From a virus, in the IMG/VR virus record IMGVR_UViG_3300049215_000778, positions 1-39,140 of that record: 39,140 bases of DNA; one strand, written 5' to 3'. Positions within the stretch are counted from its first letter, which is position 1. The number at the start of each line of letters is the position of its first letter. Of this stretch, positions 1-39,140 are shown one piece after another. A model generated the notes under the pieces. That model was not told the origin of the DNA, made no database searches, and saw only the letters and a list, made by a program, of their open reading frames with translations. The translations under genes were made by a program, and so were the position numbers.

Positions 1-384
1 CTAGTGGTGGAACACCAACTGCGCGAGCGCTTCGGCGAGGCCCGTCGCGCAGATGGTGGCGAGACCGATGATTGCGGCCATCTTCACATTGCTGATGCCG
101 TTGGAGAGTTCCACCGCGCGGATTCGACCTTCGTGCTCAGCGGTGGCTTTCTCCGCTCTGGCCAGGTCCGACTTGATGTGCTCGACCTCGTTGGTGACCT
201 TGCCGAGTTCCACAGCGGTTTTTCCGGCCTCGCCGCGCATGCCTCGCAACTCGGCCAAGATCTCGCCGTTCTCTTTCGAGTGGCGCTCGCCCTGTTGCTC
301 GACGAGTGTGACGACGACCTCAAGCATCTTCTCTTGCGATCCCTGAGCAGCCCGAAGATCGTCCTTCGTAGTTGGCGAACCCAT
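1..384 (-). CDS. Coiled-coil protein with C-terminal membrane segment (XhlA/holin-like)
   Basis: About 127 residues. The chosen ATG (384) follows an AGGAGGA sequence; an in-frame ATG further upstream would overlap the preceding gene and has no such signal. Residues 15-95 are charged and predicted coiled coil (many E, K and R, with repeats of the type ELGKVTNEVEHIKSDLARAE). The last 25 residues form one hydrophobic helix (MAAIIGLATICATGLAEALA) and a short tail. This layout is known from XhlA/hemolysin-type accessory holins and other small phage lysis proteins. It is the last gene seen in the late operon, where lysis genes are expected. The holin role is inferred from topology and position; no endolysin accompanies it in the window. 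Confidence 0.7.
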   Translation of the reverse strand: MGSPTTKDDLRAAQGSQEKMLEVVVTLVEQQGERHSKENGEILAELRGMRGEAGKTAVELGKVTNEVEHIKSDLARAEKATAEHEGRIRAVELSNGISNVKMAAIIGLATICATGLAEALAQLVFHH

Positions 385-392
385 GGGTCCTC

Positions 393-662
393 CTACTGGT
401 TGGAGACTTGCGAGCACCGGCCACCTTCGACGCAGGTCAGCAGCAGCTTCCCGTTGAGGTAGATGCTGGCCGCCGCGTTGCCTCGGAGCCGGGCCGCCTG
501 AGCGAGCGTGCGACAGGGGGCGGACTGATCGCAGTTGCTGACGCCGTCGCGTCCACGTTGGAAGTCGACGTAGAAGTTGAGGGTGCCGCCGCCAGCGTCA
601 GGCACATCGGCCTTCGCCGAACTCGCCAGCACCAGCAAGCTCAAACAGATCAGGAATCGCAT
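393..662 (-). CDS. Small secreted cysteine-containing protein
   Basis: About 89 residues from the ATG at 662, which has GAGG six bases upstream. An ATG at 674 overlaps the previous stop as ATGA and is an alternative start. It opens with a clear signal peptide (MRFLICLSLLVLASSAKA) and leaves a mature protein of about 70 residues with four cysteines. The mature start has the pattern YV-x-F-x(4)-G-x(3)-NC-x(4)-PC-x-TL-x-QA. That is close to the N-terminal signature of right-handed beta-helix proteins and to the protein encoded just upstream, but no helix repeats follow. The family is not recognised. It lies between the beta-helix gene and the holin-like gene and is probably co-transcribed with them. 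Confidence 0.65.
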   Translation of the reverse strand: MRFLICLSLLVLASSAKADVPDAGGGTLNFYVDFQRGRDGVSNCDQSAPCRTLAQAARLRGNAAASIYLNGKLLLTCVEGGRCSQVSNQ

Positions 663-670
663 GGTCATCC

Positions 671-2146
671 TCATTCCCAAATGCGGCTGAACTCGGTGGT
701 GTTCTGAACGCCGGACCGGAGTTGCGAGTAGGTTTTCGCGGTCGTGCCATCAACGGTGCCGTCGCCAGCGGCGCCCGTGAGGGTGCTGTCGGTGTCGATG
801 TTGATGAGCGCCGATTGCCTCGCGTACCAGCCGAAGCCGTTGGTGCAGGTGCCGGAGACAGCGAAGGGCAAGATGAGTGCGCCCTGAGCTGCGTGAACTC
901 CTGAGTTCACGCTCGTCGCGAAGCTGTAGCTGAGATTTAGAGTGCTCTGCCCGATCATGTTGACCAGGTAGGGGCTGTTGCCGCCCTCGGCGACGATCTC
1001 GTCAAAGTCGACTGTGAGATTGTTTCCGGCGCCGTTGATGGTGAGAATTCCGTTGGCGGTATTGCCTTCGAGAAACGAGAACTCGATGTAGCCGTTCGCG
1101 TTTCCATTCGCGGCGTAGCCAATCCCAAAATTTGCGCCGAAGGCCCAGCACGTATCCATGCCGATGACCGTGGGCGAGCCACTGCTTTGGTTCTCGGCAA
1201 AGGCGCTGATGCCGGCGCTCCCCGAAACGAGCTGAGGATAGAAGGCGCCAGCCGTGTGCAGGATGCCGGTCACGCCGTCGGTGTCGGTCGACTTCAGGAC
1301 GACATAGCGGAGCGCGATCGGCGCAACTTCATTGATCGAGGTAACGGGCCCCGTTGGGTTGTCGGCGTGGACGATCGCATTGGCGACGTTGGTGGCCGGT
1401 GCAGCGAGCTGACTCGCCCAGAGATTCACCGCCGGCTGAATCACCCGAAAGCTGGTGCCGCTCTTCGGAACGATCGCGAAGGCGTCGACCGTGGGAATGT
1501 AGGAGATCTGAGTAGCGGTGTTGTCGGTGATCACGCCCATGTTCGCGCGCATACGCCAGCGGGCTTGGGCGGGCGTGAGCGACTCCATCGAGTCGGCGCC
1601 GCTGAGGATCTCGATGTATTCGCCCTTGAAGGCGTGGGGCGTCCAGCCGGCCGCCGCTCGAACCACCGTTGCCGCAGCGAACGGATCAAACACGAACGCG
1701 CTGCCCGATGTAGCTGTGACCGGGGCGATTACCTGAGCCCAAGAGCCCTCGATGTGCAAATAGGCCTGAGCGTTGCCGATGGCGCCGGCGTTGTTGTCGA
1801 TGGTGAAGCCGCTGATCGAGTTGGCGCCGTCAACGAGGTCGTCCGATGGGGTGCCGGCGGGCACGTAGTAATCGGCAATGCCACCATCTGGAGCGCCGAG
1901 CATGTGAACCACGACGCCGGACTTGATCACCTTCGGGAGCTGGCCGAGTGCGTAGTTGAGCGTCGCGCAGGGCGTTGCTTGCACCTGGCAGTTGCCCGCG
2001 TTCGTGCCGCCAGGTCCGACGTAGAGGTCAGCGTTGGATGTGATCGGCGTCGAGCGAGAATCTCCGCCGGGCGACACGTACACCGCTGCGACGCTGAGGG
2101 CAATCAGCGTGCCGACGAAAGCCGAGATGAGCACTCCGCGTTTCAT
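671..2146 (-). CDS. Exported right-handed beta-helix protein
   Basis: 491 residues. The ATG at 2146 overlaps the upstream stop (TAATG) and has AGGAGA seven bases before it; longer in-frame readings run through the upstream gene and are rejected. The N-terminus is a signal peptide or anchor (MKRGVLISAFVGTLIALSVAA). Next comes the beta-helix entry motif DLYVGPGGTNAGNCQ followed by PCATLNYAL, and then a long region rich in G, N, T and V typical of pectate-lyase-like parallel beta-helices. Such folds serve in phage tailspikes and in surface polysaccharide binding or cleavage. A signal peptide is unusual for a virion protein, so it may instead be exported by the lysogen. No catalytic residues were identified. 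Confidence 0.8.
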   Translation of the reverse strand: MKRGVLISAFVGTLIALSVAAVYVSPGGDSRSTPITSNADLYVGPGGTNAGNCQVQATPCATLNYALGQLPKVIKSGVVVHMLGAPDGGIADYYVPAGTPSDDLVDGANSISGFTIDNNAGAIGNAQAYLHIEGSWAQVIAPVTATSGSAFVFDPFAAATVVRAAAGWTPHAFKGEYIEILSGADSMESLTPAQARWRMRANMGVITDNTATQISYIPTVDAFAIVPKSGTSFRVIQPAVNLWASQLAAPATNVANAIVHADNPTGPVTSINEVAPIALRYVVLKSTDTDGVTGILHTAGAFYPQLVSGSAGISAFAENQSSGSPTVIGMDTCWAFGANFGIGYAANGNANGYIEFSFLEGNTANGILTINGAGNNLTVDFDEIVAEGGNSPYLVNMIGQSTLNLSYSFATSVNSGVHAAQGALILPFAVSGTCTNGFGWYARQSALINIDTDSTLTGAAGDGTVDGTTAKTYSQLRSGVQNTTEFSRIWE

Positions 2147-2541
2147 TAGTCGGTCTCCTGGTAGCGAGTGCCGGAGCCGCTCGTCTGAGCAACGGAAGCG
2201 ATGCAATAGAGCGTGAGGGTCGGCCCTAATGACGCCGTGTAGGTCGCCTTCGGTGCCACCTCCATTCCGGTGTTGGCGGTCACGCTCGAATCGAAGCCGC
2301 AATAGAGCGAGACACCGCCTTGATTCTGGACGGTGATATTGGTGCGACTGCCGAGAGGGCTGGCTGGGATCGGCGTTGCGCTGGTGAGCACCAGCACCTC
2401 GCCGTAGGTCGCAGCATGGGCGCCCTCGGCCGAGACCGTCTGGCGCAGATACTTGTCGGTGCCGGCCGAAGCGTCGCGAACCGGAAGGACGCACAGCGCC
2501 AGAGTTGCGAAGGCGAAGAGTGCAAATCGACGAATGGACAT
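2146..2541 (-). CDS. Small secreted protein of unknown function
   Basis: 131 residues. The ATG at 2541 is preceded by CAGGAG at good spacing and, just upstream, by a GC hairpin. The signal peptide is clear (MSIRRFALFAFATLALCVLP, then VRDASA and a cleavage site before GTDKYL). The mature part is beta-rich with two later cysteines (YCGF and YCIAS) that could form a disulfide. It resembles small beta-sandwich accessory proteins encoded near phage tail fibres, but no family was recognised. It is the first gene of the exported cassette and overlaps the beta-helix gene as TAATG, so the two are probably translated together. Confidence 0.8.
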   Translation of the reverse strand: MSIRRFALFAFATLALCVLPVRDASAGTDKYLRQTVSAEGAHAATYGEVLVLTSATPIPASPLGSRTNITVQNQGGVSLYCGFDSSVTANTGMEVAPKATYTASLGPTLTLYCIASVAQTSGSGTRYQETD

Positions 2542-2552
2542 GACGACTCCTG

Positions 2553-2568
2553 GGCTCTGTTCGGAGCC
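2553..2568 (-). promoter_or_regulatory. Leader hairpin upstream of the secreted-protein gene
   Basis: On the minus strand this reads GGCTC-CGAACA-GAGCC, a 5-bp stem with a 6-base loop, followed directly by CAGGAG and the ATG at 2541. The same arrangement occurs before the sheath, capsid, decoration and scaffold genes. It has no U-run, so it is not a standard terminator. Confidence 0.55.
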
Positions 2569-2631
2569 AAAGGGTTATTGGGATCAGTCAGCGAGGTCGG
2601 CTAGGCTTCGCGAAAATCTGGGAGGTCGAGA

Positions 2632-3138
2632 ATGAGGGACTGGGTGATCATGGGGCTGGTGGCGTTGGTCGGATGCAGCAATGGCGGCGGTTCGAGCTCG
2701 AGCGGCAAGCAATTGGTGTGGGTCGACAAGACAGGCGCCGAAGTTGGGCCGGGTGACAATGTCTCTGACCCGGTCTTCACGCTGGCCACCTACGTCGATT
2801 CCTCTGGAGCGATTTGGACCTTGGATGCCGAAACAGGAGAACCGACAAACACCGTCCGCAAGACCGCTCTCTATTCGGACTCGGGCTGCTCCTCGGGCCA
2901 GTTCGTAATTCCGCCCGTTCCTCGTGTGCCGTTTCTGCTCGGGACTGATCCCACCATCTACGTCAGGCCCGATGATCTAACTCTCTCGACTCAAGCCGCC
3001 CTCTTCCAAAAAAACAGCGATGGCTCGTGTTCTTCGGCAGGAAGCAACGCGCAACTTGTGGTCGAGGTGTCGAAGTTGAAGACCGTTTCGTCTCCGTCTC
3101 TGCCCTTCGCCCCTCCTCTGCACCGAGAGCTTCGCTAA
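2632..3138 (+). CDS. Putative lipoprotein, accessory (moron) gene
   Basis: 168 residues from the ATG at 2632, which has GGGAGG seven bases upstream. It is the only plus-strand gene in the first 24 kb. The N-terminus MRDWVIMGLVALVGC is a short lipoprotein signal with an L-V-G-C lipobox (Cys15), followed by a Gly/Ser linker. The rest is a soluble region with two more cysteines close to each other and no recognised domain. Its composition looks lower in GC than its neighbours. Its stop overlaps the convergent fibre stop. Opposite strand, lipoprotein signal and composition together suggest a lysogenic-conversion gene expressed from its own promoter, perhaps for surface modification or superinfection exclusion. 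That role is inferred. Confidence 0.7.
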   Translation: MRDWVIMGLVALVGCSNGGGSSSSGKQLVWVDKTGAEVGPGDNVSDPVFTLATYVDSSGAIWTLDAETGEPTNTVRKTALYSDSGCSSGQFVIPPVPRVPFLLGTDPTIYVRPDDLTLSTQAALFQKNSDGSCSSAGSNAQLVVEVSKLKTVSSPSLPFAPPLHRELR

Positions 3139-4331
3139 CTCTTGAGGGCGAGGATGTACCAGCCGGCGTAACCAGCTCCGCCATCGGCAATGAGCGAAGT
3201 GCTCCCGGTTCCACCGAGGTAAACGAGCAAATAGGTGTGTGGAGTCGATCCGACGTTGGTATCGACGTACATATCGCCCGGCTGAGGTGCGCTTGGTGGC
3301 CCAGAGTGAGAGCCGACGTTGATCGCACCTCGCGTGCCGTTGGATTCGAACTCTCCGCCCGGACCGGTGGTTGAACCACCGTGCACGCCAGCTCCGCTGC
3401 CCGACGTTTCTCCGACGACTCCAGCGGCCGAGCCACCTCCGACGAACTCGCCACCGATGCCGTTGGGGCTGGTGCCTTGAACGCCCGTGCCTGTGCCGGC
3501 CGCGTTGCCAACGACACCAGCGCCGCCGCCCGAACCACCGTTGCCGATCACGCCGGCACCCGTGGTGCTCGCGCCTCCGCTGCCGATCACGCCCGAGCCA
3601 TTGCCCGTGCCGGTGCCGGCGACGCCGAAAGAGTTTCCACCGCCGCCGGTTCCCTGCACGCCAGGTGCGCCATGGGCACCACCGGTGCCCTGCACGCCAA
3701 CACCGCCGCCCGGGCCACCCGTGCCAGTCACGCCGTTGCCGGTTCCAGTGCCGGCGCCATTGACGCCTGGTCCGTTCGGAGTTCCACCAGTGCCCTGGAC
3801 GCCAGGAGCCGAACCGGTGCCACCCGTTCCGTTGACGCCCGGCCCGCTGCCAAGCGCAGCGCCTTCGACGCCGGCACCTGTGCCCTCGCCGTCGCCGTGC
3901 ACGCCAGGGCCATTGGGAGAACCGCCCTCGCCGAGCACGCCGGGAGCGCTGCTGCCTCCACCCGTGCCGGTCACTCCGGCGCCAGTGCCGCTCGGGTCGC
4001 CCTGCCCCTCCACGCCAGCATTGGTGCCCTTGCCCTGACCGAAGACACCTCGGCCGTTTGCTCCGCCGCCCGTGCCCTGCACGCCACTGCCGCTGGTTGG
4101 GCCGCCCGTGCCGTTGAATCCAGCGTTTGAGCCGGTCGCGGTCGCGTGCTGCCCAGCGGTGAAATTGTTGTCGGCGTTGGTCTTCGCTGAGTTGGCACTT
4201 GCCGCCGCAGCGTTGTCGGCCACTTCCTTGATCGACTGCACGACGCTGAGCGCGTTGCGCTGGTCTCCATCGGTCGGGATGTCGATCACCGCATGGGGCG
4301 TCGACGGGTTCGGCGTGTAGGTTCCAGCCAT
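3135..4331 (-). CDS. Glycine-rich repeat tail fibre
   Basis: 398 residues with AGGAG before the ATG. Residues 1-70 are a non-repetitive, partly alpha-helical head (VVQSIKEVADNAAAASANSAKT) that probably docks to the baseplate. The middle holds about twenty units of the form GxGVxGxGG with 11-13 residue spacing, such as GPGVNGTGG and APGVQGTGG. The last units change to GGEF. The C-terminal 60 residues are a compact tip (GDMYVDTNVG, ending WYILALKS). Repeats of this kind form extended trimeric or beta-helical shafts in phage fibres and bacterial surface proteins. Its place directly after the gpI-like baseplate gene fits the main receptor-binding fibre. No separate fibre chaperone is seen next to it. 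Confidence 0.85.
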   Translation of the reverse strand: MAGTYTPNPSTPHAVIDIPTDGDQRNALSVVQSIKEVADNAAAASANSAKTNADNNFTAGQHATATGSNAGFNGTGGPTSGSGVQGTGGGANGRGVFGQGKGTNAGVEGQGDPSGTGAGVTGTGGGSSAPGVLGEGGSPNGPGVHGDGEGTGAGVEGAALGSGPGVNGTGGTGSAPGVQGTGGTPNGPGVNGAGTGTGNGVTGTGGPGGGVGVQGTGGAHGAPGVQGTGGGGNSFGVAGTGTGNGSGVIGSGGASTTGAGVIGNGGSGGGAGVVGNAAGTGTGVQGTSPNGIGGEFVGGGSAAGVVGETSGSGAGVHGGSTTGPGGEFESNGTRGAINVGSHSGPPSAPQPGDMYVDTNVGSTPHTYLLVYLGGTGSTSLIADGGAGYAGWYILALKS

Positions 4332-4346
4332 GGTCTCTCCTGGGCT

Positions 4347-5252
4347 CTAGAAATCGGGGTGGTAGACCGCTTGCGCATCGCCACCCCAGACTTCGGGCGT
4401 GCCGATCTCGGTCCACGTCACGTGGTTGTCGGTGGTGGTGGCGCCGCTGCCGGTGTTCCAACTCGGCTCGGAGCCGCCCGTCTTGAGGTCACCCGTAATG
4501 GCGGTGATCTGGAACTCATGGCCTGGTGCGCCTGGCGGAATGATCGTTTGGCCGAGCTGCATCACCGTCGACGCGGGATAGGTCGTCCAGGGCCAGAACT
4601 GAGGGAATGGGTAGCCCCAAGTTCCTCCGGTGGTCACGGCAATGATGCTGTTGCACTTGGCCCAACCGGGAATCCACTTCCTGATCAGCCTGAACAGCGA
4701 CTTGATGACGTCGCTGTTCGATGCTGGCGTGAACGGCGACCATGCCGTCGGCGAGGTCGGGAAAGTTGGAAGCTGGCCGACCGGAAAGAACAGGTCGAAC
4801 CAATTCCATAGGCCGCCTGTGAACCAAGAGCCCGACGGCAGCGCCGTGATCACCAAGTTGCGCGAGCCGTCGAGGCTGTACTGCTTCCCCAACGGAGTGA
4901 GGATCAGACAGGTGCGATAGCCCGCGTCGTAGAGGGCTTGCAGCAGCCCGTTTGCAGATCCTGCGGTGGCCCAGCTCGACCAAGCGGCCAGCAAGCGACC
5001 CAAGTAGGAAGAGTCCGACTCGTTCGAGGTCTGGTTGGAGTTGTAGGGCGAGCCCCGGTTGATCTCGCGGTCTCCGCCGATGCCGTCGAGGCCGTCGCTC
5101 GGAGCCTTGGTGGGAAACCTCGCCTGCACCGCTGCCTTCGTGCGATCGCGAAGCGCGTCCAGGCTGTCGCCCAGGCTGGTGAGGTACTGGGCCCAGACAG
5201 TTCTCTGGAGAGAGGTCGGAACGACCCCGCTGAGGAAGTCTCGGAATGGCAT
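4347..5252 (-). CDS. Baseplate-to-fibre protein, gpI/Mu gp48-like
   Basis: 301 residues. The N-terminal 120 residues (FLSGVVPTSLQ, QYLTSLGDSLDALRDR, LGRLLAAWSSWATAGSANGL, LLQALYDAGY) have the look of the P2 gpI/Mu gp48 group, which forms the outer part of the baseplate wedge and carries the tail fibre. The C-terminal half is rich in aromatic residues and probably beta-structured, unlike the short classical members, so it may be an added domain. It lies four bases downstream of the gpJ-like gene and directly upstream of the fibre, the canonical place. Confidence 0.8.
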   Translation of the reverse strand: MPFRDFLSGVVPTSLQRTVWAQYLTSLGDSLDALRDRTKAAVQARFPTKAPSDGLDGIGGDREINRGSPYNSNQTSNESDSSYLGRLLAAWSSWATAGSANGLLQALYDAGYRTCLILTPLGKQYSLDGSRNLVITALPSGSWFTGGLWNWFDLFFPVGQLPTFPTSPTAWSPFTPASNSDVIKSLFRLIRKWIPGWAKCNSIIAVTTGGTWGYPFPQFWPWTTYPASTVMQLGQTIIPPGAPGHEFQITAITGDLKTGGSEPSWNTGSGATTTDNHVTWTEIGTPEVWGGDAQAVYHPDF

Positions 5253-5255
5253 GGG

Positions 5256-6614
5256 CTACACCGGCACCGTGGCGAGGGTGAGCGCGAGCTGGGCAACCTG
5301 ATTGGCGGAGAGCACCGTGTCGGTAACCGGAGCCGTCACCACCACGTTGACCACGCCCTGGGCGTCGGCCAGGTACCTGATGATCTCGGCGAGGTAGACG
5401 GTGCCGCCGATCGGGATGCTCGAGAAGTAGCCCTGAAGGTTGGCGGTGGCTTGTGCGGTGGCCGCGTCCTGCTGCCCGCTGGTGACATAGATGGTGGCCG
5501 TCACCGCAACCGACAGCGCCGCTGCGCTCTGAACCGAACTGATGGCCGGCACAGGCTCGCGCTGGGCGATGTAGGCCGCCACCGCCGAAACCGTGGTGCC
5601 ATCGGTTGGTCCGTCGGGAGTGGCTAGGACGACGTCGACTTGGCCGGCGACGGTGGGGTCGGTTCGCACAACCGTGCGGGTCACGATCGGCGCCGCCGTG
5701 CGAGCCCAGAGATCGTAGACGTTCGACGTGGGCGCCACTCCCAGCGAAGGCCAGCGAGCCTGGCACCTCGAGCGCAAAGCGTCGTCGGTCTCCTGATCGG
5801 CTCCGCTCGAAGTGATCCAACTCGTGTTGAAGCTGTACGTGTCGCCGTTGGTGAAGGTGCCGGCGAACGCGAGCGTCAGCCCCGTTGCCGCAACGAGCCC
5901 GGTGAAGCTGGCGACGATGGTCTGGTCGGCGCTGAAGCTCACTCCGCCATCGGTGCTGTATTGGAAGGTGCCGACGCCGGTTCCACCCGACTTCGTAATC
6001 TTGGCGATCACGCTGGAGTTGACCGAAGGCGTGCCCGTGGGCGTCGTCGTCCCTGAGCCGGCGCCGCCGTGGGCCACCGCTCCGATCTGCACGGGGTTGT
6101 TGACCGTCACTCCTGGCAGAGGCGTCGCCAAGACGGTGACCGTGTTGGCTGGCGCGTTGCCCTGGCTCCCTGGGTTCTGCGCCTGCACCGAAAGAGTCAG
6201 CGTGCCGCCCATCGACAGCGTGCCGCCCGTGGTGTTCACGTAAATCTGGCCGCTGGTGCTCTTGAAGAAGAGCTGACCGGCGACGATGGTGAACGGGCCG
6301 GCGGTGGCCGCAGCGGTGAGTACCACCTTGCCCTTGGTGAAGGCGGAGGGGTTGCGAGTCAGCCCATAGATGTCGCTCGCCAGGAGCGTCAGCCAGTCGC
6401 CCGAGGCGTAGCCCAGGAAGCCGCCGGCTGCGATGGTGGACACAAGAGAGGTGAGGTCCGAGAGCGCCTTGGAGACTGCCTCGACGATGGTTCGCCCTGC
6501 ACTCCCAGGAATCCAGTCGGTGACCGGGAAGAGCTTCGCCTGAAGCGAAGCCAAGAGCCCGGCCTTCTCCTGGTCTGGCGTTTCGGGAGTGGTGAGGTCT
6601 TCGAGAGTGGACAT
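5256..6614 (-). CDS. Baseplate wedge protein, gpJ/Mu gp47-like
   Basis: 452 residues, longer than Mu gp47 (about 360). The Baseplate_J pattern is clear: an N-terminal helical part with FPVTDWIPGSAGRTIVEAVSKAL and GDWLTLLASDIYGLTR, the motif GSQGNAPANTVTVL, and later LGVAPTSNVYDLWARTAAP followed by VRTDPTVAGQVDVVLATPDG. An inserted stretch around residues 200-270 looks like a small beta domain. The protein forms the conserved wedge of the contractile baseplate with the gp25-like and gpI-like neighbours. All three genes are separated by only three or four bases. Confidence 0.9.
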   Translation of the reverse strand: MSTLEDLTTPETPDQEKAGLLASLQAKLFPVTDWIPGSAGRTIVEAVSKALSDLTSLVSTIAAGGFLGYASGDWLTLLASDIYGLTRNPSAFTKGKVVLTAAATAGPFTIVAGQLFFKSTSGQIYVNTTGGTLSMGGTLTLSVQAQNPGSQGNAPANTVTVLATPLPGVTVNNPVQIGAVAHGGAGSGTTTPTGTPSVNSSVIAKITKSGGTGVGTFQYSTDGGVSFSADQTIVASFTGLVAATGLTLAFAGTFTNGDTYSFNTSWITSSGADQETDDALRSRCQARWPSLGVAPTSNVYDLWARTAAPIVTRTVVRTDPTVAGQVDVVLATPDGPTDGTTVSAVAAYIAQREPVPAISSVQSAAALSVAVTATIYVTSGQQDAATAQATANLQGYFSSIPIGGTVYLAEIIRYLADAQGVVNVVVTAPVTDTVLSANQVAQLALTLATVPV

Positions 6615-6617
6615 GGT

Positions 6618-7085
6618 CTATTGGACCGTGGGTGTGGCGTTGAGCAGATCGACCGTGACCTGGCTGACGCTCAGCACCAGCGTGAAGGGCCCCGCCACCG
6701 TCTGGCATCGGAGCGTGATCGACAGGCAAAACGAACTCGAGTTGAAGGTCACCGAGGCCGACGCCGTGCGCACCCGAGGATCTTTCAGTGCCTCAGCCTG
6801 CACGTCCGACGCGATGCGAGGCAGATCGTTGCTGCTGAGCGACGCGTTGAGATAGTCGCGGATGTCGGTGCCGTAGCTCGGGTCATAGAAGAGGCCTCCG
6901 CGAGGAGTCTCGAGCCGACGGGCGATGGCTTGGCCGAGATTGGCAATGCCGCTCACCAGCACAAAGTGAGGATCAAGATCGGGCAGCGAAGAGATATCGG
7001 TCCCGAGCGGATCGGCTCCAGTGGGTGTAGCGACATCGGGAGACGAGGAGTCCCCGAGGCCGACGAATGGAACTGGAGTACCCAT
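6618..7085 (-). CDS. Baseplate wedge protein, gp25/Mu gp46-like
   Basis: 155 residues. The central part (LVSGIANLGQAIARRLETPRG followed by YDPSYGTDIRDYLNASL and a segment ending in VQAEALKDPRV) matches the GPW/gp25-type baseplate wedge pattern, in which a first block around RL-x-TP-G is followed by YG-x-D-x-R-x-L. The first 40 residues are low-complexity and rich in P, D and S. It lies directly before the gpJ-like gene, as in P2, Mu and T4-like baseplates. Its role is to initiate sheath polymerisation from the wedge. Confidence 0.8.
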   Translation of the reverse strand: MGTPVPFVGLGDSSSPDVATPTGADPLGTDISSLPDLDPHFVLVSGIANLGQAIARRLETPRGGLFYDPSYGTDIRDYLNASLSSNDLPRIASDVQAEALKDPRVRTASASVTFNSSSFCLSITLRCQTVAGPFTLVLSVSQVTVDLLNATPTVQ

Positions 7086-7088
7086 GGG

Positions 7089-7769
7089 TCAGGTGATGAC
7101 GTTCCCTGCTAGATCTTTGATGGCGCTCGGCGTGAGCGTGTACAGCACACCAGGCAAATCGCTGGCGGTGGTCAGGTCGACGGTGTCAGGCGCCACGGTG
7201 GCCACGCTCGAGACCGCGAGGGTCCCACCGGCCCAAGTGATCGCGTAGTTGGCAGGGTTCAGGGCGTCATCGCTGGCGCCGGAAGAGACCTGCTTCGCCG
7301 GTTTCGAGAACGCCACTCGGAGACGCGTGCTCGACTGAGGTTGCGCGCTGAGCAGCTTGAAGGTCACGCCCGTGACCGTGAAGCTCGCCGAAGCCGCTGC
7401 GTTGCCAGCGCCACTCACGTCATCGCGCACGGTGTTCTTCGCCACCGCGACCGAGAAGCTTCCGCCGGTCCTGAACTCACCCGAGACGCCGAGCGAGACC
7501 GTCGAGCTGCCCTCGGTGAGTTGCACATCGGTGACCGACATCGACTCGCCAGCCGGCGGCGTGATCGCGTAGTTGGCGGGATTCCTCGCATCGTCATCTC
7601 CAAGCAGGCCCAAGCCGTTCGGGCAACTCCACGAGAGCACCAGTCGACCGCCGACCATCGCCGCCGAAACCAGCGTCGGCCCAGGCGCGCCGCCATAGCT
7701 CGTGAACCCGTAGCTCGGCGAGGTGAGGCTGGTGAGCGATTGGCTATAGCTCTGGAAGGTCTGAGCCAT
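7089..7769 (-). CDS. Virion protein with two tandem Ig-like domains
   Basis: 226 residues. Two related domains of about 100 residues follow a 30-residue head. Each contains a near-identical D-x-A-x-NPANYAIT motif (DDARNPANYAIT and DDALNPANYAIT) and a comparable beta-strand pattern, as in SbsA-type Ig-like domains. Such domains decorate phage tails and may bind cell-surface sugars. The gene lies between the unrecognised 307-residue protein and the gp25-like wedge gene, a position with no counterpart in Mu, so it looks like an accessory baseplate or fibre component. Function beyond the fold is inferred. Confidence 0.75.
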   Translation of the reverse strand: MAQTFQSYSQSLTSLTSPSYGFTSYGGAPGPTLVSAAMVGGRLVLSWSCPNGLGLLGDDDARNPANYAITPPAGESMSVTDVQLTEGSSTVSLGVSGEFRTGGSFSVAVAKNTVRDDVSGAGNAAASASFTVTGVTFKLLSAQPQSSTRLRVAFSKPAKQVSSGASDDALNPANYAITWAGGTLAVSSVATVAPDTVDLTTASDLPGVLYTLTPSAIKDLAGNVIT

Positions 7770-7775
7770 GGAGAG

Positions 7776-8699
7776 CTACAGCACCACGCTGGTGCCGTCC
7801 CAGGCCACGACGAGGTTGTCGAACATGCACAAGTCTTTGTTGGCCACGCTCGTGCTGTTGTGTGCTGCGGGCAACGTCGCTGGCTTGCCCAGCGCATAGT
7901 CTACGTAGCAGGTCGACTGCCCTCGAACGTAGTCGCCGGCGCCCGTGCCGGTGGCGTACGCCGGAATGCTGATGCCTTCGTAGAAACCCGAGATGACCGA
8001 GGGTCCCATGCCGCCGAAGCTTGAGTTGGGCGGGATCATCAACTCAGAAGTCACGAATGAACCTGCTGAGATGGTGCTGTTCTTGTTGCCCGCGTAGCCG
8101 GCCAAATTGTTCAAGGCCAAAGCACTGGTACTGAACCGCATGATGACTGGATCGATGTCACTCACGTTCGGCGAGGCGAGGAAATCAATCACCCAATTTC
8201 CATTCACCGACCCGCCACCGTTGGGGTGCGAATGCCCCCAACTTGATCCGGTCGAGGCGTCCACCGCAGCATTGAGTCGGTTGGAGCCCGACGTTCCGCC
8301 GAGCGCGCTGGTAAAGGTGGGCGAAGCATCGCTACCGCCGCCGACGACCACAGATTCGTCAGAGGCACTGGGCACGCGCGTGGCACCCGGACTGCCACCA
8401 GTGAAACCAGAACTCTTGCTGTACTTGATGCGGTAGCCGACGCCCGTCGAGGCGTCGCGCTGGAAGCACCACTGACGCCCGCTGGCGAGGTGCTTGGTGA
8501 CGATCCAGGCGTCATTGTTGTTGTAGCCGTGCGCGCCCGAGGCCCCTGATGTGACCTGGCCTCCGCCTGAGGCGTAGGTGGTGCCGTCCGAATCGCTGAC
8601 CCGAGCAAATTTACCTGAAGCCTCGAGATTGGAAATCCACTGGTAGGCCCAGTCTGCGAAGCTCGCTGGCGTGGTGTGGATGAAGTTGCCGAAGGCCAT
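7776..8699 (-). CDS. Tail or baseplate-associated protein, unrecognised
   Basis: 307 residues. No family was recognised. The N-terminus has an aromatic helix (FADWAYQWISNLEASGKFARV); the rest is rich in Gly, Ser, Asn and aromatics and looks beta-structured, with a motif SSWGHSHPNGGGSVNGNW in the middle. It shows no signal peptide or membrane helix. It lies between the hub/spike and the Ig-domain protein, so a peripheral baseplate or adhesin role is plausible. The composition resembles phage proteins exposed on the virion surface. Confidence 0.7.
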   Translation of the reverse strand: MAFGNFIHTTPASFADWAYQWISNLEASGKFARVSDSDGTTYASGGGQVTSGASGAHGYNNNDAWIVTKHLASGRQWCFQRDASTGVGYRIKYSKSSGFTGGSPGATRVPSASDESVVVGGGSDASPTFTSALGGTSGSNRLNAAVDASTGSSWGHSHPNGGGSVNGNWVIDFLASPNVSDIDPVIMRFSTSALALNNLAGYAGNKNSTISAGSFVTSELMIPPNSSFGGMGPSVISGFYEGISIPAYATGTGAGDYVRGQSTCYVDYALGKPATLPAAHNSTSVANKDLCMFDNLVVAWDGTSVVL

Positions 8700-8702
8700 G
8701 GG

Positions 8703-9914
8703 TCAGCTCTTGAGTTTGAGAAGCGCGCTCGAGACGTCAGAGCCAGCGGAAGGAGGAGAGCCCACCGGAAGCGGCGGCGCACTGGGGGCGCCAGTCGACG
8801 TCACTTCGTGGGTGTGCAGATTGAAGATCGTGTTGATGAAGCTGATCAGGCTTTGCTCAAGCGCGCTGATGCGTGCGTTGACCAGCGAAGCAAGCGCCGC
8901 AGCATCGGCGGCGCCGGCACCAATGCTGACCTTGGTCACATCTCCAGAGCCCGACTCGAACGAGATCGCTACGGGCTGCTGAGGGTCGCCGGACTCGAAC
9001 TTGACGCCACAGCGAGAGCCTGGCGCCACGTTGATCAGCACCCCCGGCGCGAACGGCCGAATGGGCACGCCCGAGAGGCCTGGAAGCAAATCTCCATCAG
9101 GCTGAAGCTCAAGTGTGCCGTCGGCGTTCTGGCTCACCACCTTCGCGGGGAAGACGCGGTGAAACCGGGTGTGACGAATGCGCCGGTCAACCACCCGATC
9201 GAGATCGGCCGTGGTGCTCGAGGTCGTCGGCTCAACGGTAGGGTCGTCAGCGGCCCCAGCGAATTGCAGCAGCGTGCGCACTTCCTTCGGGGTGATGGTG
9301 TGCGTGACCTCTTCGACGCGGCGGCCGAGGATGGTCACGCCAGGCAAGAGCGTGGGGACAGAAACTCCCAGTTCGGCCTGGTTCGAGTTGTAGTCGGTCC
9401 GAATCAGATCAGCGGCCAACTCCACCTCGGGGAAGGTGTCGACGCCGACCCAAAGCGTGCCGTCTGGCAGGATGCGGCCGACGACGCCCGCTGGCCCCTT
9501 CGCCAACAAGTTGAGCAACTCCTCTTGGAGCGTCGAACGGACGCGCGTCCACTTCGGCAGGAAGGTGGAGAGGAATCCCGCGTCGCTGGTGGGCGAGAGC
9601 CTCTCGCCGGCCGTGGCCAACGCATCGCTGAGAGGCAAGCTCAGCGGCACGCCCTGGTAGGCCTTGGCTGGGATCTGTTTGAGCAGGCCCGCAGCGCCGC
9701 CGACCACTTCCATGGTCACCAAGTCGACGTGCACGCCGACCTGACGAGCCGTGCCCACCAACTGGAGTTGGCCACCCAAGTCGATGGTGACCTGGCCGGT
9801 GAGGCTGTCGGTCGACGCCGAGTCGACCGACAGCTCAGCGCCCCATCGCCCCGATCTGGGCAAGGTGATCCGGGCCTCGATGACCGAGAGGCCATTGACC
9901 GTAACGAGCGCCAT
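8703..9914 (-). CDS. Baseplate hub fused to a gpV-like spike
   Basis: 403 residues. Residues 1-240 look like the beta-rich hub domain of gpD/gp44-type proteins (ALVTVNGLSVIEARITLPRSG, later TGQVTIDLGG). Residues 250-340 are an OB-fold segment typical of gpV/gp45 spikes (FPAKVVSQNADGTLELQP and then VAPGSRCGVKFESGDPQQP). Near the C-terminus, NLHTHEV gives an HxH motif like the one that binds iron at the tip of P2-type spikes, followed by a Pro/Ser tail. Mu and P2 encode hub and spike separately, so this is a fusion. It acts at the tail tip during envelope puncture. Confidence 0.8.
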   Translation of the reverse strand: MALVTVNGLSVIEARITLPRSGRWGAELSVDSASTDSLTGQVTIDLGGQLQLVGTARQVGVHVDLVTMEVVGGAAGLLKQIPAKAYQGVPLSLPLSDALATAGERLSPTSDAGFLSTFLPKWTRVRSTLQEELLNLLAKGPAGVVGRILPDGTLWVGVDTFPEVELAADLIRTDYNSNQAELGVSVPTLLPGVTILGRRVEEVTHTITPKEVRTLLQFAGAADDPTVEPTTSSTTADLDRVVDRRIRHTRFHRVFPAKVVSQNADGTLELQPDGDLLPGLSGVPIRPFAPGVLINVAPGSRCGVKFESGDPQQPVAISFESGSGDVTKVSIGAGAADAAALASLVNARISALEQSLISFINTIFNLHTHEVTSTGAPSAPPLPVGSPPSAGSDVSSALLKLKS

Positions 9915-9917
9915 AGA

Positions 9918-10490
9918 TCAGGGTGCCGAGTCGTCGGGGTTGGTGCTGGGCAGCTGAGCGCCGTTGACGCTGTTGGGGTCCGGCGGCGTGGGTGTTGAGT
10001 CGGGCAACAAGCCCTCTTCGATTTTCACCTGATCGATGCGAGCGGAGGCGGACGGGGTCAGTGTGACGTTGCCACCCTTCACAGGGAGGAACTCGGTCGC
10101 CTGGAGAATGACTTCGTAGACACCTTTCGTCCCCGTCTCCTCCGGCACGCTGATCTCCGTGAAGTAGAGAGACTTCACGCTGTGCAGATCGAGCGTTGGG
10201 TGTGCTACGTCGACCGGCACGGGACGGCCCTTGATGGGTGGCGGCATCAGCACCGGGATGACGGCTTTCAAGTCTTCCCAGTGCTGGTCTTCCCAGAGGC
10301 GGATCGTGATGGTGGCCTCAAACGGGAGGTGACCCAAGCCAGTGAGCGTCTGCCCATCAGCGCCGGCCGTGTCCTTCCGGTCGAGTTTGTATTTGCGCGC
10401 ACCCTTCACCTTCACCAGTCCAGGCAAGCGACTGGTGCCGACAAAGAAGACGTCCCACGTGAGCGGCGCGTCAACCCAGGAGCCAGGCAT
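9918..10490 (-). CDS. Tail protein between tape measure and hub (baseplate adaptor-like)
   Basis: 190 residues; its ATG overlaps the tape-measure stop as TGATG. The N-terminal pattern GTSRLPGLVKVKGARKYKLD, a ligand-free beta core (FEATITIRLWEDQHWEDL) and YFTEISVPEE followed by YEVILQATEF resemble proteins found at this position in several contractile-tailed phages. They are thought to cap the tube and connect it to the hub. The last 30 residues are Pro/Asp-rich and likely disordered. The position corresponds to Mu gp43, although the protein is much shorter. Confidence 0.7.
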   Translation of the reverse strand: MPGSWVDAPLTWDVFFVGTSRLPGLVKVKGARKYKLDRKDTAGADGQTLTGLGHLPFEATITIRLWEDQHWEDLKAVIPVLMPPPIKGRPVPVDVAHPTLDLHSVKSLYFTEISVPEETGTKGVYEVILQATEFLPVKGGNVTLTPSASARIDQVKIEEGLLPDSTPTPPDPNSVNGAQLPSTNPDDSAP

Positions 10491-12217
10491 CAGTTGCCCC
10501 CGGCGGGAGTGAGCGAAGCCGCTTGGGCTGGCTTGTTCACCAGCCCAGGCAGCACGCTCTTGAGCCGGTTCTCCATGTGCCCAACCGTCTCTTTGGTGGC
10601 GCCGGGCGCGTGGATGTTGATCTCAATCTTCGAGACCGGAGAAACGGTGCTTGAGGTCGATTGCCCGCTCGTCTTCTGGCCTCGGCCGACTGGCGACGTG
10701 GCGACTCGGTCGATCTCGTTCTGCACCTTCGAGACCGGCGACACTCCAAGGCCGTTTTGGATGGCTGGAACGCTGGTGCGGAAGTCGAGGCCACCCTTCT
10801 CGGGATGCATCGGATCGAAGGCGCGCTCGTCGCCGCCGGTGTCGCTCAGCCGCTTCTTGGCGAGCCAATCGCCGAAACGACCATCAGCACCGAGTTTTTT
10901 CAGGAGGCCATTGGACTCGGCCGCCAACTCGCCAACCAACTTCACCACCTCGCCCAACTCGTGGCCCATCTTCTCGAACTCGACCGTTGCGGCTTGGAGC
11001 TTCTTCTGATCGAGCGAGCCATCGGGGCCGAACAGACTGTTGGTCGTGCCCAAGCCCTGGGTGAGCGAGTCGAGGAAGCCCTTGCCGAAGCCAATAGCGA
11101 CCTGAAACCCGCCGCCGATCAACTCGACGACCTGAAGTGCCTTGGTCAAGCCTGCTTCGATCTTCCCAACACCATCCTCGCCCGCGAAGTCGCCGAAGAT
11201 GCTTCCAAAAACTCCGCCGAAGGTGCGTGAGAAGCTTGCCTTGACGCGAGTGGCGAACGGGCTGAACGGGTCGGTTGCCTTCGCCACGTTCGAGAGGAAG
11301 TTTCGGAAAGTCTTGTAGGCAGGCGACTGATCGAGGTCCATCAGGAACTCGAGTTTGCGTGACTTGATGGTGGCCCACAGGCCCGAGACGGTCTGACCGA
11401 GTTTCTTGGAGATCGGGCCGAGTTTGCCGCCCTCTTTGTCGGCGACGGCCTGGAGGATGGCCGCGACGGCCGCCTCTTTGTCGATCAGCTTCTTGCTGAT
11501 CATGTGCTCGATCGTCTTCTTGTCGCGACCGTAGTAGCGCATCAGGTTGGAGAGGATTCCCTCCTCGCTGATGTTGGTCTCCTGGCTGAGGGCCTGGAGG
11601 TGCCGGCCGGTCAGACCCACCTGCTTGATCTCGGAGATCTGCCGCAGGAAGACGTCCATCGCGTCGGCGCGACCTGGGTTGAAGGCCTTGACGTCGCTGG
11701 CCGCAATCTCGATGGGGAAGAGTTGCTTCCGGTTGTAACCGGCCATGGTCAGCTTGGTGATTCCCTGGAGCGCTTCCTCGGTCTCGATCGGGAGCTTCGA
11801 CGCCAGCTTGATCGTGTTGGTGAGGGTCTCGCTGGCAGCATCGGCCGAGCCCATGATCGTCGTGAGGCTGACGAGGGTGGTCTCTTTGAAAGAAGCCGCC
11901 TCGATTGCGGCCTTTCCCATCTCGAAGCCGAACTCTCCGACGCCCTCGACGACGTGCCAGATCTCTTTCCCCAACTCGACGACATGCGCCCAATGGGTCG
12001 CCAGCGACTCGGCCTCGCGCGAGGCGTGTCGAGCCCCGGTCGCCGCTTTCTCACTTCCGTCGGCCAGCTTCTTCAGGCCGGCCGCGCCCTCAACGGCAGC
12101 TTCGCCGGCCAAATTCAACGTCACCGAAAGCTTGGAGAGAGACTTCTCCGCCTTGCTGGCCGGAGAGCTGATCTTGTCGAGGAGTGAGAACTCCCAAGTG
12201 AGATTTCGGTTGGCCAT
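10490..12217 (-). CDS. Tail tape measure protein
   Basis: 575 residues, short for the family. Alpha-helical and alanine-rich N-terminus (SKAEKSLSKLSVTLN and later AATGARHASREAESLA), then the conserved tape-measure block (AIEAASFKETTLVSLTTIMG, LPIETEEALQGITKLTMAGY), and a glycine-rich hydrophobic segment near residues 355-390 (VVELIGGGFQVAIGFGKGF) that could cross a membrane. At roughly 1.5 angstrom per residue it implies a tail of about 85 nm; that estimate is inference. It follows the tail assembly chaperone, as in nearly all tailed phages, and the start lies three bases after the end of the frameshifted chaperone product. Confidence 0.9.
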   Translation of the reverse strand: MANRNLTWEFSLLDKISSPASKAEKSLSKLSVTLNLAGEAAVEGAAGLKKLADGSEKAATGARHASREAESLATHWAHVVELGKEIWHVVEGVGEFGFEMGKAAIEAASFKETTLVSLTTIMGSADAASETLTNTIKLASKLPIETEEALQGITKLTMAGYNRKQLFPIEIAASDVKAFNPGRADAMDVFLRQISEIKQVGLTGRHLQALSQETNISEEGILSNLMRYYGRDKKTIEHMISKKLIDKEAAVAAILQAVADKEGGKLGPISKKLGQTVSGLWATIKSRKLEFLMDLDQSPAYKTFRNFLSNVAKATDPFSPFATRVKASFSRTFGGVFGSIFGDFAGEDGVGKIEAGLTKALQVVELIGGGFQVAIGFGKGFLDSLTQGLGTTNSLFGPDGSLDQKKLQAATVEFEKMGHELGEVVKLVGELAAESNGLLKKLGADGRFGDWLAKKRLSDTGGDERAFDPMHPEKGGLDFRTSVPAIQNGLGVSPVSKVQNEIDRVATSPVGRGQKTSGQSTSSTVSPVSKIEINIHAPGATKETVGHMENRLKSVLPGLVNKPAQAASLTPAGGN

Positions 12218-12220
12218 GGC

Positions 12221-12702
12221 TCAGAGCTTCGACAGAAAGTTGCGATGAAGTGAGTAGTGCTCTGCCTCGAGCAATGCCCCAACCTCTGCTTCTAGGGAGC
12301 GCTCTCCGCGCCGGTAAGCTGCGAGACAACGCGCGGTGATGACCACGCTCTGCCGCGCTTGCTCGAAGAGCGCTAGAGCTTTTTTGCCTCCACCTCTTCG
12401 ACGACGCCCGCCAACTCGACGAGTTTGCCGCCGAACGAGGTTCCGAGGCCGGGGCGTCGCTCAAGCAGAGCATCGAAGGCGGTCGCGTCTGGGTAGACGA
12501 CGCAGGAGCGTGTCAACTCTTCGAGTGCCCGCGTCTTCTTCTTGTCGTCCGACGCCATGTCCTTGAAGAACTGATAGGCAGCGCCCGAGGGAACACGGAC
12601 GATGACTTGATCGTCTTCCACGGTGAGCAGGTGCAGCTCGGCGTTGGGGTTGTCGGCCTTCGCCTTCGCGACGATCTCGCTCAGCTTCGACTTGTCGATC
12701 AT
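12221..12702 (-). CDS. Tail assembly chaperone, long form by programmed -1 frameshift
   Basis: About 160 residues: 108 from the zero frame, then 52 from the -1 frame, beginning ALALFEQARQSVVITARC and ending SLHRNFLSKL at the TGA at 12221-12223, three bases before the tape measure ATG. The -1 frame is open across the whole gap, lacks its own start, and has a plausible helical sequence, which is the hallmark of the lambda gpG/gpGT type arrangement. The heptamer A-AAA-AAG is correctly phased (GCA AAA AAG). The gap would otherwise be a 155-base non-coding stretch in a tightly packed operon. Frameshift frequency cannot be told from sequence. Confidence 0.8.
12373..12702 (-). CDS. Tail assembly chaperone, unshifted form
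   Basis: 109 residues; GGAG precedes the ATG. The protein is mixed alpha/beta (ELHLLTVEDDQVIVRVPSG, FFKDMASDDKKKTRALEELT), typical for chaperones encoded between the tube and the tape measure (Mu gp41, lambda gpG). It binds the tape measure protein during tail assembly and is absent from virions. It ends in KKL inside an A-AAA-AAG slippery heptamer, and the -1 frame continues for 52 more residues to just before the tape measure start (see the longer form). Confidence 0.8.
   Translation of the reverse strand: MIDKSKLSEIVAKAKADNPNAELHLLTVEDDQVIVRVPSGAAYQFFKDMASDDKKKTRALEELTRSCVVYPDATAFDALLERRPGLGTSFGGKLVELAGVVEEVEAKKL
12379..12396 (-). promoter_or_regulatory. Slippery heptamer with upstream SD-like stimulator
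   Basis: On the minus strand GAGGTGGAGGC is followed at once by AAAAAAG. The heptamer A-AAA-AAG occupies 12385-12379. The purine-rich SD-like GGAGG a few bases before it is the kind of element that stimulates -1 shifting in bacterial dnaX. Bases after the site (GCTC, 11 bases, GAGC) could form a small hairpin. Confidence 0.75.
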
Positions 12703-12751
12703 GGACCACTCCGGTTGAGGTTGGGCCTGCTAGTGCTGCGAGGTTGAGGGG

Positions 12752-13213
12752 CTAGACATTGGGGTTCAGCATGGCCACCAACGGAGCCTGGTTGTTGCGC
12801 TCGATCCACATCACGTCGAGGTCCAGCTTCGTGGTGAGCGCGTCGGTGCCCTGGCTATGGGAGTCGTCGACTTTCTTGATGCGGCACCCGTGGAGCACCA
12901 CGGTCGAGATGGTCGTGCCCTCGCGATAAGCCGCGTAGACATCGAAGCTGTGTTCCATGTAGCCATTGCCGAAGGCGTTGAGCATCGCGTCGGCGTCCTG
13001 CTTGAACATCTCCAACGCGCCATCTGGCTTCAGCTCGCCGCGCGTGCGCCCGATCTTCTGGGCATGGGTGCCGTAGACCTCGCCGGGCGCGAGTTCCTGG
13101 GAGTAATTGAGGGACTTGACCCCCAAGTAGCGGTTCCCGTCCGCTCGGAGATCGACGCTCGACCAAGCGAACTTGTTGCCGTTGATGTCTGGGAAGGGAG
13201 CGGGAGTAGCCAT
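12752..13213 (-). CDS. Tail tube protein (Mu gpM-like)
   Basis: 153 residues. Beta-rich sequence (NKFAWSSVDLRADGNRYLGV, LNYSQELAPGEVYGTHAQKI, RTRGELKPDGALEMFKQD) with the small-tube pattern of contractile phages. It follows the sheath gene, the usual order. It polymerises into the inner tube through which DNA passes. The Shine-Dalgarno GAGGAG lies inside a small inverted repeat (TTCTC-GAG-GAGAA), which may tune translation. Confidence 0.85.
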   Translation of the reverse strand: MATPAPFPDINGNKFAWSSVDLRADGNRYLGVKSLNYSQELAPGEVYGTHAQKIGRTRGELKPDGALEMFKQDADAMLNAFGNGYMEHSFDVYAAYREGTTISTVVLHGCRIKKVDDSHSQGTDALTTKLDLDVMWIERNNQAPLVAMLNPNV

Positions 13214-13217
13214 GATA

Positions 13218-13230
13218 TTCTCCTCGAGAA
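13218..13230 (-). promoter_or_regulatory. Inverted repeat enclosing the tail-tube ribosome binding site
   Basis: Minus strand TTCTC-GAG-GAGAA, 5-bp stem with 3-base loop. The GAGGAG Shine-Dalgarno is split between the loop and the 3' arm. The hairpin is short, so its effect is uncertain. Confidence 0.4.
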
Positions 13231-13266
13231 GGTGTGGAGTGGGTCAGCCAACCGGTGGCGTCGGTG

Positions 13267-14688
13267 CTACTTGGCGACGAGGGCCTGGTTGACGAAACCG
13301 ATGTCGATCGTGATCTGCTTCGCGTAGCCCAGGGGCTCGACGCGAACGGTCGTCGGCATGGTGCCGGTCGAGAGAATGTTCGCGGTCCGGGAGATCTTGA
13401 TCGAGGTGGAGGAAGCATCTCCGCCGTTGACCAAATCTTCGACCATCTGGCCGTTGACATCGGCTTCGATGGCCTGGGCTTCGCTCTCGAGGATGAACCC
13501 CGTGTTGGGGTCGAGGCGGAGCGAGGAGTTGAGGTACTCGAGGAGACCTTGGCGGGCGTCGGCGCACGCCCGATCCATCACGCGACGGAACTGGACGTAT
13601 TTGAAGTCGCTACCGGCGGGCGAGAACATGTTGCCGTTGGTGACGTAGAAACCCTGGCGACCGATGATGGTGCGCAACGACGAGAACCTGGCAGCGTCGA
13701 GGTTCGGGGTCGCTTGCTCGTCGTGGTAGAGCGAGTCAACGCCAACGATCGGGCCATCCTCTACTGCGCCGAGGTCTTCGGAGATGCCGACCTTCGCGCA
13801 GCGAGCGGCGATGGGCCACGCGCTGGATCGCTTGCGAATGAGCCCGCTCATGCTGGAGAGCACCTCGGCGTAGCCCGCGCAGACCATCACGCGCTTGCTG
13901 GCCGAACTGGCGAAGGCGGTGATGAGGTTCGCGTTGCTCGCCGCCTCGTCGTCCGGCGCCTCCATGATCGCGAAGGCGTAGCGGAACGCAGCCTCGGCGC
14001 TCGACATGAGCGTGTCCAGCGTGGCCAGCATCGACGCGGAGCCCGAAGGGGTGGACGCCGGACCAACGACATGGATGAAGCCCCACGTGCGCGGGTCGGC
14101 CAGGGCGGCATTCACGGCGGTGGTGAGGTCGCTCAGCGAGTAGGCCGGAGCGGTGGTGGTGAACTTGAAGACGTCGCCGGCAACGAAGGTGCCATCTGCG
14201 AACGTGGCGGTCATGTTGGTGCCGACGAGCGACACAGCGCCACCGGTCGGAACGGCGACCTCCTGGCTCCAGTTGTCTCCACCGTCGAGCGTGTACTTCA
14301 GCGCTGCGGTGTTCGCGGCTAGGTTGGCACCAGCCCGAGTGATCTGGAGCTGAACGTCGTACTGATCATTCGGCGCGCCCGAGATGGTCGGAACGGCCGT
14401 CTGAGTCCCGGTGAGGTGGGTCACCGAGCCAGCCGAACCGGGCGTGCTCGCCGCGATCGGCATGACGTAGACCGGTCCACCAGCGGTGTCGAGCGAGAGC
14501 GCAGCGGCGTCGACGACGGGGCCGGCGCCCAGTGCCGTCTTGAGCGAAGCTCTGTCGCTGAAGGACTGAATGACCAACGGCGTGCCCAAAGAGCACACGC
14601 CCAACTTCAGGCAGATCTGATCGGTGCTGTCGGTGACGAGGCCGAGTGCTCCGTCTTCGATGGTTTCGCGGACGTCGGGAATCGACAT
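13267..14688 (-). CDS. Contractile tail sheath protein (Mu gpL-like, DUF2586 type)
   Basis: 473 residues. The N-terminus (SIPDVRETIEDGALGL, LGTPLVIQSFSDRASLKTAL), the middle block (WGFIHVVGPASTPSGSASML) and the C-terminal domain (TNGNMFSPAGSDFKYVQFRR, VMDRACADARQGLLEYLNSS) follow the DUF2586 sheath family. Residues of about 95-200 form a beta-rich insertion exposed on the sheath surface. A strong CAGGAG and a leader hairpin precede the ATG, consistent with high expression. Sheath contraction drives tube penetration. Confidence 0.9.
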   Translation of the reverse strand: MSIPDVRETIEDGALGLVTDSTDQICLKLGVCSLGTPLVIQSFSDRASLKTALGAGPVVDAAALSLDTAGGPVYVMPIAASTPGSAGSVTHLTGTQTAVPTISGAPNDQYDVQLQITRAGANLAANTAALKYTLDGGDNWSQEVAVPTGGAVSLVGTNMTATFADGTFVAGDVFKFTTTAPAYSLSDLTTAVNAALADPRTWGFIHVVGPASTPSGSASMLATLDTLMSSAEAAFRYAFAIMEAPDDEAASNANLITAFASSASKRVMVCAGYAEVLSSMSGLIRKRSSAWPIAARCAKVGISEDLGAVEDGPIVGVDSLYHDEQATPNLDAARFSSLRTIIGRQGFYVTNGNMFSPAGSDFKYVQFRRVMDRACADARQGLLEYLNSSLRLDPNTGFILESEAQAIEADVNGQMVEDLVNGGDASSTSIKISRTANILSTGTMPTTVRVEPLGYAKQITIDIGFVNQALVAK

Positions 14689-14701
14689 GGGGAGGCTCCT
14701 G

Positions 14702-14717
14702 CGCCCTGTTCAGGGCG
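14702..14717 (-). promoter_or_regulatory. Leader hairpin upstream of the sheath gene
   Basis: Minus strand CGCCC-TGAACA-GGGCG (extendable to a 7-bp CGCCCTG/CAGGGCG stem), followed at once by CAGGAG and the sheath ATG. The loop TGAACA is nearly the same as in the copies before the secreted protein (CGAACA) and the decoration protein (TGAACG). Confidence 0.6.
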
Positions 14718-14747
14718 AAAGGCGGAGAGGGAGAAAGCGGGCGGGAG

Positions 14748-14936
14748 CTACTTGGGGGCGGCGATGCCGTAGCCGATCGGGTGATTCGCAACCTTGTCGG
14801 CCAGCGCATCGAAGGCCTCGGCCGTCATCTCGCGCCCGGCCGGAATCCGATCGTGAGCGCGCATCGCGGCCACCAACCAAGCGGGGATCTTCTTCTCGGT
14901 GGCGTGGGTCTCGAAGGCCTTCATTTCGTCGTGCAT
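14748..14936 (-). CDS. Small protein between tail terminator and sheath
   Basis: 62 residues (MHDEMKAFETHATEKKIPAW, followed by LVAAMRAHDRIPAGREMTAEAFDALA). It is mostly helical, with a pattern of aromatic and charged residues. The position matches Mu gp38, but I do not recognise the sequence as that family. The start at 14936 lies four bases after the upstream stop. A small tail assembly factor is plausible. Confidence 0.6.
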   Translation of the reverse strand: MHDEMKAFETHATEKKIPAWLVAAMRAHDRIPAGREMTAEAFDALADKVANHPIGYGIAAPK

Positions 14937-14940
14937 GGGT

Positions 14941-15420
14941 TCACCCTGAGCTGTCGTGCGGCGGTGCTCCCACCACCAGCACGGGGGTTTCTGGAATCGA
15001 AGTCACGGGGCCAGTGGTCCAGGTGGACGGCGTCTCGACGACGGGCACCTTGAGCATCACATCGAGCACGTAGAGCCGGCCGGTCTTCACCAAGCCATCG
15101 GCGGCCGGGTCCCACTCGCCGAACTCGCCCACCTCGCTGCCGTATGCGTAGGCGTGCAGGGCGGTGACGAACTGATTGATCAGCGTCTCGGTGGCCGCGT
15201 AGTCAGCGCCCCATAGGAAGCACTGGACGCCGCAAGCCCTCGTGTAGAGCTGACGCGGGTCGCTGCCGACGTTCTCGGTCGGCCCCCACGGTTCTCGACG
15301 AGGGACGAAGACGATTCTCGGCGGGAGATTGTGCTGTTTGAGGAACTCGGGACCGACGAAGGTTCCGATGCCACCAGGCAGCTTCGCAATGACCGCGTTG
15401 AGAGCGTTGATGAGGCCCAT
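14941..15420 (-). CDS. Tail terminator-like protein (Mu gp37 position)
   Basis: 159 residues. It has an N-terminal helix (GLINALNAVIAKLPGGIGTF), a conserved aromatic strand around RACGVQCFLWGADYAATETL, and a helix with LINQFVTALHAYAYGSEVGE. This fits proteins that cap the tail tube and sheath and join them to the head, encoded between the gpG-like and sheath genes in Mu-like phages. The last 20 residues are Pro-rich and likely disordered. Identification rests on position and overall pattern. Confidence 0.7.
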   Translation of the reverse strand: MGLINALNAVIAKLPGGIGTFVGPEFLKQHNLPPRIVFVPRREPWGPTENVGSDPRQLYTRACGVQCFLWGADYAATETLINQFVTALHAYAYGSEVGEFGEWDPAADGLVKTGRLYVLDVMLKVPVVETPSTWTTGPVTSIPETPVLVVGAPPHDSSG

Positions 15421-15422
15421 CG

Positions 15423-15974
15423 CTACTCGCCCCCAAAGCCCAGCAACCGCAGCAACTCGTCTGCCTCATCCTCGAAGGCCTTTTGCCAGCGAGGAGGAAG
15501 CTCGTTCTCGGGCACCATGGGGCGCGCTGGAATCTTGGTGGTGAACGTGCCGGTATAGGAGATGCGCACGGCCCGCTTGATACGACTCGTCTTTGATCGG
15601 GCCACGAAACGTCCACGCCGATTGTGCGCGTTGACCCTCGGTGGGTGCTCGATGGTGGCGCCGCTCTGGTGAACCTCGGCATAAAGCACGTTCGTGCCGA
15701 GCGTGAAGCCGCCCGAGTTGGCGTGCGTGATGCCGAATGAATTCCGGAGCCGACCGGTGTCGAGCAGCGGCTGGCCGTCTCGGCGCTTGAGCGGAGCCCA
15801 TGCTTTCCCGGTCGGGTCGGTGCTGGTCTCGAACTCCCGTTGCAGCAACTGCAATGCGGATGCGCCGCACAGCTTGCTGAACGTCGATCGAGTGCTGGCC
15901 CTAGAGAGTTCCTTCACCTGCTCTCGGAGTTCACCGAGAGCGTCGAAGTCGCCTTTGATGCCGTCGCCGGCCAT
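15423..15974 (-). CDS. Virion morphogenesis/tail completion protein (Mu gpG, P2 gpS type)
   Basis: 183 residues from the ATG at 15974, with GGTGGTGA upstream; a GTG at 15983 is the alternative. The family pattern is clear: QREFETSTDPTGKAWAPLKR, then LLDTGRLRNSF, then a basic middle (NRRGRFVARSKTSRIKRAVR) and IPARPMVPENELPPRW. The protein joins heads to tails. It follows the gp36-like gene and precedes the terminator, a slightly different place from Mu, where gpG lies before the protease. Confidence 0.85.
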   Translation of the reverse strand: MAGDGIKGDFDALGELREQVKELSRASTRSTFSKLCGASALQLLQREFETSTDPTGKAWAPLKRRDGQPLLDTGRLRNSFGITHANSGGFTLGTNVLYAEVHQSGATIEHPPRVNAHNRRGRFVARSKTSRIKRAVRISYTGTFTTKIPARPMVPENELPPRWQKAFEDEADELLRLLGFGGE

Positions 15975-15976
15975 GA

Positions 15977-16372
15977 TCACCACCCGCGCTTGGGCGACGT
16001 GGTGACGCGGGGCGCAACCGGCATGGTCACGCTGCCGCTGCTGTCGGTGATGGTCGGAGTGATGCGGCTGTTGCCAACGTCGTCGAGCCAGCCCAGCGCG
16101 TCGGTGAAGCCTTGTCGCACCGATGGATCTTGATCGGGGTCGAAGCCGCGACGCTTCATCAGGCGATAGGCAGCGATGTCACAGACGGCCTGCTTGAGCG
16201 CCTCTGGAATCGTGCCGGTGAGCGGCAGCGTGTAGCGCGATCGGAAATAGGAGTCCGCTTCGTCGCTCGCTGCGTCGATCGCAGTTTGCTGATCCTGTGT
16301 GGTGATATCGGCCAGGGCGTCCGCTGGAAGCGAGAGCGAGGCCAGTTCGCTGGGGGTGGCGTAGCTGCTCAC
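15977..16372 (-). CDS. Head-tail adaptor, Mu gp36-like (DUF1320 type)
   Basis: 131 residues, GTG start. The hallmark pattern is present: YATPSELASLSLPADALADI, IDAASDEADSYFRSRYTLPL, EALKQAVCDIAAYRLMKRRG, then DALGWLDDV. These proteins form the adaptor ring below the portal in the head-tail junction. The C-terminal 25 residues are Ser/Thr/Pro-rich. The gene overlaps the gpG-like gene by a few bases only. Confidence 0.85.
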   Translation of the reverse strand: MSSYATPSELASLSLPADALADITTQDQQTAIDAASDEADSYFRSRYTLPLTGTIPEALKQAVCDIAAYRLMKRRGFDPDQDPSVRQGFTDALGWLDDVGNSRITPTITDSSGSVTMPVAPRVTTSPKRGW

Positions 16373-16384
16373 GGGAGGCTCTGG

Positions 16385-16702
16385 TTACTTCTTGGCCTTG
16401 CTCAACTCGGCGAGCTTCGCCTCGAACTCGGCTACCTTGGCCTCGGCCTTGGTCGCCCGCTCCTCGGCGCGCTTCAGGGCGTGGCCGCCAGCCAGAGCCG
16501 GGAACATCTTGGCCGCCAACTCGTCGGTGTCCGGACCCTCCAACTCCAACAGGATGACGTCGGGGTCGGCCTTGGCCTCGGCGATCTGGGCCGCCGTGGC
16601 TTCGATCTCGACCGGGGTGGTGTCGGGCAAGAGCACTCCCAGACGGCGGTGCCCGTCCTTCATGCGGCTCGCTGCCAACACGCGAAACTTCTTCTCGGAC
16701 AT
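16385..16702 (-). CDS. Small head-region protein with FluMu_N-type start (Mu gp35-like)
   Basis: 105 residues. Residues 5-60 match the FluMu N-terminal pattern: VLAASRMKDGHRRLGVLLPD, then a T-P-V-E-I strand, AAQIAEAKADPDVILLELEG. The last 35 residues are a coiled coil rich in A, E and K (RAEERATKAEAKVAEFEAKL). It lies between capsid and adaptor, as gp35 does in Mu. GGAGAG precedes the ATG. Function is not established. Confidence 0.75.
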   Translation of the reverse strand: MSEKKFRVLAASRMKDGHRRLGVLLPDTTPVEIEATAAQIAEAKADPDVILLELEGPDTDELAAKMFPALAGGHALKRAEERATKAEAKVAEFEAKLAELSKAKK

Positions 16703-16740
16703 GGTCTCTCCGGGTTGTTTGTTGCGAAGGAAATGGGCGA

Positions 16741-16764
16741 GGCCGGCCCGATTTGGCGCCGGCC
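16741..16764 (-). terminator. Strong hairpin downstream of the capsid gene
   Basis: Minus strand GGCCGGC, 10-base loop, GCCGGCC: a perfect 7-bp GC stem about 23 bases after the capsid stop. It lacks a clean U-run, so it could be an attenuator, a weak terminator or a 3'-end stabiliser that lets capsid mRNA exceed the rest of the operon. Confidence 0.45.
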
Positions 16765-16787
16765 GTCAGCCATGTGATGCGGTGCTG

Positions 16788-17741
16788 CTAGGCAATCTTG
16801 AAGCTGGCCGCCAACCACCAGGGGCCGTAGCCGCCAGCGCTTCGGGCGCGGACGCCGAACAGGAACTCGTCTCGGAAGAAGACGTTCGGGTCGGTCATCA
16901 CATTGGGGTAGCTGAACTCCGGCGCGACTCGCTCCTGGTAGATGAACGGCTTCACCGGCTTGGTGACGTCGAGCAAGTAGATGGTGTTCGGGTCGGTGAG
17001 TCGCTTGACTTCGAGGATGTCCATCGTGCCCTTGAGCACGTTGGTCTGACCGGCCGCGCCGCCCGGGCTGGTGCCAGCGGTGCCCACCGGCAGAGCGATG
17101 ATCTCGGTGTTGAGGATCTTTCGCAGCGCGTAGGTCTGCTGAGGCGGGCAGACCACCAAGGTCGGCTCGACCTCGAGGGGCGTGTTGCCGGCGTTCTTCA
17201 ACTGCGCCATCTTGGCGCGCGCATCGGCCAGGTTGGCGTCGGTGAGACCACCGGAACCCGAGTAATCGAACTTGTTCGATTGGGTCGCGCTCGCCGGATC
17301 ATCCATGTTGATCGGGTGCGCGGTGTCGAAAAAGTTCTGGTTGTCGTACACCTTCGACGAGGCACCGTTCGCGATGACGTCGGCGATCAGCTTGTCAGGC
17401 AGGAAGCCAGCGGCGCGGCCGAGCTCCTGGACCGAGTTGCTGAAGAGACCGTACTGGTCGTCCTCGAGCTTGTCGCGCTTCAGGGAGATCGTCTTCTCGA
17501 ACTTCCTGTTGAGCAGCGTCTGAGAACGGGCGCTGAGGGTGTCGATCACTCGCTCGCCCAACCACTCGCGCATGTCGCCGAGCACGTCGGACCAAGCGTA
17601 GATCTCGCTGGTGGTCTTGCTGGTCTTCTTGGTGGCGACCTTGTCCCAGTAGGGCTTCGCGTCGGCGATCGACTGGCGGAAGGTGAAATCGTAGCCCAGG
17701 AAGAGGCTGTCAAGAGTGGATGGCTGAATCGGAAACGACAT
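16788..17741 (-). CDS. Major capsid protein (Mu gpT-like)
   Basis: 317 residues, the usual size for the Mu gpT group (about 305). Typical features are the N-terminus ending LDSLFLGYDFTFRQSI, SEIYAWSDVLGDMREWLGER, TLLNRKFEKTISLKRDKLED, and YGLFSNSVQELGRAAGFLPD, followed by NQNFFDTAHP. It forms the HK97-fold shell. A hairpin and CAGGAG precede the ATG at 17741, and another strong hairpin follows the gene, both in keeping with very high expression. Confidence 0.93.
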   Translation of the reverse strand: MSFPIQPSTLDSLFLGYDFTFRQSIADAKPYWDKVATKKTSKTTSEIYAWSDVLGDMREWLGERVIDTLSARSQTLLNRKFEKTISLKRDKLEDDQYGLFSNSVQELGRAAGFLPDKLIADVIANGASSKVYDNQNFFDTAHPINMDDPASATQSNKFDYSGSGGLTDANLADARAKMAQLKNAGNTPLEVEPTLVVCPPQQTYALRKILNTEIIALPVGTAGTSPGGAAGQTNVLKGTMDILEVKRLTDPNTIYLLDVTKPVKPFIYQERVAPEFSYPNVMTDPNVFFRDEFLFGVRARSAGGYGPWWLAASFKIA

Positions 17742-17754
17742 GGCAGATCTCCTG

Positions 17755-17771
17755 GCGCCGAGTTAGGGCGC
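17755..17771 (-). promoter_or_regulatory. Leader hairpin upstream of the capsid gene
   Basis: Minus strand GCGCC-CTAACTC-GGCGC, then CAGGAG and the capsid ATG. It is a member of the hairpin set placed directly upstream of structural-gene ribosome binding sites. Confidence 0.55.
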
Positions 17772-17808
17772 AACGGAAAGGGTGTTTTGGTTGGGTGGAG
17801 CGGTGGGA

Positions 17809-18240
17809 CTAGAGGCCAATGCCGAGCTGAACCCAGACACCGCCGTCCGAGTCCACCTGGATCACTTTGCCGGCCCGGCTGCGGGCGCTGCTGTTGCTGG
17901 TCAGCGCCACCGTCTGGTCATCGACGATGTAGCAGTCAGCGCCAACGTTGGCCTGGGCGATGAGATCGCCGCTCGTCGAGTTGAGAAACTTGAACACGCC
18001 CGAGCGGACCTGAGCGTTGATGGCCCCGGTGCCGCCGCTGGTGTTGTCGGCGATCTGTTCGAACACGCCCGCCGCGATCAGACTGGCGGCGGTACGGCCG
18101 GGCGCTGCGTAGCCGGCGTCCAGCACGGCAATGCCACCCTGGTAGCACTTGGTGCTTGCTTTCACGGGAATCGACAGAAGCTTGGGCAGAACGCCCTCGC
18201 CCATCTGAAGGGTCTTGCGAACATTGCTGAGAGCGGTCAT
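17809..18240 (-). CDS. Capsid decoration-like protein
   Basis: 143 residues. Small, beta-rich, glycine/alanine-rich sequence (KASTKCYQGGIAVLDAGYAA, AASLIAAGVFEQIADNTSGG, ALTSNSSARSRAGKVIQVDS) with the pattern of head decoration or cement proteins of the DUF2190-like group. It lies between scaffold and capsid, a common place for them. It would stabilise the expanded shell. Hairpin plus CAGGAG precede the start. The family assignment is by pattern. Confidence 0.75.
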   Translation of the reverse strand: MTALSNVRKTLQMGEGVLPKLLSIPVKASTKCYQGGIAVLDAGYAAPGRTAASLIAAGVFEQIADNTSGGTGAINAQVRSGVFKFLNSTSGDLIAQANVGADCYIVDDQTVALTSNSSARSRAGKVIQVDSDGGVWVQLGIGL

Positions 18241-18256
18241 GGCGGTGCTTCTCCTG

Positions 18257-18272
18257 GGCCCCGTTCAGGGCC
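18257..18272 (-). promoter_or_regulatory. Leader hairpin upstream of the decoration gene
   Basis: Minus strand GGCCC-TGAACG-GGGCC followed by CAGGAG, then ten bases to the ATG at 18240. The loop is almost the same as in the sheath leader. Confidence 0.55.
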
Positions 18273-18311
18273 AAAGTGGTTGGTGCTGCGAAATCTTCGG
18301 TTGCGAGACGA

Positions 18312-18851
18312 CTACGACTTGACCTGAGCCGAGCGCTCCTGGCGTCGCTTGGCGCTGAACTCGGCGTAGGCCTTCGGGTCGAGCCCCAACTCTTTGGCCA
18401 CGAGCCTCTCCGTCTCGGAGAGGTCGGCCGGAGCGCCACCGGTTCCGTCCTTTGGCAGGGGCTTGACGTCGGTCTGCACCAACTTCGGGGCGGTGGCGAG
18501 AAACGTCTTCAGGGTGTTGATGTCCTTCGTTCCGGTCTCGCGAGCCCATGCCTCCGACGCCGGGGCCAACTTGCCCTCGCGCTTGCCATCAGCGATCAGC
18601 GTCTCGACCTCGGCCGTCCGCTTGTCCTTCTCGATGGCCTCGAGCCGAGCGTTGAGCGTGGTCACCTGATCAGCGGCCTGCTTCCAGCCCGCAACCTTGC
18701 CCATCGCCTCGGAGCGGTCCTTCGCGCCGGTCAGCGTCAGCAACTCGCGAGCCTCTTCGGCGGCGCGTGCCTCGCGCTGCGAGAGAACTTCCAACGCCTG
18801 GGCCTCGCTCGCGCCCTCGCCCAAACCCAGCTTGCTCAGAAGGAACTTCAT
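18312..18851 (-). CDS. Internal-start scaffold protein (Mu gpZ-like)
   Basis: 179 residues in the same frame as the protease, starting at Met163 (MKFLLSKLGLGEGASEAQAL). The internal ATG has a strong ACAGGAG at ribosome distance and a hairpin directly upstream, which a purely internal methionine would not need. The region is rich in A, E, K and R and predicted helical/coiled coil (SQREARAAEEARELLTLTGA, TTLNARLEAIEKDKRTAEVE), with a basic C-terminus (SAKRRQERSAQVKS) that could bind capsid protein. It would be made in excess over the protease. Confidence 0.8.
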   Translation of the reverse strand: MKFLLSKLGLGEGASEAQALEVLSQREARAAEEARELLTLTGAKDRSEAMGKVAGWKQAADQVTTLNARLEAIEKDKRTAEVETLIADGKREGKLAPASEAWARETGTKDINTLKTFLATAPKLVQTDVKPLPKDGTGGAPADLSETERLVAKELGLDPKAYAEFSAKRRQERSAQVKS

Positions 18852-19337
18852 GGTCGGTGTCTCCTGTGCGCCCGGCTGGGGCGCGTCTTTGGCCGCGACG
18901 AGCGGCGTCATTCCCTTGGTCGCGGGAAGGTTGGTCAGCGCCAGGTTATGAAGCTTCTGCACGCGCCTGGTTTCGGGGTGCAGGTCCACCGCTGGGCTGA
19001 AGTATCGGTATTCACCAGCTCGAAGATGAGCCTGGGCCTTCGGCGTCCAACGAACATTGGTGGCGTAGAGCCCGTCCGCTCGTTGCTCGAGGTTGAACCA
19101 TCCGGCGGCCGGCGCGGGCTGAACAGGTTCGGCGAAAGTCTGGTGCTCGTAATCAATGCCTAGTTCGTTGCCCTGATCGCGATAAGCGGCCATGACGTCG
19201 TCGCACGCGTGGCCATCGCAAACCATCGGCCCTTTGCTCGTCTGGGTCTCGCCGTAGGGCAAGATCCGAAACTCGCGCGGTGGCTCTTTGCCCATGGCAT
19301 CGAGCAAGATTCTTTCTGCAACGATGCGGGTTTTCAT
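18312..19337 (-). CDS. Head maturation protease with fused scaffold (Mu gpI-like)
   Basis: 341 residues; the ATG overlaps the upstream stop as ATGA. Residues 1-160 fit the Mu-like prophage protease group (FRILPYGETQTSKGP, GNELGIDYEHQTFAEPVQPA, GWFNLEQRADGLYATNVRWT, REYRYFSP-like AGEYRYFSPAV). Residues 163-341 are a helical, charged scaffold. In Mu, gene I encodes the protease and its 3' part is also made separately as scaffold gpZ. The same arrangement is visible here. The enzyme degrades the scaffold and processes head proteins during maturation. Confidence 0.88.
   Translation of the reverse strand: MKTRIVAERILLDAMGKEPPREFRILPYGETQTSKGPMVCDGHACDDVMAAYRDQGNELGIDYEHQTFAEPVQPAPAAGWFNLEQRADGLYATNVRWTPKAQAHLRAGEYRYFSPAVDLHPETRRVQKLHNLALTNLPATKGMTPLVAAKDAPQPGAQETPTMKFLLSKLGLGEGASEAQALEVLSQREARAAEEARELLTLTGAKDRSEAMGKVAGWKQAADQVTTLNARLEAIEKDKRTAEVETLIADGKREGKLAPASEAWARETGTKDINTLKTFLATAPKLVQTDVKPLPKDGTGGAPADLSETERLVAKELGLDPKAYAEFSAKRRQERSAQVKS
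18868..18884 (-). promoter_or_regulatory. Leader hairpin upstream of the internal scaffold start
   Basis: Minus strand GCGCCC-CAGCC-GGGCGC, then ACAGGAG and the internal ATG at 18851. It lies inside the protease coding sequence (codes APQPGAQ), so it must serve both roles. Confidence 0.5.
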
Positions 19338-19519
19338 CGGTGAGGCTCCAAGGGCTTGAGGGCTTCGGCCAGCATGACGAGCCCCTCAAGGTAGGTAGCC
19401 GCGTCGTGGTCTTCGGGGTGCTGTCGCACCAAATCTTGGGCAGTCTGCAAATCGACGTCGATGGTCTGGGCCGTTGCCTCGCGCCAGAGTTGGCCAACTC
19501 GATCAGATACGGCGCTCAT
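19334..19519 (-). CDS. Small protein between MuF and the protease
   Basis: 61 residues, helical (VGQLWREATAQTIDVDLQTA, YLEGLVMLAEALKPLEPHR). It is tied to both neighbours by ATGA overlaps: its start overlaps the MuF stop and its stop overlaps the protease start. The family is not recognised. Because the MuF protein carries a putative peptidase domain, a role as its inhibitor or immunity protein can be considered, but a small head-assembly factor is just as likely. Confidence 0.65.
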   Translation of the reverse strand: MSAVSDRVGQLWREATAQTIDVDLQTAQDLVRQHPEDHDAATYLEGLVMLAEALKPLEPHR

Positions 19520-21009
19520 CGCAACGCATCCCAGAGTTTCTGATGGAGTTGCTCTTGACGGTCTTGGTCAAGCAACGACCGTTCGATGATCGACGCCAAC
19601 ACAGGAGCCAAATCGGGCTTCCCCTCTGCTGTGGCGATGCGCTCGGCGAGCAACGAAATTCTCTTTGTCTTCTGCCATTGCCCAACGAACTGCCTGAGCA
19701 GCTCAAGGGCGATCTCGCTGAGGTTGCCGCTGGCCTTTGGTGTGGCCTCGGCGCTGCCGGCGGCGAAGTGCATCAGCGACTCAACGACCCCTACCTCGCG
19801 CTTATAGGCGTGCTCGTTGAAGAGCCCGCTCTTGCGCCATTCGCGTCTCGGCCCCTTCGCGTCATCAGCGATCGAGAACCCGATTCGGCGGCTGGCGTTC
19901 TTCCAACTGAGCGTGGCCAGCAACTCTACGGCGCCTTCCTCGAGAACGCGCCCGGGCTCGGTGGCATAGGCATGCTTCGCCTCGCTGGTGTGCGGGTCGG
20001 ACCACCGACCAAGGCCGTGCAACTCCTCATGCACCACCGTGCTCAATGCCTGTGCGGCCTCCAGGTCTTTTCTGAGCGGTCGCTTGCTCTGAGTCGTTCT
20101 CTTGATCGCGTCGGCGCCTCGAGCGTTCAGCTCAATGCGACCGTCGAAGTGGCGTCGGCCCGCTTCCAAGATGTCCGGATTGCGCTCCAGGCTCTTGCTG
20201 GTGAAGTCGGCACCGAATAACTCTCGGCCGATCTCCACCATGCGTCGATGGTGCTCCTGAAGCGTCTGGGGTGGCGAGCTCCATCGAGCCACCTGCAACG
20301 GGGCAACCTCAACCTTAGGCGGAGGCTTGGGCCGCGTCGCCTCTTTCTCGGCTCGAAGCTTTTCGTATGCATCCCGAAGTGGCTTCGGGAAGTTCGACAG
20401 GTCCGGCCTCAACTCTTCGCCGACCTGACCGAAGCCCTCTTGGGCGTCAACGTCGGGCGGCGTCTTGGCAATGCCTGCCGACTCGGCGTCATCCGGGGTG
20501 AGCGCCATCACCGTCGATCGGCAACTGAAGTGCAGCGGCGGCTGATGGTCGTTCCACCATGGGTCGCTCGCTGGCAACACCGTCCCTTGCAGCGGCCGGC
20601 AGATGGGCGACGTCCGTCCATCGAGCACGGCGCTGAACTTCCAGAAGGGCCGGCGCCTCAACACCGCCGGATCGGTCAGCATCCGGTATCGCCCTTCGCC
20701 GTAGGCAACCTGGGCGTTGGTGCGAAAGATGGTCTGCAAACGCCAAGGCTGATCACGACCCCATGCCTGAGCCAGCTTGTCGCCGACCTTCGCCTTGAAG
20801 TCTTCGAAGCTTTCGCCTCGAGCAATCGCAGCGTCGAGCGCCCGCCAAACGTCAGCGAGAAGCTCCAGGTTGGCAACGCCAGCGACCGTGAAGGCTCGCT
20901 CTCGGGCCTCGCCGGAGATCTCTTCCAACTGATCTTCGGCGACCGGAACTCTGGCGCGCCAAGCCTGGACCGCCTCGGGGAACCGAGCCGGGTCGCTGAT
21001 CGTGGTCAC
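19516..21009 (-). CDS. MuF head morphogenesis protein with C-terminal putative zinc metallopeptidase
   Basis: 497 residues, GTG start overlapping the portal stop (GTGA). Residues 50-170 are the MuF domain: FRTNAQVAYGEGRYRML, SAVLDGRTSPICRPLQGTVL and QPPLHFSCRSTV, which are the conserved blocks of the family. Classical gpF proteins are shorter or end soon after. Here residues 240-497 form another domain with HEELH at 327-331 and a downstream acidic motif LEEGAVELLATL, the layout of HExxH zinc peptidases with a third glutamate ligand. MuF proteins with variable toxin-like C-terminal domains are known from other prophages. The protein is probably packaged in the head and could be injected. Confidence 0.85.
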   Translation of the reverse strand: MTTISDPARFPEAVQAWRARVPVAEDQLEEISGEARERAFTVAGVANLELLADVWRALDAAIARGESFEDFKAKVGDKLAQAWGRDQPWRLQTIFRTNAQVAYGEGRYRMLTDPAVLRRRPFWKFSAVLDGRTSPICRPLQGTVLPASDPWWNDHQPPLHFSCRSTVMALTPDDAESAGIAKTPPDVDAQEGFGQVGEELRPDLSNFPKPLRDAYEKLRAEKEATRPKPPPKVEVAPLQVARWSSPPQTLQEHHRRMVEIGRELFGADFTSKSLERNPDILEAGRRHFDGRIELNARGADAIKRTTQSKRPLRKDLEAAQALSTVVHEELHGLGRWSDPHTSEAKHAYATEPGRVLEEGAVELLATLSWKNASRRIGFSIADDAKGPRREWRKSGLFNEHAYKREVGVVESLMHFAAGSAEATPKASGNLSEIALELLRQFVGQWQKTKRISLLAERIATAEGKPDLAPVLASIIERSLLDQDRQEQLHQKLWDALR

Positions 21010-22718
21010 AACTCCTCGATGATCGCCGCTCGGCCGCTCAACTCGGCCATGACGTGAACCTGCTCACTGAGCTTCGCCATCTCGCGTGTGTCGAGATGAG
21101 GGAAAAGCGAGACCAGCCGCGTCTTGAGGTCGGTTGCGTCAGTGGCCTGGTGCACAGCGTGGAGCACGTGCACGAGGTGCATTCGCATCGCCTGCTCAGC
21201 GCGAAAGACCGCGTGATCGGCAAGGTCGTCGACGTAATCCTGGCCACGCGCATCGATGCGCTCGGGCCGGCTGCTGAATTGTTTCGGCTGTCCCGGCGCC
21301 GGTGGTTGCCCGGGCTGCGGTGCTGGCATCTGAGCGCGAGCCTCGGCATCTTTCTGTTCGGCCTCTTCCTTCTGGGCCGCCTCTTCCTCTTCGGAGAGCA
21401 GCGGCACGCCGATCTCCTCGAGGAAGGCGCGGGTGTCGACTGGAGCGCCAGCGGTTTTGAACGACGTCAGCGCTGACCCAGCCTTCATGTATCCGTCTGC
21501 CGTGGTGGCCAAATCCTGCGGCGGGTCCGTCTGCCACTGGGGCAGCGGGGTCAAGTCTTCGGCGGCCCAGTTGTAGAGCGCCCAGGGCTTCAGCAGGAAG
21601 TTGCGCACCGCTCGAGAGAGAGTGACGGCGTCCGACTGCTGAAAGTCCTTCCGAACCTGATCGTGCACCTGCGCGGCAGCTCGAGAGCCCTGCTGAACCT
21701 CGGTGGTGAGGTTCTGGCCGAGGAGCACCACCGCGATCGCCGTGTCGGCGTGCTGGAGCAAGTGCTCGAAGCCTTCGTAGGTCTTCGCCTCGGCCTCGAC
21801 GAGCTCGATTCCAAACTTGCCGATGTTCGGGCCGAGGTCCGGGCACTCAAGCGTCGTCTCTCGCCCCAAGTTGCTGAGCGCGCCGATGAACGCCTTTTTG
21901 CTCTCGTCGTCGGCGCTGATGGGCACGTTGCCCACCACCACCGCGATGCCGTGCTTCTCGGACTGGCGCGCCCAATCTCGACGCCCCCAGTTGCGGATCA
22001 GCCACGCCAGAGCCAGCGCGCGAACTCGGCCGCGCATCCACCCTCGGCGGTAGCCATAGGGAGCGAAGACGAAGAACCGGCCACCACCATCCTCTGGCAC
22101 GCGCACGATTCCATCAGCGGTGGTCAGCCAATACGAACCGAGTTGGCCTTGGCCATTCTCGTCGTACGTGTCCCAGATCCAGTTGATGAACGACGGGTGC
22201 CAAAACTTGAGCTTCGGCGCCCACAAATCGCCGTCGGTGTTCCAGACGACCTCACCCAGGCCGAGCCCGAGCATGATTCCGGTTGAGAGAATCTGGCCCA
22301 GCGCGGCTTCATCGGCCATCTCGGCCCAACCATACTTGGCCATTTCGGCCAGGAAGGTTGCCAGCGGGTCGATCTCTTCTTCGGCCTTCGGGACCTCGTC
22401 GCCAGCCTTTCGCAGCTTCGGCGGAGGCTTCGGCGCCTCGAATTCGAGCGGCAGGCCAAGCAAGCCGTTGACGCGCGTGGTGAGCACGCCCTCAATGCGA
22501 TCGTCGCGCCCCATCGTGTCGACGAGGTAGCTCGCCAACCGGAAGCGCCCGAACTCCAGCTCTCGCAACGCTCCCCGGACCAAATCGACCGCATCGAAAT
22601 GGTCGTAGATGTTGACCGGCAGATCCCGAAGCGGAACCGTGCTAGCCGGCGTCGGTCGACGCGACCTCTCCTCTTCGTCGGGAGTCGCCTTGATCGGTGA
22701 GACGGAGGCTGAGGCCAT
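21006..22718 (-). CDS. Portal protein (Mu gp29-like, DUF935)
   Basis: 570 residues, close to the Mu gp29 group. Typical blocks are IYDHFDAVDLVRGALRELEF, YLVDTMGRDDRIEGVLTTRV, LGLPLEFE, ILSTGIMLGLGLGEVVWN, PKLKFWHPSFINWIWDTYDE and YGYRRGWMRGRVRALALAWL. The Pro/Gln-rich stretch near residue 480 (MPAPQPGQPPAPGQPKQ) is a linker before a C-terminal helical tail. It forms the dodecameric channel at the head vertex. It follows the terminase by three bases and is coupled to MuF. Confidence 0.93.
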   Translation of the reverse strand: MASASVSPIKATPDEEERSRRPTPASTVPLRDLPVNIYDHFDAVDLVRGALRELEFGRFRLASYLVDTMGRDDRIEGVLTTRVNGLLGLPLEFEAPKPPPKLRKAGDEVPKAEEEIDPLATFLAEMAKYGWAEMADEAALGQILSTGIMLGLGLGEVVWNTDGDLWAPKLKFWHPSFINWIWDTYDENGQGQLGSYWLTTADGIVRVPEDGGGRFFVFAPYGYRRGWMRGRVRALALAWLIRNWGRRDWARQSEKHGIAVVVGNVPISADDESKKAFIGALSNLGRETTLECPDLGPNIGKFGIELVEAEAKTYEGFEHLLQHADTAIAVVLLGQNLTTEVQQGSRAAAQVHDQVRKDFQQSDAVTLSRAVRNFLLKPWALYNWAAEDLTPLPQWQTDPPQDLATTADGYMKAGSALTSFKTAGAPVDTRAFLEEIGVPLLSEEEEAAQKEEAEQKDAEARAQMPAPQPGQPPAPGQPKQFSSRPERIDARGQDYVDDLADHAVFRAEQAMRMHLVHVLHAVHQATDATDLKTRLVSLFPHLDTREMAKLSEQVHVMAELSGRAAIIEEL

Positions 22719-22721
22719 CGG

Positions 22722-24176
22722 TCAAATTCGGGACTGCGGAAACGTGCCGGGCTTGCTGGTCATTGCTCGGCCGGTGCTGGGCAATGCGTCGAAACCAGCG
22801 GCCAGAGCGTCAACATCGTCGTCGTGTGCGTCGTTCACTCCGGTGAAGCCAGTAACGACGGTCACGAATTCAGTGAGCCAGGGCGCCTGTTGAGGCAGGA
22901 GCACTCTGGGCGGTGTGACATAGGGCGCGTCCGCTTCCTGGTTGGCTCGTGTGCCGTTCCAGGCTGCTGCGACGGGCTGAGCGCGAACGAACTTGTCAGC
23001 GGTCACCTGAATCGCGTTCAGGCGAATCGCCGTGCGCTGTTGGCCCCGCTCGTCTCGCTCGGGAGTGTTGACCAGGTCGGCAACACCCATCTCGGTGCCC
23101 GAGCAATACCAACGCATTTGGGCGCTCGGAAATCGAGCCCGAAGCGACCGAAGCACCTCTTTGAACTCGGGTGCTCGCTGCTGCCGGCGCACGACGTCGA
23201 GCACGTAGTAGGTGCCCTTGCACTCGGCCAGCACCACGGCGACCGACCAGTCGCTCGAGGTTTTCTTGCTGTAGGCCAGGTCCACCCCGATCGCCACCCG
23301 AAATGCCTCGGTGGGCACATGGGAATAGTGGTGGACGTCGCCAAAGACCGAGCCGCCGCGAGGCCTCGGGCGCCCTTGGAAGAGCGAGGCCCAAGTGTAT
23401 TCGCCAGCGCTGCGCCGCTTTTGCTCGAGGAGTTCGAGCGGCCAACGCTCTGGCCAGAGAGCAACACCAGCGTCGCTCACCGCCGGCATGTTCAGATGCC
23501 GCCATGCTGCGGCATCCTCGCTGCCGTGCACGTGCCCGATCAGGTCGTCGGGATGCCAGCGCGTGTGGAAGATGAAAGCCGAGCTGCCGGGCTCAAGTCG
23601 CGTTTCAGCGATGTCTCCCCACCAGTCGGTCACCTTCTCGCGCCACGCTGCCGATTCGGCTTGGACGCGGTCCTTATAGGGGTCGTCGACCAACAAGATG
23701 TCGACGCCTTGCGAGGTGAGCGGTCCACTGATTGCGGTGGCCAGAAGGCCGCCACCCTCAGCGGTGCGCATCTCGTTTAGATTCTCGGCGCCCTTCGCGA
23801 ACCGAACCCCAGCGGCTTCGGCCCACTGACGCGCCTTGCGAGCCTTCGACCTGGCGATTCGATCACCGTAGGTGACATACGCCAGCGTTCGGTGAGGCTG
23901 CTTGAGCAGCGTCAGCGCGATGAAGGCTAGAACTGTGTCGGTCTTCGCGTGCCGAGGCGGCGCGTGTGCCGTGTCGCGAACCGATTCGACCCAAGCTCGC
24001 TCGAGGTCGATCACCAACGGGTCGAGATGTCGAGGCGGCTTGTAGCTCTTGGACAGCGTCGGGATGAAGTCATAGAGGCCGACTGCCTCAGTGGACTTCG
24101 GCACCCTCACCCGAACCATCGTCTCCCGAAGTCGCTGGAGGCCGCGTGTTCGGCTGATCAGTTGCTGGAGACCCAT
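22722..24176 (-). CDS. Terminase large subunit
   Basis: 484 residues from the ATG at 24176; an internal ATG at 24119 with GGGAG upstream is an alternative start, and either overlaps the small subunit. The ATPase has APPRHAKTD as Walker A (residues 73-80) and VDILLVDDPY as Walker B (158-167). The nuclease domain has IGVDLAYSKKTSSDW with Asp299 and ends with the acidic DAHDDDVDALA. Together these are the powering and cutting domains of the packaging motor. The Mu equivalent is gp28, but PPRH-K-T motifs are found in many terminase_6-type proteins. Confidence 0.93.
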   Translation of the reverse strand: MGLQQLISRTRGLQRLRETMVRVRVPKSTEAVGLYDFIPTLSKSYKPPRHLDPLVIDLERAWVESVRDTAHAPPRHAKTDTVLAFIALTLLKQPHRTLAYVTYGDRIARSKARKARQWAEAAGVRFAKGAENLNEMRTAEGGGLLATAISGPLTSQGVDILLVDDPYKDRVQAESAAWREKVTDWWGDIAETRLEPGSSAFIFHTRWHPDDLIGHVHGSEDAAAWRHLNMPAVSDAGVALWPERWPLELLEQKRRSAGEYTWASLFQGRPRPRGGSVFGDVHHYSHVPTEAFRVAIGVDLAYSKKTSSDWSVAVVLAECKGTYYVLDVVRRQQRAPEFKEVLRSLRARFPSAQMRWYCSGTEMGVADLVNTPERDERGQQRTAIRLNAIQVTADKFVRAQPVAAAWNGTRANQEADAPYVTPPRVLLPQQAPWLTEFVTVVTGFTGVNDAHDDDVDALAAGFDALPSTGRAMTSKPGTFPQSRI

Positions 24177-24510
24177 TCAACACGTCCGAAGCAACCTGGA
24201 GCTCGCCCACGACCTTGACCGCCTCAGCGACGGATCGGATGTCGTGAGGCCCGTCGGCCTTGCCAACCAACTCGGTGAGTTTGGAGAGACCGAGCCGAAG
24301 GAACTTCAAGCGCTCGCTGCGCCAATCTTCCTCAGCCTTCCGAAGCTCCTCGACGAAGGCCTGGGCCAGCTCGTCGTCGTTCTCGAGCCGCTGGCGCCAG
24401 TTGAGAATCGACCGGTCGGTGACGCCCCAGCGCTCTGCCGCCTTGGCGTCGCCCATCATGGCCGCATCGGCGAGGATGCGAGCTGCGCGGCGGCGGTCGA
24501 AGGAAGGCAT
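24088..24510 (-). CDS. Terminase small subunit (HTH)
   Basis: 140 residues. N-terminal helix-turn-helix (ARILADAAMMGDAKAAERWG, VTDRSILNWRQRLENDDELA) as in small terminases, then a helical oligomerisation segment (EELRKAEEDWRSERLKFLRL) and a polar tail. It recognises phage DNA and loads the large subunit. It is the first gene of the late block and overlaps the large subunit. No clear Shine-Dalgarno precedes its ATG. Confidence 0.85.
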   Translation of the reverse strand: MPSFDRRRAARILADAAMMGDAKAAERWGVTDRSILNWRQRLENDDELAQAFVEELRKAEEDWRSERLKFLRLGLSKLTELVGKADGPHDIRSVAEAVKVVGELQVASDVLNGSPATDQPNTRPPATSGDDGSGEGAEVH

Positions 24511-24583
24511 TGGTTCAGCGCTTCGGCGAAGGCTTGGGCTTCACCCACGGCCGGTGCGGCCGAGGGGGAGCCGCCGCTTGTAG

Positions 24584-24655
24584 TGGAAGCGGGAGACGGA
24601 ATTGAACCGCCACGCCTGGCTTATGAGACCTGGCCACCCTCCAAGGTTTCCCGCA
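24584..24655 (-). tRNA. Divergent tRNA-Met(CAU)-like gene with encoded CCA
   Basis: 72 bases on the minus strand. The acceptor arms TGCGGGA/TCCCGCT pair at six of seven positions, with a T-T mismatch at the first pair. The T arm is standard (GGCGG-TTCAATT-CCGTC). The anticodon loop CTCATAA holds CAU with U33 and A37. CCA is encoded. Weak points are a short D arm (ACCT-TGGA-GGGT) with A at position 8, and an A-A mismatch in the anticodon stem. The T-loop and CCA argue for a real tRNA or tRNA-like RNA; function is uncertain. Confidence 0.6.
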
Positions 24656-24661
24656 GCAAAT

Positions 24662-24682
24662 CCAGCAGTGCGCCCCTGCTGG
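24662..24682 (-). other. Hairpin directly 5' of the tRNA-like gene
   Basis: Minus strand CCAGCAG, 7-base loop GGGCGCA, CTGCTGG: a perfect 7-bp stem six bases before the tRNA. It could be a processing signal or attenuator. The rest of 24511-24583 and 24683-24770 shows no convincing gene; CATCAGCC occurs twice. Confidence 0.45.
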
Positions 24683-24772
24683 TAGGCTCGTAGCGGCGAG
24701 GCCGCCCGACTAGGCTGATGCGGAGCTGCTGAGTCAGGGTGGCTGATGAGGCCTACCCGTCGTCCCGAGCCC

Positions 24773-24799
24773 CTATATAGAAAGAGCGCTCGGACGCTC
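24773..24799 (-). terminator. Possible terminator of the leftward early operon
   Basis: Minus strand GAGCG-TCCGAG-CGCTC followed by TTTCTATATAG, nine bases after the stop of the last early gene. The stem is short and the U-run interrupted. CTATATAG (24773-24780) could instead serve as a -10 element for the tRNA and late genes. Confidence 0.4.
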
Positions 24800-24814
24800 A
24801 GGATCTCTCAGGAT
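24797..24814. promoter_or_regulatory. Direct repeat, possible operator at the early-late border
   Basis: CTCAGGAT occurs at 24797-24804 and again at 24807-24814, a period of 10 bp (one helix turn). The pair overlaps the end of the HTH gene. Repeats in this phase are typical of protein sites, but none is known here. Confidence 0.4.
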
Positions 24815-25026
24815 TGCTCACGCGGGCGCTGGGCGCGGTCGAGCATGGTCAGAGAATCGAACAACTCCGACGCGCACTTGCGCAACTGGGAAAGGTAGAC
24901 GAGCCGCTTCTTGCCCGGACGCAAGTTTTTCAGCCCCGCTTGGTCGAGCAAGCGATAGAGCTGAAAGCGGGTGAACCCCGTCATCTGTGCCAACTCGGAG
25001 ATGGTGTAGGCGAGTTTGAGTTTCAT
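24808..25026 (-). CDS. Helix-turn-helix protein, candidate late regulator
   Basis: 72 residues; the ATG overlaps the upstream stop as ATGA. The sequence has a MerR/excisionase-like winged HTH (AYTISELAQMTGFTRFQLYR, LLDQAGLKNLRPGKKRLVYL, then SQL). It is the last gene of the leftward early operon, next to the tRNA and the late block, the place where late activators of temperate phages often lie. It could also be an excisionase-type factor, though the integrase is 13 kb away and has its own HTH neighbour. Confidence 0.75.
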   Translation of the reverse strand: MKLKLAYTISELAQMTGFTRFQLYRLLDQAGLKNLRPGKKRLVYLSQLRKCASELFDSLTMLDRAQRPREQS

Positions 25027-25367
25027 TTTTTGAACCGATCAAGGATGGCCTCGACGGTCTTCAACAGCGCCTCTTGGGCGTTGAGCCATCGTCTTGGAAC
25101 CTGCCCTCGAATCAGACTGATGATTTCGTATCTCTCCTTTGCGACTACGCCCTTCACCAGATCGTTGATGCCCTGGCTGTGCTCGGCCTGGGCCTTGGCC
25201 GGCGCTTTGCGGAAGTCCTCGACCAGAGCGAGCGCGCCGGCCTTCTCATCAGCGAGCCGCCTCACCTCGGCCAACAGGTCTCGGCAATCCGACCTTGTCG
25301 ACCAACCGGGTGGCTTCGGGACCCGCGTTGACCGTTCTTCGATCTGCTTCAACTCTTCTGGTGTCAT
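25023..25367 (-). CDS. Small helical early protein, unrecognised
   Basis: 114 residues from the ATG at 25367, which has GAGGAA upstream and overlaps the previous stop as ATGA; longer readings of the frame lie inside the preceding gene. It begins MTPEELKQIEERSTRVPKPP and continues with CRDLLAEVRRLADEKAGALA, a charged helical pattern seen in many phage early proteins of unknown function. There is no membrane segment or metal site. Confidence 0.7.
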   Translation of the reverse strand: MTPEELKQIEERSTRVPKPPGWSTRSDCRDLLAEVRRLADEKAGALALVEDFRKAPAKAQAEHSQGINDLVKGVVAKERYEIISLIRGQVPRRWLNAQEALLKTVEAILDRFKK

Positions 25368-25882
25368 CGGTTCTTCCTCGCGATCTCGAATGCCCTCAGC
25401 GCCTCGTCGAGCTGCTCTCGAGCCAGCCCGCGAACCTCGGCCAACCATCGAGCGGCGGCCGGCGTCTTGGTGGCGTTCCGAGCGATGCGCGCCAGCCAGT
25501 CGAGCAACGTTCTGCTGGTGCGACTGCGGCGGTGCGGACCAACGCCAACCTGGAGGGCCAGCGCGGCCAGCTCGTCGTAGGCGTGGAGCACTGCCGGCGC
25601 GAGACCGTTGAAGGCCTCTCGGAGCGTCAGAGTGTGGTCGTGCCCGATCTGCTCAAGAGCACGCGAGATGCGCCGGGCCCTGGTGCTCGCGTGCAACCAC
25701 CGCACATCAGGCTCTGAGCGCAGCCGACTGCTGAACGTGAGCGGAGCCTGGAGGCGTTGAATCATCCCCGGATAGTTCGAGCGCAGCCCACATTCCCCGT
25801 CGGCCTCGCGGAAGAACCACCGGAGATCGTCGGCAGTGCGTGGGTTGGGCAGCAGATCGGCCAGAGTTCGAAGTGCGTGCAT
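25364..25882 (-). CDS. Early protein of unknown function
   Basis: 172 residues from the ATG at 25882, preceded by AAGGAG. The first part (LRTLADLLPNPRTADDLRWF, FREADGECGLRSNYPGMIQR) and a later basic helical section (RRISRALEQIGHDHTLTLRE, RTLLDWLARIARNATKTPAA) suggest a soluble helical protein. No family was recognised. It is coupled to the next gene by ATGA. Confidence 0.7.
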   Translation of the reverse strand: MHALRTLADLLPNPRTADDLRWFFREADGECGLRSNYPGMIQRLQAPLTFSSRLRSEPDVRWLHASTRARRISRALEQIGHDHTLTLREAFNGLAPAVLHAYDELAALALQVGVGPHRRSRTSRTLLDWLARIARNATKTPAAARWLAEVRGLAREQLDEALRAFEIARKNR

Positions 25883-26026
25883 CTGTGCTCCTTTGACGCG
25901 AGGCGGTGCGGGCGAAAAATGACGAAAAAAGACTTGGTGAGACGACTCAACTACCCAGCAAGACTCAGATTCATTTTTCGGATTCATCGGTAACAGGGAC
26001 GTCGAGGCGTGGGCCGGTGGCCCAGT
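25883..26026 (-). other. Short A/T-rich gap with a tiny possible ORF
   Basis: No normal gene is visible. A GTG at 26030 overlaps the previous stop (GTGA) and opens a 19-codon frame (MNWATGPRLDVPVTDESEK). Runs such as GAAAAATGACGAAAAAAG stand out in this GC-rich sequence. It may be a small translated peptide or a regulatory spacer. Confidence 0.3.
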
Positions 26027-26170
26027 TCACGGCTGTGGTTGTTGCGAAGTCGCTGGTGATCGGCCGGTGGGAACGGGGGTCGATAGTCGTTCACGGGACG
26101 GAACGACAAAGACCCCTTGCGTTCGAGCCTGGGTTGAGACCAGCGCCTCTGGAATGACGAGCACCCTCAT
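26027..26170 (-). CDS. Small early protein, hypothetical
   Basis: 47 residues (starts MRVLVIPEALVSTQARTQG). The ATG overlaps the stop of the small membrane protein (ATGA). The C-terminal half is rich in P, S, T and Q. Support comes mainly from the unbroken chain of overlapping frames. Confidence 0.4.
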   Translation of the reverse strand: MRVLVIPEALVSTQARTQGVFVVPSRERLSTPVPTGRSPATSQQPQP

Positions 26171-26280
26171 AGAAAATCCAGTGCGAGCATCAGGACCGCA
26201 GCAGCGAGGAAGCCGACGGCGAACGCCAGAACTCCGAATTCGATGAGGTCGGCGCCAGTCACCCAAAGACGTCGATTCAT
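26167..26280 (-). CDS. Small single-pass membrane protein
   Basis: 37 residues, too short for usual gene calls. GGGAGG lies at ideal distance before the ATG at 26280, which overlaps the upstream stop. A polar start (MNRRLWVTGADLIEFG) is followed by a hydrophobic helix (VLAFAVGFLAAAVLMLALDF). Early phage membrane peptides of this kind often affect host functions or superinfection, but the role here is unknown. Confidence 0.55.
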   Translation of the reverse strand: MNRRLWVTGADLIEFGVLAFAVGFLAAAVLMLALDFL

Positions 26281-26480
26281 GGACCCTCCCCAAGCCAGTC
26301 GAGACGGTTGGAGCAATCGGCCATGCGTCTGGCCAACTCGCCGTGCTTTGGCGTGCCCGGTCTCGCCCCCTCCAACCGCCGAGTGCAGTCGAGCAAGTCG
26401 AGGTGGAGAAGCTTCCGGCAGATGCGACGCCAGATCGGGCCGCGCTGAGGAATCGCGGGCGTGTCAGTGAGAGAACTCAA
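26277..26480 (-). CDS. Small early protein with TTG start
   Basis: 67 residues. The TTG at 26480 overlaps the previous stop (TTGA) and has GGAGGAG just before it, so translation reinitiates there. The sequence is basic and helical (PIWRRICRKLLHLDLLDCTR, ELARRMADCSNRLDW). The family is not recognised. It ends in an ATGA overlap with the small membrane protein. Confidence 0.5.
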   Translation of the reverse strand: MSSLTDTPAIPQRGPIWRRICRKLLHLDLLDCTRRLEGARPGTPKHGELARRMADCSNRLDWLGEGP

Positions 26481-26770
26481 GTCTCCTCCGTCGCATCGAG
26501 GAGACCGGAGCCGTCGCACACCTCGCAGCTTTCCCAAGCGGTGCCGAAAACGTCTTCGCACTCGCAATGCTTTTCGGAGTAGCCGCAGTCTGAGCAGACC
26601 TGGCCGAAGCCTTCGCAGGTCTCACACTGAACGTGGCTCTCTGTTGCGGCCTGGCAGCGACCGCACAAGAAAACGTCGCCGTTCTCGGTGGCCAGCGGAG
26701 TCGGTTTGGCCAGCATCCCGCAGCACTCGCAGGATTCGAGAACGTCCGGCAGCTTCAGCGAGGCGATCAA
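26477..26770 (-). CDS. DnaJ-type zinc-finger protein
   Basis: 97 residues from a TTG at 26770, which overlaps the upstream stop (TTGA) with GAGG six bases before. The protein holds many cysteine pairs: CECCG, FLCGRC, CETCEGFGQ, VCSDCGYSEKHCEC and SCEVCDGSG. The CxxCxGxG-like units recall the zinc domain of DnaJ and of RNA-binding or chaperone-like phage proteins. It lacks a J domain. It is one of a run of small zinc-binding early proteins and may be a regulator or host-interaction factor. Confidence 0.65.
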   Translation of the reverse strand: MIASLKLPDVLESCECCGMLAKPTPLATENGDVFLCGRCQAATESHVQCETCEGFGQVCSDCGYSEKHCECEDVFGTAWESCEVCDGSGLLDATEET

Positions 26771-27009
26771 GGCGCACCTCGCTGCGGCACCTTCACGCCC
26801 AGGTTCTCGAGCCACCTCGGCGCCGGCAACTTCGACGAGCGCCAGTCGAACCAGCCACGCGAGCAAACCGCGACGCCCCAGATCGAGCAGAGCTTGGCGA
26901 TCTCGCACCCTTCGTGCTTCGGCAACTCGCACCGATGCGATTCCGAATTCGGGATGCCGTCGACCTCAAACGGGAAGTCGAGACCGGACCCCAACGAGTG
27001 GCCCGTCAT
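26767..27009 (-). CDS. Small cysteine-containing early protein
   Basis: 80 residues; the ATG overlaps the initiator stop as ATGA. Four cysteines and two histidines in HRCELPKHEGCEIAKLCSIW and a Trp-rich end (GVAVCSRGWFDWRSSKL). This could bind a metal ion. No family recognised. Confidence 0.6.
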   Translation of the reverse strand: MTGHSLGSGLDFPFEVDGIPNSESHRCELPKHEGCEIAKLCSIWGVAVCSRGWFDWRSSKLPAPRWLENLGVKVPQRGAP

Positions 27010-28040
27010 GCCGCACCTTCCTTTTTGCGGTGCTCCTCGAGCCACGCGGTGAACGGAGGGTTGCCATCGGACTGCCAGCGCTTCACGCACGATTCGCAGA
27101 TCGGAGTCCGAGCGACGCCGGCCGTGTGCGTTGCGGGCTCGGCCTGGCAACAAACGCACTTCGGCGGCGCTGCGGGTTCGGCTGGTGACGATGGAGCGAG
27201 GCCAACTCTCGTTGCGCGCGAGTGGCACTCGGCCCGCTTCTCGCGGGTGAAGCATCGCAACGGGCATGGCGGATCAAGCTTCTGGGCCCACGGGTCGGCG
27301 AGGTACGCGCGCCACGCAATCTCAACTCCGGCTTCGGAGAGCTGCGCAACGGCGTCTGAGATGAATGCATTCAGCCGAGGTTGAGCCGGGCCAGGGTCGT
27401 TCGGAGAATCCGGCAGGGCTTGCGTTCGCATCTCTTGGAGGCGAAGCCAGAGCGCTTCCTGTCGAGATGGCTGTTTTTGCTTTTTGGGGGCTGGTGCTGC
27501 TTCGGGTTCTGGCTGGTCGCCGAGCAATCCGAGCTGACCGGAAGACTCGGCGCTTTGATAATCTTCCGCTGCCCGCACCGCGAGAGATCTTTTTCTATTC
27601 TTACTCTCCTCTCCTCTCCTCTCCCCCAAATCGTCGCTCGGACACGTTGCGACAGTCTCCGGATGCTCGCGCGATTGTCGCGCGATTGTCGCGCGACGGT
27701 TCTGTTGACGGTCCCGATCGCGTTCGAGCTTCTTCAGATGGGCTTCGTTGTGCTCATCCCAGTCGTGGACTCGGTAGAGTTCGGCGTCGCCCTCGATGAA
27801 CCCGGCTGAGATTGCAGCAGCAACAAAGCGACCGGTCTCGCCTTCCCAACCCGCAGCCTCTTCGACCAATGCGCCAGCATGCCGGCCACGAACAACGCCA
27901 TCGGGCGCGAACTCGGAGCACCAGGCCCAGAGTTGTACGAGGTAGGACCATGCGCGCTTCTCGCCCAACTCACGGCCGAGAAGTCTCGCCTTTGGGTGGC
28001 GAGGAAGGTCCGCGTAGAGTTTGATCCAAGGCAGACCCAT
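27006..28040 (-). CDS. Phage replication initiator/replisome organiser
   Basis: 344 residues; its ATG overlaps the upstream stop (TGATG). Residues 1-110 have the winged-helix pattern of phage replisome organisers (GLPWIKLYADLPRHPKARLL, RAWSYLVQLWAWCSEFAPDG, AAAISAGFIEGDAELYRVHD). A basic, low-complexity linker follows. The C-terminal part has a zinc site (CVCCQAEP, PICESC). No helicase or loader gene lies nearby, so it probably recruits host DnaB directly. Its gene contains short tandem repeats that may be the phage origin, as in lambda O. Confidence 0.75.
   Translation of the reverse strand: MGLPWIKLYADLPRHPKARLLGRELGEKRAWSYLVQLWAWCSEFAPDGVVRGRHAGALVEEAAGWEGETGRFVAAAISAGFIEGDAELYRVHDWDEHNEAHLKKLERDRDRQQNRRATIARQSREHPETVATCPSDDLGERRGEESKNRKRSLAVRAAEDYQSAESSGQLGLLGDQPEPEAAPAPKKQKQPSRQEALWLRLQEMRTQALPDSPNDPGPAQPRLNAFISDAVAQLSEAGVEIAWRAYLADPWAQKLDPPCPLRCFTREKRAECHSRATRVGLAPSSPAEPAAPPKCVCCQAEPATHTAGVARTPICESCVKRWQSDGNPPFTAWLEEHRKKEGAA
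27585..27699 (-). other. Candidate replication origin inside the initiator gene
   Basis: Three tandem 11-bp units lie at 27667-27699: TCGCGCGATTG, the same again, then TCGCGCGACGG. Beside them is a pyrimidine tract with a 5-bp repeat (CTCCT, 27605-27625) and an A/T-rich stretch (27588-27604). Periods of 11 and 5 are not multiples of three and yield a non-repetitive protein, so the repetition is kept at DNA level. The layout matches iterons plus an unwinding element. Confidence 0.55.
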
Positions 28041-28267
28041 CAGCGCGCACCTCTTCTGCGGGTTCGCGCTGACCGCTCTCGGACAAGGGTTCGGATTGCG
28101 CCGGAGGCCAGCTTCAGCGCTCCGACATGATCGAAACCGATGTACAGGCCACCACCGTCGGCCGACTGAACAGCAGCGGTCACGCCGCCTTTGCTTTCGA
28201 TGAGGTCGACTCGGATCGTGTCGCCAAGATTCGGATTGATGGCGGGCGGAATCTTGTTGGGCTTCAT
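28040..28267 (-). CDS. Small early protein, unrecognised
   Basis: 75 residues from the ATG at 28267, with AGAGGA upstream and an ATGA overlap with the gene before. Beta-rich N-terminal part (GDTIRVDLIESKGGVTAAVQ, GGGLYIGFDHVGALKLASG) and a very basic tail (RTRRRGAR). It may bind nucleic acid. No family recognised. Confidence 0.6.
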   Translation of the reverse strand: MKPNKIPPAINPNLGDTIRVDLIESKGGVTAAVQSADGGGLYIGFDHVGALKLASGAIRTLVRERSARTRRRGAR

Positions 28268-28581
28268 TCGGAATCCTCTCGCAGCGGAGACGCCTCGCAT
28301 ACGCCCCACCGGGCGCAGCCAGTGGGTTGCCTCACGAGTTGAAATTGCTGCCCCCCCCGATCAGTCGCGGCCCATCGCATGACTTCGCGGATGCCGACGG
28401 GCTCGACGCTGGGGCCGGCTTCGTTCTCGGGAACGCCTGACTTGATCAGGCGGCGCTTCTCCGGGCGACGGTCACGCGTGAACATCGTTGCGCCCATGCG
28501 TTCTTCGAGAGCTGCGATCTCGTCAATGCGTTCGGGCTGAAGCCGAGAGACCAACTCCAGCTCGCGCTTAGCGGCGTTCAC
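28264..28581 (-). CDS. Small early protein downstream of the methyltransferase
   Basis: 105 residues from a GTG that overlaps the methyltransferase stop (GTGA). Charged helical N-terminus (AAKRELELVSRLQPERIDEI), then a basic region (TRDRRPEKRRLIKSGVPENE). An eight-base G/C run (28351-28358) lies within the coding sequence and could make the frame unstable. No family recognised. Confidence 0.6.
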   Translation of the reverse strand: MNAAKRELELVSRLQPERIDEIAALEERMGATMFTRDRRPEKRRLIKSGVPENEAGPSVEPVGIREVMRWAATDRGGQQFQLVRQPTGCARWGVCEASPLREDSE

Positions 28582-29664
28582 GGCGCACCACCGATCAGCG
28601 CCCGAGGAGGTTCAATCTCCAGCGCGGCTTGGATGCGTCGGCCGAGCCACTCGCCGATTTGCGGCACCGCCGCATTGCCGAGGCAGCGAAGGCGGTCCAC
28701 CCGAGCGGGAATCCCATGAGCCACTCGACCCACGTCGGGTTCAGCGCCCCACCAGCCTGCACCGTCAACGGCGGCGAACCTTCGCAAGTCGAGCTGAGCC
28801 CCGGCGAACGCGCGTCCGCAGCGCGAGGCGTAGCCCACCGTTTCACCGCCGTTGGGGGTGTGGGGAACCCCCGGGGGGGGGGGGCCCAACCCCAGACTGT
28901 TCCGCTTGAGCTGAGATGCTCCCGCAACATTCCGAGCGTCGTTTGTTGTCGGCGTGGGCCAAACTCCCCGCTCCACCTTGCGAACCATCTTGGCCAGGTC
29001 CACTTGACGCTTGCGACCGTCCGGCACCATCCCCGTCGGCGAAACCTCCTCCGGCAGCGAGCGACCACCGTTCGAAGGCGTCGTTGGAGTCGGCCACATG
29101 CCGCGGCTGGCCATCGTGTCGAGCGAGGGCCTCACCGCTGCGCCCGAACTCGGACTCTGGTTGCTGCCGTAGCGGCTCGCGCTTGGCGTAGGCAACCACG
29201 AAGATTCGGTCACGGAGGTGAGGGGCGCCAACGGCGGCCGCTGGAATACAGTCCCACTCAGCATCAAACCCGAGCGAGGCCAGGTCTCCGAGAACTCGTC
29301 CGAAACCCCGAACGCGGAGCGCTGCGACGTTCTCCACAAGCACGACTCGGGGTCGTAGCTCGCGAATGATCCGTGCGAACTCGGACCAGAGTCCGCTGCG
29401 GGCTCTGCTGATGCCAGCTCGCTTGCCGGCGTTGCTGATGTCTTGGCAGGGGAAGCCCCCGCAGATGAGGTCAACGGGGGGGGCATTTTGTGTACCAACC
29501 TCGCGCACGTCGCGAAAGAGGCGCGTTCGAGGCCAGTGCTTCCGAAGCACTCGGCGCGCGTAGGGATCGATCTCAACCTGGAAGGCGCAGCGCATGCCGG
29601 CGCGCTCGAGACCGAGGTCGAGGCCACCGATGCCACTGAAGAGGGAGCCAAAGACGAGGGTCAC
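28578..29664 (-). pseudogene. C5-cytosine DNA methyltransferase, frame broken at a C12 tract
   Basis: From the GTG at 29664 (GTGA overlap) the first frame carries SLFSGIGGLDLGLERAG (motif I), FQVEIDPYARRVL, GGFPCQDIS (catalytic Cys, motif IV), VENVAAL (VI) and RDRIFVVA (VIII). It then hits a 12-base C run on the coding strand and stops at 28843. The rest, AGWWGAEPDVGRVAHGIPAR and VDRLRCLGNAAVPQIGEWLG (motifs IX-X), lies in the frame shifted by one. One C fewer would give a full protein of about 361 residues. It may be a phase-variable gene, a sequencing artefact or a true pseudogene. It would protect phage DNA from host restriction. Confidence 0.8.
28873..28884. repeat. 12-base G/C homopolymer tract in the methyltransferase gene
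   Basis: Twelve consecutive G on the plus strand (C on the coding strand) between CCCCC and CCC. The tract is exactly where the methyltransferase frame changes. Runs of 8 occur nearby at 29476-29483 and 28351-28358. Confidence 0.9.
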
Positions 29665-30164
29665 GTTGCCCACCCCCGAACCAACTCGGTCCAGTCGAAG
29701 CGCTGAGTGAGCGCCTCGCGGATGTCGATGCGAGATCCGTCGAAACCCTCGAGTTCGCCTTGGTAGACGAGCGCCACCGAGTGGACCTTGATTCGGCCCG
29801 CAGCGAAGTCGCGCCCGCTCTGAGTGACGCGCCAGAGTCCGGCGCGAGGGTTGCCGTCGGCCTTCTCGGCGTCGGCTTCCTGGAGCAGGCCCCAGTAGCG
29901 AAGCTTCGCGGGATCGCCTCGGAGCGTGGAGCGCAACTCGGGCGCCAGCGAGTCAGCGGCCAGCACCGTCGGCAGGTGCAACCACTCATCTGGTTGGCGA
30001 GCGAGGATGCACAGCGCCGCCGCCATCGAAGAGGTGAGCTTGCGCCGGTAAAGTTGGCAGTGAGAGCGGCACGCGCGGCAAGTCGTGCCCTTCACCCGAT
30101 CGAGTCGGATGCGCTCTTGCTCCTGGCGGAGCGTCGCTTCTCTGAAGGGAAGTTGGGGAGTCAC
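29661..30164 (-). CDS. Early protein with N-terminal Cys cluster
   Basis: 167 residues, GTG start overlapping the stop of the Cro-like gene (GTGA). The start is basic (REATLRQEQERIRLDRVKGT) and followed by TTCRACRSHCQLYRRKLTSS, a likely zinc site. Residues 45-120 suggest a winged-helix fold (AAALCILARQPDEWLHLPTV, RYWGLLQEADAEK, LWRVTQSGRDFAAG). A DNA-binding regulator is plausible. Widely similar proteins occur in phages, but no named function is known to me. Confidence 0.7.
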   Translation of the reverse strand: MTPQLPFREATLRQEQERIRLDRVKGTTCRACRSHCQLYRRKLTSSMAAALCILARQPDEWLHLPTVLAADSLAPELRSTLRGDPAKLRYWGLLQEADAEKADGNPRAGLWRVTQSGRDFAAGRIKVHSVALVYQGELEGFDGSRIDIREALTQRFDWTELVRGWAT

Positions 30165-30400
30165 CGACGACCCCCGGTCAACTGCTCTCGACGCCAGGGC
30201 GTGTCGTAAAGGCAGTCGTTGATCGAGATCTCCCCCAACGAGACCTCAAGAGCGGCCTTGGCTTGTTCTGGGGTAAACCGCTGGAGTTGGCCGTTTTCGA
30301 AGTTGGCAACTCTGGCTTGGGTGGTGCCGATCTTCTCGGCCATCTCCGATTGCGTCAGACCTTTGCGCAATCGGAAGTCTTCGAATGGATGGGTTCGCAT
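30161..30400 (-). CDS. Cro-like XRE-family regulator
   Basis: 79 residues. HTH_XRE pattern FEDFRLRKGLTQSEMAEKIG followed by TTQARVANFENGQ. It is the first gene of the leftward early operon and lies opposite the repressor, the lambda cro layout. The promoter at 30409-30437 places the transcript start only about two bases before the ATG, so this mRNA may be leaderless; there is no Shine-Dalgarno. Confidence 0.8.
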   Translation of the reverse strand: MRTHPFEDFRLRKGLTQSEMAEKIGTTQARVANFENGQLQRFTPEQAKAALEVSLGEISINDCLYDTPWRREQLTGGRR

Positions 30401-30408
30401 GCTGGAAA

Positions 30409-30437
30409 AGCATAGACTTGCTTGTATTGCTTATCAA
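30409..30437 (-). promoter_or_regulatory. Leftward early promoter
   Basis: Minus strand -35 TTGATA (30437-30432, 5 of 6), 17-base spacer, -10 TATGCT (30414-30409, 4 of 6). The -35 is inside the palindromic operator, so repressor binding would block it. Predicted start near 30402. Confidence 0.6.
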
Positions 30438-30442
30438 GCAAT
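30426..30442. promoter_or_regulatory. Palindromic operator O1
   Basis: ATTGCTT-ATC-AAGCAAT, 7-bp arms around 3 bases, between the divergent regulator genes. The arms match the site at 31404-31420 (ATTGC-N7-GCAAT). Further TTGC/GCAA half-sites flank it. Confidence 0.65.
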
Positions 30443-30474
30443 TGTCTTGCGATGCCGGCGCACGGGGTGGCGTG

Positions 30475-31011
30475 ATGGAGGCAGGGGCGTGTAAAGCATC
30501 GTTTATGTCAGGAAGGCATAAGGCACCCCAGCGGAAGGTCTACGACAAGAGGCTGGGAGCCGTTATCAGGAAGACCATCCAGACCAAGGGCATCAACCAA
30601 AAGGCCCTAGCGTTGGAAGTCGGCATTGACGCGTCGAACCTCAGCCGAATGCTGAGCGGTGCTCAGACGATTCAGCCCGACCAACTCGACAAGATCGCGA
30701 AGGCGCTCGGGAAGTCTTCGAAGGATTTGCTACCCGAAGAGGGCGGCAGTCCATTCGCGCTCAAGGCCGAGTTGGAAGGAACGCGCGAGGATGACCCGAC
30801 AACCTGGCCGGAAGGGCTCGATCACTTCCTGGGCTCGCACGGTGAGCGGCTGGGAGTCACACCGCGCGAGCGCTGGCAGATGATTCACAGCCGGTTTCGT
30901 CTCGAGCCATGGGTCAAGCTCAACGACGACTTCTGGGAAGACATGCTGGGCTTCTGGCGGAAGCGCTTCGCCGCCGAGGATGCTCAGCGGCTTAGTACAT
31001 CGAAGCGCTAG
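30475..31011 (+). CDS. CI-like repressor (XRE-family HTH)
   Basis: 178 residues from the ATG at 30475, with GGGGTGG upstream; an ATG at 30505 is possible. The HTH lies at residues 28-82 (LGAVIRKTIQTKGINQKALA, LEVGIDASNLSRMLSGAQT). The C-terminal half (WPEGLDHFLGSHGERLGVTP, then WQMIHSRFRLEPW) is not a LexA-type peptidase: no S-K dyad or cleavage site was seen, so induction must work another way, perhaps with an antirepressor. It stands opposite the Cro-like gene and would keep both early promoters silent. Confidence 0.8.
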   Translation: MEAGACKASFMSGRHKAPQRKVYDKRLGAVIRKTIQTKGINQKALALEVGIDASNLSRMLSGAQTIQPDQLDKIAKALGKSSKDLLPEEGGSPFALKAELEGTREDDPTTWPEGLDHFLGSHGERLGVTPRERWQMIHSRFRLEPWVKLNDDFWEDMLGFWRKRFAAEDAQRLSTSKR

Positions 31012-31325
31012 AGCCCCTTCTGTTGCTCTTCCTTTTGGAGCCTCTCTCCCGATGAGCGCGGCTCCATGAAGGTGACGCGTACCATCTCAAGGCGTCCGTC
31101 TTTGAAGACGTAGTCGATCTGGGCCTTGAGCTCTGAGACCAGTCGACGCGCCTCAAGCGCCTTCAAGGTGTTCCACTTCGCTGACTTCACATCAGGGTTC
31201 AGCTTCTGAACTTCGGTGATCGACATCCCCCACCGCGTGTTCTGGTAGCCGGCGTCTGAGAGTGTCTCCTCAGGCTTCGCCGAAGCCACCGACGGCACCA
31301 GCAACAGCAACCATACCCAGCGCAT
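31008..31325 (-). CDS. Small secreted protein in the immunity region
   Basis: 105 residues with GGGAGG before the ATG. The signal peptide is clear (MRWVWLLLLVPSVASA); the mature protein has YQNTRWGMSITEVQKLNPDV, a WGMS-x-EV motif seen in many small periplasmic proteins, and a helical end. Its stop overlaps the repressor stop in CTAG. Location beside the repressor and export fit a lysogen-expressed superinfection-exclusion or host-fitness gene; this is inferred. Confidence 0.7.
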   Translation of the reverse strand: MRWVWLLLLVPSVASAKPEETLSDAGYQNTRWGMSITEVQKLNPDVKSAKWNTLKALEARRLVSELKAQIDYVFKDGRLEMVRVTFMEPRSSGERLQKEEQQKGL

Positions 31326-31391
31326 TCATACCTCCCGGAAGTCGCTTCTAGTTTCACATCCGGGTTTGCGTTGTCACACCACGGGTTTAAG

Positions 31392-31438
31392 ATTGCGTGG
31401 TGAATTGCTTGACACGCAATATGCTTTTTTAGCATTAT
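31392..31438 (+). promoter_or_regulatory. Rightward early promoter with operator O2
   Basis: -35 TTGACA (31409-31414, perfect), 18-base spacer, -10 CATTAT (31433-31438). The operator ATTGC-TTGACAC-GCAAT (31404-31420) covers the -35. A wider inverted repeat ATTGCGTG/CACGCAAT (31392-31399 and 31413-31420) overlaps it. Confidence 0.65.
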
Positions 31439-31461
31439 GGACATGTAGCACGGCGCTGGGA

Positions 31462-31590
31462 ATGGGTTGGATGGGCGGCAACACGGAGCTGAGCAAGCCC
31501 ACGGGCGACCTCGGCAGATGGCGCCAGAAGCAGAGAGCGAAGCGGCAGCAACGCAAAGAGACACGGAGTCGACCATGGTCGAAGTGCTGA
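31462..31590 (+). CDS. Small basic early protein
   Basis: 43 residues (MGWMGGNTELSKPTGDLGRW, then a strongly basic stretch rich in R, K and Q). First frame after the rightward promoter. The ribosome site is weak (GGGA), and an ATG at 31471 is possible. It overlaps the next gene. It may be an antiterminator-like or nucleic-acid-binding peptide, but this rests only on its charge and place. Confidence 0.4.
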   Translation: MGWMGGNTELSKPTGDLGRWRQKQRAKRQQRKETRSRPWSKC

Positions 31591-31934
31591 GAATAGTTCT
31601 GGCGGGCGAAGCGACCGGGCCCGCCGAATCGAAAGGGTTGACCGGTCGCCTTCAAGTCTCCGACGAGTGCGGCGACTGCGGACGACTGTTCGAGGTCTGC
31701 ATTCCTCACGCGACGGGCGGTGTCTGCGGTTGCACTCCGTGTGAGCGGTGCGCGTCGAGGCCTGTGCGGCCGCCGCTCCCGATCGGATTGCGCGGCGAAC
31801 TCGAGAGGGCGATCGCGTCGCTGGGCCACGCGCTCGAGGTGATCAGCGAGTTGCACAACTCCGAGCCCCGGTGGACCGCGACGAAAGCGAACCTCGCCGA
31901 AGCGATGGTCAACGTTCGGGAGGTGCTCTCGTGA
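31575..31934 (+). CDS. Early protein with zinc-binding motif
   Basis: 119 residues from the ATG at 31575, with GGAG upstream. Cysteines form ECGDCGRLFEVC and VCGCTPCERC, probably one or two zinc sites. The C-terminal half is a helix pair (LRGELERAIASLGHALEVIS, TKANLAEAMVNVREVLS). No family recognised. Confidence 0.6.
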   Translation: MVEVLRIVLAGEATGPAESKGLTGRLQVSDECGDCGRLFEVCIPHATGGVCGCTPCERCASRPVRPPLPIGLRGELERAIASLGHALEVISELHNSEPRWTATKANLAEAMVNVREVLS

Positions 31935-32299
31935 GTAAATCTAAAGCGAGGCCATTTACTCCCGGACCCTGGTCAATTGAGGACGACGATGAAGGGCCCG
32001 CCAACGGCCCCGGTGGTGAGGTCGTCGCTGATGTCCTGATGGAGCACGACTTCGCATGCATCGAGGAAAAAGACCGACCCGCCGCCGACGCTGAGTGCAG
32101 GGGCAATCGCCGGTTGGTCAAGGCTGCTCCCGATCTGCTTGCTCGGCTCGACGTGAGCACTCGTGGCCTTGCGGCTATGGCCCGAGACTTCGCCGAGTTG
32201 CCTCGGGCCATCCGTCCCCCTGACGAGAACCTCGCGGGTCTTCGGGCGCTGGTTCGAGAGAACCGCGCCGTGCTCCGCGCGGCTCGAGGCAAGCGATGA
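31931..32299 (+). CDS. Early protein of the TPGPW...AAPDLL family
   Basis: 122 residues from a GTG that overlaps the previous stop (GTGA). It has the widespread phage pattern FTPGPWSIEDDDEG at the start and NRRLVKAAPDLLARL in the middle, seen in many early phage operons without known function. A helical tail follows (PDENLAGLRALVRENRAVLR). The next gene overlaps as ATGA. Confidence 0.7.
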   Translation: MSKSKARPFTPGPWSIEDDDEGPANGPGGEVVADVLMEHDFACIEEKDRPAADAECRGNRRLVKAAPDLLARLDVSTRGLAAMARDFAELPRAIRPPDENLAGLRALVRENRAVLRAARGKR

Positions 32300-32475
32300 G
32301 CGACCGAGAGCAGCGGCTCACGCGCCTTGTCGCGAAGCTCGTCGCCGAAAACGACGCGCTCAAGCGCCGACTCGCTGGCGAGGCACCACGTCAGCGCAGC
32401 GTTCCAGAGAGCGCAACTCGAGAGCTGACCGTCGAGCGCATTGCCCTGCCCGATTACCTCAACGAGGCCGGCTGA
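32296..32475 (+). CDS. Small coiled-coil protein
   Basis: 59 residues; the ATG overlaps the previous stop (ATGA). Begins MSDREQRLTRLVAKLVAEND, a short leucine-rich helix, then an Arg/Ser region and TVERIALPDYLNEAG. No family recognised. Confidence 0.5.
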   Translation: MSDREQRLTRLVAKLVAENDALKRRLAGEAPRQRSVPESATRELTVERIALPDYLNEAG

Positions 32476-32476
32476 G

Positions 32477-32869
32477 ATGGTGACGCTTCTTCACAGCGCT
32501 GGAGTGCACACCAGCGATCGGCGGAGGAAGTGCCGCCCTGCTGGCCTCGATGAGCGCGGGCCTTGGGTGGTGCTCCTGCTCGACGACAAGGGCGCTGAGT
32601 GGGCGCTGATCGCCGAAGGCCTTTCGCTCGAGGAAGCGCGCGATCTGACGTTCGACGCTCGGAGCGATTCCGAGTTGCTGTTGGCCTCCGCGCTGGGGGG
32701 AGCTGCGATGACCTGGCTTCTCTATCGCATCGTTTGGCTCGTGTTCACCGTCGCCGTGGTGGGTTGGATGTTCTGGCCCGCTTGGGTGCTCCGCCGACGG
32801 ATTCGCCGAACTGACTACGAAGACTTGAGCGAAGCACATCGGCGCCGTTCTCAGCGCCGCGTTCACTGA
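32477..32869 (+). CDS. Early protein with soluble head and membrane anchor
   Basis: 130 residues from the ATG at 32477 (GAGG upstream). Residues 1-70 are a soluble basic part (SDRRRKCRPAGLDERGPWVV, then GLSLEEARDLTFDARSDSEL). Residues 75-105 are hydrophobic (MTWLLYRIVWLVFTVAVVGW, then MFWPAWV), followed by a basic stop-transfer segment (LRRRIRR). A short gap of about 30 bases separates it from the next gene. Function unknown. Confidence 0.55.
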   Translation: MVTLLHSAGVHTSDRRRKCRPAGLDERGPWVVLLLDDKGAEWALIAEGLSLEEARDLTFDARSDSELLLASALGGAAMTWLLYRIVWLVFTVAVVGWMFWPAWVLRRRIRRTDYEDLSEAHRRRSQRRVH

Positions 32870-32898
32870 CCCATTCCACACCAAAACTGGAGTTGAAC

Positions 32899-33594
32899 TT
32901 GAAGACCACCGAGAAGGTTCTGGCTTGGCATTTCGCCGCAGCAGATAAGCGCCTTGGATACGGCGACGGCAGACTGATCGTGCAGGGCAAGACGCTCATT
33001 CATCGCAAGGCTCAGGGCAAGATTCTGCTCTGCAACCGAGGCCTCCACGCCAGCATCAGCCCTCTCGATGCGTTGCAGTGGGCGCCGGGGCCCGTGGTCT
33101 GCCGCGTTGAGATGAGCGGGCAGATTGAGAGGGGAGATGACAAGTTGGTCGCCACGCGCCGAAAGACGCTGTGGTTGATCGAAGCCGAGCAGGGGAACCG
33201 GCTGCTTCGCGAGTTTGCTGTGTGGAGTGCTCGCGAGGCGTTGAGGCGAATCGAGAACCCCGATCCGAGGAGCTTGGCCGCCTGTGATGTTGCAGAGCGG
33301 TTCGCCCGTGGCGAAGCGACACGGGAAGAGCTCAACGCAGCGAGGGCCGCAGCGGAGTCCGCAGCGAGGGCCGCAGCGAGGGCCGCAGCGAGGGCCGCAG
33401 CGGAGTCCGCAGCGTGGTACGCAGCGAGGGCCGCAGCGGAGTCCGCAGCGAGGGCCGCAGCGGAGTCCGCAGTGTGGTCCGCAGCGGAGTCCGCAGCGTG
33501 GTACGCAGCGAGGGCCGAGCAGAACCGCCGCTTGGAGGAAATGCTCCTTGCGGCGGCTCCTGCGGCCTCGAAGAGCCGAAAGGCGGTGCGCTAA
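32899..33594 (+). CDS. Early protein with conserved N-terminal domain and Ala-rich repeat
   Basis: 231 residues. A TTG at 32899 has GGAG six bases upstream; a TTG at 32893 is possible. Residues 1-100 contain AWHFAAADKRLGYGDGRLIV, LCNRGLHASISPLDALQWAP and RVEMSGQIERGDDKLVATRR, a pattern shared by a widespread phage protein family of unknown function. The region from about residue 147 on is made of 15 four-residue units (AARA, AAES, AAWY, AVWS). The gene overlaps the RecT-like gene as TAATG. Confidence 0.7.
   Translation: MKTTEKVLAWHFAAADKRLGYGDGRLIVQGKTLIHRKAQGKILLCNRGLHASISPLDALQWAPGPVVCRVEMSGQIERGDDKLVATRRKTLWLIEAEQGNRLLREFAVWSAREALRRIENPDPRSLAACDVAERFARGEATREELNAARAAAESAARAAARAAARAAAESAAWYAARAAAESAARAAAESAVWSAAESAAWYAARAEQNRRLEEMLLAAAPAASKSRKAVR
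33337..33516 (+). repeat. 12-bp coding minisatellite, 15 units
   Basis: Fifteen 12-bp units without interruption: GCAGCGAGGGCC (AARA), GCAGCGGAGTCC (AAES), GCAGCGTGGTAC (AAWY) and one GCAGTGTGGTCC (AVWS). The repeat keeps frame, so unit number can vary without breaking the gene. Confidence 0.95.
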
Positions 33595-34640
33595 TGGCTA
33601 CCGCCCCCGAACAGACCGAAACCGCTTTGACCACCACCGCGACGGCCGAGCCCGCAGCGCCGGCACCTCGACCTTCCTCGGCCCTCGCCTCTCCGATGGG
33701 TTTCGAGCCGACCAACATGCGCCAGCTCTGGTGGCTCTGTGAGCAGTTGGTGGGCACGGGCTTCCTTCCCTCGCGCGTCACCAGCCCCGGCCAGGCGGTG
33801 GCCATCATTCTCGCCGGCAAAGAGCTGGGCCTGGGCACGATGCAAGCCCTTCGGGGCGTCCACATCATCGAGGGCAAGATCAGCCTGGCCGCTGACACGC
33901 AACTTGGCCTGATGATCCGCGCCGGCATCCGGTTCAAGTGGCTCGACAAGACTGACAAGCGCGCTTGCCTCCGCCTCGAGCGCCCCAACCAGGAACCCGA
34001 AGAGTTCGCCTTCACCATCGAAGAGGCGGACCGGGCTGGGTTGGTGCGCGCCAACCGCGATGGGAAGCCAGGCAACTGGCAGAAGTATCCCGCTGCGATG
34101 CTCCGGGCTCGCGTGGTGTCGATGGCGGGTCGCGCCTACGCGCCCGATGTGCTCACCGGCATCTACGTGCCGGGCGAACTCGGCGAGGCCTCGTCATCGC
34201 CCGAGATGGAGTTCGAGCCTCCGCCATCCGGGCCCGAGGCGAAGGCGTTGCCGGCGCCGAAGCCGGTGGTGCATCGCTGCCTTCGCAGCGGGCGCGACGT
34301 CGGGCCCAACGACCTCACCGCTGAGAGCAAATGCCCAGATTGCGGCGTGGAGTGTGATCGCAACTTTCGATGCGAGCCGCTGCCGCCCCAGAAGCCCGCT
34401 CCGACTCGAGACGACGATCCGCCGCACGTTGAGGTCGTCGATGAAGAGGCCGCGAAGCGCCTTGAGTCGATCGCGACGGTCAAAGAGGCGATCGGCCAAG
34501 CGGCGACGGTGGCGCAACTCATCGAGGTCGGCCAGGGCATCGCCGAGATGGAGTTGGCCGCTCCCGAGCGAGAGGCGATGCGCGAGATCTATGCAAAGCG
34601 AAAGGCTGAGTTGATCGCGACGCTGGAGGTGGCGCAATGA
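33594..34640 (+). CDS. RecT-like single-strand annealing protein
   Basis: 348 residues, ATG overlapping the upstream stop (TAATG). The first part carries a RecT-type core seen in many phages: VAIILAGKELGLGTMQALRG, VHIIEGKISLAADTQLGLMI, EFAFTIEEADRAGLVRANRD, NWQKYPAAMLRARVVSMAGR. The C-terminal third contains CLRSGRD and CPDCGVEC, a possible zinc site, then an acidic helical tail. It would anneal single strands during phage replication or recombination. No exonuclease partner is visible next to it. Confidence 0.75.
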   Translation: MATAPEQTETALTTTATAEPAAPAPRPSSALASPMGFEPTNMRQLWWLCEQLVGTGFLPSRVTSPGQAVAIILAGKELGLGTMQALRGVHIIEGKISLAADTQLGLMIRAGIRFKWLDKTDKRACLRLERPNQEPEEFAFTIEEADRAGLVRANRDGKPGNWQKYPAAMLRARVVSMAGRAYAPDVLTGIYVPGELGEASSSPEMEFEPPPSGPEAKALPAPKPVVHRCLRSGRDVGPNDLTAESKCPDCGVECDRNFRCEPLPPQKPAPTRDDDPPHVEVVDEEAAKRLESIATVKEAIGQAATVAQLIEVGQGIAEMELAAPEREAMREIYAKRKAELIATLEVAQ

Positions 34641-34729
34641 ACGCCATGGACGCCACCGCGTGGCTGATGGAGCTGCGCACCGGCCTCAAAGGAACTCGCG
34701 GCGCTCCTAGGCTGGTGGTGCCGCTGTGA
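34637..34729 (+). CDS. Very small ORF between RecT-like and zinc-finger genes
   Basis: 30 residues (MNAMDATAWLMELRTGLKGT). ATGA overlap before and GTGA overlap after. Kept because it fills the chain of coupled frames; a product is not proven. Confidence 0.35.
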   Translation: MNAMDATAWLMELRTGLKGTRGAPRLVVPL

Positions 34730-34872
34730 ACGGTCCCGAGGTTCACCACTGCGGCCGGTGCTCTGGGTCGGCGTCCATCCTCTGCCATGAGCGCGGCGAG
34801 TGGTGGTGTTCGTGGCTCTGCAAGGCCTGCTTTGCGAGCTTGTTCGGCTGGAGACGGGCGGTGCAGTCGTGA
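34726..34872 (+). CDS. Small zinc-finger-like protein
   Basis: 48 residues, GTG start in a GTGA overlap. HHCGRCSGSASILCHERGEW then WCSWLCKACF: seven cysteines and two or three histidines, enough for two zinc sites, with a basic C-terminus. No family recognised. Confidence 0.5.
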   Translation: MNGPEVHHCGRCSGSASILCHERGEWWCSWLCKACFASLFGWRRAVQS

Positions 34873-35063
34873 GCGGCCTTCGCGACTTCTTCACCGAGCC
34901 ATTCCCGACCGCCTCTTTCTTGGTCGTCGCCGGCGCCTTCCTCGCTTGCTGCTTCGGCGTCTGGTGGCTCAGCCGCAAGCCGAGAGCGCGCCTCCACCCC
35001 TTGAATAACCACAACCTAGCCGAGTTGAAGCGCGGCCCCAACCGACACAGGAAATTCAAATGA
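34869..35063 (+). CDS. Small membrane protein
   Basis: 64 residues, GTG start overlapping the previous stop. One hydrophobic helix (FPTASFLVVAGAFLACCFGV) then a basic cytoplasmic tail. Ends in an ATGA overlap with the Nudix gene. Confidence 0.55.
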   Translation: MSGLRDFFTEPFPTASFLVVAGAFLACCFGVWWLSRKPRARLHPLNNHNLAELKRGPNRHRKFK

Positions 35064-35683
35064 GCGACATCAAAGTCGATGCGGTGGCGCTGGTCTTCGA
35101 CGCCTCCGGCCGCTTGCTGATGGTGGAGCGGAAGAAGCAACCGGGCATGTGGGGCGCGCCTGGCGGCAAGGTAGAGCCGAACGAGCACCCCGACGATGCA
35201 GCGGTGCGCGAGCTTTACGAGGAGACCGGTGTCATCGTGGACCGGCTCGACTTGGCAGACTTGGGCCACCACGACGACAACGGACGCACGGTCTATGTGT
35301 TCCAGGTTCGCGATCCGATTGATCACGAACGTGCTCAGCGACAGACCGGAGAGGGTGCCTTGCGCTGGGCTCCGCTGGCCGACCTCTTCACTCCCAGCAC
35401 GTGCCCTTTTGCGATGCCACTTCGCCGAGCGCTGCCTGAGCTCTACCAGAGGTCCGTGCTCGAGAACGCGAAGGCCTATGCCTCCGAGTTCGGCAGCTTT
35501 GTTACCCGAGCGGTCTCCGTCTGCGGTCTCGAGTCGACGATGAGGATCATGGTCGACTGCGCCGCTCTTTGTGCTCGGCGAAGCGGCATCTCCAAAGAGC
35601 AGTGGGACCGCTGGACGTTGCTGGGCTGGAACTCGGCCCACGATCAAGCGGCCATCTACGAAGCCGAGAGGGGGAAGAAATGA
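35060..35683 (+). CDS. Nudix hydrolase
   Basis: 207 residues, ATGA overlap. A perfect Nudix box spans residues 36-58: G-KVEPN-E-HPDDAAV-REL-Y-EE-T-GV. The fold continues to about residue 130 (WAPLADLFTPSTCPFAMPLR). The last 75 residues form an additional helical part (SVLENAKAYASEFGSFVTRA) not typical of minimal Nudix proteins. The substrate cannot be told; modified or oxidised nucleotides, NAD-like compounds or capped RNA are usual. It lies with two ASCH-like genes, which fits nucleotide or RNA metabolism. Confidence 0.9.
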   Translation: MSDIKVDAVALVFDASGRLLMVERKKQPGMWGAPGGKVEPNEHPDDAAVRELYEETGVIVDRLDLADLGHHDDNGRTVYVFQVRDPIDHERAQRQTGEGALRWAPLADLFTPSTCPFAMPLRRALPELYQRSVLENAKAYASEFGSFVTRAVSVCGLESTMRIMVDCAALCARRSGISKEQWDRWTLLGWNSAHDQAAIYEAERGKK

Positions 35684-36114
35684 GCTACTCCTGGGCCATC
35701 TCCACCGTCCGGCCGTGGACCTACTTGCTCGCGCACGGCGTGCTTCCTCAGTGGGTCGTCGACGCCGACCCCGCTGTGTTGATCGGCGAGCGCGTCGCCA
35801 TTCACTCCGGGCCGAAGGGTTGGCGCGGCGAGCTGGGCGCCCAGGGCTACAAAGAGCTTGATCACCTGCTCGAGGGCTGGCCGCTCACGCACGACCGGCG
35901 CGAGTTGCAACGCCTCTGCCCTCACGATGCGCTGGTGGGCGTGGTGGAGGTTCGCAACGCTCTCCCAGTGGATGGCGGCTGGCGGCTCTGGCTCGTCGGA
36001 GCGCGACCCATTGAGCCGATTCGATGCGAGGTCAGCGGCGCCGACATCTTCGCGCTGCGCCAGGAGCACCGAGAGGCAATCTCCCAGGCGATGTTGAAGG
36101 GACGGGCCGCTTGA
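35680..36114 (+). CDS. ASCH/PUA-like domain protein
   Basis: 144 residues, ATGA overlap with the Nudix gene. The N-terminus AISTVRPWTYLLAHGVLPQW, then GERVAIHSGPK and further on LVGVVEVRNAL follow the ASCH pattern (R-P-W-x-x-LL-HG, then a strand ending G-x-x-x-IH-G). Such small domains bind RNA or modified nucleosides. The last 20 residues are helical. Probably acts with the Nudix protein. Confidence 0.7.
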   Translation: MSYSWAISTVRPWTYLLAHGVLPQWVVDADPAVLIGERVAIHSGPKGWRGELGAQGYKELDHLLEGWPLTHDRRELQRLCPHDALVGVVEVRNALPVDGGWRLWLVGARPIEPIRCEVSGADIFALRQEHREAISQAMLKGRAA

Positions 36115-36341
36115 GCACCATCAAACTCAAGGCCGAGGTGATCACCGTCGGCATGGATGACTACGGCGTCGACCACGTCGAGCTTCACTTGCCCGACATG
36201 CCCAAGACCGCGCTGGGGATGATTGCCACCGCCAGGCTTGAGTTGCCGCACGACCTGCTGAAGCGGATCGCGAGCACGGCCCACCGCCTCCATCAGCCCG
36301 TTGTGATCGAGCTGCATTTGCCGGATGGGGCGCCGGAGTGA
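36111..36341 (+). CDS. Small early protein with TTG start
   Basis: 76 residues from a TTG that overlaps the previous stop (TTGA). Beta-strand and helix mix (STIKLKAEVITVGMDDYGVD, ARLELPHDLLKRIASTAHRL). No family recognised. Confidence 0.5.
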   Translation: MSTIKLKAEVITVGMDDYGVDHVELHLPDMPKTALGMIATARLELPHDLLKRIASTAHRLHQPVVIELHLPDGAPE

Positions 36342-36535
36342 GCCACCCGAACTATCTCCGCCAAGACGCCGACGGCTGGCGCTGGCAACTCCAGCCCGGC
36401 GGAGAGTGGCACGGACCGTTCGCGACGGCTCGAGAGGCAGCAGACGCGCGCGAGGCTGAGAAGAGAAGACAGCAGCTACAGCGCGCGAACCGGCCCGGCT
36501 GGGCTGGCAGTCCGACGTGGAAGCGAGGCAGGTAA
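36338..36535 (+). CDS. Small basic early protein
   Basis: 65 residues, GTG start (GTGA overlap). Begins SHPNYLRQDADGWRWQLQPG with GEWHGPFATAREAADAREAE, a WHGPF pattern like short DNA- or protein-binding domains in phage operons, and ends basic. No family recognised. Confidence 0.55.
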   Translation: MSHPNYLRQDADGWRWQLQPGGEWHGPFATAREAADAREAEKRRQQLQRANRPGWAGSPTWKRGR

Positions 36536-36553
36536 ACCCAAGCAGGAGAGACC

Positions 36554-37069
36554 ATGGAAGAGAAAGCGGAACCCGTGCAAGCGGCTCCGGCAGAGGCGGA
36601 GCCTGTGCAGAGGAAGCGTGCAACTTCTCAGTCGGTGAAGCAGATGGCGCGGGACGAAAGAAGACGTCGGTTGCTCGGGGAGTTTGATCCCGAAGAGGCC
36701 GAGCTTCGCGCCGAGGTCGAGGCGACGAGGCCGAAGACCCGCGCCGACTGCTGCAACGGCCCGCGTCCCTGTTTGTTCGTAAGCTGCAAATTCAATCTTT
36801 ACTTGGATATCTCTCCAAAGACTGGATCCGTGAAACTCAACTTTCCTGATAAAGAGATCTGGGAGCTTGAGGAAACTTGCGCGCTCGACGTCGCCGAGGA
36901 GCACCCAGAGGGCGTGGTGCTCGAGCGAGTCGGGGAGTTGATGAACCTCACTCGCGAGCGCATCCGCCAGGTTGAGAGCCGGGCGGTCGATAAGGTCCGC
37001 TCGGCCGTTGACGACCCCCTCAACTTCGAACGCTTCAAAGAGCTGAAGGGAGGTTCGGGCCATGACTAA
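36554..37069 (+). CDS. Sigma-region-4-like DNA-binding protein
   Basis: 171 residues with AGGAGAG before the ATG. The first 60 residues are charged and helical. Then [20 protein letters not shown] and [14 protein letters not shown] lead into an HTH ([20 protein letters not shown], then DKVRSAV) that closely follows sigma-70 region 4, in which [10 protein letters not shown] is the recognition block. Similar stand-alone proteins are common in Myxococcota, as far as I know. It could direct RNA polymerase to late promoters. The conserved RPCLFVSC block may bind a metal. Confidence 0.8.
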
Positions 37070-37259
37070 CTCGATCTCCATGCGCGTTGAGGTGCGCCGG
37101 ATTCAGAGGCTCGCTCAGACCGCGTTGCCGTTGGTCAGGCGGCTCGGTCGAGTTGGCAAGGTCTGGCTGCTGCGCCGTCTGCTCGAGGTGGAGTGCGCCG
37201 ACGTCGCTCACCTGGTGCTGACCGAGCACCAGCGGCAGAAGGCCGAGGTCCGTCGGTGA
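37062..37259 (+). CDS. Small basic protein
   Basis: 65 residues overlapping the sigma-like gene by eight bases. It is rich in R, L and V ([40 protein letters not shown]). Amphipathic helices are likely. No family recognised. Confidence 0.5.
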
Positions 37260-37873
37260 AAGAGCGCCCGATCATCATGCAAGGCGAGAGCGTGCGCGCC
37301 ATTCTCGCCGGCCGGAAGACGCAAACGCGACGGGTGGTGAAACTGCCTGATGCGCCAGGCCATCTCGGGAAGTGGGAACCGGGGCTCGTGGGTGGCGATG
37401 GGACCACCTCCGGGGATGGACGGAAGGCGCCGGAAATGCCGGTGCTCGCACACACCCGCACCGGCGCGTGCATCGGGTGTCCCTATGGCCTGGCTGGCGA
37501 TCGACTTTGGGTGAAAGAGGCCTTCCTTTTGATGACGCCCTTTCAGGTTCGATTCCGTGCCGATCTGCTTCATCCAGACATCGAGCGACCCGAGTGGAAA
37601 GGTCATTATCGCTCGCCTCTCTTTATGCCTCGATGGGCATCGCGCCTGACTCTGGAGATCACCGACACCCGAGCCGAGCGCCTTCGAGACATCACCGAAG
37701 CTGACGCCCTGGCCGAGGCCGCCGACTTCCACGACCAATTTCCTGAGCACGCGTTCTCTCGCCGAGAGGTCTATTCCTTCCTTTGGAACACCATCAACGG
37801 TAAGCGCGAGGGCTGTGACTGGGACTCGAACCCGTGGGTGTGGGTCGTCACCTTCAAGCGAGTGACGTCGTGA
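37256..37873 (+). CDS. Phage ASCH/PUA-like protein of the KTQTRRV family
   Basis: 205 residues from a GTG in a GTGA overlap. The start ([28 protein letters not shown]), CPYGLAGDRLWVKEAF, LFMPRWASRLTLEITDTRAE and NPWVWVVTFKRV match a widespread phage protein often near the integrase. It is a PUA/ASCH-type fold that probably binds nucleic acid; its phage role is unknown. It is the last gene before the excisionase-like gene. Confidence 0.8.
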   Translation: MKERPIIMQGESVRAILAGRKTQTRRVVKLPDAPGHLGKWEPGLVGGDGTTSGDGRKAPEMPVLAHTRTGACIGCPYGLAGDRLWVKEAFLLMTPFQVRFRADLLHPDIERPEWKGHYRSPLFMPRWASRLTLEITDTRAERLRDITEADALAEAADFHDQFPEHAFSRREVYSFLWNTINGKREGCDWDSNPWVWVVTFKRVTS

Positions 37874-38232
37874 GCAACACGCCCAGATACCTGACTAGCG
37901 ACGACATCGCTAAGAATCTCCAGGTCAGCAAACGCACCGCTCAGAAATACATGCAGCAGATGGTTCACCTTCAGAACGGTCGCGTGCTTCGGGTTACTGA
38001 GTCGGCCTACCATGCTTGGCTCGACCGCAACTCATTCGGTGGCTCATGTCCAAGCTATTCCGGAAAAAGGGTGGCGAGGTTTGGTATGCGGATCTCCGCT
38101 CGCTCGGTGGTGGCCAAAAAAGCACCCATTGCATCGACTACGAAGCCGCAAAAGGAAAACTCCGACTCCTCGAGCGCCAGGCGGTATCAGAGGCTCGTCG
38201 AGAAGCTGAGGAAGGGCCAAGGCAAACCGTAG
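37870..38232 (+). CDS. Excisionase-like HTH protein
   Basis: 120 residues, GTG start in a GTGA overlap. Residues 5-55 are an HTH of excisionase or MerR-like type (RYLTSDDIAKNLQVSKRTAQ, then KYMQQM). The C-terminal 60 residues are read from the same DNA as the integrase start and are basic and low-complexity, so the functional part may end near residue 60. Excisionase genes of similar phages lie just before the integrase. It would bind att DNA and favour excision. Confidence 0.65.
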   Translation: MSNTPRYLTSDDIAKNLQVSKRTAQKYMQQMVHLQNGRVLRVTESAYHAWLDRNSFGGSCPSYSGKRVARFGMRISARSVVAKKAPIASTTKPQKENSDSSSARRYQRLVEKLRKGQGKP

Positions 38233-39140
38233 AAGAGGCAATGGGCTACCTGCTCAAGGTGACCCAGAGCAAGAGCGAGCACTACGACTATCGAGCCTTT
38301 CACCTCACGCGGCTGATGGGCGAAAAGCAGGTCAACTCCCTGCGGCTCGACGATGTGACCGACTACATCAAGGCTCGACTCGCGGAGCACGGCCAGCCAA
38401 AACCCAAAGAGCAGCCGCACCACAAACAGCAATTCGAGAAGGTCAGCCGGCACACCGTGCACAAAGAGCTGACCACGTTGGGGCGAGCTCTCCGACTCTC
38501 ACGCAAGGCCGGGTTCTTCGTCGGTCACGTCGAAGACCTGATGCCCGACGACTTCGACAAGGGATACAAGCCGCGAGAGCGCTACCTCACGCCCGACGAG
38601 TTCGAGAGGTTGCTCTTGGTGCTCCAGCCGGGCTGGCAGATTTGGACCGCCATCGCCTGCTATCTGGGGGCGCGGTCGAGCGAGGTCGAAGGCCTGCATT
38701 GGGAACACATCCAGTGGCCAGAGAGGCTGGTGCACCTGCACGGCACCAAGACCGAGGAGTCGGATCGAGTTGTGCCGGTGCCTCAACAACTCGTTGAGAT
38801 TCTGATCCCGCTTCGAACTTACGAAGTGCTCGACGAACTGAAACGATCAACGGGGGAGATTCGGCTCAGCGAGGGAGCCATTGTGCCCGCGTGGTCGAAC
38901 GACTCGCGGGATCTGCGACAAGCCTGCAAGCGCGCCGGCATCGCTCGGGTCTCACCGAACGACATGCGACGCACGTTTGCGAGCTGGTTGGCCCAGGGGA
39001 ATCAAAGCACGCTGCGTATCGCCAAGCTGCTGGGACACACAACGACTCGGATGGCCGAACAGGTGTATGCGAGGCTCAGCACTCAGAGCCTCAGCGAGGC
39101 GATCAAGGCGCTGCCGCAGCGGAAGGCACCAGCCACATAA
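38046..39140 (+). CDS. Tyrosine integrase
   Basis: 364 residues from the ATG at 38046 (GGTGG upstream); the frame also extends ten codons upstream. Residues 1-150 are arm-binding and core-binding domains (SKLFRKKGGEVWYADLRSLG, then FHLTRLMGEKQVNSL). The catalytic domain holds R210 (GARSSEV), K235, N-x-x-R at 305-308 (NDMRRTFAS), H331 (LLGHTTT) and Y341 (QVYARL). The usual first His of the HxxR box is Asn here, a substitution seen in some integrases. The gene ends at the window edge, so the attachment site lies outside. Confidence 0.92.
   Translation: MSKLFRKKGGEVWYADLRSLGGGQKSTHCIDYEAAKGKLRLLERQAVSEARREAEEGPRQTVEEAMGYLLKVTQSKSEHYDYRAFHLTRLMGEKQVNSLRLDDVTDYIKARLAEHGQPKPKEQPHHKQQFEKVSRHTVHKELTTLGRALRLSRKAGFFVGHVEDLMPDDFDKGYKPRERYLTPDEFERLLLVLQPGWQIWTAIACYLGARSSEVEGLHWEHIQWPERLVHLHGTKTEESDRVVPVPQQLVEILIPLRTYEVLDELKRSTGEIRLSEGAIVPAWSNDSRDLRQACKRAGIARVSPNDMRRTFASWLAQGNQSTLRIAKLLGHTTTRMAEQVYARLSTQSLSEAIKALPQRKAPAT

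Follow-up and report, generated by a model that had tools for sequence, protein, structure and literature searches.

The window analysed here, the whole 39,140 bp stretch of an IMG/VR virus record, carries on its minus strand (27006..28040) a gene for a replication initiator of 344 amino acids, recognised by PHROG profiles and tblastn, which contains a candidate replication origin. The strongest profile match of the 344-residue ORF was to phrog_9474, a replication initiation protein (E=3.2e-23; residues 5-199 against positions 3-180 of the 288 in the profile, covering the N-domain and linker), followed by phrog_3926 (E=2.4e-17) and phrog_2509 (E=4.2e-7), both bearing the same annotation. Pfam returned no family for the protein at E<=1, RepA_N included, the PDB held no relative by sequence, and an exact-peptide search for relatives found none; tblastn identified Myxococcus phage Mx9 p49, Paenibacillus phage Harrison_65 and Faecalibacterium phage Lagaffe gp47. 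An alignment of relatives (A1) was dropped as too diverse. The C-terminus of the initiator (27006-27100) bears a four-cysteine, zinc-ribbon-like motif (KCVCCQAE...PICESC) that is absent from the named relatives examined. No helicase or P-like loader was recognised in the part of the neighbouring ORFs that was scanned, no Rfam family was found within the window, and GC skew showed no switch at the repeat site described below.

Some 345-375 bp inside this gene lie three 11-bp iterons (27664..27696, minus strand), evident in the sequence, by Tandem Repeats Finder (TRF) and by motif search, which read TCGCGCGACAA, TCGCGCGACAA and TCGCGCGAGCA on the coding strand and share the dyad core TCGCGCGA. 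On the plus strand the core occurs at 27667, 27678 and 27689, a spacing of exactly 11 bp, and TRF reports 2.7 perfect copies of TCGCGCGATTG at 27667-27696. The array possibly continues in the same register in degenerate form (27631..27663, minus strand), with 6/11, 4/11 and 8/11 matches, of which only the 8/11 unit is notable. Beyond it, a 24-nt purine tract of 5-bp period, (GAGGA)n, reads GGGGGAGAGGAGAGGAGAGGAGAG on the coding strand (27604..27627, minus strand; on the opposite strand TRF finds 4.2 perfect copies of CTCTC at 27604-27624) and is a putative strand-opening or helicase-loading segment. Directly after it comes the A-rich segment TAAGAATAGAAAAAGATCT (27585..27603, minus strand, read from the sequence). 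The coding-strand order is thus N-domain, iterons, ~36 bp of weak register continuation, GGGGGAGAGGAGAGGAGAGGAGAG and TAAGAATAGAAAAAGATCT. The preliminary description had reported three units at 11-bp spacing, a pyrimidine 5-bp repeat and an A/T-rich segment, and all of these were found exactly where it had placed them.

Taken singly, the core is no commoner in the window than expected (4 copies against 3.8, the single additional one lying at 12015), so the information sits in the spacing: triples of TCGCGCGA at such spacing are expected only ~4e-8 times given the dinucleotide content of the window. When codons were shuffled within the gene, 20,000 permutations yielded no lag-11 score as high as that of the site (25 of 30 matches) and no lag-5 score as high either (22 of 30). 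As neither 11 nor 5 is a multiple of three, the repetition belongs to the DNA rather than simply to a repetitive protein, as had been argued from its being out of frame. Across the window, at lags 7-29, a single ORF outscored the site, one at 33.3 kb with an alanine repeat (lags 12 and 24). That ORF (32893-33594) holds 15 copies of an in-frame 12-bp repeat at 33336-33517, encoding an alanine-rich, AARAAAESAAWY-like sequence, and is a protein repeat rather than an origin.

Structure prediction places the repeats at the edge of a compact DNA-binding domain. The AlphaFold2 model, built from a 34-sequence alignment, has a winged-helix N-terminal domain with a long following helix (aa 1-125; 27666..28040, minus strand), the putative iteron-binding domain, in which pLDDT exceeds 90 for most of aa 11-120 and the predicted order (helix-helix-strand-helix-helix-hairpin) is that of a winged helix. 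This confidently predicted fold, along with the phrog_9474 match, upholds the earlier identification of this gene as an initiator. The linker (aa 136-176) is predicted to be disordered and the C-terminal helices are of moderate confidence; at the protein level the repeats correspond to the last part of the long helix and to this linker. Foldseek found no match to the model at E<0.001, and by VIA its best matches were the MCM8 winged helix (Z 6.0) and a plasmid Rep-DNA complex (5kbj, Z 5.3), with only the N-domain comparing well; 4pta scored Z 4.6, and the scores of 5kbj and 4pta are not above background for winged helices. Z values of about 5-6 may reflect only the common winged-helix arrangement.

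Relatives of the initiator carry comparable arrays. Searching viral contigs by DNA alone for the iteron pair recovered an independent contig (L003) encoding a homologous N-domain, with 43% identity over the aligned N-region, and its layout matches that of the window: a TCGCGCGACnn array and TCGCGCGACGG units, then GAGAGGAGAGGAGAGGAG. A looser iteron pattern found initiator ORFs on two further viral contigs, one with a GGAC tandem (L210) and one with GAGAA repeats (L216). In a genome scan, a Betaproteobacteria MAG (L245/L251) proved to encode a homologous initiator with the same iteron, as two copies of CGCGCGACTGT and diverged copies, followed by (GGACC)n; four other genome matches to the iteron (L242, L243, L244 and L246) fell outside initiator genes. 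Homologs picked by profile only gave a varied picture. One of them (L348) carries GTCACGCAACC / GTCACGCACCG, then AGCGTGACACA / AGCGTGACCAG, then (GAGAA)5, and its GTCACGC units occur together with their reverse complement GCGTGAC, that is, one site in both orientations within an 11-bp register; no protein constraint explains such inverted copies in register. Another (L347) has 12-bp units, two more (L253 and L259) have GAGAA tandems, and in the weak homologs L349-L351 neither iterons nor a tandem were clear. Among six unbiased homologs of the window's N-domain family, significant 5-bp repeats occurred in three and a significant lag of 11 in one. Within the family, then, a tract after the N-domain is common and the period and sequence of the iterons vary.

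Arrays of 11-bp TCGCGCGAC units were also found in ORFs of another type (L213, L214, L215 and L219; ..GAPPEAIELAVEAIEAEQKKDAERRAKRAAQKAKERA.. then SRATVAR), which shows that the iteron is not exclusive to the window's initiator family. In L213 and L215 the arrays are followed by C-rich rather than purine tracts. These ORFs possibly belong to another replication protein family with a convergent origin.

Scans of viral contigs for the tandems themselves extended the pattern well beyond homologs. (GAGGA)4 gave 82 matches, and (GGGAA)4 and (AGAAG)5 at least 120 each, of which 80 were used; ORFs were chosen mechanically, and initiator identity was assigned by PHROG in the GAGGA set, where it names replication-initiation families, and by context in the others. 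Most matches, judged in this way, lay within an initiator-like ORF and on its coding strand, between about residues 124 and 232 (median 142), so that in most cases the tandems fall just past the DNA-binding domain in an initiator gene. In 1.47 Mb of tandem loci we counted 6 other 5-bp tandems of at least 18 bp against 161 target ones, a ratio which, the loci having been selected for the target tandems, says only that such tandems are otherwise rare. In the combined GAGGA and GGGAA sets, a significant 11-bp repeat was present in the 150 bp upstream of the tract in 51 of 101 non-redundant genes, where one was expected, compared with 1/97 downstream of the tract and 5/101 in the first 150 nt of the gene. 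Mean autocorrelation showed an 11/22/33 signal near the tract and none farther upstream, and the median gap between the last clear iteron and the purine tract was 11 bp.

Two samples chosen in other ways gave the same periods. An independent (GAAGA)5 set (n=47) had significant lags of 11 in 19, of 12 in 9 and of 22 in 10, and initiators selected by HMM only (n=57) had lag 11 in 13 and lag 22 in 12, against 1/350 and 0/350 of control ORFs. A significant lag of 5 occurred in only 2 of these 57. Helical-turn iterons thus occur widely among initiator genes, a subset of which is marked by the purine tandem; the proposition that every initiator carries the tandem was accordingly rejected. (GGGAA)4, intended as a same-composition control for GAGGA, failed as a control when it too landed in initiator genes, and about half of the matches to (GACGA)4 and to a 7-bp purine tandem were also in initiator genes. 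A definition as exactly GAGGA, or exactly 5 bp, was dropped, since GGGAA, GACGA and 7-bp units all land in initiators, and the description that fits the tract best is a short tandem, mostly of purines, that is out of frame. The idea of a general A/T-rich segment downstream was likewise rejected, the wider set showing an excess of only 4.5% in the first 15 bp. The window conforms to the wider pattern, with a period of 10-12 or 20-24 bp upstream and a purine tandem of non-3n period downstream on the coding strand, between the winged helix-turn-helix (wHTH) and the C-terminal half. Whether homologous genes lack the repeats, a check proposed in the preliminary description, is largely answered in favour of its reading: independent homologs and unrelated initiators have arrays at the same place and in the same polarity, with the qualifications that within the N-domain family the 5-bp tract is more regular than the 11-bp iterons and that the A/T-rich segment is not general.

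Repeats in a disordered linker could in principle be slippage products tolerated within a low-complexity protein region and devoid of any function as DNA, and both the predicted disorder of the linker and the frequency of charged low-complexity peptides in these initiators agree with such an account. Slippage, however, gives no reason for helical periods, whereas among the 101 genes smaller peaks accompany lag 11 at 10, 12, 20-22 and 24 and are missing at 8, 13, 16, 17, 19 and 23; lag 11 recurs in the independent (GAAGA) set, other ORFs of the same loci almost never show lags of 11 or 22, and iteron sequence is retained between diverged homologs. Nor does it account for the inverted copies in register in L348 or for dyad symmetry. 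We give slippage only a very small probability. If the site is an origin, the peptide it encodes would be a disordered linker joining the DNA-binding part to the C-terminal part, and would for this reason tolerate out-of-frame DNA repeats.

The iterons themselves show signs of being protein-binding sites. Folded 11-mers were dyad-symmetric more often than their permuted counterparts, 26 of 63 reaching p<0.05 where ~3 were expected (mean z +1.31, s.e. 0.14); the window's own unit contains the dyad core TCGCGCGA and, taken alone, gave p=0.099 in the dyad test. Similarity between iterons tracked similarity between N-domains (Mantel r=0.58, 0/2000 permutations, related pairs included), with a clear rise only above ~40% normalised similarity; as the rise is confined to higher similarity and related pairs are included, shared descent explains part of it. 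Tandem dyad-symmetric sites also fit operators, through which the initiator or another regulator would repress its own gene or block its transcription with no role in an origin, and many plasmid Rep proteins do bind their own gene region. The sites nevertheless lie hundreds of base pairs within the gene and not at a promoter, diverse initiators place a purine tandem on the same side, after the iterons, and the position equals that of the proven lambda and pSK41 origins, all of which leave the operator account with a small probability. Smaller still is the chance that this is a packaging, recombination or parS-like partition locus that merely falls in an initiator gene: other DNA-binding proteins could conceivably recognise TCGCGCGA arrays, and ParB_N gives a very weak match (E=0.014) to one ORF nearby, but the arrays occur specifically in initiator genes, beside the preceding DNA-binding domain, in many unrelated phages.

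We therefore consider it very probable that the site is a phage replication origin built into the gene of its own initiator, whose N-domain would bind the iterons. What the analysis shows is the repeats with their non-random period, their position within the initiator gene, a predicted winged-helix fold and a predicted disordered linker, and recurrence in the same polarity in many initiators; the origin reading draws on the initiator profile, codon shuffles, homolog arrays, group statistics, dyads, the Mantel correlation, the wHTH with its disordered linker, and the lambda and pSK41 precedents. Against it stand the presence of only three perfect iterons, the shortness of the A/T-rich element (~20 bp), the missing GC-skew switch, the failure to recognise a helicase or loader in the neighbouring ORFs scanned, and the TCGCGCGAC arrays in ORFs of another type. 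In the mechanism we propose, the N-terminal winged helix would bind three, and perhaps up to six, 11-bp iterons, and, with the iterons one helical turn apart, the bound molecules would align on one face of the DNA in a compact complex. This complex might strain or melt the neighbouring purine/A-rich tract, and the exposed strands would take up the host helicase, aided by the C-terminal half of the initiator, which by analogy with lambda O and pSK41 Rep may recruit host replication proteins; initiation would follow.

The closest precedent in layout is bacteriophage lambda, where four iterons and an AT-rich tract lie within the O gene (PMC7466680). In both, the origin, a proposed one in the window, lies in the middle of the initiator gene and has direct iterons containing dyads; the purine run that comes after the iterons has the same position and strand, and in lambda it reads AAAAGAAAAAAGAAAAGA and belongs to the unwinding region. 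They differ in that lambda has 18-bp iterons starting 20, 24 and 23 bp apart, or two turns (the lambda control gave lags 20, 23 and 24), whereas the window has 11-bp units at one turn, and in that the lambda unwinding tract is AT-rich whereas the purine tract of the window is strand-asymmetric but contains G, as (GAGGA)n, with an A-rich part of ~20 bp. The O-like PHROG of lambda was not among the matches of the window initiator. The lambda O/ori layout suggested in the preliminary description thus holds for the in-gene iterons, with the same place and polarity seen in other initiators, but not for the size and spacing of the units.

In the staphylococcal RepA_N plasmid pSK41, the N-terminal domain of Rep binds boxes located centrally within rep, the origin-encoded linker is dispensable and the C-terminal domain contacts primase (PMC5703833). 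The window resembles this system in its predicted winged-helix N-domain of ~120 aa and central in-gene boxes, and 5kbj is its second VIA match; pSK41 is, however, a plasmid and not a phage, its boxes are different, and the window protein has no Pfam RepA_N match. Mx9 p49, Harrison_65 and Lagaffe gp47, all annotated as replication initiation proteins, are N-domain homologs with 28-36% identity. Linker 5-bp repeats occur in Harrison (ACCTA) and Lagaffe (GTAGA/CCAGA), Mx9 has a 23-bp repeat, and both the TCGCGCGA iteron and a significant 11-bp array are absent from all three. A possible analogue of the role of the purine/pyrimidine tandem, and only an analogy, is the DnaD single-stranded DNA recognition element of the Bacillus subtilis oriC, a short-period element at the melted region that is read by a wHTH-type primosome protein (PMC10201434); unlike the window, it consists of TnnT repeats in a chromosomal origin driven by DnaA.

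In-gene iteron origins are already known, and what appears to be new here is the combination of one-turn iterons with a purine tandem and its recurrence across unrelated initiators. A search of the open-access literature found no description of one-turn 11-bp iterons with an out-of-frame purine tandem across unrelated initiators. We tentatively suggest, at somewhat less than even odds, that many unrelated initiator families share one origin grammar, comprising a winged helix, cognate dyad iterons at one or two turns and, out of frame on the coding strand, a purine tandem with units of GAGGA, GGGAA or GAAGA and also GACGA, GGACC or 7 bp. On this reading the purine character of the tandem persists as initiators and iterons change, so that it might serve generally for strand opening or loading, read by a factor shared by many hosts (helicase, its loader, SSB or primase), or else be an intrinsically melting or triplex-forming segment. 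To our knowledge, origins have been mapped in no more than a handful of phages. Should the layout hold, sequence alone could place the origin of many environmental phages within ~100 bp, and would at the same time point to the protein reading it and to the precise repeat for mutation. It also raises the question of what causes unrelated initiators to share one-turn iterons and an out-of-frame purine tandem.

Elsewhere in the window, a 10-bp repeat, CGCTCAGGAT, is present in 3.6 copies at 24787-24820, in non-coding-looking sequence beside tRNA-Met and a small HTH ORF (a possible terminase small subunit), and could be a packaging or regulatory site. The predicted tRNAs are both on the minus strand (tRNA-Val, 37810-37905; tRNA-Met, 24584-24655). 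A C5 cytosine methyltransferase frame at 28843-29673 (PF00145, E=9e-45) seems to continue in the overlapping frame 28578-29651, giving a span of 28578-29673, possibly through a frameshift.

Follow-up and report, generated by a model that had tools for sequence, protein, structure and literature searches.

Our analysis suggests, with a probability of about 0.85, that the locus described here, an early gene of a temperate myophage, encodes a nested two-subunit C5-cytosine DNA methyltransferase with the motif layout of M.EcoHK31I, in which a run of 12 cytosines (C12) stands one base out of register. The DNA analysed, referred to here as the window, is the IMG/VR virus record IMGVR_UViG_3300049215_000778, with 39,140 bases and 64% GC. 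Its gene content, including tail sheath, baseplate, capsid, portal and terminase genes, identifies the source of the window as a temperate myophage. The methyltransferase is the third gene of a leftward early operon (Table 1), preceded by the phrog_2693 gene and followed by small genes leading to the replication initiator. Each of the main structural and replication genes scanned is one full-length ORF, so the gene cluster is not decaying. The reading frames, their break at C12 and the dual coding in relatives are direct observations, and the enzyme belongs to a kind that is known but under-annotated. In the mechanism that we propose, the alpha subunit (frame 0) would supply the catalytic domain with motifs I-VIII together with motif X; the beta subunit, presumably made by internal initiation at a start in the +1 frame, would supply motif IX and, probably, a large part of the small domain for DNA recognition; and the two subunits would associate into an active enzyme.

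Table 1. Features of the methyltransferase locus and its surroundings, in window coordinates
Feature	Position	Strand	Remarks
Alpha gene, C5 methyltransferase	28578-29664	-	start GTG 29664, stop 28578
Motif I, FSGIGG	29623-29640	-	frame A
Motif IV, GFPCQ, catalytic Cys	29443-29457	-	frame A
Motif VI, ENV	29326-29334	-	frame A
Motif VIII, HLRDRIF	29200-29220	-	frame A
Motif X, LGNAAVPQ	28659-28682	-	frame B (alpha)
Beta ORF, nested in alpha, +1 frame	28595-29486	-	read in frame B before the tract and in frame C beyond it; a tract of 11 would give about 296 aa
Motif IX, NPTWVEWLMGFPLGWT	28694-28741	-	frame C (beta, P0003)
C12 homopolymer, breakpoint of both overlapping frames	28873-28884	- (G12 on +)	between motif VIII and motif IX
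C8 run	28351-28358		in frame with its gene
C8 run immediately following the candidate beta ATG	29476-29483	- (G8 on +)	in frame for alpha and beta
Replication initiator, beyond small genes downstream of the methyltransferase	27006-28040
phrog_2693 gene, upstream neighbour of the methyltransferase	29661-30164
Small HTH (Cro-like) gene	30161-30400	-
Repressor	30385-31011	+
Integrase	38016-39140	+

An earlier note on this DNA had described a single cytosine methyltransferase with motifs I-VIII and motifs IX-X in two frames that meet at a 12-base homopolymer. Part of this description stands: the homopolymer does lie at the frame break, frame A (P0001) carries motifs I-VIII from the GTG start up to the tract and motif X is in frame B. 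Motif IX, however, is found in frame C, and frame B downstream of the tract has motif X without motif IX, so that what was taken for a single-chain enzyme with IX and X in its second frame is better read as an alpha gene with a beta gene nested in it, the former carrying X and the latter IX. Frame A matches PF00145 with E=9e-45 and reaches a stop at 28843 soon after the tract, and phrog_363 matches in two frames, one before the tract and the other after it. As the note had proposed, one C fewer reopens the frame: frame A is joined to frame B, which ends at the alpha stop codon, giving an alpha subunit of 361 aa, and the same change also reconnects beta, frame B to frame C. GTGA overlaps are found at both alpha ends, where the stop of the upstream gene overlaps GTG 29664 and the GTG of the downstream gene overlaps the stop at 28578. 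Since alpha has such junctions at both ends only if A joins B, frames A and B can be regarded as one gene. The candidate beta start, ATG 29486, has GAGG 12 bases upstream. Frame B matches phrog_1008 upstream of the tract (P0002 57-243, E=4e-24), and the match continues downstream of it in frame C (P0003 107-131, E=3e-6). Because this match spans frame B and then frame C, the second overlapping ORF must also be broken at the tract, in the same direction as the first. The frame C sequence NPTWVEWLMGFPLGWT is the equivalent of the canonical motif IX and may be compared with TPRECWRLQGFPDWAF in the single-chain enzyme of phage 5093, and EPDVGRVAHGIP, which frame B contains just before motif X and which could pass for a conserved lead-in to it, is the other reading of the bases that encode motif IX.

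The effect of tract length on both genes can be read modulo 3. A tract of 11 (or 8, or 14) leaves alpha and beta both intact. A tract of 12, as in the assembly, gives an alpha of 273 aa without motif X, and frame B then continues from the beta N-terminus into the alpha C-terminus, a chimera of 302 aa without motif IX. A tract of 10 or 13 fuses the alpha N-terminus to motif IX of beta, without X, and truncates beta. With C12 out of register, alpha would lose motif X and beta would lose motif IX together; the assembled sequence is predicted to be OFF in terms of activity, and a tract of 11, 8 or 14 would be ON for both subunits.

The small gene of M.EcoHK31I is likewise nested inside the large gene in another frame. 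This enzyme (YGGCCR) has a large subunit with motifs I-VIII and X and a small subunit in which motif IX occurs alone (Lee 1995, as cited in PMC3404938). By motif layout the window enzyme resembles it closely: the large subunit also has I-VIII and X without IX, both in window frames A and B and in an alignment of 20 relatives, and motif IX is in a second, smaller polypeptide, here in frame C. It differs from M.EcoHK31I in being phage-borne, with no restriction partner recognised, in its long WPTP-type beta and in its interruption by C12. M.AquI (CYCGRG) is also an alpha/beta C5 methyltransferase, in which IX and X are both in the small subunit (PMC3404938). The window shares with M.AquI the separation of motifs I-VIII from later motifs in another polypeptide. 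A split of this type would make P0001 a complete alpha and place the start of a separate beta, containing both IX and X, inside frame B, and there is a phage example of IX and X together in a +1 ORF, namely Streptomyces phage RemusLoopin gp34/gp35 (L083 1230-2283), where the methyltransferase is divided between two ORFs in different frames and the second (+1) holds both motifs. For the window it is nevertheless highly improbable: IX in frame C and X in frame B are read in different frames after the tract, motif X belongs to alpha, unlike in M.AquI, and the relatives keep X in the alpha frame. Nor do IX and X share one frame, as they would in a single-chain enzyme. In Mycobacterium phage Babsiella, gp54 contains phrog_363 and phrog_1008 sequence in one chain; like the window it has both alpha- and beta-type sequence, but in one chain and one frame, not nested. 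The one-chain form in Babsiella and the two-ORF form in RemusLoopin together show that the beta-type sequence is the C-terminal half of a C5 methyltransferase. RemusLoopin gp34/gp35, an M.AquI-like arrangement, is annotated simply as two DNA methylases. For the 5093-group phages of Streptococcus thermophilus, C5-methyltransferase products have been reported that fully overlap in different frames (PMC5601072). Phage 5093 was considered as a precedent and rejected, since in its C5 methyltransferase (L166 6055-7023) all motifs, including IX and X, are in one main frame, so that it is not of the split-motif-IX kind.

Structure prediction is consistent with this division of labour. In the AF2 model of the alpha subunit from one relative (L002), the catalytic domain (residues 9-168) is confident and the end with motif X is folded, and residues 172-280, the place where the small domain is expected, are disordered and largely below pLDDT 50. 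The model matches M.HhaI and M.HaeIII over about 162 columns. A folded catalytic domain and motif X on either side of a disordered 172-280 fit a missing domain that is supplied in trans. Modelled alone, beta gave no usable fold (pLDDT 50). Matches of beta to glycolipid transfer proteins among PDB sequences were weak, with E about 1, and were taken as chance.

Dual coding of this kind is widespread among relatives. Eighty viral relatives were fetched with the alpha N-terminus as query, a search that is blind to the +1 frame, and 74 viral alpha genes were extracted from them; the bacterial set of 55 loci was found through beta. In all 74 viral genes the alpha frame stays open across motif X or the region equivalent to it, and most also have a long ORF in the +1 frame, with WPTP repeats and motif IX. 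In 48 viral and 55 bacterial loci, from many phyla, motif IX lies in the +1 frame inside alpha, in a putative separate polypeptide, and frame 0 has motif X. With motif X as the sole anchor, the +1 frame has a strict motif IX in 41 of 61 non-redundant viral genes and a variant recognisable by eye in about 15 of the other 20, leaving about 5 of the 61 without a recognisable one. We used a codon-shuffle test, in which synonymous codons were permuted within each gene and the open +1 and +2 lengths were compared. The +1 frame is longer than in the permuted copies in 58 of 74 viral genes at p<=0.05, and the pooled Fisher p of about 3e-57 is too small, because the sequences are related and their p-values are not independent; the contrast with the +2 control, in which 6 of 74 genes reach p<=0.05 (pooled p=0.02), is clear. 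The excess is strongest in low-GC relatives, such as L063 (43% GC; 191 open +1 codons against 63 expected) and L080 (47% GC; 251 against 77). For the window gene alone, which is GC-rich, the +1 open-frame test is not significant (p=0.10); it is the family that makes the case for dual coding.

Codon choice and codon position provide further evidence. Of 45 alanine codons that overlie motif IX, 42 are GCT, with 8.2 expected from each gene's own usage, a preference explained by the Leu codon (CTN) of motif IX, which requires GCT. Similarly, residue x of the sequence VAxG is only H, D, N or Y, and hence always an NAT codon, in 92 viral and bacterial loci, which had been chosen for having a +1 motif IX; the NAT is what the motif IX Met codon demands. 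For closely related pairs of genes, we divided the number of changes at codon position 3 by that at position 1; the ratio is 4.1 over motifs I-III, largely outside the overlap, 2.2 over IV-VIII, about 1.0 between VIII and IX and 1.6 from IX to the end. The most variable codon position is 3 over motifs IV and X and 1 over motif IX in an entropy test that is biased, its loci having been selected on the +1 motif. In the motif-X-anchored repeat of that test, the values for positions 1-3 are 1.09, 0.84 and 1.00 over motif IX and 0.54, 0.37 and 1.40 over motif X, so the contrast over motif IX is weaker but still clearly unlike that over motif X. A start codon with an SD-like sequence upstream of beta is present in 28 of 75 genes, with 8.3 expected. 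Taken together, the tests based on codon shuffling, codon position and codon choice point to family-wide selection on the +1 frame, so that at the family level a second ORF under selection lies inside the first, on the same strand in another frame. We rejected GC-rich codon usage as the source of the +1 frame, since the +2 control, the low-GC relatives and the codon-choice tests counter it. By these data, C5 methyltransferases of a large family, in phages and bacteria alike, appear to depend on a hidden +1 protein carrying motif IX, and gene callers annotate the large subunit only of such nested enzymes. The annotated ORF, cloned or modelled alone, would then be an incomplete enzyme. In the plasmid records that one bacterial beta matched, the annotated feature at the place of the match bears the name of the cytosine methyltransferase.

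C12 is the sole run of at least 9 bases in the window, where a dinucleotide model predicts about 0.006 C/G runs of at least 12 and one is observed. Its flanks are self-complementary (CCCCC-GGGGGGGGGGGG-CCC). The two nearby 8-base G/C runs pointed out in the earlier note are also present, and three C/G runs of at least 8 bases fall within 1.13 kb, for which the chance is about 0.002 under random placement in a post hoc test. The 8-base runs were considered as further frameshift errors and rejected, as both are in frame. We regard it as an even bet that C12 itself is a one-base consensus error of assembly or sequencing and that the phage has 11 (or 8) C's, with both subunits intact. Apart from one base, the two overlapping frames show no damage, nor do the two operon junctions; all relatives are intact at this place, the full-length structural and replication genes speak against decay of the gene cluster, and the break coincides with the one long homopolymer of the window. 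In L017, moreover, the gene following the methyltransferase contains a G13 (6368-6380) at which its frame shifts by one base, the same kind of break as that at C12. Against an error, short reads with good coverage usually give a correct consensus at 12 bases.

Contingency repeats in bacterial methyltransferases are classically poly-C/G tracts of 9-12, and homopolymer-controlled methyltransferases of bacteria, such as the mod genes of Neisseria and Haemophilus, are conserved and demonstrated contingency loci. As in the mod genes, the length of a coding homopolymer sets the frame in the window, and unit changes in C12 would switch the frame, as expected of a homopolymer phase-variable gene; unlike the mod genes, the window is one assembly and two subunits would switch at once. 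It is possible, though less likely than not, that poly-C slippage toggles alpha and beta together and produces a phage population with mixed methylation. The tract is far longer than chance and is placed where one step kills both subunits, and C/G runs of at least 9 recur inside the methyltransferase gene in four relatives (L006, L008, L009 and L017). However, three of these four are related and share one site, and no relative fetched has a comparable tract at the C12 place or is out of frame there. After motif VIII, the longest homopolymer is 9 in one relative, 7 in another and at most 6 in the rest, and no C/G run of at least 12 was found inside the methyltransferase genes of any relative fetched. 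The earlier note had allowed that its reading would fall if relatives kept the frame with no tract; the 74 viral alpha genes do keep it, so the tract is not a conserved feature of the family. Close relatives were also sought: the exact C12 flanks with variable spacing had no match in viral_contigs, megablast of window 20001-39140 against phages and searches with the neighbour gene 29661-30164 and the replication initiator returned none, and the capsid gene found remote relatives only (best 41% identity). On the sequences compared, C12 is a lineage-specific interruption, not a conserved contingency locus, because all 74 viral alpha genes are open and none has a comparable tract. It could still be a young contingency tract, and if C12 is real, one contingency repeat would control two overlapping subunits at once. 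That this is a phage homopolymer switch in the overlap of two nested genes, with one slippage toggling both methyltransferase subunits, is a tentative and somewhat doubtful proposal.

CCC-C is a known +1-prone context, and a real tract of 11 or 12 C's is expected to slip somewhat, whichever length is the consensus. It is conceivable, and in our judgement unlikely, that C12 is real and fixed, with a methyltransferase that is dead or is made at a low level through +1 slippage of the ribosome or RNA polymerase on the Pro codons. Both subunits need a +1 shift, the direction favoured at CCC-C, but before and after the break no other disabling change is seen in either frame, and any inactivation would therefore have to be recent.

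Several smaller observations concern homopolymers and long frames elsewhere. Runs of C8 to C10 occur right after the candidate beta start in L006 (5177), L008 (5173), L009 (842) and the window; all are in frame, and the length of the C run varies between loci, the counterparts of the window C8 in related loci being C7, C9, C10 and C10. In about 1.15 Mb of related loci there are two C/G runs of at least 12 only, the G13 of L017 and a C20 in L089 (2164-2183), which lies between genes, in a short gap, with a nested methyltransferase of Roseomonas sp. GC11 about 0.7 kb downstream. In GC-rich DNA, a long nested frame is to some extent expected by itself, which weighs against the nested reading. In the window, the +2 frames are open over most or all of the length of the ordinary structural genes at 3135-4331, 5256-6614 and 10490-12217 and are longer than in codon-permuted copies (p 0.003-0.007), which is probably a codon-order effect in GC-rich DNA.
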